Below are positions 1 through 64,000 of a stretch of DNA of 64,000 bases, in pieces (positions within the stretch are counted from its first letter, which is position 1; every line of letters begins with the position of its first letter). The position numbers and the translations under genes were made by a program. Where the stretch lies: positions 868,001 to 932,000 of the forward strand of contig WJXW01000018.1 in the NCBI GenBank assembly GCA_015832175.1. Reading direction: 5' to 3'. This stretch comes from Paraphaeosphaeria minitans. Its lineage: Eukaryota; Ascomycota; Dothideomycetes; Pleosporales; Didymosphaeriaceae. The notes under the pieces were generated by a model, which saw nothing but the letters and a program-made list of their open reading frames with translations, had not been told where the DNA came from and made no database searches.

Positions 1-670
1 CTCTTGAGTGTATCCTTGCTGTCTTTTCCATTCCAAACTGCCAGCGCCGAGTTCCCGGAGCCAAAGGCAGGGGCATGGAGGCCTTCGCGCGGAGCCGCAG
101 CAACACCATTGCCGTTGACACTCTGCGAGCCTGCATCGCTGGCCTGGCTGTTGGATTCGTTTGGCGACTCTTGTATACTTGGTGGTACCTGCGAACGCGT
201 GCTGTTGGCGGTATCGAGCCGGAACAATCGAGAATGCGACTGCTGGCGAGGCGCCACCACTGTGATGGACAGCTTCGTTCCTGCCGTCGGCGGGGAGACT
301 GTGGTCGCGAGTGGATTGGGGTTGTGTACGGGCGCCTCGGAAGGGTGTGGCGGCGGTGTGGCTAGGTGGAGGTTGTCCCGGAGGACATATGTGCCTGACG
401 GGATGGTAATGTGAGAAGGTGGACAGTTTCGAGGGCAGCTACGGGAAGCGTACCTTCGCCAACAACCAATTGGTGCTCAGGCCCGGTGGGATGGGTGAGG
501 GTGTTGTTCGTTTCGATAAGCTGTCCGCCACCCGGTGCGCCAGGATAGCCCGCGACAGGGTACCTTGGTGGAGGTGGGAGCACACTGTAGAGATGGCATC
601 AGTCAAGCTTCCCGGCGGCGGCGAGGTGGGCGCGTGATTGGGCAAAGCAGCATGGGAGAACTCACAACAT
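1..670 (-). CDS. creC: Catabolite repression protein CreC (5' part, runs off the left edge)
   Basis: WD40-repeat partner of the CreB deubiquitinase in carbon catabolite repression (family knowledge). Only the N-terminal region before the WD repeats is here, 176 codons plus 2 nt. Exons: 670-666 (ATGTT), 584-454 and 394-1; introns 585-665 (GTGAGT..CAG) and 395-453 (GTACGC..CAG). The splice gives [15 protein letters not shown] at the start, then [21 protein letters not shown] and [14 protein letters not shown], which match the conserved CreC N-terminus as I know it. A stop (TGA) sits in frame just upstream of exon 2, so the 5-nt first exon is needed to supply the Met. Divergent to gem1. The gene name rests on recalled family sequence; the WD repeats that would confirm it are outside the window. 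Confidence 0.85.
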
Positions 671-1338
671 AGCAACGCAGTCTGTGGCGGGGCCAGTCGG
701 AAGCAACGAGGACCGTTTCTAGCACGTGTTCCGGATCGCAGCCGACCGAAGGGTGCGACTGGGACAAGATGGGGGGTGGGGCGGCTATCTATGCAATGTA
801 TGTAAGGGCAATGGAACATGTGGGAGCTCGACAGCCCTCTGTGCCGTGCGAACCACCCCCCGGGATCGTGCAGCCGAATGGACGGGGAGAAGGTGCGGAG
901 CGCAAGCGCTAGTCGAGGGGCGTGGCTTGCCCATTCCCATTCATTCCCATTCACTCCTATTCCCATTCCCATTGCCATTCCCATACTCCATTCTCTATTG
1001 CCAGTGACCAGATGCGGGCGTCCGTCTTGGAAGCCGCCGTGCGGGACGAGTGCGTGTGCTTCGCGATGCATCCCGCAGAACCGTCCACGGAGATGGAGGA
1101 GAGGGTATCTATCCATTAGACTAGCCCACACCATTTGCGGGGACAGCCAGTGTCCACACGTGCGCTTCTTAGCGCAGGCGCAAGCGCAAGCGCCGCCAGC
1201 TCTTCGGGGGAGCTCACTCGCGGTAGATATCTATCTGCCTATCTAGTCTATTCATCCTACCTAGGTCGCGGCGCAACCAACGCTTCTGCTCGAACCACCA
1301 GCCTCCATTGAGCATGTTCTAAACCATGTGCACCCAGC
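671..1338. promoter_or_regulatory. Bidirectional intergenic region creC / gem1
   Basis: A 668-bp gap between the start codons of two divergent genes, so it must hold both promoters and 5' UTRs. It contains a CCCATT-type simple repeat (930-993), a short GCGCAA-type repeat near 1174-1194 and TATC/CTACCTA-rich sequence at about 1226-1262. Open frames crossing it on both strands are low-complexity readings of these repeats. I see no convincing TATA box. Confidence 0.5.
930..993. repeat. CCCATT-type imperfect hexamer microsatellite
   Basis: Roughly ten imperfect copies of CCCATT (variants CATTCA, CTCCTA, GCCATT) lie in the shared promoter of creC and gem1. The tract is strongly pyrimidine-skewed on the plus strand. 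Confidence 0.8.
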
Positions 1339-3326
1339 ATGGCCACCGGTGAGTGTCTTGACCCACGCGCATCCAAACGCCCAACTGACACCCCCCCTCA
1401 GTCCGAATCTGTGTTTGCGGCGATGAGGGCGTCGGCAAGAGCTCCATCATCACGTCGCTCGTCAAAGATGTCTTCGTCACGGCCAAGATACAGCCCGTCC
1501 TCCCCCAAGTCACCATCCCGCCCACGCTCGGCACGCCAGACAACGTCACAACCACCATCGTCGACACCTCGGCCCTGCCCCACGAACGCCATGCGCTCCG
1601 CAAAGAGCTCCGCAAATCCAACGTGATACTGCTGGTGTACTCGGACCACTACAGCTATGAGCGCGTCGCCCTGTTCTGGATGCCGTACTTCCGGTCGCTG
1701 GGCGTCAATGTGCCCGTGGTGCTCTGCGCGAACAAGGCCGACCTGGCGTCCAACGGGACAACGTCGCAGGTCGTCGCCGACGAGATGCTCCCCGTCATGA
1801 CCGAGTTCAAGGAGATCGACTCGTGCATCCGCACTAGCGCAAAAGACCACCACAACATCAACGAGGTCTTCTTCCTGTGCCAAAAGGCCGTTACCCACCC
1901 CATCGCACCGCTGTACGATTCAAAGGAAAATGCACTGAAATCCGCTGCGGTGGCCGCTTTGCAGCGTGTCTTCCACCTCTGCGACAAGGACAAGGATGGC
2001 TATTGGAACGATCAGGAGATTCACGATTTCCAGATCAAGTGTTTTGAGAAGCCATTGGGAGAGGATGACTTGGCCAACATCAAGCGGTCCATTGAACGAT
2101 CAGTCCCGGTATCTACTGGGGAGCATGGGATGGGCGAGAAGGGCTTCCTGTTGCTCAACAAGATGTTCGCTGAAAAGGGCCGCCACGAGACCATCTGGAT
2201 CATCCTCAGGAAATTCCACTACACCGACAGTCTTAGTCTTCAAGATTCATTTCTCCATCCCAAGTTCGATGTACCGCAGTACTCGTCCGCTGAGCTCAGT
2301 CCCGCCGGGTATCGTTTCTTCGTTGACCTCTTCCTGAAGTTCGACCGAGACAATGACGGAGGCCTGAACGATAAAGAGCTGGCCAATCTGTTCGCACCTA
2401 CACCCGGCGTTCCTGCGTCCTGGGTCGACTCGGCATTTCCGTCATGCACAGTACGCAACGAAGCAGGGTACATAACTTTGCAAGGATGGCTGGCGCAGTG
2501 GAGCATGACAACTTTCGAAGAGCCCAAGACGACGCTTGAATACCTCGCCTATCTTGGATTTGAGAGTGGCGATCGCGGCGGAACAACCAACGCGCTGAAA
2601 GTTACCAAGGCGCGCAAGAGGCGTAACAAGCCCGGGCGAGTGGAGCGCACCGTGTTCTTGTGCTACGTCTTGGGCTCCAGCGGCAGCGGCAAGAGCGCCC
2701 TGTTGTCGTCATTCCTGCAACGGCCCTTCACCAGCATGTACCACCCCACCATCAAACCGCGCTCGGCTGTGAACAGTGTGGAGCTGAAAGGCGGCAAACA
2801 GTGCTATCTCATCCTGGAAGAGCTTGGCGAGTTGGAGCCAGCCATTCTTGAGAACCAGGCCAAGCTCGATGCTTGCGATCTGCTCTGTTACACGTACGAC
2901 TCGAGCGACCCTGACAGTTTCACCCACATTGTCGAGCTACGGAAGAAGTACCCCCACCTCGACCATCTGCCGGCAGTCTACACCGCCCTCAAGGCCGACC
3001 AAGACAAGACGATGCAGCGATGCGAGCAGCAGCCCGATGAATACACAAGTGCGCTCAACATGGCTGCTCCACTGCATGTGAGTGCCACCTGGAGCAGCAT
3101 ATCGGAGCTCTTTGTTCACGTACGTACGACCTTAAGATGCAGGAGCCTCGTGTAGATTGCTGACCTTCTACAGCTGGCTGAATGTGCAACGCATCCCTCG
3201 ACGGCCTTCCCGAAGCAGGACGAGGAGCCGTACGACAACTTGAACTTGTACCTTGCGCTGGGCGCTGTGACTTGCGCAGTGGCATCTGCCGTCTTCATCT
3301 GGAAACGCAACGGGGCGTCTCCATAG
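1339..3326 (+). CDS. gem1: Mitochondrial Rho GTPase Gem1 (Miro)
   Basis: Outer-mitochondrial-membrane GTPase of mitochondrial distribution; in yeast it is linked to the ERMES tether (family knowledge). Exons 1339-1348, 1402-3119 and 3174-3326; introns 1349-1401 (GTGAGT..CAG) and 3120-3173 (GTACGT..CAG). The product is 626 residues, the usual Miro length. Visible in order: N-terminal GTPase with P-loop GDEGVGKSS (about 10-18) and the following [16 protein letters not shown] region; EF-hand loop [12 protein letters not shown] (about 197-208); second EF-hand loop [12 protein letters not shown] (about 317-328); C-terminal GTPase P-loop [10 protein letters not shown] (about 427-436); C-terminal tail anchor [19 protein letters not shown] (about 601-619) followed by a short basic tail. 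All expected domains are present and uninterrupted. Confidence 0.96.
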
Positions 3327-4270
3327 TGGCCGAAGTTGTCTACTTTTGACCGTTGCAATGCAGATGCATGAGAGCGACGGGGACCTCTCGACTTATTCGA
3401 ACAACAGGTAGTTAGACGTTAGTGTGTAATAGATAATCAATTCTCCTTCACTTCCAGCCGGATTGCGCCAGCATGTAGACAGTATGTAGGTCGTGGGTAA
3501 CGTCAGCTACCGAGCCTGTGTGCAACGGTAGGTATGTGCGCCAAGACGCATGAGCTGAATGTCTGTCTGTCTAGTCGTCGGACTCAGGACCCCTGGCGCT
3601 GCACTGGATACCTATGGCCAGTGGGACCCCCTTTTCGGCAGGGCGCCTACGTGCCGTCGACGCATGCATGGTCTGCATCTGGGGGAGGGAAGTGTGGTTG
3701 CGTGACAAGGCACAAGGTGCGTTCTGACGACGTAGGGAACCAGGTACCTACAAGCGTGCGTGCTCGCGAGTACGCACGGTAGGCGAGGGGTATGATTTGG
3801 TAGAGGACAAGCGCGTGCGCGGTGAAAGGGCATGCGCATGTGCAGGGTGACCCCATACCTATCTACCGTATGATGTTGGCCGCCGTTGCAACTATCCAGT
3901 TAGGCGCTCGAAGCAGCGGAAGAGTAGGTATCTAGCTGGAAGGTAGGTAGGAACCTACCGGTGGGACTCCCCTAGTCAAACGTGGCGGGCCTAGTCGTTT
4001 GGAACATTGTAACAGCACCACCACCACCTGCTCCCACAGCCTGCCCGCCCGACCCTCTGCGAGCAGCCGTCGTCCTCCCTGGCCTGGGGCCATGAACACC
4101 ATCTTCTGAGCCTCGCCCCCCAGCTGCACCGCTGGACCGCTGGACCGCTGGACCGCCGACCGCAGCGTGCCGCGTGCCGCCCGCCGCCCGCCGCGTGCCC
4201 GTCGCTTTCGATGCTGTCTCTCCCGCGGCTGTGGCACGTATAGAAACACGCCTCCCCGCAGGCGGCCAAC
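3327..4270. other. Intergenic: gem1 3' UTR and zds1-like promoter
   Basis: A 944-bp gap between two plus-strand genes. Small open frames on both strands have no recognisable domain and are low-complexity or GC-rich readings. TAGGTA/CTACCTA motifs recur around 3925-3960, and a GC-rich repetitive leader runs from about 4125 to 4200. No RNA gene is seen. Confidence 0.5.
4127..4200. repeat. CTGGACCG and CCGCCCG direct repeats in the zds1-like 5' leader
   Basis: Several tandem copies of CTGGACCG are followed by GCCGCGTGC / CCGCCCG repeats, ending about 70 bp before the start codon at 4271. Probably 5' UTR or core promoter. Confidence 0.6.
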
Positions 4271-7199
4271 ATGCAGGTGAGCGGCTGTCACTCGAGGCTC
4301 AGAGCGCGGACGCTGCGTCTTTTCAACTGCGCTGCGGCCTCCCGCGCTGGCCTCTTCGTCCTGGATTGCTAACCCCTCGTCTTCCCATGCTGACGCCCTC
4401 CGCCAGGACTCGGAACGCAGAGCCCGCGAGCTGGAGCGCGTATACCAGCAGCGACGCGGCCACGCGCCCCAGATCTCCATCAGCGATGACAACCACCATG
4501 TCACCGAAGCCATTGGCGACATGTACGGCCACGACGACGACTTCCCCATGAGGCGCAACTCGCGGCCCCTGAGCTTCATCAGCAACCCGCTCGGAGACAG
4601 CCTCGAACCCTTCAACCCCTTCCCCACCGCGCCGCCCAAATCTCCCCTGCGGAGCCAGCTGAACCACGACCGCCCGCCCAATGCCGTAGATCCTGCGCCG
4701 CTTGCGAGGAAGTCTTCGACCGCCTCCAACGGACAGCTCTCCCCCACGCTGTCCTCGCCTCCTTTGACGAGGACGAACTCGGATACCGCCACACAGCAGT
4801 TTCCGCTGCACGATTTGGACTATGAGTCGAGCCCAGCCGGCCTCGCCCAGGAACTCAGCAATTTGCAGGCCATACGCCGCATGTCCATGGATGTCAATAC
4901 CGCGGATCCCGACCTGCCCTCATTCCAATCCTTCAACGTGCCTGCGCCGCCTCAGCACTTTTCCGAGGACGAGGATCCTTCGAAGCTCTTTTGGGTTCCT
5001 GCACGATTGCACCCCGAGCTCGCACCCAAAGAGTTCAAAACGTTCATAGAAGAGAAGGTTGACACGATCAGACGGCGCTCCGGGGATGGCGATTCACTGT
5101 CGCCGGATGGTGCTCTGGGACGCCAGAGCTCCGGAGGGGGTTTGCGAAGAAAGAAGTCCATGCTGTCCCGGCAAATCGACAGCGGAAGTGGCTATCGCGA
5201 TGGTGCAGAACGCCTCGAAAGGAAACGATCTGGGGCACAGCAGCCGAATGGGGGTTTGCCCCAGCTTCAAGAGCTCGAGAACATTGTAGAAGATCCTGTT
5301 GCTATGGCAAGGCGCATGAGCATTGATGCAGCCCGAAGGAACTTAGCCACGGATAACGACAGCCCTGAAGATGTCCCCATCTTACCCGGAAATATTGCTG
5401 GACCAGGATCTTTGAAACGTTCGACGCGTACAAACTATAGACGAGGTAGTATTCGTAAAGGAGAGCGCGTCCCATTTTCACGCCGGGCAGCGGTTGCGAG
5501 GCAGGCCGAGACGGATACCGAGGAATCTCCCACTGCCTCTCCGGTACATGGCAGAGAACATGAGCTGTCTAACCTGTCTCTGACTAGAGTGCAATCTGAA
5601 CCTTCAAATCAAGCTGCGGAAAACTTCTCTCGCCCAACACGACAACGATCGCCTCCTGGGTTCCGGCAAGCTTCCGCTTCATCTGAAGACCTGCCGAGGG
5701 CGGATACTTCCACAGAGGAGCAAAGACCGCAGCCCAAAAAATTCCATTCTCGAATTGCATCCAATGGCCGAACAACAGCTAATCTACCAGGGCACAATGC
5801 TGCTCCCCAGTTGCCTCAGATCATCGCCACACCACCTCCTCCAGAACCGCAGCGGAAACAGATGCAGCTACCAGAGAGAAACTCTTCGCGACAACCCCCT
5901 CCAAGTGCACCGCAACCCCAAGGACCCCGGCAACCACCTCAACAGCAACAGCGTCCACCCCAAGCTGCAAGGCAAAACAAGCACGCTCAGGCTGCGCAGT
6001 CCTCACCCATCAAGCCTGGGCAAAGTATGGATGATCTCACGCATCCTTCATCTCTCCCTGGCAACAGTACAAGGACTGACACGCTCTCCATTATTCCGAA
6101 TCTTGTTGAGGAAAAGAAACCGGAGAAAAAGCACAAGGACAAGAAGGACAGTTCTGAAGGTGGGTCGCGGAAGACGAGCTGGGGCTGGCTGCGGGGAAGC
6201 GATGACAAGGAACGGGACAAGAAAGAGAAAGATGAGAAAGAAAAGGAGATTGCCAAGAAGGTCAAAAATAAGCTTAGCAAATCGCAGGACAAGGGCCAAA
6301 GTCACGATGATACTAGGCTTGACGTTCTGCAGAGCTCTATCCAAGGCAGTAACAGGGGCCGGGAGAGCGTCGTGATCGATCGAGAGAGCGTCAAGCTGGA
6401 AGAGGAACGCAAGAAAGAGAGCAGCCGCAAATCTACAGGGCATGACCACAAGAAGGAGAAAGAGTCGGGCCTCTTCTCGTCCATTTTCGGTGGAAGCAAG
6501 AAAAAAGGCGAGAAGGAGTCGCATCACAAGAAAGGAAATTCAATGCGTGGGTTGTCACCAGAACCACCACCCAGGATACTGAAACCAGACATCGACTACA
6601 ATTGGACTAGATTCTCGATTTTGGAGGAGCGAGCCATCTACCGCATGGCTCATATCAAACTCGCCAATCCTCGCCGCGAATTATATTCGCAAGTCCTGCT
6701 GAGCAACTTCATGTACTCGTATCTTGCCAAGGTCCAGCAAATGCATCCGCAGATCCAAATAGGCACTTCTGCGCAAGCCAAGCAACAGCAGCAACGCCAA
6801 GCTCAAGCCGCCGCGCAGCAAAAGAAAGAACAAGAGCAGCAGCCGGAAGAGTATTCCCAGTACCAGCGGTATCAACAGGTAAGAACACTGCGTTCACGTT
6901 TGTGTGTGCATTTGCTAACCATTCTGTAGCAGGAACAAAACGAGGACGGCCACGGTAATAATCCCCAGCAACAAGAATATGCTGTTTCTGAGTCGCAGTA
7001 CGAAGAAGATCACCGTCAACAACAGTACCAGCAGCATCAACGAGATCCAAGAGATTCGCATCATTCGAACTATGACAGCTCCAATGGCGGCTATAGTGTC
7101 GCAAACAGCTCTAGTTATTTGGGACAACCCAAGGCTCAGCAAGGGCACGGGGGCTATGATGATTCAGATCAAAGTAGCAGAGACGACGACATGTGGTAA
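4271..7199 (+). CDS. Zds1/Zds2-like protein with C-terminal Zds_C domain
   Basis: Zds proteins bind the PP2A B subunit Cdc55 and affect mitotic exit and polarity in yeast (family knowledge). Exons 4271-4276 (ATGCAG), 4407-6878 and 6930-7199; introns 4277-4406 and 6879-6929. The product is 915 residues. Most is low-complexity and presumably disordered: Ser/Pro/Gln-rich, with a Lys/Glu-rich stretch (about 540-720). The diagnostic part is the compact block DYNWTRFSILEERAIYRMAH then LANPRRELYSQVLLSNFMYS (about 729-784), the Zds_C signature. The C-terminus is Gln-rich and ends DDDMW. The 6-nt first exon is supported by exact frame continuity into DSERRARELERVYQQRRGH. An internal ATG at 4521 would also give a long frame but would lose this conserved-looking N-terminus. 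Confidence 0.88.
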
Positions 7200-8177
7200 C
7201 ATTAGCAGATTGGGCCCGTCTGCACGCGGCCTGTTTCTTTCAAAGCCTTCTGCCAGTCAAATGGAGAATTTACCTGTCCAAGCCATCATTTTCTTGTACC
7301 ATGTAAGCATGGTTTCGCTGTCATCATTCCTGTTAGCCGTCGCGTTCTGTAGTTAGCTCGGAGTTTTCAAGCGTTCATCGTTAGCCAGGTCGACCATGGT
7401 GTGGCGTCTTGTATGTAGATGGATCGGGCATGGGTGGAGTCGGCGCATGGAAATGGATTGGTCATGGGTGCTGATGGATGAGAGATGATGATGTTGTTGT
7501 TATCGGTGCTGTTGCGGTTTCACGGAAAGGCCGGATACAGGTGCGTTGTACAGTGGTCACAAGGTTGTGTGCCTCCAAACGCATGCTCGTATGTCCGGTA
7601 GAAAAGAAAGCATCATAACCATCGAAATGCCTCTCGTCGTATAATTATCGGATCTTGATTCCAATACCCTGATCCACTGCCGCGGTGGCTTGGTGTGGGC
7701 ATCCGATGCGATGCCCACGCTAGGTATCGCGTGCCAGAAAGGAGAGGCAATACCCAAGTTCAAGCAGATCGGTCCAGAAGGCAGGCCATGTCTTTGCTAG
7801 TCCATGCTTGAAAGCGGACGGGAGGATCAAATGCAAGTCTGGAGCAGCCACTCGCGTCAGGCGGAGGAGGAGGTGCAGATGAGGCGATCCCTGTGCTGAT
7901 CTTGGGAATGACGTACTTGTTGATGGTCCTCTCTCAGCCCACTCAGCCGTTCCAGGCAAGATGGGCAAGGCCAGGCGCAAGCCGCGGGGATCTAGGCATG
8001 GATGATGGCGTTGTATTTCCAGTGGATGTAAACGTTGGTGGTGTGCTTCTCTTTTCCTTCTTCCCGACCCTTGCTCCCGAAAATACATTACATCACCCGC
8101 CCTCCCTTTTTCGCTTGCTTGCGGGGACGTTCCACCGCATTCACTGTACCACGACAACGACCTCGACAACTGCAGAT
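7200..8177. other. Intergenic: zds1-like 3' UTR and slm-like promoter
   Basis: A 978-bp gap between plus-strand genes. A long minus-strand frame at 7720-8295 overlaps the next start codon and shows no domain, so I do not call it. A GATG/GTTG-rich stretch lies at about 7435-7515. No RNA gene recognised. Confidence 0.5.
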
Positions 8178-9702
8178 ATGGCTTCGCCAACTTCACCCAC
8201 GGTTTCGCGAGCGCACACCAACGGCGACGACGATGCCATTCCAGGAGAGGACACGAGCGAGGTGACCAAGCTGTTCGCCGAGCGGCTGGCAGCATGGAAG
8301 CACGCTGTGGGCTATCTGGAGGATTACATCACGGCGACGGAGAAGACGCATCAAGCGCACGGCAAGGAGTACGAGAGAGTGCTGAAGGTGCGCGAAATGG
8401 CGAGCAGCATGCGTTTCGTGGCTAACACCGAGTAGACTGTGAAGGATCCGCTTAAGGAGGGACACCACTTCGATCAGTCGCTCGGGGGCATTGCAGGCAT
8501 GTTCGAGAACATCCGGTCGAATACACAGGTATGTGTGCCACGTATACCTGAACATCCCGTTGCGCACAGCTAATCATTCTCCACAGGGCCTATCCAACCA
8601 GCATTACGAGACTGCAAAGCAGCTCAAGGGCTCCGTCATCCCCGTATTCGACCGCCTGCATACCGAGATCAAGAACAAGACAAAGGAGCTCACAAAAGGC
8701 GCTGGCAAGGGTTCGAAGGCGGTCGACAAGGCACGGTCCGTGACCCAAAAGCACATTGAGCTCCTCGGTTCGCATACGGCGTCGTTCGAGTCTCATGGCG
8801 GCAAGATGACGGCAACAGAGGACCCCTACGTCCTCCAGCGCGGCGTCTTGCATCGGCTGAACAAACAGATCCAGGAGGAGAACAGCAACCGACAAGACTT
8901 GATAAGCGTGCAGAACTCGTTCGCACAATTTGAAGCCCACGTTATTCAGACCATTCAGGGAGGCATGGGCCAGTTCATGCAGGTGGTCAACACGCAGGCC
9001 GAGCAGACCAAGATGGCATACGGGGACATGGTGGGCACGGCGCAGAAAGTCCCGCTCGACTTTGAGTGGGATGGCTTCGTCCAACGCAACAACACCATCC
9101 TCATCGATCCCAGCGCGCCTGCGCGCTCCGTGTCCAACATCTCCTTCCCCAACCAAAACCACCGCTCCACCAAGCCGCTCATCTCTGGTTCCCTCGAGCG
9201 CAAGGGCAAGCTTCGCTCCTACAACACCAACTACTACGTTGTCACGCCGTCCAAATTCCTCCATGAATTCAAGACCGATGACGACTTCGCCAAGGACCCC
9301 GTCCCAGAGACGTCGCTGTACTTACCTGATTGCGTTGTTGGTGCCCTCTCTGACCGCAAGTTCAATGTCAAGGGCAAGGACGTCTCCAAGGGCAAAGTCG
9401 GAAACACTTTCAGCATGAACCACGAATTTCAATTCAAAGCACATACGCCACAAGCGGCGAGCCAATGGTGGGAGCTTGTACGGCAGGCTGCTGGTCAGGT
9501 GACGAGCGAGGCGCCAGGAGGCAGTACACCGACGAGCCCCATAAGCAAGCAGAACAGCGTGGTCGAGGATGGAAAGCATCCCTTGCCCCTAAGGACCGAT
9601 ACTGAGGGTTTGGCGAGAAGCGACACGACTGGAACTGCAGAGCCAACGCCCATTAGTGCCGCTCCAGCGAGTGGCGTAGGAAGGGAGCCTGGCCAGTACT
9701 AG
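8178..9702 (+). CDS. Slm1/Slm2-like F-BAR-type plus PH domain protein (TORC2/PIP2 signalling)
   Basis: Yeast Slm1 and Slm2 are PI(4,5)P2-binding TORC2 effectors at the plasma membrane (family knowledge). Exons 8178-8387, 8436-8528 and 8587-9702; introns 8388-8435 (GCTAAC branch, ends TAG) and 8529-8586. The product is 472 residues. An alpha-helical BAR-like region spans about residues 30-240 (TSEVTKLFAERLAAWKHAV, later QILLYVLQRG-type helices around DPYVLQRGVLHRLNKQIQ). A PH domain at about 296-398 runs from ISGSLERKGKLRSYNTNYYV to the WWELVRQAAG helix with its Trp pair. The C-terminal tail is Ser/Thr/Pro-rich and probably phosphorylated. Lengths of all exons keep frame. The Slm assignment rests on domain order; other fungal BAR-PH proteins are possible. 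Confidence 0.87.
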
Positions 9703-10336
9703 TCTAGCACTGAGCTGTGGAACAGGCCAAGACGTGTTGCTGTAGGCACACGCTATACGAGTCCCTCTTAAAGACCGATATGGTAGGGATAATGTCGTTG
9801 GAGATGATACCAATTTGACCATTTAAGTACACAGATTTTGATCTTCAATGCTTAATAATTTTGCGTTCGTCTGCGTGCTTCAAACGATAGGAGCTGTGTT
9901 TTAAACGATGCATAGGGCCTGACGATGGAATGGACTTCTAGAGCACCTCACCCTGTGGTAACCTACGGCATAATACGGTTGGAAAACCATGTTTTGACAG
10001 TCCGTCCCGAAGTCTTATTATAGCCATGGAAAGTCCAGCTTTTATTGTCAGCCCCTGTGATGGTTTTTGGTTGTTGGTTGTCGTTCCGCACTATGACGGT
10101 GTTACGGTACCTTCCTACCCCACAACCTCGGCTGAGTCTCCAAGGTCGCTCTACTCCGCATCATCCGCTCCGCTTCCCCACGCAATGCATCTGCTACCCT
10201 CTCTCGCACAAGTACCGCCTCTTGCTCCTGCTTCAGAAAAAGGATAGCGGCCACCCCTGGATATAGTCCTTTCCAATCGCCCACTCTTTGTTGCTCAAGC
10301 ACGTACGCTCCTGACCCTACGTACGCAATCCACACC
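9703..10336. other. Intergenic: slm-like 3' UTR and transhydrogenase promoter
   Basis: A 634-bp gap between plus-strand genes. Short frames on both strands lack domains. TC-rich sequence at about 10130-10220 precedes the next gene, consistent with a fungal pyrimidine-rich promoter. Confidence 0.45.
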
Positions 10337-11874
10337 ATGTCTCTCTCGCCCGCGATACGAATATCGCCCTCACGGGCAGCGCGCGCCATGAACTTGCTTC
10401 GCACTGTACAGTTCACGCATCCGCCGTCATGTCCTTGCCATTCGAACCCCGCGCACCACCATCACACGCCTTCCACCATACATCAAGCACGCCGCCATCT
10501 TGCTACGCCTCTCGACACCTCGCACCAGAAGGAGTACGCCTTTGAGATGGCAGCTTCATCGATACGCTTTGGGCCCGGATGTACAAAAGAAGTGGGTATG
10601 GACTTCACCAATATGGGGGCCAAGCGCGTCATGGTCGTTACAGATGGGAATGTGAGGAAGCTGGATGCCATGAAGCAGGCTGTGGAAGGCTTGACGAGGG
10701 AGGGTATACAGTTCGAGGTATACGATGGTGTAAGAGTCGAGCCAAAGGACGACAGTATAAAGGCGGCGATCGAGGTCAGCAAGAAATACAGGCCGGATGC
10801 TTTCTTGGCTGTGGGCGGAGGGAGCGTGATCGACACAGCCAAGTTGATGAATTTGTACACCACGTTTCCTAGTACGTCGTTGCCTTTGTGCCCTGAGATC
10901 GACACCAGCTGACAAGAACAGAGGCTGATTTCCTGGATTTTGTCAATGCTCCGTTAGGAAAGGGCATGCCAATTCAGTCAAAACTTTACCCACTAGTTGC
11001 CGTACCTACCACAGCCGGGACTGGCTCTGAAACTACAGGGACAGCCATCTTTGATCTGGTGTCGAAACGCGCAAAGACTGGCATTGCGCATCGAAATCTG
11101 AAACCTACGTTGGGCATAGTGGATCCGCTCAACACCCGTACGATGCCCTCCGCAGTACATGCATCCTCTGGCCTGGACGTGCTGTGCCATTCCCTCGAAT
11201 CGTGGACTGCGATACCGTTCTACGAGCGTACACCGCGGCCCACAAACCCAATTCAAAGGCCGGCCTACCAGGGCGCAAACCCCATCTCGGACATTTTCTC
11301 ACTGCAGGCGCTGAGGGATACGGTCAAGTATCTCCCGCGCGCAGTCAAGGACCCCGAAGACCATGAAGCGCAGTCCCAGATGTTGCTCGCTGCTACTCTG
11401 GCAGGCGTTGGTTTTGGTAACGCAGGCGTTCATCTGTGCCACGGCATGTCGTATCCCATCTCCGGGCAGAACCCGGGCTACAAACACGCTGGGTACGAGG
11501 TAGAGCACAAGATCATTCCTCATGGCGTGTCAGTCGCCGTGACTGCACCTGCCGTATTCAAGTTTACTGGCGCTTCAAACCCTGAGCGGCACCTGCAGGC
11601 TGCGGAGGCGTTTGGTGTGGACATCAGCAATGTGAAGAAGGAGTCTGCGGGCGAAGTACTAAGTGAGGCATTGGCAGAGTTCTTGATCAAACTTGGTGAC
11701 CAGCCGAGAGGTTTAAAGCACCTCGGATTCGGAAACGAGCACCTGGACGCACTTGTCGAAGGAACGATCCCGCAAGCAAGAGTGCTGATGCTGGCACCGA
11801 ACCTGGAAATGAGCAATGTAGACGCGGAGAGGGAGCAGTTGAGGGGGTTGTTCGAGGATGCAATGGAGTATTAA
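10337..11874 (+). CDS. Hydroxyacid-oxoacid transhydrogenase, mitochondrial (ADHFE1-type iron alcohol dehydrogenase)
   Basis: Family members couple oxidation of 4-hydroxybutyrate to reduction of 2-oxoglutarate (family knowledge). Exons 10337-10871 and 10922-11874; intron 10872-10921. The product is 495 residues. The N-terminus is basic, Ser/Ala/His-rich and acid-poor, as for a mitochondrial presequence, and ends near RRHLATPLDTSHQKEYAFEM. Nucleotide-binding GGGSVIDTAK (about 160-169); PTTAGTGSETTG follows. Likely metal ligands lie in GLDVLCHSLES, GVHLCHGMSYP and IIPHGVSVAV. PRPTNPIQRPAYQGANPISD is typical of this subfamily. ATG 10337 gives the longer presequence; ATG 10388 is an alternative in-frame start that would still leave a presequence. 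Confidence 0.94.
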
Positions 11875-12394
11875 GCGTACGAATGATAATGCCGTACATG
11901 TCATTAGCTGCTCATCTGTATTCATTTGCTAATGTTCAAAATACGATGCAATGGAATAAGCTCAAATACTAACGCGATCGGCGTGGCTAACGTGGTAGTC
12001 GCGATTGGCTTGTCTAAGGACACGGGTCATAACCGCTGGACACCTCATATGCGCAAGGGACTTCCGACATGGAATTCATTCAATCGATCACACGAACATG
12101 ACCTGTTCTCCATGGGCACTGCCTCTACGACACGATAATGTGCTGTACGAGTGATTGGAATTTGGAACAATTATCCCTTGTTCGCGCTAACCGAACCGCA
12201 CTCGCTTCGAGACTACGTCATATCTACGAACTCGCGACTGTCCTAGTATTCAAGGAACACCCAGCCTTAGGACGCACCCCAGAATATCACTGCAACAACC
12301 ATGGATCAGGCTTGATTTACTTTCTGGCAGATCCTCGTCAACCTACCGCTCCACCTTACATCGGGGCAACGCACGCTCCGAGAACACGACCACC
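11875..12394. other. Intergenic: transhydrogenase 3' UTR and promoter of the next gene
   Basis: A 520-bp gap. Two short plus-strand frames (11926-12138 and 12138-12446) have no recognisable domains and the second overlaps the next CDS out of frame. Nothing else is seen. Confidence 0.45.
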
Positions 12395-14704
12395 ATGGAG
12401 CCTACACTCCAGGAAGACAAGCAACCCGCCCTGCCCACAGGAATAACCAGAAAACCTGTGCCCACCAATACTATCCCGGATGCAGCACCGCCAAAACTGC
12501 AATCAAAGAGCTCATTCGCCCCTCTGGCCTATCTCGCTTTCACAGTACTAGCGGCCACTGTTCTGAGCTGGAGATGGATATTATCTGGGACCCCATTTCT
12601 GGCTTGCTCGCTGGCAATAGGCGAGTGGAATGGAAAGCGCGTATTCCCATGGGTACCCATGTGGGCAATATTCACTGTTCTATGCGTAACGTCCATGGTG
12701 GCTTCCACCTCCTGGGTGCTGTATTGGGGCTGCGCCGCAGCCTGCTACACCGCGCTCTCGCTGTCTTGTCTCTTCCAATTCAGATTCGCCGCAAAGATCC
12801 TACGACGTTACCTTAAGAATGTTCTGCAAGAATGCCACATTGTCCAGGACTCCATCAGCCTATTCGATCTGCCGGCTCTGGAAATCGACAAGGACACCGT
12901 TGGGCTGTTTGTCGTTCGGGGCCTCACGTTTTCGCTGTCCACCTTGACGGCCACCGCTTACGGTATAGAAGTCGGGGTTAAACTCGATGACGATATGGAG
13001 TTGTCGATACAAACGGACAAGGTCACCGTTGCCCTGTTCCGTCGAATTCAAATCGGGGATGTCTATGCAAATGTCAAAGGTCGCGACGAGATGACTTTCA
13101 AAGAGGTGCATCAGTTTCCGAATGAGCGCGACATGTCCATGGACACTCTCATTGCAAGAGATACACCCCTATTGAAAGCAGCTTACGCTTCAGCGAAAAA
13201 AGGTTTCTCGGAAATTCAGGAAGAGCTCGGCGATGCAGTCGAGGTCCCTGGACCGGATGACAAGCTAGTAAGAAAACTGTCACCGGACGAAGAGATGGCT
13301 CGCATCGAAGTGGATAAGTTCACCCGGCATATTCTGAATACGAGCACCAGCCACATTGCTCAAGAAATGCTGAAAAGGACCGCGAAAGAGCGCGACGTCG
13401 ATGGCGTTCTTGACTCCAATAATAAGCTCCGTGCAGCTGTCTGTGCCCAAGTCCACGAGCAACCGACCGTGATGCATCCCCCTACCAAATCAATACGACT
13501 TACGACTCTCTCGCATAACAAGCATCCCAACTTCAAGAAGTAAGTTTGTGGAAGATGTGACGTGCGCTATGGCGCATTTCATGGTACCCAGGCTGACACA
13601 AACTGACACAGATTCCTGCATCGCCTGCCACTGCTTTACCGTCTCCTGCTCAATCCGATCAGTTATTTCCATCCTATTTATATCAGATCTGTCACATCAG
13701 CTGGTTCTGGGAAGTGGTTTGTTTCGCTCATGAAGGACCACTTTTTCAAGCACTATTCTCAATCAGACGCCGAGGTCCGGCGTTTAGAAAGTCGCATATC
13801 TGCTTGGCTTGCGGATGCGAATTTCGCAGTAGGCCTTACCGACCTGTTCTGTACAGCACAGGTGCCGGTTGATACGGACTATGACATTGAGTGCAAGTTC
13901 AAGATTGGAGATCTTATGGCCCACAGGACACTTCCAGAGGCAGTCAATCTTACGCAGGTCGTACATCTTGGAGGAGCCGACGCGACCTTTGTTCTGCCCT
14001 CGTACCTCCTTCCTCATCACGAACATCTGTTCCCCCCCATCTTGACTGATTTCGACGTGATGAGGATGGAACAAGAAATCGAAGAAATGGCTGGCACACC
14101 CCAAGCAGTTCGAATGAAGAAAGATCTTGAGCGACGTCGAAAAGACGAGACATGTATGAAGATCGCGGTTCATGGGCATCTACCTGCGCTCTTCGACCAG
14201 CAACTCCTCAATTTTGTTGCTGCTACTGTGAAGGCCACAAAGGTCATTGAGGTCGAAAAGGGCCATGAAGAGCTTGTGCTGAAGCGGGCGGAAACTGACA
14301 AGCTCGAGATGGAAGTCCGTAGAGTGGACTCTATAGCTTCAGAGAGTGTCAAGTCGGACCAGGCCAGTATGTCTTCAAACGAATCTGACACCGCCACAAC
14401 CGGATCGCAAGCCTCTGTTCCGGCTTCCACGCAATCCACAGCTTCGAACCGTAATACCGCATGGAAAGCGGGGATGGCGAAGACCTTCAAAGGCATGAAC
14501 ACCAAGATTCAGGACGGTTGGAGGAAGGCCGGAATTCAGACGGTCAACGTCGTCGCAAACGACAGATGGATTGCGAGCATAGTAGGGAAGATTATGCGAA
14601 AGATGGAAAAGGCGCAAGGCGACGTGGGATACTCAGGGTTGATCGCTATGCCGATGGCGGAGTACAGGGAAAAGGCCGAGTCGGAGAGCAAACTGCTGCC
14701 TTGA
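12395..14704 (+). CDS. Conserved-looking fungal membrane protein, function unrecognised
   Basis: I do not recognise a named family. Exons 12395-13539 and 13612-14704; intron 13540-13611 (GTAAGT..CAG). The product is 745 residues. A polar N-terminus is followed by three hydrophobic segments (about 43-64, 87-106, 107-128). Then comes a long soluble part alternating beta-like hydrophobic strands (FVVRGLTFSLSTLTATAYG, ECKFKIGDLMAHRTLPEAVN) with helical charged stretches, a Ser/Thr-rich linker (about 610-660) and an amphipathic C-terminal block beginning WKAGMAKTFKGMNTKIQDGW. The N-terminal hairpin followed by repeated strands is loosely reminiscent of membrane-anchored lipid-transfer proteins (Mdm31 or bridge-like types), but that is only an impression. 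The frame is clean and codon use matches its neighbours, so the gene is real. Confidence 0.8.
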
Positions 14705-14966
14705 TTACGGGTTGCATGTTTGAAACTACTGTATCTTCGAATAAATACGTGTGACGCTTGTACGTTATTTCAGTGCAGCTCTGTTTACACGACCAGGGTA
14801 CGGAACCGGACGTTTAAACATCTGGGTCCGACCATAAGTATTAGTTATTTATTAGGGCCTGTTCGGTCGCCGTGATCTCGCTCCTTAATCTTATCCCACT
14901 TCGTATATATAGTAAGCGTAGTTTAGATTAGGGTTGTGTTCTCTTTAAGTGTAATCTTAACGTTAT
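14705..14966. other. Boundary between gene-rich DNA and the RIP-degraded repeat block
   Basis: The first ~120 bp are the 3' UTR of the upstream gene with normal composition. From about 14830 TpA-rich sequence begins. No gene or RNA is seen. The first recognisable LTR starts at 14967. Confidence 0.6.
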
Positions 14967-15342
14967 TGTTAAGATCCAAAGTATATAATCACTTAGACCA
15001 CACATATAACTATTTGTAAAGTAGTGCGTGCAGCGCAGTTAGTGTCACGTAACCTAATTAGTATGATTAGTGGCCTTGGCACACTAAGTAGACTAAGTAG
15101 ACCATAGCACTAATTACTAAGCACACTCTAATTACTTTAATTAGTGTAGTTAGTTAGACTAATCACCTTAGTATATAGGAACCTAAAGATAGACTCTCTA
15201 TACTTATATTTAACCTATTTATTAACCTATTATTTAAATTACACTTAGGCTATATAATTAACTTATTATACTTTATAAGATACTATTATACTAATAAAAC
15301 CTCTTAGCCTTTATAAGTACTCTTGCCTAAGAACTAACTTTA
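14967..15342 (+). repeat. Solo or truncated Ty3/Gypsy LTR
   Basis: It begins TGTTAAGATCCAAAG, the same LTR start as the Gypsy copies at 56349 and 50641, and contains the shared R/U5 block (TTAGTATATAGGAAC... to CCTAAGAACTAACTT). It breaks off before the final CCCTTTAGGACTAGCTACCC segment and abuts the next LTR directly, so its 3' end is missing. Confidence 0.7.
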
Positions 15343-15758
15343 TATTAGGATCTAAAATCCACATAATGGCGGGAAGCCGGTTTTGTACCTAGTGGGCGCG
15401 TAGTAGGGATTAAGCGGGGATTTAATGCCAGCTACGCCTTAAATAAAGAAGTTACGTAACTACTCCCTATAGAGCGCTTAATTGCTCTATATAGAGCATA
15501 ACACACGTAACCGCTCCCTATAGAGCGCTTCCTATAGAGCGGCCTTTGCTTAGTATATAGGAACGTAAAGATAGGCTTTCTATACTTATATTTAATCTAT
15601 TTATTAATCTATTATTTAGATTCTAGTAGACTAAATTATTAACTTATTACACTTTACAAGATACTATTATATTAATAAGACCTTCTACCTTCTATAAGTA
15701 CTCCTACCTAAGAACTAACCTTAACCCTTTAGGACTAGCTACCCTTTTAGATTTAATA
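15343..15758 (+). repeat. 5' LTR of Gypsy G1
   Basis: 416 bp; begins TATTAGGATCT (TG mutated to TA) and ends GGATTTAACA-like as ATTTAATA. U3 carries several TATAGAGCGC palindromic motifs at about 15460-15541; R/U5 starts near TTAGTATATAGGAACG. Confidence 0.75.
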
Positions 15759-17298
15759 TCTTAAACACTCTTAATATAAGTACTTTACAAACTCCTACTT
15801 TTTCTATAGCTTTAGGTGCCGCTAAAATTACTCTAATAAAAGATAGTAGTAAAGCGTATAAACCTAATTTCTACTTTAGTAAATAATCTTAAACTAATGT
15901 CTAGATTTTTTAGTTAGACCTTTACTTCTTTAACTTAGACAAACCCTCTAAAGATAAAAAGAAAGTTATCTTTACAGTAATATATATGTAAGGAGATATA
16001 GGATTATAGATCTATTCCTACCTTAAAAAGTACCTAGGAATAGACTATAATAACAACAACAATAATTATACAAATAAACACGCTAATATAGTTAACATTA
16101 TTAAGAATTATAATAACTTTAAGAAATGCCTTAAATAACTCTTTAGAATTGCTAATAAGGACTCTATTATAAAAATAAAAATTTAGACTATAACTTAGAA
16201 GTAATTAGTAGCTAAGTATATAGCTAAGTTTTATAGATATATTGTGTAACTTAACTAGAATAATAAATCTCTTTATAATATATATAAACAAGGACTTAAA
16301 TAGAAACTATGTAAAGAAGTCTTACGTAGTAGTGCACAAATTACTAATCTTAAGGAACTATATAAAGAAACTATTAGGATTAATAAAAAATAGTTCTTAC
16401 TATAACAGGAGCTCTACTAAAACCCTAAAGTAATAAGCTTTAGATAACGAGTAAAAGTGGTTTATAAGAACCTAATTAGAATTATCTAAAAGTAATAACT
16501 AAGGAACTACTAGAGATATAAACTAATAGAAGATATCTAGTTAAACTATATAGGCAAAGAAAAAAGAGGAAGGATAGGCCCTAAGTAGCCTAATAAATAT
16601 GTTTTAGATAGAAGTTAATAACTAATAACAAAGACCTATAAATGCTTTATATATAGTAAACTAGGCTATATAGCTAGGAACTATAAATTAAAAAATAAAG
16701 TCTATTAAACTAAATTAAATATACTAACCATTAAGGACTAAGAACCTAATAAGGAATAGAAAGTTATTATAACGCTATTTAGTTACTAACGCGTTACACT
16801 AGAGTAAAGTAAACAATTAGATTTACTAAACTTATAATTATACAAAGATCTAGAAGACAACTCTAAAGTATACTATAACACAAAAAACGTAGAAGAGATA
16901 CTAAGATCTCCTACTCCTTACCTATAAAGTAGGCGGGAAGAAGACAACCCTATATTACCTAAGTATAAACTAAATGTTTAGGACTACATAAAACCCTACT
17001 AGGCACTAAAAGAAATATAACCCTATAAAAATAAGAAGTTAGACTACGTACTAAAGTACTACCTAGACTACTAAAATCCTATATACTAATTCTGTATATA
17101 GACGCATTGCAAAGAACAAATATACGCATAATATAAGACAGAAAAAAAAAAGAATAAGAAATAACCTAGAAGGAAACTGCGCTATAGATAGATATAGATA
17201 AACTACCCTATTACAGCTTATAATAAACACCTCTAGAATAAATAATAAGTAAAATACTTCCCTTACCTTACGCTAAAGGGTAACAAATACTATAATAT
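15759..17298 (+). pseudogene. Gypsy G1 gag (nucleocapsid), RIP-degraded, 5' part
   Basis: One frame can be followed for roughly 500 codons with TAG/TAA interruptions only. It contains a degenerate CCHC zinc knuckle at about 16639-16690 (pattern CFIYSKLGYIARNYKLKNK, expected Cys/His changed to Tyr) and a second Cys/His-rich patch just before the P1 insertion. The frame resumes at 24393. No functional product is possible. Confidence 0.8.
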
Positions 17299-17536
17299 TA
17301 TCCGTACAGTTTATCGTACAAGTAGCACTGGGTGAAGTGGGGGCCTACCTACCTATAGGGACCCGCACAAGGACCCACTACTTAGGTTAGCACTAAGAGG
17401 CAGAGACTTTATAAAGCCCTTAGTGCCCCTTTGTACGATAGACTAGACGTAATTAATTAAACCTACTTCTCACCCTTTGCACGATAGTATACTATTAACC
17501 CTTAAATGCTTAATTGCAGATTAAGCTAAACCAACA
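17299..17536 (+). repeat. 5' LTR of Copia P1
   Basis: 238 bp, TATCCGTACAG (TG mutated to TA) to AAACCAACA. Differs from its 3' partner mainly by transitions. Confidence 0.9.
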
Positions 17537-17835
17537 CTAATTAGTAGTTAATTCTAATTAACTACAAACTAGCAAGGTCTAAAGACAGAGCGCCCTACAA
17601 GCTAGATACGTAGGCTCTATATTGTTACCTTTACTAGAGATTAAATTTTAGATTATACAATAAGCAGAAATAAAGCGTATACATCTATAAAGAGTTGTAT
17701 AATCTAGTCTAAGCTATTCTACAGAAAAGAAAGGAAATAGTAAGCACATTCATAACCCTAAAAAACACGTCGCACGATTAAACCAGTAACAACTTAACAC
17801 AGACACGTCGCATAACTAAGAAAGACAATAATAAC

Positions 17836-20800
17836 ATGGCCTTAAGACTAGGAGACTTCTTAGAGGAACTATAACCTAAGAATATTACATAATAATTAAT
17901 ACTACCTCCTCTATAGAAAGATAAAGCTAAAGCAATATAGCTTTAATAAGTAGAGGAAGTAACAAACATTAAAGCTATTACCTTAAGAGGAGAAATTACA
18001 TAAAAGTACTAAATAGATAGAGTAGATCTACACAGCCACCTACCCCCTTCTTTAAAACAGCTAAACACTTATGCAGTGTACATAATTACGCAATATTACG
18101 TAAGTAGCCTTAAAAGTAAAGAGGTAATCTCTTCTTTTACTAAAGATTTTAACAACTAGAAGGAGAAAACCTTTAATAAAATTAGTTATATAGCAAAAAA
18201 AGAGCTTATTACTTTTCTTATAAAGGAAGGCTTTATTACTACTAATTCTATAACAAAAGACACCTATATAAAGAAACTCTTTAAACTATTACAGCTTAAC
18301 TATAAGCTACAGACCTTTCGTATAATAACTTTATAACTATAACCTAAACTACTTCGCATAATCCTAATAATACAACCTACACTATCTATAGGCAATATAT
18401 ATACACATAGAGTATAGCTAGGGCCTATCCCTATACGTGCGAGGATAGAGACACTATATATAAAACTACACTAGTAGCAGTAGCCTAAAACCTAGACTAC
18501 TTTTACCTAATAAACTACATCGTACAAAGAGGCTAGACACTCCTAGTCTCCTTAACAACTAGGAGATTATACTTATATCTAGCTAGACAAGATTATTCTC
18601 TTTTAGAAGGCTTAGAGTAAAGAGAATAACTATACTAGTAGGCCGTATAATATCCTAGCAGATAAGGCAAAAGTCTTTAGAGAACTATACTATAGGCTAG
18701 GCATACTATAGGACTAGTATATAAATATCTTTTTAGGAATCCTTTCTAATTGTGCGAGTACCTACTACCTACACAACATTAGACTAGGACTTCTATAGGA
18801 TAAATTATATAACAGACTAAATAGGCACTTTAACACTAGTGTTAAATTATAATTAGTACTAGATAGACTAGACCACTCTTACCTTTAAACGCTATAAAAA
18901 AGATAATCTAGTTACTATATTACATAAGGCCCTAGAAGTAATAATTAATAAGCTTACTTTAGCCTAAAAGGCTTTTAGATAAGGCTTTAGTAGTAAATTA
19001 TAACTATACACTACTATTATATAAGCATACTGCAGCTATTCTAACCTTAAATAAGCTATATTTAACCCTAAAAACATAGTAGAAGGCTTACTTAGTAACC
19101 TTTATGTGTTACTCTAAGTTACTAAAGATAGGAAGAAGTTATAGTTCCTCTAAGATAGTAAAGAGGTATACTACACTAATTAATAATATAATAATCTTAA
19201 TCGCATAAGAGGATCTAGCCCCTCTAGAGGTAGATTAACCTTTAGACTAAAAAGAAGAGATAACTTTAGAAGTTTAAGCTCTTACACAAAGTAGAAATAC
19301 TTTATATACTATAAAGAAAAATGCTAGTCTACTAACTATCTACTAAAGGATACTTAGTAAGCTAGAAGGCAATATATATTATTATACACTAACTTCTACA
19401 AACATAAACCCTCTACTATAGATATATAAGCATATATCCTTAACTTTAAAGGAGAGCTAGAGGAAGAAGACTATTGCATAAAAAAAGAGGAAGATAAATA
19501 AGACTAATAAAGTAATAAAGAAAAAGTATAGAAGGCTACCTTATACTTTACTTCTACTACCTACCTTTATCGCATAACTAGCGAAGACATCTAATATAGC
19601 AAGGATAATAAGAATACAAAAGAACCTATATAACTATTCACTCTAGCTAGTTAGTATCGTACAAAGTACTAAAGAGAACTCTAGAACATAGGCGCCGCAT
19701 AAGTGTCTATAGTAGAAAAGAACTAGCTTACTACCTACTTATATAAAAACCTAACTACTAAAGTAGACTAGTTACTAGAATCTACTAACATTAGCTTTAG
19801 AGGATAGGGTTCCTAGACATCTCTAGGCAATATATATAAATTACTAACCTTATAGGAACAGTAACCTACTATATCCTTAACTCCCTAACACTATTCCTAC
19901 TATTGCTAGCAGATACTAATAGACTTAGGGTATATTTTAATAACATCCTAGATGTTATTGTATAAAGGGATAGTATAATAGTCCTAGTTATATAAAAGTA
20001 GGGTTACCCCTTCTTTAACCTTAGCAATAAGAAATTAGCTCTCTTCTTTATAGAGACAGAACTCTAACGCCTATACTACTATTTTAAACACCCTTAGACA
20101 AAAAGACTATACAAGCTTCTTACTTAGGCAGGGCATAAAGTAGAGAGCTCTATACTAGAAGAAGTAAAAAAGTTCTATTACTACTACTAGTTATATAACT
20201 AAGCGCTAAGACGCTTTAAGTTCTCTATCTAAAATAACTTATACTTTAACTATAAGATTATTATTAATGTTATATAAATTAGTAAAAAGGATGTCCTATA
20301 TGTTATTAATATAGACACATCCTTTTAGGCAGCCTAATTCCTAAGATTAATAACCGCACGAGACACCTAGGATATCTTAACAAAATACTAGATTAATGTA
20401 TACTAAGGCCTACTAGATTATATTATCTATAATCTAGGAACTAATTTCGCTTCTAACAAGTTTTAGAATCGTGCGAAGATAGTTAGGGCAGAATATAGGC
20501 AAATACTAGTAGAGGCACACTAGGCTATAGGCAAGATTAAAAGAGTATATACACTACTATACTAAGCGTATAACATCCTAAGAGCTAAGATTAACAGTTA
20601 TATAGATAATAAAATAGTGCTATAGATAGTAGTAAAGGCACTAAATAACATAGCTAGGCCTAATAGTATAGTACCTACCCTCCTAGTCTTTAGTGCCTAC
20701 TTAAGGATTAATAAGGACTCTCTACCTTTACCAGAACTAATTACCTAAGCTAATATAGTTCAGAAAGTAATAAAAATGCTTAAAAAGGATAGAGCTAAAG

Positions 20801-22866
20801 TTAAAGTTACTTATATAATTAACACTAAGAACAGCCTATTATCGCACAAAACCCTTACACTCCTACTAGGCTCTAAGGTTATAGCCTAGAGAGAAAAGAA
20901 AGGATAGTAAGGACTATATAAGATTAAGAGTATTAAAGGAAGAGACATTATCCTAGAGCTTAAAAATAGACCTCTAAAACTACGCTATATATAGGTTAAA
21001 CTATACTATTGCGCAACTAAAGACAGCACATAGGAACTATAGAATATAGATGCTCCTATAGCTGCACGAATTAAAGCTCTAAAGCTAAGGCTAAGGGGAA
21101 AACCTAGAAAGGACTAAACTACTATAGTTACATAATTAGGTAAAGCTTAACAAAGATTAGGAAGACTAAACACCTAGTTTATTACCTAAAAAGAAAAGGA
21201 TAACTTTAAGTTTACACTAAAGCTTTATATAGACAGTGTTATTACTACACCTAGCTAGTCCTTTAAAGAATTAGATATAGCAGAAATAAATGCCCTTATT
21301 ACTAATAGCACTTTTAAAATCTTATTATATAACCCTAATAAACAATCTAGCTATATCTTTAACCTACGTCTTATACGAGAGATTAAAGGCAAGACAACCT
21401 AACTATATAAGAAATTAAAACTTGTTTTTACTAGCTATTTAGACAAAGAAAAAGAGAAGATCTTTATATAATCCCCTACTATCTAGCGTATAAGCTAGAG
21501 GTTACTATTAGCTCTTTCCGCAATACTAATTTAGTTGTACAATATATACATTAAGCTTAAGGACATTACTTAGGCCTATATACAGTCTACTAACAAACTT
21601 CTTCGCATATTATACGCCTAACTACTAGCAGAAATATATAATTTCTTCCTACTAAACATAATTCTGTAAGTTATACAACCTCTATATAGCACAGTAGAAT
21701 TAGGTCTCTACTAGTTTAAGACATACCACAACTACCATAAGGAGAAACTAAAAATACATGTGTTAACGTACGACCTATGCCTACTTATTATAGATAAGGG
21801 ACCTAACATGTTTAGCATTACTAGACTCTAGACTAATAACACCCTTAGTGTAGTTATAGAAAGCTTTATATAATAAAAAGAGAAGTAGCTCTATACTACA
21901 AAGTTTTATATAAAAGATAAAAGCGTCTTAATATAAAATAGGGTAATTAAGTTTAATAGAGGCAAAATCCAACTTACCTAGGGTGTTATTACCCTAGAAT
22001 AAAAGAGATAGGCTAAAAGCCTTCGCATAATTAATCCCTAGAATAAAGACGCTGCACACTAATACATCGCACAATAAGTAAGAGGTGTATATATCTCTTT
22101 AGTTTACTAACTAGAAGTAACGTTTAACCTGTCTATTACTACGCAAACAACAGTACTAATAGAAGAAGATATTAAGGCACTAAATATACGTTTAAACTAG
22201 TAAATTTAGAATACACAAAGAGAACTAAAATTTATTCCACTTAACCTAGGTCGCATAAAGCTGTTCATCTTTATAGATAGCTCTTTTACTAATAATAGAG
22301 ACCTAAGCTTATAGCTTAGCTTTATTATTATACTAGCAGAGGAACATTGCATAATAACTTAGGACTTTAAAATCTATAGTAATATTATCTACTAAAACTT
22401 AGTAAAGTGTAAAAGAGTAACTAGAAGTGTTCTAGCAAGCAAATTATACAGTCTAGTAGGTAGTTTTAATAATGCAATTACATTAAGCATAACACTTTAA
22501 TAGATTGTATAAACACTTTAAATCCCCCTAATTCCTATTATAGTCTATACTAACTTAAAATCCCTATATAAATGCCTTATACAACTAGGCACTACAAACA
22601 AAAAACGCCTTATAATTAACATTATATTAATTAGGGAGTTATATAAAAAATAGAAAATTACAAAGATTAGGTAGATTAATAGCAAAGACAATCCTACTAA
22701 TACTTATATAAAGAAAGCACCTAACTAGGCACTCTAAACACTAATCTTAACAAATAAACTACACATTACTATTAAGGCTTTAGTAGATAGAATTAATAAG
22801 GACCGCACAACAGAGTAACTACTCTACTACACAATATTTCTTTTGTTATTTTACTTACTATTTTAA
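17836..22866 (+). pseudogene. Copia P1 gag-pol polyprotein, RIP-degraded
   Basis: Starts ATGGCCTTAAGACTAGGAG. Gag, integrase, RT and RNase H are all in the same frame, with many TAA/TAG codons. Recognisable: integrase core around 20230-20650 (INVIQISKKDVLYVINIDTS); integrase C-terminus to about 21110; RT around 21480-21720 with the Copia-type DITQAYIQS motif; RNase H around 22250-22800 (IFIDSSFTNN). Compared with P2, two small indels near 18844 (+1) and 19836 (+2) shift the frame and then restore it. Non-functional. Confidence 0.88.
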
Positions 22867-23135
22867 AAAAAAAAAAATTTTTTTTCTTTTCTTCTGTCTA
22901 ACTTGCTATAACTTTGCATAGACACATTTATTTTTAGGCTATATAAGCCCTACTACTAATTTAATATTATAGTTTTATTATAAAAGAGGGAACACATCGT
23001 AGGAGATTATATAAAGACATTAAAGAATATATTTTCTGCATTAATAATTTAGATATCTTAAGACTAGGCCTACTTACCCCTTTGTGCGACGAAGACATTC
23101 ACCCCCCCCTATATATAACACTCATAATAAGCACT

Positions 23136-23558
23136 ATGTAACTTCTATACATAGGCACCGCACAATCTAGACTTATAACCTAGGATTATATAATAATCTA
23201 GGAACACCTAATTACTAGTATTAGTAGTGCCACATAAGTAAGTATAAGGCTTATTTTAAACTTAGCCGCGCGACTAGATAAGCACTACTTACTAATATCT
23301 CTTATGTTATATAACATAAGCAGCCTACTACTAGAGGTTTATACTAACTAGGATTTGCACAACAATATCCTAGGAGGGCATCTAGGCCACCCTAGTCTCT
23401 TTGTCCTACACCTATTAGTATTGTACAATAAAAACAAAGATGCTCTAGAGAATTTATTATATATCTACCGCCAGGCTCTGTATAAAGGCCCTTATGCTAG
23501 ACAAACTAGTAAAGAGGTTAACCTAGATACACGATCTAGTCTAGCCCATAATAACTAG
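23136..23558 (+). pseudogene. Copia P1 third frame (ORF3), unknown function
   Basis: 141 codons including the stop, between RNase H and the 3' LTR, in sense orientation. Five internal TAA/TAG codons; the second codon is TAA here but CAA in copy P2. The same frame with identical length is at 43886-44308 in P2, and the two differ mainly by transitions. Contains GGHLGHPSLFVLHLLVLYNK and ends TRSSLAHNN. No recognised domain. Confidence 0.6.
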
Positions 23559-24149
23559 CACAAAGACACTAGTAGTAAGGGCACTAGCGCCTAATAGACT
23601 AATAATATTATTAGCTATTGTATAATAGTAAGTGTATATATATATATATATATCTTGTTAAAAATTAGCATTATACAAAAAAGCTATACATATTTACTAG
23701 TAATAGAGCACTAGCCACTAGACACTAGAATACTAAAAAGAATAAGGAAAGAAAGAAAGAGAGTACACGTATATTAAAGTAGAATAAAAGAGAGAAGGTT
23801 TAGGGGAGCTAGGAGACATCTTTTTATACCTACTTACTAAGACCTAGCGCTAAGTATTATATCGCTTAACACCCCACCTTCTATTTACGCACAAGGCACA
23901 TGCCTAGAAAAAGCCTTATTATATAATGCAGCTCTACTACTGTATAAGGGGGTAAGGTAAAAACTAAGTAGGTTAGCTATTACTGCCTATTTACACAAGA
24001 GTAGGTATAAACAGAACCTCTGCCACATAGTAATACTGCACCTACCCCACAACCTCTAATAGGGGAAGGCCAACTGTATAGATAGAGAAGAACAGGAAAG
24101 GGAAGCGTATAATAGACATAGGCTATTACACAAAAAGAAAAGTTACTAG

Positions 24150-24387
24150 TATCTATATAGTTTATTGTATAAGTAGCACTAGGTAAAGTGGGGGCCTACC
24201 TACCTATAGGGACCTATATAAGGACCCACTACTTAGGTCAGCACTAAGAGGCAGAGACTTTATAAAGCCCTTAGTGCCCCTTTATACGATAGACTAGACG
24301 TAATTAATTAAACCTACTTCTTACCCTTTACACGATAGTATACTATCAACCCTTAAATACTTAATTACAAATTAAGCCAAACCAACA
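24150..24387 (+). repeat. 3' LTR of Copia P1
   Basis: 238 bp, TATCTATATAG to AAACCAACA, followed by target-site copy AATAT. Confidence 0.9.
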
Positions 24388-24392
24388 AATAT

Positions 24393-27010
24393 ACTTATTA
24401 ATAGAGACTATATATAACTATACTAGTACACATGTCTAAACTAAAACTATAAATACTACTATATAGCCAAATATTTAGACGGCTTTATAAACTGCCCTAT
24501 ATAAGAAGTAATAATAGAACTACTAATTTAACTAGTACATAGGAATAGTAAAGACTGTAGGAGGAAAAACAGCAGAATATCCTCGCAGAAAGAAGAAGAC
24601 AATCTATATAAACTACGTACTTAAGAGTAGTAATAGAAGTAAATACTTAGAAACGTATACTAGGCACTAGAACTTAACTACAACCTATATAAATAGATGT
24701 CTTTTTTAGGCCTAAACTTAGATAAGAAAACGCCTTTATTAAATTAAATACTATAGTAAGTATAGTATTAGTTAAGCTACTAGTATAGCTTAAAGGAATA
24801 TAAGCTTAAGCTCTTATAGACTTAGGAGTAGGAAGGAACTTTATATCTTATTAAATAGTAAGACAAGTAGGACTTATAATATTAAAGAAAGAAGTACCCT
24901 ACATTATCTATATCGCAAATAGATCCCTAATGCCTAAGACACCTTAAATATACTAGGAGGTCACTACTATAATAATAGTCTAAGAACATAGAGAGGAACT
25001 TACCTTAGATATCTTACTAGAATCTAAGTATAAGTTAGTCTTAGAATTACCTTAGTTAATAATACATAACCTATAGATTAACTAGGGTATAAAGAAAATA
25101 TTATTTAAACGCTATAATTATACATTATAAGCAAAGCCTACGTATTAACTAAAAATAATAGTAAATAAGGAAGTTATTAATAATATAATACCGCGACAGA
25201 TAGTTAAAAAATAGAAGTACACCTTAGCAGACGCTAGTAGGAACTACTAGGTTAAAAAGCGTAAGAAGGAGGATAATAGCACACCTCTTACCTTACTAAG
25301 AGAGTATAGGAAATAGATATATATATTTATAGAAAAGGAAGGAAAAGCAAACCTACCTAAATATTAACCCTAGAATCTTATAATAGACCTAGAAGAAGGG
25401 AAGACGCCACCCTTTAGACTACTATATAGTAAAATAGAAGAAGAACTCCTTAAGAAACGTATTTTTATTAAGACAAACCTTAAGAAAGGATATATACAAC
25501 TATTAAAGTTACTAGTAGTAAGCTGTTTTATATTTGTTAAGAAAAAGGATAGATTAGATAGACTATACGTTAACTACTAATAACTTAACAACATAATAAT
25601 AAAGAACTAATATCTACTACTAAATATTATAGAGTTACAAGATTAACTATCTTAAGCTAAGATATTTATAATAATAGATCTAAGAGACAGTTACCACCTT
25701 ATATAAATTAAGAAAGGTAAAGAATAGAAAATAGCGTTTTAATTGCGCTATAAACTATTTAAATATAAGATTATGCCTTTTAGACTTATAAACGCACTAG
25801 CAGCTTTTATAGCACTTATTAATAACGTACTTTATAAACATCTAGACATATTTATTATCGCGTATATAGATAATATCCTTGTCTTTTCTAAAAACAAATT
25901 AGACCACACTAAGTATATATAGACAGTACTAGAAGCACTAGGCAAAGTATGCCTTTGTATGGCACTTAAGAAATATAAGTTTAACGTTAAATAACTTAAA
26001 TTCCTAGGACATATTGTTACTAAAGAAGGAATTAAAATGGCACTAAGTAAAGTTAAATGTATTAAGAACTAGCTAATACTAAAAATAGCCAAGAACATCT
26101 AAGAATTCTTAGAATTCTATAAATTTAACTAACAATTCATCTAAGATTACATAAAGGTTATAATACCCTTAATAAATCTTATAAAGAAGGACGTACCCTT
26201 TAAATAGATAAATAAGTATAGAATGTTATTCTAACTCCTTAAGACAGTATATATTATAGAACTTATCCTTGTTTATTTTAGAAGCGATGAATTACTATAA
26301 TTTAAAATAGACGCTAGTAATCTTACGCTAGGCACCTACGCTAAATAAGAACATAATAGTAAATAATATCTAATTGCCTATTACTTATGCAAATTTAATA
26401 ACGCCAAAACACAATATAATATATATAATAAAGAACTCTACGCTATTATTAAAGCCTTAAAGTACTAGAGGATTTATACACTTAGTTACTTAACGCTAGA
26501 AATCTACACAGATTACAAGAACCTTCTAAGGTTCATAGAAACAAAAAAACTTACACTATAATAACAAAGATAGTTATAGACCACTAGGTAGTATAAGTTT
26601 AAAATCATTTATATAGCTAGAAAAGAAAATAGTAGAGCAGACGCTCTTAGCTAATAAAGTAATCTAGTAGAAGAAAAAGTAAAAACCTTCTCTACAATCC
26701 TTCGCAAAACTAAAAATAGATCTCTAGAACTAATAGCGGAACTAAATTAACTTTTAGTAATTAACTAAAAAGTTCTAAAACCTCTACAGACTAAGATTAT
26801 CTAATAATACCATAATAATCCTATATACAGACACCTAGGCATTACAAAAATAATAGAACTTATCTAAAGGAATTACACCTTTAAAGGAATTAAAGAAGCT
26901 ATAATAACTTATATCTACAAATGTGCAGAATGCTAGAGAAACAAATATAGTATACACCTTAAATATAGAGAGATATAAGCAATTAGAATACTAATAGCAC
27001 TATAGAAAGA
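24393..27010 (+). pseudogene. Gypsy G1 pol: protease, RT, RNase H, N-terminal integrase
   Basis: Continuation of the G1 frame after P1. Protease-like block ALIDLGVGRNFIS near 24815; RT with catalytic-box remnant YIDNILVFS near 25862 (Asp to Asn by RIP); RNase H near 26280-26650; integrase zinc-binding H2C2 remnant near 26810-26940. Interrupted at 27010 by Copia Q1. Confidence 0.88.
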
Positions 27011-27205
27011 TGTTGAAGTAAAACACTCACTTCCGTGATTCTTTCTGGATCCACTGATTCAGATCATAGGATTCTTGCCAAGAGGCTCGTTTCTTTTGTA
27101 TATAGTCTGCCCTTTTAGCATCCTTTCTTACAATTAGCTCTTTGTATTCTTTATAACTCTGCTCCTAAATATCCTGTAATAGTTTGAGCCCTTTTTACTA
27201 TAACA
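27011..27205 (+). repeat. 5' LTR of Copia Q1
   Basis: TGTTGAAGTAAAACAC to CTATAACA. Retains many CpA dinucleotides, unlike the element interior. Confidence 0.92.
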
Positions 27206-30200
27206 GTTATAAGCCTGGCGCTTAGAACGTAGGACGATTCTCCCTATCTACTTAGTAACGCTTAAATTATTATATAACACTCTATTTAGAACCTCTCTAT
27301 AATACAACCCCCCTATTTCTAATTACAAAAATTATTAAAATAGCAGAAGTACAGCTTATTAATCGCGCTAGTTAGCCCTACTAGTTTGTCTAGTTTTAAT
27401 TCTAAGTAAACTTAAAAGGAATCTAGAACTAAATTAACTTAGAGGTAATTAACGCTCTAGTAATTAATTATGTAAAGCTAGAACAACCTCTGCTCTTATA
27501 GAAACTATTACTAATTACAGATACAGCCTCTGTAGTAAGTATTTAATTATACAAAGTAGAGCTTACTAAGTATAAAATAGATAAGGAGAGCTTTCCTTTA
27601 CAAATAGCAGAATATAGAGTAGTAGTTTTAGACTAGTAAGCAGACTATACTAAGATATAGAATCTCTAGACTTAGGTAAATGCTATAGTATCGCCTAATC
27701 TGCTTACTCCTGCTATAATTACTCTAGTTAATATACGCTAAACTACGCTTTAGTCTCTAATTTAACTCTTAAAAGAAGATCTCGCACTAAATAAAGAAGC
27801 TATACAGAATAATATTTAAGCTTTGTACTGCGCTTATCTTAAGAAGGCTAAGTAGGCAAGATAAAGTCCTAAGACCTAGTTTAAAGAGTGGCAGCTCCTC
27901 TATTAAAAAGCGAAGACCTACTTAATTAGCAAAATTAGTGGACTGCTTACTACCTAAGATTTCCTAGATATAATCGCCGCGTGTATAGCACTAGATTAGG
28001 CCTAATTAATAAACTAACAGCTAATCTAGGATAAGACGCTAGGACGGAATTAGATTACGCTAGACGATCTAGGGAAGGTATTTTTAGCGCTTGTCTAGGA
28101 GTATTTAATCTGATCTAGTTCTAATAAAATAAGTGGGGTATTTGCCACTTTTAATAGATTATTAAAATAATTTACTAACTCTAATAGTTCTGGTTTGTCT
28201 AATTAGATAAAGAAATAACTAAACTGTCCCTGTAAGCCCTATACTTATAGGTAGAAACTAATAGAGTGCTAAAGACTTTAAACCGCGATAGCCAGATTAC
28301 CCTAGGATAGAATATTGTTATTTAATCTCACTAATAAAGAAAAATTAGAGATTCTTAATTAACTTAAGCAGCCTAAGTAGTTAAACCTTTGTAATGCGAT
28401 TACAAAGGCAGGATGGAATAAGAAATAATCCTCTACTAAGACTATTAAGTATCCTAGTAGTATTACTGCTGCTCTACTAAACCTATTTGATCTGCCTATA
28501 GACAATAGAGCATTGGGTGTCTCCTCTACTCTATATTCTAACGCTTATCCTCTGTTAGAATATATAATACTAGATAGTGCTGTAGCAGTTTACCTAGTTA
28601 ATAATTGTAAAAGACTTGTTCCTAGGACGTTTTAATTATTAAACGAGAGTGTAGAGGCAGGTACACAAAGCCTCCTAATTTTAGGAATTAGTAATAAACT
28701 AATTAAGAAAGCTTTGTATAGGAAAAATAGGAGATTTATAGAAGATCTGCTGCTCTAAGGAGTGAGAGTAGTAGAAGGCTTTTATGTAAATATTATATTA
28801 GAAGCTCTTTTAAAGAAAGTAAAGATTTAGTACCTTAGTTTAGATTACACTTTTAGGATTAGAAGTCTAGAACAAAGCGTTGTCTTAGTAGACCTAAGAT
28901 GCGAGTATAACTTTACTTTTTTATAATATAAGCTAATCCACTCTTGTCTAACTGTTATAAGTGTGACCACTAAAGGATTATTCTAGGTTAATATTAAGAG
29001 ATTAGATTCTAAGGACCTCTAGCACCTTTAAGTAGGGTATATAGGAAGTAGAGCCCTATAAGCTCTAGTAACTGCAGCCTAAGGTGTAAAGATTACTAGA
29101 ATGTTAAGAAAGGATTACGAGCACTATGTTACTACACACGTAACCTAGGTAATCTCTAAGAGACCTAGAGAACAATTACCTAGGCTATTTTACTTATTAT
29201 CCTAGAATCTATTTAATATGCCTACTGCTTAAAATAGAGAAAACTAGGTTTTACTAATTAAAAAAAGATTTTAGTAAGAAACCTTACGTTTTTAATCTTA
29301 GAACAAAGACGCTTTTTAAGATAATAAGAGTGTGGTAGGATTTCTTAGCTCTTATTAATATAAAATATAAGCTTTAAATCACAAAAATCCACTAGGACAA
29401 TAATACAGTAACACTTCTATAGAGAGGGAAATCCTAGTACGAATTTTAGGCTAATTAGGAAGGGATAATAATTAGCAGACTATCGCCCTATACGCATAAG
29501 CCTAATAGCGCTGTAAAAAGAGTAGGCTAGAAGCTTATAATAAAAGTAATTAAAATGCGAATAAGCGTAAATCTACTATTAAATCTCTAGCCTAAAATTA
29601 TATAAGCGGCATGCTAGCTCTAAGGAATAATTCCTAGCCTAGTATTAGGCTATTAATTACCTAATAAAACGTTAGATGCTTAGTTTAGACAATATTTTTA
29701 TTATTTTAAACTAGCAAAAACATAATATAGGATAGCTAATCTTTGTCTAAACTAGAGTGCTGTCTACGCCTATAGCTGCTAAGCTTACCCTTTAGATTAG
29801 GAGCGTGTAGCTAGGCAAGACAGAAGAGGATTTAAAGTAAATCCTAGGGGCTATATTAGATATCTAGTAGGCTATAAAGCTTCTAATATCTACTAAATAT
29901 AGATTCCCTAGCTTAATTAGGTAATTACTATATAAAACGTAAGATTTAATAAGTCCTTGTTCTATAAAGGATTAGAGAAATAATCTATTCTAAAGATAGA
30001 AGCGTTAAAAATAGTAGAAAGCCTCTAAGAAGGAGAGCTAAACAATCTAGGAGAAGCGTATAAAGACGCGCTTAATATTCTTCCTAAAATAAATAAGTAT
30101 ATAAGAACTGCTACTAGACCTATAAGTAACCCTTAGGTAATTAAAAGCAAAGTAGGCTAGCTAAGTAATTAGGAACCTAAGGTACCTACTACTAAGTAAG

Positions 30201-32460
30201 CTGTAGGCTTAGCTAGCTAGTAGCTAAGAATTTACTTAAGTAGGAAAAGAAGCATAGGACTTATAACCCCTAATTAGATACTAGAGCCAGGTAATCTTAG
30301 GGGTGATCTGTTAAGCGATTAAGAGATATCTAGCAGTTACTAGAACACTACTAGGAGAGCTAGCCCGCCAGAATCTAGGGATTTAATACCCTATTTATTA
30401 GTAGAAACTAATTAGGTTACTAATTAACCTAGCGCAGATAACTTAATTACACTAGACAAAGTAGATAACCTACTAGCGCGCTAAAGGCGAAGGCAGATCT
30501 ATCTAGAGGTAAGTAGAATAAGTAGGCAAAATTATAGTAAAGCACTAGAAATTAACTAACTAATAAATCGCTATCTACTATTATAAAGATTAAGGAAGCA
30601 AAATAATTAGAACAATTAGCTAGGGGGTAAGTAGAAGTTAGGTGCTTATACACTAATTGCTAATTATCTTTAAAGTAATCTTAATGTAATATTAGAGTAC
30701 ACGTTTATACTAAAAGTAGTAGAGGCCTAGTCTAAGTAAGAAGAATATATTATACTAAATATAATAGTATTTGCTTCTATACTTAGAAAGGCGCCTAGAG
30801 TGTTTTATATAGCTTAGACTTATAGAGACGAGCTTACACTAGAGCTAACCCTATAAAAACACTTTTACAATTATCTATATAGGAAGCTATTCCTCCTTAC
30901 CGCTTATAAGGAGATCTTAACTTTGTAAGATAAAGGTACCTAGATAGAGATTAAATAATTAGAGGTGTTAGAGTGACTACTCCCTTTGAAGTAGGTCTTT
31001 ACCTATAAGTTTAATTAAAATAGATACTTTAAAAAGTGTAAAGCTTAAATTATTGTAAGAGGAGATTTTTAGAAAAAGAATACTCTCTACTCTACCTATG
31101 CTACTACCCTAGCAGTAAGATCTTTTTAATTAGCTGTAGCTCTAGTAGTAGAATTTAATCTAGAAATCTTATAATTTAATATAGTAGGAGCGTTTCTAAA
31201 TACTCTTATTATAGCTGCTAATCTAGTAACTTATAAATTACCTAATAGTTTTAAAAAGCCAAGAAAGTGTGTAAAATTAAATTAAGCTTTGTATAGCTTA
31301 AGAGATTTACTACTTCTTTAGTATAAGGAATTTATAGGATTACTTTAATCTTATAAACTCTTAGCCTTACTAGAAGAGCTATGCCTTTTCTTTAACAGTG
31401 ATTAGAGTATTATTATTCTATTTTATGTTAACAATATTCTTCTTCTTTATTATAAGAGTAAAGAGAAAGAAGCCCTAGATTTTTAGAAAAAGATCGCGAA
31501 CAAATACAAGATTAAATTAAAAGGACTAGTAGAGTAGTTCCTAGGTGTTTAAGTAATTAGGGACAGAGAAGTAAAATTAATTTCTCTAGTCTATAATACC
31601 TACATTAATAAGATTACGAAAAAGTTTAACCTTTTAAACTCTAGGAGCTTCCTTTCTACACCTCTATTAGTAGAAGATCTTGTTCTAAGCATAGGAGAAG
31701 CTACTCCTTAACAAATAAAGCTCTTTTAAGAAGAGGTAAGATTAGCTCTCTACACAGCAATTATACTACGCCTAGATATAGCCTTTGCAGTGTTAAAGCT
31801 ATCACACTTTCTAATAAATCTAAGTAAAGAACACTTTACTGCTATTAATTATGTGATCCTTTACCTCTATTAAACTAGATAGTAGGCTATAGTCTTTAGT
31901 GGCTATAATAGACCTAATCTGCTAATATGTGGAGATGCCTTATTTGCTAATAATTTAATATTACGGCGATCTTCCTATAGATATATTATCCTATTGTTTA
32001 GAGGAGCTATCCTATAGAAAGTAGCTTAATAGAATATAATTACCACTTTAATAATAGAAGTAGAGCTTCTAGCACTTAAATATATAAGTAAAGAAGCTAT
32101 AGCAATTAAGAGATTCTTTACTAAGCTTACTCTAGATCTAAGACCTTTATAGAAGGTCTATTGCGACAATCTTTAAACTATTTATTTAGTAATTAGAAAG
32201 AACAAAAGAATCACTACTTAACTGCGCTATGTAGATATTTAGAATATATAGTTACAGTAAGAGTATATAAAAGGATTATTTTAAGTAGAATATCTTCTAA
32301 CTAGTGAAATGCTAGTAAATAGCTTTATAAAGGCTCTTACTTATTAGTAGTTTAATAGATTTAAAAGGCTATTAAATCTGTAAGATATAAGCACAATAAT
32401 TATAAAATAAGAGTAGGTAAGTAGAGAAATAATCTATTAACTATCTAGAATTATTAATTT
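27206..32460 (+). pseudogene. Copia Q1 gag-pol, RIP-degraded
   Basis: Integrase region about 28880-29970 including a typical C-terminal segment (NPRGYIRYLVGYKASNIYQI). RT begins around 30960 (LPLKQVFTYKFNQNRYFKKC) with catalytic remnant FYVNNILLLYY near 31420 (YVDD changed by RIP). RNase H is at about 31910-32340, with a CGDALFANN-type start and CDNLQTIYL. Stops are TAG/TAA. No intact start or product. Confidence 0.82.
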
Positions 32461-32519
32461 AGAGCTGAGAAATAAGAAAAGAAAAAGAAAAGAAAAAAAA
32501 GATTAGAGGGAGAATAGGA

Positions 32520-34038
32520 ATTAGAGGAAGAAGAGATTAAAGAGCTTATCTATAAGTATATAGACCCTTTTCCTCCTCTGCTTAATTATAGGGGTGTGAG
32601 AATCTCCCCTATAATTAGTAGTAGGAGATTCTCCCTATCCTCCTTCTCTCCTCCTCTCTGTAGTAGGTGATTCCTTACCCTATTCACCTCCTCTACCCCT
32701 CCTTTAATTAGCAGGAGGAGAAACACTTGCCTAGCCTCTATCTTGCTTTAGAGCTAATAGGCCGCTTATCTAGCTATTTTAATTAGGGTATTAGCTGCGA
32801 CCGCGCTGCTCCTTAATAGGTAGGGTAGAAGGGTAATTACTCTATCCTCCACTAAGAATTAGCTAGGAGGGAGGGAGTAGGATAGTAGCTATGTACTAAG
32901 CTTACTTCTCCTAACTACTAGTAGGAGGAGGAGCTTATAAAGCTACTTTAACCCTTTTATGCAGCTTAGTAATTAGTCTCTCCTACGAAAAGTATTAGCT
33001 AAACCTTGAAAGAATCTTAGAATAAAAGCTTATATTAGCACCCTCTAATAGTTAATAGCAGATAAAATCTATAGCTAGAGTCTAAATATACAGCTAGCTA
33101 TAGAAACAATTAGCAAAATTAGCTAAAGCGATAGAATAACTCTATATATAGTAGTGTAAGAGTAGGTAAAGTAGGTATAGCAGCGCCTACTTAAGCTTAA
33201 AGCGTTATTATAGTAGTATCTATTACTTTTTTCTACTAGAGCTCCTTTTAAGCAGCCTAAGTAGCTTACTTATTTAAGAGCACTAAGCGATCGCTAAGGG
33301 CCTAGAGCTAGGGTAGGAGGAGCTAGTAGAGTAGGAGGATTTTATTAAGAGAATTAGAAGCTTTATTTAGTAGCTTTTATAGCCTTTAATGCGCGTGCTT
33401 TAGCTAGGTTATTAGATATCTAAAAGAGTTAGTAAAGCTCTAAACAATAGAAAGAGCGCAAGGTAATAATTAGAAAAAGAGAACTTACTATAAGATAGTA
33501 GGATTTAAAGGCTTAAACTAGTAGGCTTAAATTAGATAGGAGGTTAAAGCGTAAAAAGTGAAAGATTAAAGAGAGAAGATTAAGCGCTAGTAAAGGGCTT
33601 ATATACTCTACCACCTATCTAATTATTAAGCGCTAAATGCGCTCCTTTCTTACTACTTATTTCTCTTACTACCGCTCCTTTCTAATTAAAACGCGCCTGC
33701 CTATTATACTTACTAGCTAGTAAGAGCGGGGAAATTACCTTATAGTTAATAGGAAGTGAGTAAAAAAAGTAGTAGAACAAAAGCGTTTGCGCTCTAGGCC
33801 TTTATACTACGCTTATAAGCTCCTAACCCACTAAAAGAAGAGATTCTGGACACAATTCACAATAGGATTTGTAATTTAAAAGATAAATAGTGATTGTTTT
33901 GCTATTACAATAAGTAGGGGGTAATAGAATTACTGTTCTTAAGATAAGGAGATTTAGAAGAATAATTCTTAATAGTTTTTTAATCTTTAAACAGCCTTTA
34001 GACGGTTTTTTAAAAATCTTTAGGAAGGATTTAGACAA
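32520..34038 (-). pseudogene. Antisense accessory frame of Copia Q1 (RIP-degraded, unknown function)
   Basis: On the strand opposite to pol, one frame runs about 505 codons from ATG at 34038 (56 bp inside the 3' LTR) towards RNase H, broken only by TAA/TAG. The first 71 codons are intact (MSKSFLKIFKKPSKGCLKIK start, then a CELCPE patch). The middle is helical (LANFANCFYSQLYIQTLAID). The C-terminal third is Arg/Gly/Pro/Ser-rich (ESPTTERRREGGQGESPTTN), like a disordered basic protein rather than random AT-rich DNA. I do not recognise it. Confidence 0.45.
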
Positions 34039-34093
34039 TTACAGATTACTTCTTAGGATAGGTGATCCACTTTAAGCAATTACCTAGGGGGTG

Positions 34094-34288
34094 TGTTAAA
34101 GTAAAACACTCACTTCCGTGATTCTTTCTAGATCCACTAATTCAGATTATAGGATTCTTACTAAGAGGCTCGTTTCTTTTGTATATAGTCTGCCCTTTTA
34201 GCATCCTTTCCTACAATTAGCTCTTTGTATTCTTTACAACTCTGCTCCTGAATATCCTGTAATAGTTCGAGCCCTTTTTACCACAACA
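34094..34288 (+). repeat. 3' LTR of Copia Q1
   Basis: TGTTAAAGTAAAACAC to CCACAACA, 195 bp; differs from the 5' LTR by a handful of transitions only. Confidence 0.92.
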
Positions 34289-34293
34289 AAAGA

Positions 34294-35350
34294 TATTACT
34301 ATAGATTTTATTACAGGAATTCTAAACTCTAAGGATCTAACAACAGGAATTAAATACAATAGTATACTAGTAGTAGTCTGTTAACTAACTAAGTATATTA
34401 AGCTTATTCTATATCTTAAAAAAATAATAGTAAAGGAACTCGCTTTTCTTATCTTAGACTAACTAATTAGATACTACAGAATCCTAAAAATAATTATTAA
34501 TAATAGAGATAAGCTCTTCACGTTAAATTATTAGATAACGCTTATAGCCCTACTTAGAATGAAATAAAAGCTATTAACAGCTTACTATTTATAAATAGAC
34601 AGATAAATAGAACGTATAAACTAAACTATAGAAACGTACCTACGCATCTACTGTAACAGTTAGAAGAATAACTAGGTTTTATTACTACCTATAGCATAGT
34701 TAGCCTATAATAACAAAGTATTAGTAGTATTAGGATATATACTATTCTATATAAACTACAGAAGACACCTACATTTCTTTAATTAACAATTTCCTACAAT
34801 AATTAAAGCAAAAGAAGCCATAGATATAGTAGAAAATATAAAGAAAATACACTAATAACTCTAAGAAAATCTTAAAAAAGCTTAGCAGTAATTAATTTTA
34901 TACTAAAACTAAAAACAAAAAATAGCACCTTAGCTAAAGAAGGGGGATAAAGTATATTTACTTACAAAAAACCTTTAAACTTAGAAGAAAAAACACAAGA
35001 AACTAGATTATATTAAGGTTAGACTATTTTACATCTCTAAGCAAATATCACTAGTAAACTATAAGTTGGAATTACCGCTAGATGCGAAGATACACCTAGT
35101 ATTCTATATATTACTACTAGAACCAGTAGACCCAGAAATGCCAATTAAAACCACCTTCTATTACTAAGCTTAGGAAGAAACTAAATTTAAAGTAGAATAA
35201 ATCCTATAAGTATATAACGCGTACATAGACGCTAAAAAATACCTTATTAAGTAGAAAGGATATTCGTCTAGTAAAAATATATAAGAACCTAAAGAAAACC
35301 TATCTAACTATTAATAACAGATAAATAACTTCTATAACTAGACGCTAGAA
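34294..35350 (+). pseudogene. Gypsy G1 pol: integrase core and chromodomain
   Basis: Resumes after Q1. The integrase core and C-terminal region lead to a chromodomain-like end near 35170-35320 (FKVEQILQVYNAYID, then YLIKQKGYSSSKNIQEPKEN, with W positions now TAG). This places G1 among chromoviruses. Confidence 0.82.
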
Positions 35351-35399
35351 GACGTAAAAAGATAACTAGGACATATGTAGGAATTACTACTAGTATAAG

Positions 35400-35937
35400 G
35401 GCCAGCCTATAAGATAGACTAGTTAATTACCTTAGCGCCTAATAGCGCGTTAGAGTTTATTAATATAGTAGCCTATACTAACTCCTCCTAGGCCTTAAGC
35501 GCTTTTAACTTATCTATAGTACTTATACCATAATTAAATAATTCTTATTCCTTCTAACGTAATTTCTTTTACTAATTATATAAGCGCGCTATCTTCTCTT
35601 ACGCCTAATAGGTATAAAAAAAAGCTGTCTTAGCTAGCTCTTTTTTAATATAGAGCTTTACCTCCTTTTTAGCTTCTAACTTTTCTAATCTCTCTATTTT
35701 AGCATTTACTTTTAAATAATCTAGTAAAGGGATTTCTTTAGACTTATACTTCTAGTTTCTCTATCTAACGCAGTTAGTATACTAAGAGTGTAAAGAAAAA
35801 AGATAATAAGTATATTTCTTCTTAGCGTAGTATAAATAGGTAACTATCGCAAAAATATAGTCTTTTTTAAAATAATTAGCTTAACTATAGCGATATTAAA
35901 TAGAATAAGATAATAACTTTATAGATAGTTAACTTAT
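35400..35937 (-). pseudogene. Antisense Zn2Cys6-like frame of Gypsy G1 (RIP-degraded)
   Basis: Opposite strand to pol, between the chromodomain and the 3' LTR. At 35838-35746 residues Y/Y/Y/Y/C/Y sit at positions 1, 4, 11, 20, 23 and 31, matching the Cys spacing of the G5 and G2 copies (last gap one longer). A charged helical stretch follows (AKIERLEKLEAKKEVKLYIK), coiled-coil-like. No ATG is left, so the start is approximate, and the end is uncertain. Tyr for Cys is what G-to-A RIP would produce from TGY codons. Confidence 0.5.
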
Positions 35938-35967
35938 AAGGACATTAAGCTTAGAGAGGGAGGATAA

Positions 35968-36423
35968 TATTAGAATCTAGCTATGTATAAGTAGTAGGGT
36001 ATAAGCTTATTAGACTACTAGTGTACTAGAGTTAGCTAACTAAGTAGTTAGATAATAAGTTATAGGTTCTAAGGGTCCTAAAGACTGTATAGGCCTTACC
36101 TATATAAGAACTCTAGGACGCGTAGGACTCGCCTACACAGGACTCTAGGACGTATAGGACTCTAGGACATATAGGACTCTAGGATATATAGGATTCTAGG
36201 ACGTATAGAATTACTTAGTATATAGGAACGCAATAATAAGCTTCTTATACTTATATTTAATCTATTTATTAATCTATTATTTAGATTCTAGTAGACTAAA
36301 TTATTAACTTGTTACACTTTATAAGATACTATTATATTAATAAAACCTTCTACTTTCTGTAAGTACTCCTACTTAAAAACTAACCTTAACCCTTTAGGAC
36401 TAACTACCCTCTTAAATTTAACA
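35968..36423 (+). repeat. 3' LTR of Gypsy G1
   Basis: 456 bp, preceded by purine tract AGAGAGGGAGGATAA; starts TATTAGAATCTAGC, ends AAATTTAACA. Its U3 is unrelated to that of the 5' LTR and contains a 17-bp minisatellite (36110-36208). Confidence 0.75.
36110..36208. repeat. 17-bp minisatellite in Gypsy U3
   Basis: About six imperfect tandem copies of CTAGGACGTATAGGACT. Confidence 0.8.
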
Positions 36424-37732
36424 TAAAAAGACTAGGAGTGTCTAGCCTCTTTGTACGATGTGGTTTATTGGGCAAAAGCAGTCTAGGTTTTAGGCTATTA
36501 CCACTAGTGTGGCTCTATATATAGTGTCTCTGTCCTCGCACGTATAAGGATGGGCCCTAGCTATACTCTATGTGTATATATATTACTTATAGATAGTGTA
36601 GGTTATATTATTAGGATCGTGTAAAGCGGTTTAGGTTATAGTTATAGCGTTATTATATAAAAGGTCTATAGCTTATAGTTAAGCTGTAACAGTTTAAAGA
36701 GTTTCTTTACATAAGTGTTCTTTATTATAGTATTAGTAGTAATAAAGCCTTTTTTTATAAAAAAAGCAATAAGCTCTCTTCTTACTATATAACTAATTTT
36801 ATTAAAGGTTTTCTCTTTCTACTTATTAAAATCTTTAGTAAAAGAAGAGATTACCTCTTTATTTTTAAAGCTACTTGCGCAATATTACGCAATTATATAC
36901 ACTATATAAGTGTTTAGCTATTTTAAAGAAGGGGGTAGGTAGCTATATAGATCTACTCTATCTACTTAGTACTTTTGTGCGATCTCTCCTCTTAAGGTAA
37001 TAGCCTTAATATTTATTACTTCCTCTACTTATTAAAGCTATTCTAAGTTGTCCTCTTACATAGCTTATTGTGCGATTCCTTCTTATACAGTTTCCTCTAG
37101 GAAGTCTCCTAGTCCTAGTGCTATGTTATTATCTTATTAAATCATATAACTAGACTATATTAGTGTGTCGCTAGTTTAATCGTGCAACGTGTTTTTTAGG
37201 GTTATAAATATGTTTACTATCTCCTTTCTTTTTTATAGAATAGCTTAGACTAGATTATGTAACTCTTTATAGATATATGCGCTTTATTTTTACTTATTAT
37301 ATAATCTAAAATTTAATCTCTAGTAAAGGTAATAATATAGAGCCTATGTATCTAGCTTATAGGGCGCTTTATCTTTAGACCTTACTAGTTTGTAGTTAAT
37401 TAGAATTAACTACTAATTAGTATTAGTTTAGCTTAAACTGTAATTAAGTATTTAAGGGTTAATAGTATACTATCGTGCAAAGGGTGAGAAGTAGGTTTAA
37501 TTAATTATGTCTAGTCTATTATATAAAGGGGCACTAAGGACCTTATAAAGTCTCTGCCTCTTAGCGCTAACCTAAGCAGTGGGTCCTTGTGCAGGTCCTT
37601 ATAGGTAGGTAGGGCCTTATAAAGTCTCTGCCTCTTAGCGCTAACCTAAGTAGTGGGTCCTTATGCAGGTCCCTATAGGTAGGTAGGCCCCTATTTTACT
37701 TAGTGCTATTTGTACGATAAACTGTATAGACA
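36424..37732 (-). mobile_element. Truncated inverted Copia P-family copy P3
   Basis: Reverse complement of the P 5' end: LTR (37421-37732), leader and the first part of gag, ending where it meets the Gypsy G1 LTR at 36423. Its LTR is 312 bp because a 74-bp block is tandemly duplicated (CCTTATAAAGTC repeated at 37541 and 37615). Confidence 0.85.
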
Positions 37733-37908
37733 TATATAGTATAATATAGTTTAGGTTTAAGTTATAGTAGTGTTATATAAGATTCCTATAGCTTATATTT
37801 AAGCTAAGTAAGTCTATAAAGCTTCTTTAACTATATATTCCTTACTATAGAGTCTAGAGTAGTAAATCTTTTTTATATAAAATAGGTAATAAGCTTTTAT
37901 TTTATTAT
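37733..37908 (-). mobile_element. Left piece of inverted Copia P-family copy P4
   Basis: Matches, inverted, the part of gag around P1 18190-18360. It is separated from the remainder (45142-46085) by the P2 insertion; the ATTAT target copies at 37904-37908 and 45137-45141 join the two halves. Confidence 0.75.
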
Positions 37909-38147
37909 TGTCCATATAGTTTATCGTACAAGTAGCACTAGGTAAAGTAGGGGGCCTGCCTACCTATAGGGACCCGCACAAGGACCCACTACTTAGGTTA
38001 GCGCTAAGAGGCAGAGACTTTATAAAGCCCTTAGTGCCCCTTTGTACAATAGACTAGACATAATTAATTAAACCTACTTCTCACCCTTTGCACGATAGTA
38101 TACTATTAACCCTTAAATACTTAATTACAGATTAAGCTAAACTAACA
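37909..38147 (+). repeat. 5' LTR of Copia P2
   Basis: 239 bp, TGTCCATATAG to AAACTAACA; keeps the original TG start. Confidence 0.9.
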
Positions 38148-38238
38148 CTAATTAGTAGTTAATTCTAATTAACTACAAACTAGTAAGGTCTAAAGACAGA
38201 GCGCCCTACAAGCTAGATGCGTAGGCTCTGTATTATTA

Positions 38239-38468
38239 CCTTTACTAGAGATTAAATTTCAGATTGTATAATAAACAGAAACAAAGCGCGCATATCTATA
38301 AAAAGTGGCATAATCTAGTCTAAGCTATTCTACAGAAAAGAAAGGAGATAGTACCTTTACTAGAGATTAAATTTTAGATTATACAATAAGTAGAAACAAA
38401 GCGCGCACATCTATAAAGAGTTATATAATCTAGTCTAAGCTATTCTATAGAAAAGAAAGGAGATAGTG
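38239..38468 (+). repeat. 115-bp tandem duplication in the P2 leader
   Basis: Two adjacent copies starting CCTTTACTAGAGATTAAATT and ending AAGAAAGGAGATAGT; P1 has one copy at the equivalent place. Confidence 0.85.
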
Positions 38469-38599
38469 AGCACATTTACAACCCTAAAAAACATATTGTA
38501 TAATTAAACTAGTAATAACTAAACGTAAACACATTGTATAATTAAACTAGTAATAACTAAACGTAGACACGTTGCATAACTAAAAAAGATAACAACAAT

Positions 38600-41500
38600 A
38601 TGGCCTTAAGACTAGGAGACTTCCTAGAGGAACTATAACCTAAGGACGTCGCGCAATAATTAATACTACCTTTTTAGTAAGAAAATAAAGCAATATAGCT
38701 TTAATAAGTAGAGGAAGTAATAAACATTAAAGCTATTACCTTAAGAGGAGAGATCACACAAAAGTACTAGATAGATAAAGTAAATCTACACAGCTACCTA
38801 CCCCCTTCTCTAAAATAGCTAAACACTTATATAGTATATATAATTACGTAATATTGCGCAAGCAGCTTTAAAGGTAAAGAGGTAATCTCTTCTTTTATAG
38901 AAAATTTTAATAACTAGAAGGAGAGAACCTTTAATAAGATTAGTTATGCGGTAAGAAAAGAGCTTATTACTTTTCTTATAAAGGAAGGCTTTGTCGCTAC
39001 TAATTCTATAATAAAGGACACCTATACAAAGAAACTCTTTAAACTATTATAGCTTAACTATAAGCTATAGACCCTTCGCATAATAACGCTATAACCGCAA
39101 CTTAAACCGCTTTATATAATCCTAATAATACAACCTACACTATCTATAGGCAATGTATATACATATAGAGCATAGCTAGGGCCTATCCCTATATATGCGA
39201 GGATAGAGACACTATATATAGAGCTACACTAGTAGTAGTAGCCTAAAACCTAAACTGCTTTTACCTAACAAACTATATTATACAAAGAGGCTAGACACTC
39301 CTAGTCTCTTTAATAACTAGGAGATTATGCTTATATCTAGCTAAACAAGATTATCCTCTTTTAGAAGGCTTAGAGTAAAAAGAATAACTACACTAGTAGG
39401 CTATATAACATCCTAATAAATAAGGCAAAAGTCTTTAGAGAACTATACTACAGGCTAGGTATACTATAGGACTAGTATGTAAATATCTTTCTAGGAATCC
39501 TTTCTAATCGTGCGAGCACCTACTACCTATATAATATTAGACTAGGACTTCTATAGGATAAATTATACAACAGACTAAATAGGCACTTTAACACTAGTAT
39601 TAATTATAATTAGTACTAGATAGACTAGACCACTCTTACCTTTAAACGCTATAAAAGGGATCATCTAGCTGCTATATTGCATAAGGCCCTAGAAGTAATA
39701 ATTAATAAGCTTACCTTAGCCTAAAGGGCTCTTAGATAAGGCTTTAGTAGTAAACTATAACTACACACTACTATTATATAAGTATACTGCGGCTATCCTA
39801 ACCTTAAATAAGCTATATTTAACCCTAAAAACATAGTAGAAGGCTTACTTAGTAACCTTTATGCGTTACTCTAAGTTACTAAAAATAGGAAGAAGTTATA
39901 GTTCCTCTAAGATAGTAAAGAGGTGTACTATACTAATTAATAATATAATAATTCTAATTATATAAGAGGATCTAGCCCCTCTAGAGGTAGATTAACCTTT
40001 AGACTAAAAAAAAAAGGTAACTTTAGAAGTTTAAGCTCTTACATAAAGTAGAAATACTTTATATACTATAAAAAAGGATACTAGTCCACTAACTATCTAC
40101 TAAAGGATACCTAGTGAGCTAGAAGGTAATATATATTATTATACACTAACTTCTATAAATATAAACCCTCTACTATAGATATACAAGCATACATCCTTAA
40201 CTTTAAAAGAGAGCTAGAGGAAGAAGACTATTATATAAAAAAAGAAGAAGATAAACAAGACTAATAGAGTAATAAAGAAGAAGTATAGAAAGCTACTTTA
40301 TACTTTACTTCTATTGCCTACCTTTATTATATAACTAGTAAAGACATCTAACATAGCAAGGGTAATAAGAATATAGAGGAACCTATATAACTATTCACTT
40401 TAGCTAGTTAGTATTATACAAAGTACTAAGGAGAACTCTAGAATATAGGCGCTGTATAAATGTCTATAGTAGAAAAGGACTAGCTTACTGCCTACTTACA
40501 CAAAAACCTAACTACTAAAGTAGACTAGTTACTAGGATCTACTAATATTAGCTTTAGAGGATAGGGTTCCTAGATATCTCTAGGCACTATATAAATTACT
40601 AACCTTATAAAAATAGTAACCTACTATATCCTTAACTCCCTAACACTATTCCTGCTATTACTAGTAGATACTAATAGACTTAGGGCATACTTTAATAACA
40701 TCCTAGATATTATTATATAAAGGAACAGTATAATAGTTCTAGTTATATAAAAGTAGGGTTACCCTTTCTTTAACCTTAGTAATAAGAAATTAGCTCTCTT
40801 TTTTATAGAGACAGAACTCTAACGCCTACACTACTATTTTAGACACCCCTAGACAGAAAGACTATATAAGCTTCTTACTTAGGTAGGGCATAAAGTAGAG
40901 AGCTTTATACTAGAAGAAGTAAAGAAGTTCTATTACTATTACTAGTTATATAACTAAGCGCTAAGACGCTTTAAGTTCTCTATCTAAAATAACTTATACT
41001 TTAACTATAAAATTATTATTAATATTGTATAAATTAGTAAAAGGGATGTCTTGTATATTATTAATATAGACATATCTTTTTAGGTAGCCTAATTCCTAAG
41101 ATTAATAACTATATAAGACACCTAGGATGCCTTAATAAGATACTAGATTAATATATACTAAGGCCTACTAGATTATATTATCTATAACCTAGGAACTAAC
41201 TTTGCTTCTAATAAGTTTTAGAATTATATAAAAATAGTTAGGGCAGAATATAGGCAAATGCTAGTAGAGGCACACTAGGCTGTAGGCAAGATTAAAAGAG
41301 TATATACGCTACTACGCTAAGCGTACAACATTCTAAGAGCTAAGATTAACAGTTATATAAATAATAAAATAGTGCTATAGATAGTAGTAAAGGCACTAAA
41401 TAATATAGCTAGGCCTAATAGCATAGTACTTACCCTCTTAGTCTTTAGTGCCTACTTAAAGATTAATAAGGACTTTCTACCTTTACTAGAACTAATTACC

Positions 41501-43621
41501 TAAGCTAATGTAGTGTAGAAAGTAATAAAAATACTTAAGAAGAATAGAGCTAAAGTTAAAGTTACTTATATAATTAATACTAGGAATAGCCTATTATTGT
41601 ATAAAACTCTTACACTCTTACTTAGCTTAGAAGTTATAGCCTAGAGAGAAAAAAAGGGATAGTAAGGACTATATAAGATTAAGAGTATTAAAGGAAGAGA
41701 TATTATTTTAGAACTTAAAAATAGACCTCTAAAACTACGCTATATATAGGTTAAACTATACTATCGCGCAACTAAAGACAGCACATAGAAACTATAGAAT
41801 ATAGATACTCCTATAGCCACACGAATTAAAGCTCTAAAGCTAAGGCCAAGGGGAAGACCTAGGAAGAACTAAACTACTATAGTTACATAATTAAGTAAAG
41901 CTTAACAAAGATTAGGAAGACTAAACACCTAGTTTATTACCTAAAAAGAAAAAAATAACTTTAAGCTTACACTAAAGCTTTGTGCGGACAGCGTTATTAC
42001 TACACTTAGCTAGCCTTTTAAAGAATTAGATATAGTAAAAATAAATACCTTTATTACTAATAGCACTTTTAAAATCTTATTATACAACTTTAATAAACAA
42101 CCTAGCTATATCTTTAACCTACGTCTTATACAAGAGATTAAAGGTAAGACAACCTAACTATATAAGAAATTAAAACTTATCTTTACTAGCTATTTAAATA
42201 AAGAAAAAAAGAAAATCCTTACATAATCCCCTACTATTTAGCGTATAAGCTAAAGGTTACTATTAGCTCTTTCTATAATACTAATTTAGTTATATAATAT
42301 GCACATTAAGCTTAGGGACATTACTTAGGCCTATATATAGTCTACTAACAAACTCCTTTACATATTATACGCCTAACTACTAGTAGAAATACGCAATTTC
42401 TTCCTACTAAATATAATTCTATAAGTTATATAACCTCTATATAGCGTAGTAGAATTAGGTCTCTACTAGTTTAAGACATACTATAACCACTATAAGGAGA
42501 AACTAAGGATGTATGTGTTAACGTACAACCTATGCCTACTTATTATAGATAAGGGACCTAAGATATTTAGTATTACTAGACTTTAGACTAATAACACCTT
42601 TAGTGTAGTTACAGAAAGCTTTACATAATAAGAAGAGGAGTAGCTCTATACTATAAAGTTTTATGCAAAAGACAAAAGTGTCTTAATATAAAATAGGGCA
42701 ATTAAGTTTAATAAAGGTAAAATCCAACTTATCTAAAGTGTTATTACCCTAAAATAGAAGGGATAGGCTAAAAGCCTTTGCATAATTAATCCCTAGGATA
42801 AAGACACTACACACTAATATATTACATAATAAGTAAGAGGTGTATATATCTCTTTAGTTTACTAACTAGAAGTAACATTTAACCTGTCTATTACTGCGTA
42901 AACAATAGTACTAACAGAAGAAGATATTAAGGCACTAAACATACGTTTAAACTAGCAAATTTAGAATACACAAAGAGGACTAAAATTTATTCCACTTAAC
43001 CTAGGTCGCACAAAGCTGTTTATTTTTATAGATAGCTTATTTGCTAATAATAGAGACCTAAGCTTACAGCTTAGCTTTATTATTATACTAGTAGAGGAAC
43101 ATCGCACAACAACTTAGGACTTTAAGATCTATAGTAACATTATCTACTAGAACTTAGTAAAGTGTAAAAGAGTAACTAGAAGTGTTCTAGTAAGCGAATT
43201 ATACAGTTTAGTAGGCAGTTTTAATAATATAATTACATTAAGCACAATACTCTAATAGATTATACAAACACTTTAGATCCCCCTAATTCCTATTATAGTC
43301 TGTACTAACTTAAAATCCCTGTATAAATGCCTTGTACAACTAGGCACTATAAACAAAAAACGCCTTATAATTAATATTATATTAATTAGGGAGTTGTACA
43401 AAAAACAGGAAATTATAGAGATTAGGTAGATTAATAGCAAAGACAATCCTACTAATACTTATACAAAGAAAGCACCTAACTAGGCACTCTAAACACTAAT
43501 CTTAACAAATAAACTACACATTACTGTTAAGGCTTTAGTAGACAGAATTAACAAGGACTATATAATAGAGTAACTACTTTACTATATAACATTTCTTTTG
43601 TTATTTTACTTAATATTTTAA
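38600..43621 (+). pseudogene. Copia P2 gag-pol polyprotein, RIP-degraded
   Basis: From ATGGCCTTAAGACTAGGAG a single frame can be followed through gag, a degenerate zinc knuckle (near 40060-40110), protease, integrase, RT (SPTIQRISQRLLLALS-type block) and RNase H (about 43010-43560). I saw TAA/TAG codons but no frameshift, so P2 keeps the ancestral frame better than P1 in the gag-protease region. Not functional. Confidence 0.85.
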
Positions 43622-43885
43622 AAAAAAAAAAAAAATTTTTTCTATCTAACTTGCTATAACTTCGCACAGACATATTTATTTTTAGGCTATATAAGCCCTA
43701 CTACTAATTTAATATTATAGTTTTATTATAAGAGAGGGAACACATTGTAGGAAATTATATAAAGATATTAAAGAACATATTTTCTATATTAATAATTTAG
43801 ATATCTTAAGACTAGGCCTACCTACCCCTTTATGCGATAAAGACATTCACTCCCCCCCTTATACACAACGCTTATAATAAGCACT

Positions 43886-44308
43886 ATGCAACTTCTATAC
43901 GTAGGCGCTGTATAATCTAGACTTATAACCTAGGATTACACAATAATCTAGGAACACCTAATTACTAGTATTAGTAGTGCTGTATAAGTAAGTATAAGAC
44001 TTATTTTAAACTTAGCTGCGTAACTAGATAAGCACTGCTTACTAATATCCCTTATATTATATAACGTAAGCAGCCTACCGCTAGAGGTTTATACTAACTA
44101 GAATTTGTATAATAATGTCCTAGAAGGGTATCTAGGCCACTCTAGCCTTTTTGTCCTACACCTATTAGTATTATATAATAAAAATAAAGATGCTCTAGAG
44201 GATTTATTATACGTCTACTACTAGGCTCTACATAAAGGCCCTTATACTAGGCGAACTAGTAAGGAGGTTAACCTAGATACGTAATCTAGTCTAGCCTATA
44301 ATAACTAG
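43886..44308 (+). pseudogene. Copia P2 third frame (ORF3), unknown function
   Basis: Same 141-codon length as in P1 (23136-23558), beginning ATGCAACTTCTATACG. Internal stops are TAA/TAG only, partly at different codons from P1. Its preservation as one frame in two copies argues that it was once translated. Confidence 0.6.
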
Positions 44309-44898
44309 CACAAAGACACTAGCAGTAAAGGCACTAGCGCCTAATAGACTAATAGTATTATTAGCTATTATATAATAGTAAGTGTATATGTATATGTGTA
44401 TTTTATTAAAAATTAGTATTATATAAAAAAGCTATATATATTCACTAGTAATAGAGCACTAGCTACTAGACACTAGGACACTAAAAAGAATAAGTTAAGA
44501 AGGGAGGAAGGTACACGTACATTAAAGTAAGATAAAGGAGAGAGGGTTTAGGGAGCTAAGAGATATCCTTTTATACCTACTTACTAAGACCTAGCGCTAA
44601 GTATTATATTACTTAATACCCCACCTTCTATTTACGCATAAAATATATGCCTAGAAAGAGCCTTATTGTGCGATGCGGCTCTACTACTATATAAGGGGGT
44701 AGGGTAAAAACTAAGTAAGTTAGCTATTACTACCTATTTGCATAAGAGTAGGTGCAAATAGAAATTCTACTATATAGTAACACTGCACCTACCCTACAAC
44801 CTGTTCTAATAGGGGAAGGCCAACTGTATAGATAGAGAAGGACAGGAAAAGGAAGTGTATAATAGACATAGGCTATTATATAAAAGAAAAGTTACTAG

Positions 44899-45136
44899 TG
44901 TCTATATAGTTTATTATACAAGTAGCACTAGGTAAAGTGGGGGCCTACCTACCTATAGGGACCCGCATAAGGACCCACTACTTAGGTTAGCACTAAGAGG
45001 CAGAGACTTTATAAAGCCCTTAGTGCCCCTTTATACAATAGACTAGACGTAATTAATTAAACCTACTTCTCACCCTTTACACAATAGTATACTATTAACC
45101 CTTAAATGCTTAATTGCAGATTAAGCCAAACTAATA
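44899..45136 (+). repeat. 3' LTR of Copia P2
   Basis: 238 bp, TGTCTATATAG to AAACTAATA. Confidence 0.9.
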
Positions 45137-45141
45137 ATTAT

Positions 45142-46085
45142 ATAGCTAATTTGCTTAAAGTTCTTCTTTATCTATTTAAAGAAGTTTTCTAAAAAGGAGA
45201 AGATTACCTCTTCTCCTTTAAGGCTGCTTATATAATACTAAATAAGCATATACACTCTATATGTGTTTATACACTTTATTAAAGGGGGTAGACTACTATA
45301 TAGGTCTATTCTATCTATCTAGTATCTTTATGCAATTTCGCCCTTTAAGGTAACAGCTCTAATATTTACTACTTCTTCTACCTAGTATAGCTATTCTAAG
45401 TTATCCTCCTAAGTAGCTTATTATGGAATTCCTTCTTATATAAATTCCTTAAGGAAGACTTCTAGTCCTAGTGCTATATTATTATCTTATTAAATTATAC
45501 GACTAGATTGCATTAGTGTGTCGCTAGTTTAATTATGCGATATATTTTTTAGAGTTATAAATATACTCACTATCTCCTTTCCTTTCTATAGAATAGCTTA
45601 GACTAGATCGTGCGACTCTTTATACATATATACACTTTATTTCTACTAATTATATAATGTAAAATTTAATCTCTAGTAAAGGTAACAATATAGAGCCTAT
45701 ATATCTAGCTTATAGGGCGCTCTGTCTTTAGACCTGACTAGTTTACAGTTAATTAGAATTAACTACTAATTAGTGTAGGTTTAGCTTAATCTATAATTAA
45801 GTATTTAAAAATTAATAGTATACTATTGTGTAAAGGGTAAAAAGTAGGTTTAATTAATTACATCTTGTCTATTGTATAAAGGGGCACTAAGGACCTTATA
45901 AAGTCTGTACCTCTTAGCGCTAACCTAAGCAGTAGGTCCTTATATAGGTTCTTATAGGTAGGTAGGGCCTTATAAAGTCTTTGCCTCTTAGCGCTAACCT
46001 AAGTAGTGGGTCCTTGTGCGGGTCCCTATAGGTAGGCAGGCCCCTATTTTACTTAGTGCTATTTATACGATAAACTATACGGATA
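45142..46085 (-). mobile_element. Right piece of inverted Copia P-family copy P4 with its LTR
   Basis: Inverted gag start and leader, then a 312-bp LTR at 45774-46085 with the same 74-bp internal duplication as P3. The LTR start (..CGGATA) abuts Gypsy G2 sequence at 46086, so P4 was inserted into, or recombined with, G2 gag. Confidence 0.8.
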
Positions 46086-49000
46086 CTAATTTTATATATA
46101 GACGTATTACAAAGAACTAATATGCGCACAATATATAGTAGAGAAAAAGGAGAATAAGAAATAATCTAGAAGGAAACTACGCTATAAATAGATGTATATA
46201 GACTACCCTATTACACCTTATAATAAACACCTTTAGGATAAATAATATATAAAATACTTCCCTTACCTCACGCTAAAGAGTAATAAATACTATAATATAC
46301 TTATTAATAGAGATTGTATATAACTAAACTAGTATATATATCTAAACTAAGACTGTAAATACCACTATATAGCTAAATATTTAGACGGCTTTGTAAACTG
46401 CCCTATATAAGAAGTAATAATAAAACTACTAATTTAACTAATATATAAGAATAGTAAAGACTATAGAAGGAAAAATAGTAGAATATTATTATAGAAAAAA
46501 GAAGATAATCTATAAAAGCTATATACTTAAGAATAATAATAAACATAGACGCTTAGAAATGTATACTAGGCACCTAAACTTAATTATAATCTATATAAAT
46601 AGATGTCTTTTTTAGGCCTAAACTTAGACAAGAAAACGCCTTTATTAAATTAAATGCTATAGTAAGCACAGTATTAGTTAAGGTACTAGTATGGCTTAAA
46701 GGAATATAGGCTTAAGCTTTTATAGACTTAGGAGTAGAAAGAAATTTTATATTTTATTAGATAGTAAGATAAGTAGGACTTATAATATTAGAGAAAAAAG
46801 TATCCTATATTATCTATATCGTAAATAGATCCCTAATGCCTAAAATACTTTAGATAAGCTAAGAGGTTACTACTATAATAATAGTCTAAGGATATAGAAA
46901 GGAATATACCTTAGATATATTACTAGGATCTACGTATAGCTTAGTCGTAAGATTACCTTAGTTAATAATATATAACCCGTAGATTAATTAAAATATAAAA
47001 AGAATATTATTTAAACGCTATAAATGTATATTATAAGTAAAGCCTACGTATTAACTAAAATTAATAGTAGATAAGAGAGTTATTAATAATATAATACTAT
47101 AATAGATAGTTAAAAAGTAGAAGCATACCTTAGTAGACGCTAGTAGAAACCACTAGGTTAAAAAGGGTAAGAAGGAGGATAATAGCACACCTTTTACCTT
47201 ACTAAGAGAGTACAGGAAATAGACATATATGTTTATAAAAAAGGAACGAAAAGTAAACCTACCTAAATATTAACCCTAGAATCTTACAATAGACCTAGAA
47301 GAAGGGAAGACGCTACCCTTTAGACTACTATATAGTAAAATAGAAGAAGAAATCCTTAAGAAACGTAATTTTATTAAGACAAACCTTAAGAAAGGATATA
47401 TATAACTATTAAAGTTACTAGTAGTAAGCCGTTTTATATTTGTTAAGCAAAAGGATAGATTAGATAGACTATACGTTAACTACTAATAACTTAATAATAT
47501 AATAATAAAGAACTAATATCTACTACTAAATATTATAGAGTTATAAGATTAGCTATTTTAAGCTAAGATATGTATAATAATATATCTAAGAGAGTGTTAC
47601 CACCTTATATAAATTAAGAAAGGTAAAGAATAGAAAATAGTGTTTTAATTACACTATAGAGTATTTAAATATAAGGTTATGCCTTTTAGACTTACAAATG
47701 CACTAGCAGCTTTTATAGCACTTATTAATAATATACTTTATAAATATCTAGACATATTTATTATCGCGTATATAGATAATATCCTTATCTTTTCTAAAAA
47801 CGAGTCTAACTACACTAAGTATGTATAGATAGTACTAAAAGCACTAGATAAAGCATACCTTTGTATTTTAACTTAAGAAATATAAGTTTAACATTAAATA
47901 ACTTAAATTCCTAGGACATATTATTACTACGGGAGGAATTAAAATAGCACTAAGTAAAAGTAAATATATTAAGAACTAACTAATACTAAAGACAGCCAGG
48001 AATATCTAAGAATTCTTAGGATTCTGTGGATTGAACTAATAATCTATCCAAGATTACGTAAAGGTTATAATACCTTTAATGAATCCTATAAAAAGGAACG
48101 TACCCTTTAAATAGATAAATAAGTATAGAATATTATTCTAACTCCTTAAGACAGTATATATTATGGAACGTATCCTTATTTATTTTAGAAGTAATAAACC
48201 ACTACGCTTTAAAACAGACGCTAGCGATCTTACGCTAGGCGCCTATATTAAATAAAAACGTAATAGTAAATAGCACCTAATTACCTATTACTTATATAAA
48301 TTTAGTAACGCTAAAATATAATACAACGTATATAATAAAGAACTCTATGCTATTGTTAAAGCCTTAAAGCACTAAAGGATTTACGCGCTTAGTTACTTAA
48401 CGCTAGAAATCTATATAGATTATAAGAACTTTCTAAGGTTTATAATAACAAAAAAACTTACGCTATAATAATAAAGATAGTTGTAGACTACTAGGTAGTA
48501 TAAGTTTAAAATTATATATATAGCTAGAAAAGAAAATGGCAGAGTAGACGCTCTTAGCTAATAAAGTAATTTAGTAGAATAAAAGGCAAAAACCTTCTCT
48601 GTAATCCTTCGCAAAGCCAAAGATAGATCTCTAGAACTAATAGCAGAACTAAATTAACTTTTAGTAATTAACTAAGAAGTTCTAGAACATCTATAAACTA
48701 AGATTATCTAACAATACTATAATAACCTTATGTACGGACACCTAGGTATTACAAAAACAATAGAACTTATCTAAAGGAATTACACCTTTAAAGGAATTAA
48801 GAAAGCTATAATAACTTACATCTATAAATGTGTAGAATACTAGCAAAGTAAACATAGTATATAGCTTAAATATAGAGAGATGTAAGCAATTAGAATAGTA
48901 ATAGCACTATAGGAAGACATTACTATAGATTTTATTATAGAAATTCTAAACTCTAAGGATCTAATAACAGGAATTAAATACAACAGTATACTAGTAGTAG

Positions 49001-49930
49001 TCTACTAACTAACTAAGTATATTAAGCTTATTCTATGTCTTAAAAAAATAATAGTAAAGGAACTCGCTTTTTTTATCCTAGACTAATTAATTAGATACTA
49101 TAGAATCCTAAAAATAATTATTAGTAATAGAGACAAGCTCTTCACGTTAAATTACTAGATAACGCTTATAGCCCTACTTAAAACGAAATAAAAGCTGTTA
49201 ACAGCTTACTATCCATAAATAGAAGGACAGATAAAACGTATAAACTAAACTATAGAAACGTACCTACGCATCTACTATAATAGTTAGAAGAATAACTAGG
49301 TTTTATTACTACCTATAGCACAGTTAGCCTATAATAACAAAGTATTAGCAGTATTAGGACATACACTATTCTATGTAAACTACAGAAGACACCTATATCT
49401 TTTTAATTAATAATTTCCTACGATAATTAAAGTAAAAGAAGGCATAGATCTAGTAGAAAATATTAAGAAAATACACTAATAACTTTAAGAGAATCTTAAG
49501 AAAGCTTAGTAGTAATTAATTTTATACTAGAACTAAAAATAAAAAATAGCACCTTAGCTAAAAAAGGGGGATAAAGTATATCTACTTACAAAGAACCTTT
49601 AAACTTAGAAGAAAAAACACAAAAAACTAGATTATATTAAGGTTAGACTATTTTATATTTCTAAGCAAATATTACTAGTAAACTATAAGTTAGAACTACC
49701 GCTAGATGTAAAAATATACCTAGTATTCTACCTATTACTACTAGAACTAGCAGACCCTAATACACTAGTTAGAACCGCCTTCTACTACAGAACTAAGGAA
49801 GAAAATAAATTTAAGGTTAAAAAAATTCTAGAATATAATTAGTATAGCAACGTGTACCTTATTAAGTAGAAAGGTTACCTACACAGCAAAAACACTTAGA
49901 AACTAAAGAAATACTTATAAAACTATTAAT
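46086..49930 (+). pseudogene. Gypsy G2 distal gag and pol with chromodomain, RIP-degraded
   Basis: The frame is interrupted by TAG/TAA. Recognisable: RT catalytic remnant, RNase H (DASDLTLGAYIK-type start near 48215), integrase zinc motif near 48720-48860, chromodomain segment YLIKQKGYLHSKNTQ near 49856. Confidence 0.82.
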
Positions 49931-49982
49931 AAAAGATTAAAGAATTCTACTAATAACCTATATAGCATAATAATATTTATAC

Positions 49983-50531
49983 CTAAAATAGTAAAGGCAC
50001 TAGATTATCCTAGAATTCTAATAGGAAATTCTTAAAAGCGCTCTATATTATAGGGGACAAGAAGAGACCTAAAGGAGTCTTATTAACTACTAGATTAACA
50101 GCTTTATAAGATTTAGTCTCTTTAATATTCTTCTCTTTAACTACTATTATATCTTTAGCACGCTTATCTAGTATGTCTATTTACTAATATAACTAATTTT
50201 CGTGCGCACGTGTAACCTATAATTTTTCTAATACCTTTTTATAGACCTTAAATGCAGCCTTCTACGTTTCTCTTAACTCTTTTATCTACACAAGCAATTT
50301 CTCTTTCTCTACTAATAAACGCTTAAACTTAGACTCTAAAACGCGTATATTATAATATTAACCTTAAGAAATATATTCCTTATATTTTCTAGACTAAACG
50401 TGAACCTTATAAACATAGTTATATTTTAGACATGTTAAGCATTTCTTAAGTATAACGTTGTTAAAGGAGTTAATAAAATTAGTTAAGTAATAGTAATAGG
50501 TAGTACTAGACTTAGAAGGTTATTTAGGCAT
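49983..50531 (-). pseudogene. Antisense Zn2Cys6-like plus coiled-coil frame of Gypsy G2 (RIP-degraded)
   Basis: ATG at 50531, 110 bp inside the 3' LTR, opposite to pol; about 183 codons to a stop at 49983. At 50441-50352 the Cys/Tyr residues fall at 1, 4, 11, 20, 23 and 30 (CLTCLKYNYVY, then KYKEYIS), i.e. CX2CX6CX8CX2CX6C. This is the Zn(II)2Cys6 pattern with four Cys changed to Tyr. A long charged helix follows (FKRLLVEKEKLLV, AAFKVYKKVLEKL). A short motif LLEFxDN near the end resembles PLEFxDN in the G5 copy. Stops are TAA/TAG only. Confidence 0.6.
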
Positions 50532-50640
50532 AATATAAGTAAGCTAACGCTACTTATAATATAGGGTAAGCTCTAGTTACAACTAGGAATAAGACATAGT
50601 TATATAATTTAAGGATAAATCTTAGTAAGGAGGGAGATAA

Positions 50641-51052
50641 TATTAAGATCTAAAGGCTAGGCCTTCTAGGATCTTTATATATATCTATATTTGTTATTTA
50701 AGTGGTATAGCACAAGAGGTCATGTAACCTAATTAGTGTAACTAGAGCGCTAAAACAACTAATTAAACTAAGCACTTAATATACTAAGCAACTAATTAGT
50801 GCTTAATTAGTTTAATTAGAGTAATTAGTCTACTAATTGCTTAAAGTATATAGGAACGCAAGGATAGGCTCTTTATACTTATGTTTAATCTATTTATTAA
50901 TCTATGGTTTAGATTCTAGTAGACTACATTATTAACTTGTTATACTTAGTTAAGATACTAATATATTAACAAGACTTTCTACCTTCTGTAAGTACTCCTG
51001 CCTAAGAACTAACCTTAACCCTTTAGAACTAGCTACCCTCTTAGATTTAATA
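50641..51052 (+). repeat. 3' LTR of Gypsy G2
   Basis: 412 bp, TATTAAGATCTAAAGG to GATTTAATA; U3 is the same type as in G4 (56349). Confidence 0.85.
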
Positions 51053-51065
51053 TAAGGTTATATCC

Positions 51066-53000
51066 TATTAGGATATAAGAATCTAAAAATGGCCTACTAC
51101 TAGTTTTGTACTTAGGAGGGCGCGTAGTAGGAATCTGATATAGGTTATACGCAAACTACGCCTAAATAAAAGAATTACGTAATTACTTCCTATAGGGTAG
51201 TAAGGTGCTCTCTAGAGAGCGCTTCTTATAGAGTAGAATTCCTTTAGTATTATAGTGTAAAGGTTGGCCTACAATAGAGAATCAGAGAAACATAGGGCCA
51301 ATTAGCTATTGTTTAAGATAGCTAATTAGAGAATAGACAAGAAATAGAATCCACCTAACTAGATAAGATAAGAAGGGACCTAATGGATAATTAGAGTAGT
51401 TGGATTTATATAATAAATTTTAGATAGCATAACTTAACCTATTCTTTTATATTCCTTACTTAAGGCAAAGACACTACACATAACTAATACTATAGTATAT
51501 AGAAACGTAAGTATAGACTCATTATACCTATATCTAATCTGTTTATTAATTTATTATTTAGATTACACTTAGGCTATATTATAAACTTCTTATACTTTAT
51601 AAGAGACTATTATATTAATAAAACTTCTCTATTATTATAAGTACTACTACCGAAGAACTAACTCTAACCCTTTAGGACTTACTACCCTCTTAGATTTAAT
51701 ATCTTAAACACCCTTAATATAAATACTATATAAACTTCTACTTTTTTAACCACTTTAGCTACTACTAATAGAATTACACTAGTTAGTAATATTTGTAACA
51801 AGATAGTAAAACCTAATTTATATAATCGTAACTATATTAAGACTAACACTTATCTTTTATAGGTTTACCTATACTTCCACTTCTCTAGAGGAAAATAGGA
51901 AGACAAGGATATAGTCTTACTTATAGCTACGTATATAAAAGGATAAGCTACTAATTAGATTAACCTATATACTATAACGTATCTTACGGAAAAGAATAGT
52001 AATAGTAACTAACTTAATAAAGTTATTAAAGAATATATCCCCTTCTACTTAGAATTTAAATAGTTCATTAGGGTTATAAATAAGGTACTAATTACTACTA
52101 AATAATCTAGGACTTTAAATAGACTATGTTAGTAGTTAAGTACGTAGTAGCTTGTTAACACTATGTAGTATAGCTTAAATAGGGTAATAACGCGCTAAAG
52201 ACAATATATAAGTAAGACCTTATTAGATTTATTAGAGGAGAACTCTTGCGTAGTAGAGGAATAATACCTACTTTAAAAAACCTATATAAAAATCCATTTA
52301 AATTAATATAGATTAGTATAATTTAAACTGGGAAATCTAACTCTACTTGTATATATAACTAATTTTTAGACCACTACACACTATAATTAATTACTACGCT
52401 ACCCTAAATACGCCACAAAAGAGAGATTTTTATATAGTCTAGCCTATAAAAGGAATCTAATAGAAGTTAACTAAGGATAACTAAAATATACGAATGTTTT
52501 ATAGATAGTGAACTAGACTATATTACTAGGAACTATAAAATAAAAAATAACGTCTATTAGACTGCGTAGTTAAATGTACTACACGTTAAAAGTGTAGAAG
52601 TAACTAATAAAAAAATAGAAAGTAGTAACTACTATAAAGAAGCTTAATATTAAGGACTAGGAATCTAACTAATTAGATTCGCCTAACTTACGACTATATA
52701 AAGACTAAGACAATACCTTAGACGAATACTTTAATATTGATAAAGAGTTGGACGTAGGAAAAATACTAAGATCTTTTATACCTTAAGTATAGGCTAGATA
52801 TAGCTAGGATAACCTAATAACACCTAATTATATACTAGAATCTAGATTGCAATAGAATAATCTAGATGTATAGTAATTTTAAGAACTACACTAACCTAAA
52901 AACAGAAACTTAATTTATAGAATAATAGTATAAATTAACTATAATTTATATAGTTATGTAAGCACTGCCTCTTATAGTCCTTATTAATATAAATAAGGCT
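51066..53000 (+). mobile_element. Truncated, diverged Ty3/Gypsy copy G3 (LTR and gag)
   Basis: LTR 51066-51701 (636 bp) begins TATTAGGATAT with a U3 like that of the G1 5' LTR, but carries about 230 extra bp at roughly 51250-51480. Gag-like sequence follows, with a zinc-knuckle remnant near 52500-52560, and fades around 53000. More diverged from the other copies than they are from each other. The right end is approximate. Confidence 0.65.
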
Positions 53001-53586
53001 AATAGCATGTTTCCTTAAGTAGCAACTAGTTTATAGTTAGATACTACTAGTAGGAGAGGTTTAGTTAGCTTTATACTTAGTTTAATATTACCTTTAGAGT
53101 CTATTATATTCTATATTTCTAGGACTTCCTATTACATCTTAATTTAGTAATACTAGGGGATCTATATACTAGGGTTACTAAAAACAACTATTACGTCTCT
53201 CTAGTTTAGGTTAGATACTATTATTATTAATTTTACTACTTATAAAGGTACTAAGACTCTTAATTTATAAATGTTACGTATTATACAAATTCTAATAAAT
53301 TTTTAATAATTAATTTAATAAAATTACTTAATTATATCTATATTTTGGTCTTATGTATCTTAGGAGTTTTTATGCTCTTATATTCTCCCTTACTTCTATT
53401 AGTAGGCTCCTTATTCCACCTTAAGAGCTAGCCACCTTACTTAGGGCTTCTATTATTTAATAGGAGGCTATATATACTACTAAGGGTCTAGCAGCTTAGT
53501 AGTGTTAATCTACTATATTAAATACTTTAAAGAGGGTTATAATAGTTACTACAGCTGTAGCGCTTAAATCTATATGTACTTAGTGG
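53001..53586. other. AT-rich sequence without recognised features
   Basis: Strongly TpA-rich, no frame or repeat I can assign. Composition changes to GC-balanced around 53590. Confidence 0.5.
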
Positions 53587-53845
53587 CAATTATAGTAACT
53601 ATTAGTGGAGATATCGCGTGTTCTCTGCAGGTCTCTCTGCCAAGGTGTTCAGAAACTATAGGTGTTTGGTAACTATATGCGCTAGCTTAGCGAAGAACTG
53701 CGCAATACTTATTAGTTTTTATGTGATCGTAGACGTTCCCGCGCGATGTCGGACGAATAACGGCTGAATGGCGATGCGTCATCGCGTGTCCGCACGCCCA
53801 CTTGAGATGTTTTGCACGAACGAGGACTTCCAATAAACTGACACC

Positions 53846-53855
53846 TATATAAAAG
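53846..53855 (+). promoter_or_regulatory. TATA box of the Gfo/Idh/MocA-like gene
   Basis: TATATAAAAG lies 64 bp upstream of the ATG at 53910, in GC-balanced sequence where such a match stands out. Confidence 0.55.
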
Positions 53856-53909
53856 ACATCACCCCCCAAACCTATATTGCGGATTCAACGCTCTGTTAAC
53901 GCTCTAGCT

Positions 53910-55085
53910 ATGCCAAAAGAGAGCGACCAAATGCCCGACCAGAAACGAATTGGAATCATCGGACTCTCGGCTCAAGGGTGGGTACTCAATTGGCAAAAGT
54001 GGGAGCAAACCTAATCACTTCCCAGGTCATGGGCTTCAATCTCCCATCTGCCATATCTGCAACAAACAAATCTCTACAAGATCACGGCACTTCAGAACAG
54101 CACAGAAGCATCGGCCAAAGCCGCGGCGCAAAAGTATTCGTTGACCAACGTTACAACTTTCAACGACGCTTCTCAAATTGCCCACAGTTCTGATGTTGAC
54201 ATCATAGCCGTTAGTGTTAATGTTCCTGAGCACTACAAGCTTGCTAAGCCTGCTCTTGAGGCAGGCAAAGATGTTTTCGTTGAATGGCCGCTAGCTCGCA
54301 ACCTTGCTGAAGCTGAAGAACTTGTACGGCTGGCAAAAGAGATGGGTGTAAAGACAATGGTTGGCTTGCAGGCGCGCCAGAATCCGTCAGTACTAAAAGC
54401 AAAGGAAATTGTACAGTCGGGCAAGTTGGGAAAGATTTTGGTCACGACCATGTATGGCCATGGCGCGATTTTTGGTCCCACTGTAAATGAGGGTTTCTTG
54501 TATGCTTTGCCAGTTGAGGCTGGTGCAAACCTGCTCACTGTCCCTTTTGGCCATGCTGTTGATGCGCTATGTTTCGTTCTGGGCGAAATCGAAGACATCT
54601 CAGCCACGCTCGCAAACCTCACGCCGGAGCTTGATGTGATCAGCAAGGATGGGAAACTTGCAGGAAAAACGAGCAAGACAGCCCATGATCACATCAGCAT
54701 CACTGGTCAACTCTTAAATGGAGGTGGCATTGTGAATGTAACATATGCCGGGGGTGTCTCCAGGACCAAACGAGACTTTGTATGGGAGATTGTTGGTACT
54801 GAGGGCACGCTCATACTGGAGGGGCCAAGCAACGGCGGTCATGTGCAGATGTACCAGCCGACACTCAAGCTTGCGAAATCGGACCTACAAGAACTAGAAC
54901 AGATCAAAGTTGAAGAAACGACCGGCTTTTCGTACAACGTTGGCCGAGCTTGGGATGCCTGGGCCAACGTCGGGTTGAACAGGGGACATACGGTTACGAC
55001 ATTTGAAGATGCCTTGTTAAGGCACAAGATGATCGATGCCATTTACCGAAGCGCGAAAAATGGAACAAGAGAATGCTATGTATAG
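53910..55085 (+). CDS. Gfo/Idh/MocA-family (Gal80-like) NAD(P)-binding protein
   Basis: Family: Rossmann-fold oxidoreductases, with Gal80-type regulators in fungi. Exons 53910-53977 and 54026-55085; intron 53978-54025 (GTGGGT..CAG, CTAAT branch). The product is 375 residues. Splicing restores a typical N-terminus (IGIIGLSAQGSWASISHLPY, nucleotide-binding loop). Next comes HSSDVDIIAVSVNVPEHYKL, then VEWPLARNLAEAEEL (about 108-122) where most catalytic family members have EKP; Trp replaces the usual Lys at about 110, so it may not be a dehydrogenase. The C-terminal beta-sheet domain includes AHDHISITGQLLNGG and GTEGTLILEGPSNGG. No in-frame stop and no RIP bias, despite flanking degraded transposons. 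A second in-frame ATG at 53931 is possible. The substrate cannot be inferred. Confidence 0.88.
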
Positions 55086-56348
55086 AGTAGAAGAATGGAA
55101 CACAACGCTGAGCAAAAAATCCCCGAAAGTAACTACAATATATTACTGACTCATAATAACTTTACTGGTTGGCTAATTGCTCATAATGATTTATCGCGAA
55201 AAATAAAAATCTGCCAAACCTTCTGCAGAACGCGTGTTATACAAATTGTATAGGTAGGATTCCTGGCAGAAGCCTGGCACGATCCCCTGTTCTTCGCTCT
55301 ATGGCCTACGTACTGTATGAATACTAGGCCTGGTAGGCCTGGTATGATCACCCTATGCCTGGGTGGTTAGTGAGGACTGCCATGCGCAGCATATAGGGCT
55401 GGGTAGGGCTGCCATGCGGGGCATGTTTTTGTAAGGCTAGGTTATAGCATTACAGGGCTAACACTTCCAGGGACATGAATAATGTGGAGAATCTATAAAA
55501 TAAGACTATACTAAGATATAGGTGGAAGAGGTCCATAGGGGACCTATCCTTATATACCTATTGTTATATTGGTAGTGTACCTTAAGTGTTATGGGCTACG
55601 CCCTAGTAGATATTCTTATTCTGTATACTTTAACCTTAGGCCTATTAGGTCCTTCAGATCCAATCTTTTAACCCTAGATATATAAGTTTAGGATATATAA
55701 GTTTAGTAGCATAAGCTTAACTTCTACTCTTTATAAATTTATAAAAGTATTATCTTTAGTAATTTAGCTTATTAAGTATTAAGCCTATTATAGTAAAATT
55801 TATTCTCTATGTAATATATTATAAATATTATAGACGTAATATATATAGAACACTTACAAAAGATATATTAAGGTATTATATAATACAGCTACTAGGACTA
55901 CTACCTATTTGAGTAGTAGGGCACATATAATAGGATTTGGTAATTTTTTTAAGTTTTCGTAATATACTAATAGCTAACTATTAAAACTTAACCTCAGGTT
56001 AATAGTACTATAGGTAGGCGAATCTTAAAAGTAGTCTATAAATAGACTTTATATTTAGGCTACCTCTACACTTATAGGCGTACGCGTTACAGAGCTTTCC
56101 TACATAGAATAGAATATTTACCCTCTAGCCACTAGTGCTAAAAAGCTCTATATTACGCCTGTGTTAATATCTTTATAAGTTAGACGTTTTAGACCCCTAT
56201 TTTTAACGTATTTTACTACTTAATAAGGGTAAAACAAATAGCGCCTTAGCCTACAGCTAAGCTTAACTAAATCCAGTTATAGGCCTACCCGCGATTACTT
56301 AGAGACCTGCGCGTTACTAACTACCCTTATTACTAAGTACTACTAAAC
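55086..56348. other. 3' flank of the island gene, then AT-rich sequence
   Basis: Bases 55086-55480 keep mixed composition with short TAGGCCTGG and GGGCTG direct repeats (55325-55430). From about 55500 the sequence is TpA-rich again. A segment from about 55482 (TGTGGAGAATC) looks vaguely LTR-like, but I find no second copy. No gene is seen. Confidence 0.45.
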
Positions 56349-56759
56349 TGTTAAGATCTAAAGGATAGACCTCCTAGGATTTTTATATATATCCACGTTC
56401 GTTATTTAAGTGGCACGGGACAAAAGGTTATGTAACCTAATTAGTGTAATTAGAGCGCCAAGATAACTAATTAGGCTAAGCACTTAATATACTAAGTAAC
56501 TAATTAGTGCTTAATTAGTTTAATTAGAGTAATTAGTCTACTAATTACTTAAAGTATATAGGAACGTAAGGATAGATTTTCTATACTTATGTTTAATCTA
56601 TTTATTAATTTATTGATTAGATTCTAGTAGACTCAACTGTTAACTTATTACACTTTATAAGATACTATTATATTAATAAAACCTTCTACTTTCTATAAGT
56701 ACTCCTGCCTAAGAACTAACTTTAACCCTTTAGGACTAGCTACCCTCTTAGATTTAATA
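56349..56759 (+). repeat. 5' LTR of Gypsy G4
   Basis: 411 bp; the start TGTTAAGATCT is unmutated. Same length as the G5 LTR and same U3 type as the G2 3' LTR. Confidence 0.88.
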
Positions 56760-59112
56760 TCTTAAACACCCTTAATATAAGTACTTTACAAACTCCTACC
56801 TCCTCTACAGCTTTAGGTGCCGCTAAGATTACTTCTATAAAGGATAGTAGTAAGGCGTATAAACCTAATCTCTACTTTAGTAAACAATCTTAAACTAACG
56901 TTTAGATTCTCTAGTTAGACCTCTACTTCTTTAACTTAGATAAATCCCTTAAAAATAAGAAAAAGGTTATCTTTATAGTAATATATATGCGAGGAGATAT
57001 AGGATTATAGATCTATCTTTACCTTAAAAAGTACCTAGGAATAGACTATAATAATAATAATAATAATAATAATTACGTAAATAAGCACGCTAATGCAGTT
57101 AATATTATTAAGGATTATAATAACTTTAAGAAATGCCTTAAATAACTCTTTAGGATCGCTAATAAGGACTCTATTACAAAAGTAAAAATTTAGACTATAA
57201 CTTAGAAATAATTAGTAGCTAAGTATATAATTAAGTTTTATAGATATACTATATAACTTAACTAGAACGATAAATCTCTTTAGGATATGTATAAATAAGG
57301 ACTTAAATAGAAACTACGTAAGGAACTCTTACGTAGTAGTGCACGAATTACTAATCTTAAGGAACTATATAAAGAAACTATTAGTATTAATAGAGAATAG
57401 TTTTTACTATAACAAGAACTCTACTAAAATCCTAGAGTAATAAGCTTTAGATAACTAGCAGAAGTAGTTTATAAGAACCTTATTAGAATTGTCTAAAAGT
57501 AATAACTAAGGAGCTACTAGAGATATAAACTAATAGAAAATATTTAGTTTAACTATATAGGTAAAGGAAAAGGAGGAAGGATAGGCCCTAAGTAGCCTAA
57601 TAAACGCGTCTCTAATAGAAGTTAATAACTAACGACTAAGACCTGTAAATAGTTCATATATAGTAAACTAGGCTATATAGCTAGGAACTATAGATTTAAG
57701 AATAAAGTCTATTAAACTAAGTTAAATATACTAACTATTAAGAAATAAGAACCTAATAAAGAATAGGAAGTTATAATAACGCTATTTAGTTACTAACGCG
57801 TTACACTAGAGCAAAGTAAGCGATTAGATTTACTTAACTTATAATTATATAAAGATCTAGAAGATAATTTAGATATATACTATAATGTAAAAGATGTAGA
57901 AGAGATACTAAAATCTCCTACTTCTTACCTATAAAGTAGGCAGGAAGAAGACAACCCTATGTTACCTAAGTATAAACTAAATGTATAGGACTATATAGAA
58001 CCCTACTAGGCACTAAAAGGAATGCAACCCTATAAAAATAAGGAGTTAGACTATGTACTAAAGTACTATCTAGACTACTACAATCCTACACACTAATTCT
58101 ATAAATAGATATATTGCGAAGAACTAATATGCGTATAATATAAAGTAGAGAAAGAGGAGAATAAGAAATAACTTAGAAGGAAACTACGCTATAAATAGAT
58201 ATAGATAGACTACTCTATTGCAGCTTATAATAAATACCTCTAGGATAAATAATAAGTGAAATACTTCCTTTACTTTACGCTAAAGGGTAATGAATACTAT
58301 AATATACTTAGTAATAGAGATTATATGTAACTATACTAGTACATATGTCTAAACTAAGACTGTGAATACTACTATATAGGTAAACATTTAGACGGCTTTG
58401 TAAACTGCCCTATATAAGAAGTAATAATAGAAATACTAATTTAACTAATTCTTAGGAATAGTAAAGACTGTAGGAGGAAAAACAGCAGAATATCTTTACA
58501 GAAAGAAGAAGATAATCTATATAAGCTATGTACTTAAGAATAACAATAGAAGTAAATGCTTAGAAATGTATACTAGGCACCTAAACTTAATTACAATTTA
58601 TATAAATAGATGTCTTCTTTAGGGCTAAAGTTAGATAAGAAAACGCCTTTATTAAATTAAATGCTATAGTAAGCATAGTATTAGTTAAGCTACTAGTATA
58701 GCTTAAAGGAATATAGGCTTAAGCTCTTATAGACTTAGGAGTAGAAAGAAACTTTATATCTTATTAAATAGTAAGATAAGTAGGACTTATAATATTAGAG
58801 AAAAAAGTACTCTATATTATCTATATTGTAAATAGATCCCTAATACCTAAGACACCTTAAATATACTAGGAGGTTACTACTACGATAATAGTCTAAGGAT
58901 ATAGAGAGGAACTTACCTTAGATATCTTACTAGGATCTAAGTATAAGTTAGTCTTAGAATTACCTTAGTTAATAATACACAACCTATAGATTAACTAGGG
59001 TATAAAGAAAATATTATTTAAACACTATAATTATGTATTATAAGTAAAGCCTATGTATTAACTAAAAATAATAGTAGATAAGGGAGTTATTAATAACATA
59101 ATACTACAATAG
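56760..59112 (+). pseudogene. Gypsy G4 gag and protease, RIP-degraded, truncated by G5
   Basis: Colinear with G1 15759-17298 plus 24393 to about 25200 without interruption, which proves those two G1 pieces were once joined. Many TAA/TAG codons. Confidence 0.8.
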
Positions 59113-59523
59113 TGTTAAATCCAAGAGGGTAGCTAGTCCTAAAGGGTTAAGGTTAGTTCTTAGGCAGGAGTACTTACAGAAGGTGAAAGGTCTTATTAAT
59201 ATAATAGTATCTTGCGAAGTGTAATAAGTTAATAATTTGGTCTACTAGAATCTAAATAATAGATTAATAAACAGATTAAATATAAGTATAGAGAGCCTAT
59301 CCTTGCGTTCCTATATACTAAGGCTACTCCGCTACTTAGTGCTACTAAGTAACTAAGCACTTTACGTAACCTACTCTACTACTTAGTGCCGCTAAGTAAC
59401 TAAGCATATTATATAACCTAATCTAAGTTACTTAGTGTCTCTTTATTACATTTATTACCCTGTTATTACTTTATTACACCTTTATAAGCGCCTAAGTCCT
59501 ATATTATTATCTAGTATGTAATA
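59113..59523 (-). repeat. 3' LTR of Gypsy G5 (inverted)
   Basis: 411 bp. Plus strand reads TGTTAAATCCAAGAGGG to GTATGTAATA. U3 has repeated GTTACTTAGTRCTACTAAGT-like inverted motifs at about 59320-59440. Confidence 0.88.
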
Positions 59524-59560
59524 TTATCCCCTCCCTTTTTATTCTTTATCCTAAAGAATT

Positions 59561-60079
59561 ATGCCTACTAACTGTAATTCTATAAAGCGTTATCACAGCC
59601 TTATTTCTACTATTAAAAACTATAAAGTAGTTATAGTGTTAAAGTGCTCCTTTTATAAGTTGCATTCCTATATTTATAAAGTCTATATTAGCTTAAAGAA
59701 GTGTAGTAAGTGTTAGAAATAAGGCTTAAAGTATAATATAGCTGTTACTAGAAACAAGTTCTTGTAGTTAATTACTAAGAAGAAGAAATTAGAGGCGTAA
59801 ATGTTAAAGGTGTAAAAAGAATAAAATACAGCGTTTAAAGCCCTACGCGTAGCGCGTGTAAAAAAAGATTAGTTATTAAAATAATTAGCGTAGAACAAAA
59901 AGTATACTAGTAAAGTTATTATAGTAGAGAGTGCTACGCTAATAGAGTTAGAGTTAGAGAAGGACCTAGCCTATCCTACTTAGCCTACTAGTCTAGCTAA
60001 ACTTAGCACGTCTATATAGTCTACAATAGACAACCTGCCTCTAGAGTTCTAGGACAATTCCTTAGTATTACTATCTTAG
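59561..60079 (+). pseudogene. Antisense Zn2Cys6-like plus coiled-coil frame of Gypsy G5 (RIP-degraded)
   Basis: Opposite strand to this element's pol; ATG at 59561 lies 38 bp inside the 3' LTR; 173 codons to TAG at 60077-60079. Cys/Tyr at 59645-59734 sit at 1, 4, 11, 20, 23 and 30 (CSFYKLHSYIY, KKCSKC, KYNI), the Zn(II)2Cys6 spacing; three of six are still Cys. The second half (KCSKC..xGxKxNI) closely resembles the Gal4-type 'CSxCxxRGxxC' half. Lys/Glu/Leu-rich helix (ITKKKKLEA, TAFKALRVARVKK) and an acidic/Ser/Pro tail with PLEFxDN follow. All internal stops are TAA/TAG. Confidence 0.65.
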
Positions 60080-60099
60080 GTAAGTCTATTAATAGAATT

Positions 60100-63000
60100 C
60101 TTTAATCTTTTATTAACAGTTTCCTAAGTAGTTCTTTAGTTCCTAAGTGTTTTTACTGTATAGGTAATCTTTCCACTTAATAAGGTACGTGTTATTATAC
60201 TAATTATATTCTAGAATTCTTGTAACCTTAAATTTGTTTTCTTTCTTAGTCTAGTAGTAAAAGATGGTTTTAACTAGTGTATTAGGGTCTGCTAGTTTTA
60301 GTAGTAATATATAGAATACTAGGTGTATCTTTACATCTAGCGGTAGTTCTAACTTATAATTCACTAGTAATATTTGCTTAAAAATGTAAAATAGTCTAAC
60401 CTTAATATAATCTAGTTTCTTATGTTTCTTTTTCTAAGTTTAAAGGTTCTTTGTAAGCAAATATGCTTTATCCCCTTTCTTTAGCTAAGGTGCTATTTTT
60501 TGTTTTTAGTTTTAGTATAAAATTAATTACTGCTAAGCTTTCTTAAGATTCTTTTAGAGTTATTAGTATATTTTCTTTATATTTTCTACTATATCTATAG
60601 GTTCTTTTGCTTTAATTATTGTAGGGAATTATTAATTAAAGAGATGTGGGTGTCTTCTATAGTTTACATAGAATAGTGTATGTCCTAATGCTGCTAATAC
60701 TTTGTTATTATAGGCTAACTATGCTATAGGTAGTAATAAAATCTAGTTATTCTTTTAACTGTTGTAGTAGATGCGTAGGTATATTTCTATAGTTTAGTTT
60801 GTACGTTCTATCTGTCTGTCTGTTTATAGATAGTAAGCTGTTAATAGCTTTTATTTTGTTCTAAGTAGGGCTATAAGCGTTATCTAATAATTTAACGTAA
60901 AGAGCTTATCTCTATCACTAATAATTATTTTTGGGATTCTGTGATGTCTAATTAGTTAGTCTAGGATAAGAAAAGCGAGTTCCTTTGCTGTTATTCTTTT
61001 AAGACATAAAATAAGCTTAATATACTTAGTTAGTTGGCAGAGTACTACTAGTATACTGTCGTATTTAATTCTTATTATTAGATTCTTAGAGTTTAGAATT
61101 CCTGTGATAAAATCTATAGTAATATCTTCCTATAATACTATTAGTATTCTAATTACTTGCATCTCTCTATATTTAAAATATATACTATGTTTGTTTCTCT
61201 AGCATTCTGTATATTTATAGATGTAAGTTATTATAGCTTCCTTAATTCCTTTAAAGGTGTAATTCCTTTAGATAAGTTCTATTGTCTTTGTAATGCCTAG
61301 GTGTCCGTACATAGGATCATTGTGGTATTGTTAGATAATCTTAGTCTATAGATGTTCTAGAACTTCTTAGTTAACTACTAAAAGTTAATTTAGTTCTGCT
61401 GTTAGTTTTAGAGATCTATTTTTAGCTTTACAAAGGATTGTAGAGAAGGTTTTTACCTTTTCTCCTACTAGATTACTTTGTTAGCTAAGAGCGTCTACTC
61501 TGCTATTTTTTTTTCTAGCTATATAGATAATTTTAAACTTGTACTACCTAGTAGTCTGCAACTATCTTTGTTATTATAGCGTAAGTTCTTTTATTGTTGT
61601 AAACCTTAGAAGGTTCTTATAATCTGTGTAGATTTCTAGCGTTAAGTAGCTAAGCGCGTAAATCCTCTAGTGCTTTAAGGCTTTAATAATAGCGTAGAGT
61701 TCTTTATTATATATATTGTATCGTGTTTCAGCGTTATTAAATTTATATAAGTAATAGGCAATTAGGTGCTATTTGCTATTACGTTCTTATTTAGCGTAAA
61801 CGCCTAGCGTAAGATGGCTAGCGTCTGTTTTAAAGCGCAGTAGTTTATCGCTTCTAAAATAAACAAGGATAGGTTCTATAATATATACTATGTTAAGGAG
61901 TTAGAATAACATTCTACACTTATTTATTTATTTAAAGGGTACGTCCTTTTTTATAAAATTTTTTAAGGGTATTCTGACCTTTGCGTAATCTTAGATAAAT
62001 TGTTAGTTAAATCTATAAAATTCTAAGAATTCTTAGATATTCTTGGCTATCTTTAGTATTAGCTAGTTCTTAATATATTTAATTTTACTTAGTGCTATCT
62101 TAATTCCTTCTATAGTAATAATATGTCCTAGAAATTTAAGTTATTTAACATTAAACTTACATTTCTTAAGTTTAATATAAAGGCATGCTTTATCTAGTGC
62201 TTCTAGTACTATCTATATATGCTTAGTGTAGTCTAATTCGCTTTTAGAAAAGACAAGGATATCGTCTATATACGCGATAACAAATATGTCCAGATATTTA
62301 TAGAGTATGTTATTAATAAGTGCTATAAAAGCTACTAGTACATTTATAAGTCTAAAAGGCATAACCTTATATTTAAATAGTCTATAGCGTGATTAAAACG
62401 CTATTTTCTATTCTTCACCTTTCTTAATTCGTATAAAGTGGTAACTATCTCTTAGATCTATTATTATAAATATCTTGGCTTAAGATAATTAATCTCGTAA
62501 CTCTATAATGTTTAGTAGTAGATATTAGTTCTTTATTATTATGTTATTAAGTTGTTAGTAGTTAACGTATAGTCTATCTAATCTATCCTTTTTCTTAACA
62601 AATATAAAAGGGCTTACTGCTAGTAACTTTAATAGTTATATATATCCTTTCTTAAGGTTTATCTTAATAAAATTACATTCTTTAAGGAGTTCTTCTTCTA
62701 TCTTACTATATAGTGGTTTAAAGGGTAGCGTCTTCCCTTTTTCTAGGTCTATTATAAGATCCTAGGGTTAATATTCTAGTAGGTTTACTTTTCCTTCTTT
62801 TTCTGTAAATATATATGTCTATTTCCTATACTCTCTTAGTAAAGTAAGAGGTATGCTATTGTCCTTCTTCTTACGCTTTTTAACCTAGTAGTTCCTACTA
62901 GCGTCTACTAAGGTGTACTTCTATTTTTTAACTGTCTATCGCGGTATCATGTTATTTATAACTCTTATTTACTATTATTTTTAGTTAATGCGTAGGCTTT

Positions 63001-64000
63001 ACTTATAATACATAATTACAGCGTTTAAATAATATTTTCTTTATACCCTAGTTAATCTATAGGTTATATATTGTTAACTAAAGTAATCCTAAGACTAATT
63101 TATACTTAGATCCTAGTAAGATATCTAAAGTAAGTTCCTCTCTATATCCTTAGACTGTTATTATAGTAGTAACCTCCTAGTATATTTAAGGTGTCTTAGG
63201 CATTAGAGATCTATTCGCAATATAGACAATATAGGGTACTTCTTTCTCTAATATTATAAGTCCTGCTTATCTTACTATCTAATAAGATATAAAGTTCCTT
63301 CCTACTTCTAAGTCTATAAGAGCTTAAGTCTATATTCCTTTAAGCTATACTAGTAGCTTAATTAATACTATACTTACTATAATATTTAATTTAATAAAGG
63401 CGTTTTCTTATTTAAGTCTAGGCCTAAAAAAGACATCTATTTATATAAGTTGTAGTTAAGTTTAGGTGCCTAGTATGCGTTTCTAAGTATCTACTTTTAT
63501 TATTATTCTTAAGTACGTAGCTTATATAGATTATCTTCTTCTTCTTCCTATAAGGATGTTCTTCTGTTTTTCCTCCTATAGTTTTCACTATTCCTATGTA
63601 CTAGTTAAATTAGTAGTTCTATTATTACTTCTTATATAGGGCAGTTTATAAAGCCTTCTAAATGTTTAGCTATATAGTAGTATTTATAGTCTTAGTTTAG
63701 ACACGTATACCAGTATAGTTATATATAGTCTCTATTAATAAGTATATTATAGCATTTATTACCTTTTAGCGTAAGGTAAGGAAAGTATTTTACTTATTAT
63801 TTATCCTAGAGGTATTCGTCGCAAGCTGTAATAGAGTAGTCTATCTATATCTATCTATAGCATAGTTTCTTTCTAAGTTATTTTTTATTCTCTTTTTTCT
63901 CTACTTTATATTATGCGTATGTTAGTTCTTCGTAATGCGTCTACATACAAAATTAGTGTATAGGATTTTAGTAGTCTAAGTAGTACTTTAGTACGTAGTC
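60100..64000 (-). pseudogene. Gypsy G5 pol and distal gag, RIP-degraded
   Basis: Inverted and colinear with G1 and G2 pol: chromodomain, integrase, RNase H, RT and protease from left to right. The YIDDI catalytic box near 62270 is still encoded, so this copy seems somewhat less mutated there than G1 and G2 (YIDNI). TAG/TAA codons throughout; not functional. Confidence 0.83.

Follow-up and report, generated by a model that had tools for sequence, protein, structure and literature searches.

Antisense genes of three Ty3/Gypsy elements

The window, a 64,000 nucleotide stretch of DNA from Paraphaeosphaeria minitans, contains three Ty3/Gypsy elements (G5, G2 and G1), each with a RIP-degraded gene that runs antisense to pol between the chromodomain and the 3' LTR. 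In G5 this gene occupies 59561..60079 on the plus strand and reads from ATG to TAG over 172 codons and a stop, with 12 internal stops. The degraded pol of G5 lies on the minus strand from ~60087 upward (60087..63280, running on past the window) and was recognised from its match to an open pol elsewhere in the genome and from Pfam matches to reverse transcriptase (RVT_1), RNase H, integrase (H2C2), Tf2-1 SH3 and chromo domains, the last two being below their Pfam cut-offs. On the other side of the gene is the 3' LTR, also on the minus strand, with a U3 of the G5/P0001 type at 59320..59526 (borders by eye) that has short repeats beside the TATA box, and with the TATA box, R and U5 at 59113..59319, a part common to G5, G2 and G1.

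The antisense gene of G2 (49983..50531, minus strand), which as it stands is 35% identical to that of G5, meets a plus-strand pol of the same lineage as G5 pol (46759..50018); the U3 of its 3' LTR (50638..50843, plus strand, borders approximate) cannot be aligned with those of G5 and G1, and its TATA box, R and U5 are at 50844..51055 (plus strand). In G1 the antisense gene lies at 35400..35940 on the minus strand (borders approximate), with the 3' part of a plus-strand pol, again of the G5/G2 lineage, at 34290..35325, a spacer and U3 unalignable with G5 and G2 at 35941..36215 (plus strand), and the TATA box, R and U5 at 36217..36426 (plus strand). The original prediction had placed the G5 frame correctly, and the G2 and G1 frames are also present where it put them, in the orientation to pol that it described. 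Elsewhere in this AT-rich part of the window is an island with a GC content of 0.50 (54141-55085), which contains a frame for a Gal80-like/GFO-IDH-MocA oxidoreductase (Gal80p_C-like, E 1e-49).

The source genome (47.45 Mb in 30 contigs) was searched for copies of the three families, with 40 copies scored per family from 192 (G5), 167 (G2) and 182 (G1) candidates, and 40, 30 and 30 copies aligned respectively. Nearly all scored copies are RIP-degraded. In every family stops are rarer in the antisense frame than in any of the other five across the aligned copies, with 11.3 stops per copy in G5 (13.1-25.1 in the other frames), 12.8 in G2 (18.0-26.2) and 15.6 in G1 (19.0-23.5). Of six positions expected to be Cys, three are still Cys in the window copy of G5, two in G2 and one in G1, and the counts for positions 1-6 are 39, 2, 1, 37, 29 and 27 in 40 G5 copies, 11, 16, 0, 2, 9 and 6 in 30 G2 copies, and 2, 4, 0, 20, 10 and 23 in 30 G1 copies. 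The third Cys, found in 1/40, 0/30 and 0/30 copies, is supported only by open relatives, namely P0001, the open G1-type gene and the homologues with the full spacing that are described below. It had been claimed that every lost Cys is Tyr, and this holds nearly throughout the aligned copies, the exceptions being one Ser in G5 and one stop in G2. An alternative x4/x10 spacing, suggested by Cys at columns 37 (G5) and 39 (G2), was dropped as open relatives show x6/x8. Searches of the degraded copies against Pfam gave no usable match to the antisense protein. Three copies on one contig (C2:96348, 101810 and 133250) have identical scores and are perhaps a recent segmental duplication.

Open copies, relatives and selection

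A profile built from 12 degraded copies, with X at stops, retrieved two proteins, P0001 and P0002. P0001 is a 170 aa protein annotated in P. minitans with a UniRef label that begins 'Zn(2)-C6 fungal-type doma', and it is encoded at 100% identity in the source genome at C15:1230229-1230738 (locus L101), the sole stop-free match among 150 scored (338 candidates). The degraded G5 product is 54% identical to it. In L101 an open pol (2..3229, plus strand) and the antisense gene (3738..3226, minus strand) are arranged tail-to-tail with stops that overlap by 4 nt. An open gene of the G1 type, one among 150 scored matches (182 candidates), lies on contig C19 beside an open chromodomain end (locus L102). 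Two other features were seen at L101: a ~1.1 kb insertion in the spacer/U3 of the open copy (3827-4962), 88 nt from the antisense ATG and flanked on both sides by a ~10 nt match that is possibly a target duplication, and a nearby DDE_1 transposase frame (6428-7441, E 3e-31).

The open copy also allows the decay of G5, which had been ascribed to RIP, to be read. Between L101 and G5 pol (window 60290-63282) RIP-type changes are found at 306 of 415 CpA (74%) and 202 of 322 CpG sites (63%) and at 30/354 CpT and 20/288 CpC, so that CpG has been struck nearly as often as CpA, and CpT and CpC rarely. All 12 internal stops of the G5 antisense gene align with Gln, Trp or Arg codons of L101, a change that RIP-type transitions can make, and the GC content is 0.42-0.58 in L101 as against 0.27-0.29 in the window at 59001-64000.

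A search with P0001 gave 22 proteins, and the alignment of these gave 280 relatives, of which 120 were listed; 122 proteins were fetched (P0001 and P0003-P0123). Two organisms are named among the listed relatives, P. minitans and Hortaea werneckii, and each belongs to the Dothideomycetes. A six-Cys spacing of CX2CX6-7CX8CX2CX6C is present in 118 of the 122, the exceptions being P0014, P0023, P0097 and P0113, and the first-half loop is X6 in 117 of these and X7 in one; the open G1-type protein has X7 in its last Cys loop. A long helix follows the Cys cluster in the family. When the profile of the 120 relatives was run against five sequences only, it matched G2 (E 2e-45), G5 (4e-31) and the open G1-type protein (3e-13) but not the degraded copy of G1 (E 0.39). 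Searched IMG/VR contigs contained no relative. Many metagenomic homologues, P0020, P0021, P0025, P0033 and P0049 among them, sit on contigs of 6-7 kb, which is suggestive but as to a pol neighbourhood only a hint. The original prediction had looked to un-RIPed copies for confirmation, and these exist as open P0001-type and G1-type genes in the source genome and as the 280 relatives.

RIP makes transitions only, and selection was therefore assessed from transversions. Between L101 and G5 these fall at codon positions 1/2/3 as 5/1/21, with a nonsynonymous/synonymous ratio of ~0.07 in the antisense frame and of 2.09, undefined, 1.5, 0.35 and 6.9 in the other five; the ratio is 0.07-0.09 over 39 further G5 copies, which share a common history and are not independent. 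There is a single indel, of 6 nt. The more distant comparison of L101 with G2, which is near saturation, gives a ratio of 0.73 (0.55-0.73 over 29 copies, other frames 0.84-1.36) and indels of 6, 21, 6, 6 and 3 nt, all multiples of three. The two transversions between L102 and G1 are too few to inform a ratio, as are the 13 in pol, which give 1.07. The codon-position pattern and the low ratio indicate that the protein frame has been selected, and the antisense frame is a real, conserved protein-coding gene.

Stops abound in all window copies, and the frame might on that account have been suspected of arising by chance in RIP debris or as a shadow of the sense strand, but this is already refuted. 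A chance frame is ruled out by the open copies, by the antisense frame having the fewest stops of the six, by the retrieval of P0001 and P0002 with the profile and by the 280 relatives; a shadow of the sense strand is ruled out as the gene meets pol only at the stop codons and selection is specific to the antisense frame. On the points at which the original prediction could have failed, the six Cys are thus found in open relatives, the frame is under selection and it is no shadow. It would seem very improbable, too, that the antisense RNA rather than the protein matters, acting through double-stranded RNA silencing: antisense LTR transcripts can act as RNA according to the available text of one source (PMC7264820), yet the excess of transversions at third positions, the indels in threes, the intact frames and the Cys in 118/122 relatives all speak for a protein.

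Exchange of the gene and U3 beside a common pol

The three elements belong to one pol lineage and have one R-U5; their antisense genes show transversions at 25-33% of sites, and no alignment of their U3s is possible before the TATA box, from which point the LTRs are common to their end. Over positions 1-3000 of L101, G5 differs almost only by RIP-type changes, with 7 transversions; beyond 3000 there are 5, 10, 7, 7 and 7 transversions per 150 nt across the pol end and the gene, followed by 8 within 140 nt of U3, a single one in the 150 nt after that and 5 over the final 95. G2 has 0-3 transversions per 150 nt in pol and 20-51 in the gene relative to the others. The degraded copy L103 is of the P0001 gene type, with 0 transversions to L101 and 27 to G5.

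Regions were compared over 24 loci, which remained from 32 given (8 G5, 12/30 G2 and 12/30 G1) once eight in which the TATA motif was not found had been dropped. Between families, transversions per site are 0.0041 (G2-G5) and 0.022-0.024 (G1 with the others) in the pol body, 0.035-0.093 in the pol tail, 0.246-0.327 in the gene, 0.23-0.30 in the spacer and U3 and 0.022-0.031 in TATA-R-U5. Within families the corresponding values are 0.004-0.040, 0.002-0.056, 0.001-0.006, 0.004-0.009 and 0.022-0.027. When loci were clustered on pol segment 500-1000 at 0.02, 65 of 69 fell in one cluster whatever their gene type (30/30 G1, 26/30 G2, 8/8 G5 and L101), the other four being single G2 loci. In segment 900-1330, 15/30 G1 copies join 29/30 G2, all G5 and L101 in the main cluster and 13 G1 copies form another, so that a single block is found with two pol variants.

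Gene type and U3 type are concordant in 67/68 loci. Gene and U3 are thus exchanged jointly, whereas pol and R-U5 are common to the elements, a point that the original prediction had missed. The one discordant locus, L031, combines a G2 gene with a U3 that begins as G2 type and continues as G5 type, and is likely a recombinant LTR. At L021 a G1-type U3 stretch stands directly after a G2 U3.

The protein and its proposed role

A Gal4-like Zn2Cys6 identity had been proposed for the antisense product, and the Cys spacing and the helix agree with this whilst the profile scores fall short of it. The Zn2Cys6 pattern of PF00172 is CX2CX6CX5-12CX2CX6-8C, which the spacing of the family fits in 118/122 homologues. 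The helix expected after the Cys array is a long one, predicted at residues 64-132 with high confidence. Pfam Zn_clus (PF00172) remains below its gathering score (best 14.6 against 21 bits), with sub-threshold matches at E<=1 in 11/120 family members (best E 0.06) and none to P0001 at E<=10, and PDB profiles and NCBIfam gave no usable match for the antisense protein. Foldseek matches are weak though uniform: for a first model all 15 at E<=10 are Zn2Cys6 proteins, and for a deeper model there are fewer, 2/2 Zn2Cys6 and both Pho7. We take these matches to be DNA-binding domains, and in Gal4, PPR1, PUT3 and HAP1 the cluster usually precedes a dimer helix. The antisense protein resembles such regulators in spacing, in the order of cluster and helix and in having only Zn2Cys6 chains among its Foldseek matches; it differs in being below the Pfam cut-off, small and retrotransposon-borne. 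It may thus be pictured as a protein of ~170-210 aa with an N-terminal Zn2Cys6-type cluster, a ~70-residue helix and a variable tail, a picture that shares the even odds of the whole explanation given below; the helix probably forms a coiled-coil pair.

The U3s have repeats beside the TATA box that differ by type: CTGAGC and a doubled TCACGTGATG in L101, GTCCCA in the open G1 type and AATTAG in the degraded G2. The 6-mer repeat score was matched by 0/500 shuffles in all five U3s; at 5-mers 4/500 shuffles reach the G1 U3 and none the other U3s. The L101 U3 scores 46, whereas none of 60 windows of L101 pol scores above 16; the C19 U3 scores 81, its gene 8-14 and its R-U5 9. Such repeats fit candidate binding sites, as indirect evidence from sequence rather than proof of binding. 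The antisense ATG is 34 nt from the LTR start in G5 and L101 and ~106 nt in G2, and with so little room between them the promoter of the gene is probably in the LTR.

We propose, with a probability of about one half, that this is an accessory antisense gene of a chromodomain Ty3/Gypsy lineage whose product, driven from U3, controls its own U3, gene and U3 forming an exchangeable block. The gene would be transcribed from the U3 of the 3' LTR, and its dimeric product would bind the family-specific repeats that this U3 has close to the sense TATA box. As both LTRs receive the 3' U3 during reverse transcription, the protein could control transcription of the genomic RNA at the 5' LTR and also that of its own gene. 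It would most likely be a repressor of the copy-number or immunity type. An element that acquired another such block, perhaps through a single template switch close to the pol end, would no longer be repressed by the copies already present. Self-repression is favoured by the example of Ty1, in which, in the text available, self-control differs between subfamilies that have recombined, with a Ty1/Ty1' gag exchange (PMC7055915). The likeness there is a self-encoded, subfamily-specific control changed by recombination; the Ty1 factor differs in being derived from gag and in targeting particles rather than a promoter (PMC7055915).

Two other accounts accept the gene as real. The six Cys might build a zinc fold without DNA binding, in a protein that the long helix turns into a scaffold or into an interaction partner for Gag, for RNA or for some host protein; a Zn_clus score below the cut-off, the atypical first half of the cluster and the great length of the helix would suit this, but every Foldseek match is to what is presumably a DNA-binding Zn2Cys6 domain and the order of cluster and dimer helix is that of Gal4 and its kin, and we regard such a fold as quite unlikely. 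An account that deserves more weight, though still unlikely, is that the protein is Zn2Cys6-like and acts elsewhere, for example in host silencing, chromatin or integration, and that its joint exchange with U3 is purely mechanical. One template switch or conversion near the pol end carries everything 3' of it, and such a breakpoint suffices. In the Podospora element crapaud, moreover, the U3 upstream of the TATA box varies by subfamily on a common R-U5 and internal region, the cause being left open, and the text available does not mention an antisense gene ('antisense' occurs 0 times; PMC10787394). Against a mechanical origin, the linkage of gene and U3 holds in 67/68 loci even though G1 blocks sit on two pol 3' variants, and the U3 repeats differ by block, both of which fit a functional link without proving it.

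The original prediction knew of no description of an antisense gene of this kind, and here it has to be corrected, as there are precedents for the arrangement. HBZ of HTLV-1, a bZIP protein of a virus with a vertebrate host, is likewise an antisense nuclear protein of a retroelement, with no sequence relation claimed. The gene brtn of Boty-like elements was reportedly treated by Zhao et al. 2011 (Virology 417:248). In the available parts of the literature, Boty-like (BcGypsy1) Ty3/Gypsy elements of Botrytis cinerea carry brtn antisense (PMC7264820, PMC8365987, PMC4227169, PMC5987419), plant elements have antisense ORFs such as TRP28 of Retand, gene23 of Grande and that of RIRE2 (PMC11963269, PMC7264820), and HBZ is mentioned too (PMC11963269). 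Like the gene described here, brtn lies between pol and the 3' LTR of a fungal Gypsy element, and the accounts of it available, on whose descriptions alone the comparison was made, mention neither Zn2Cys6 nor exchange with U3. The plant genes share this position, and TRP28 is predicted to be DNA-binding with a regulatory role suggested; they differ in belonging to another protein family (TRP28, PF04195), with no Zn2Cys6 or gene-U3 block exchange mentioned in the text available. PF04195 was absent from the Pfam matches of P0001 (E<=10) and of the open G1-type protein (E<=0.1).

Antisense genes at this position (plants, Botrytis) and U3 diversity on a common R-U5 (crapaud) are therefore already known, going by the portions of these sources available. 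Among the matches listed from the open-licence literature there was no Zn2Cys6 antisense gene in an LTR element and no exchange of one with U3; as far as the literature searched shows, what is new is the Zn2Cys6-type character of the antisense product, the breadth of its conservation and the block exchange with U3. A further lesson is that among the hypothetical proteins labelled 'Zn(2)-C6 fungal-type' in gene sets of fungi some belong to transposons.

The immunity regions of lambdoid phages, in which a regulator and its control region are exchanged as one block beside common genes, offer a formal parallel to the regulator-type gene and control region swapped together here; the differences are that here the element is a retroelement and that binding to the control region is inferred only. 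A bolder extension of our proposal, tentative and on balance doubtful, is a retrotransposon heteroimmunity, in which one pol lineage would have several exchangeable blocks, each with an antisense Zn2Cys6 repressor and a U3 recognised by it. An element with a foreign block would then be free of self-repression by resident copies. Were this true, a retroelement of eukaryotes would possess something resembling the immunity region of a phage, and heteroimmunity could also account for the U3 diversity, so far unexplained, in elements like crapaud. A conserved antisense protein that is similar to a common DNA-binding domain of fungi and travels with U3 already leads to the prediction that each protein recognises its own U3. 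It also links two puzzles: the antisense genes of LTR retrotransposons, so far without an assigned function, and a U3 diversity that its authors, in the text available, left open (PMC10787394). Two further LTRs in the window (15552-15756 and 51494-51699) have the common R-U5, but the sequence upstream of it resembles no U3 among the five compared, and more blocks may therefore exist.
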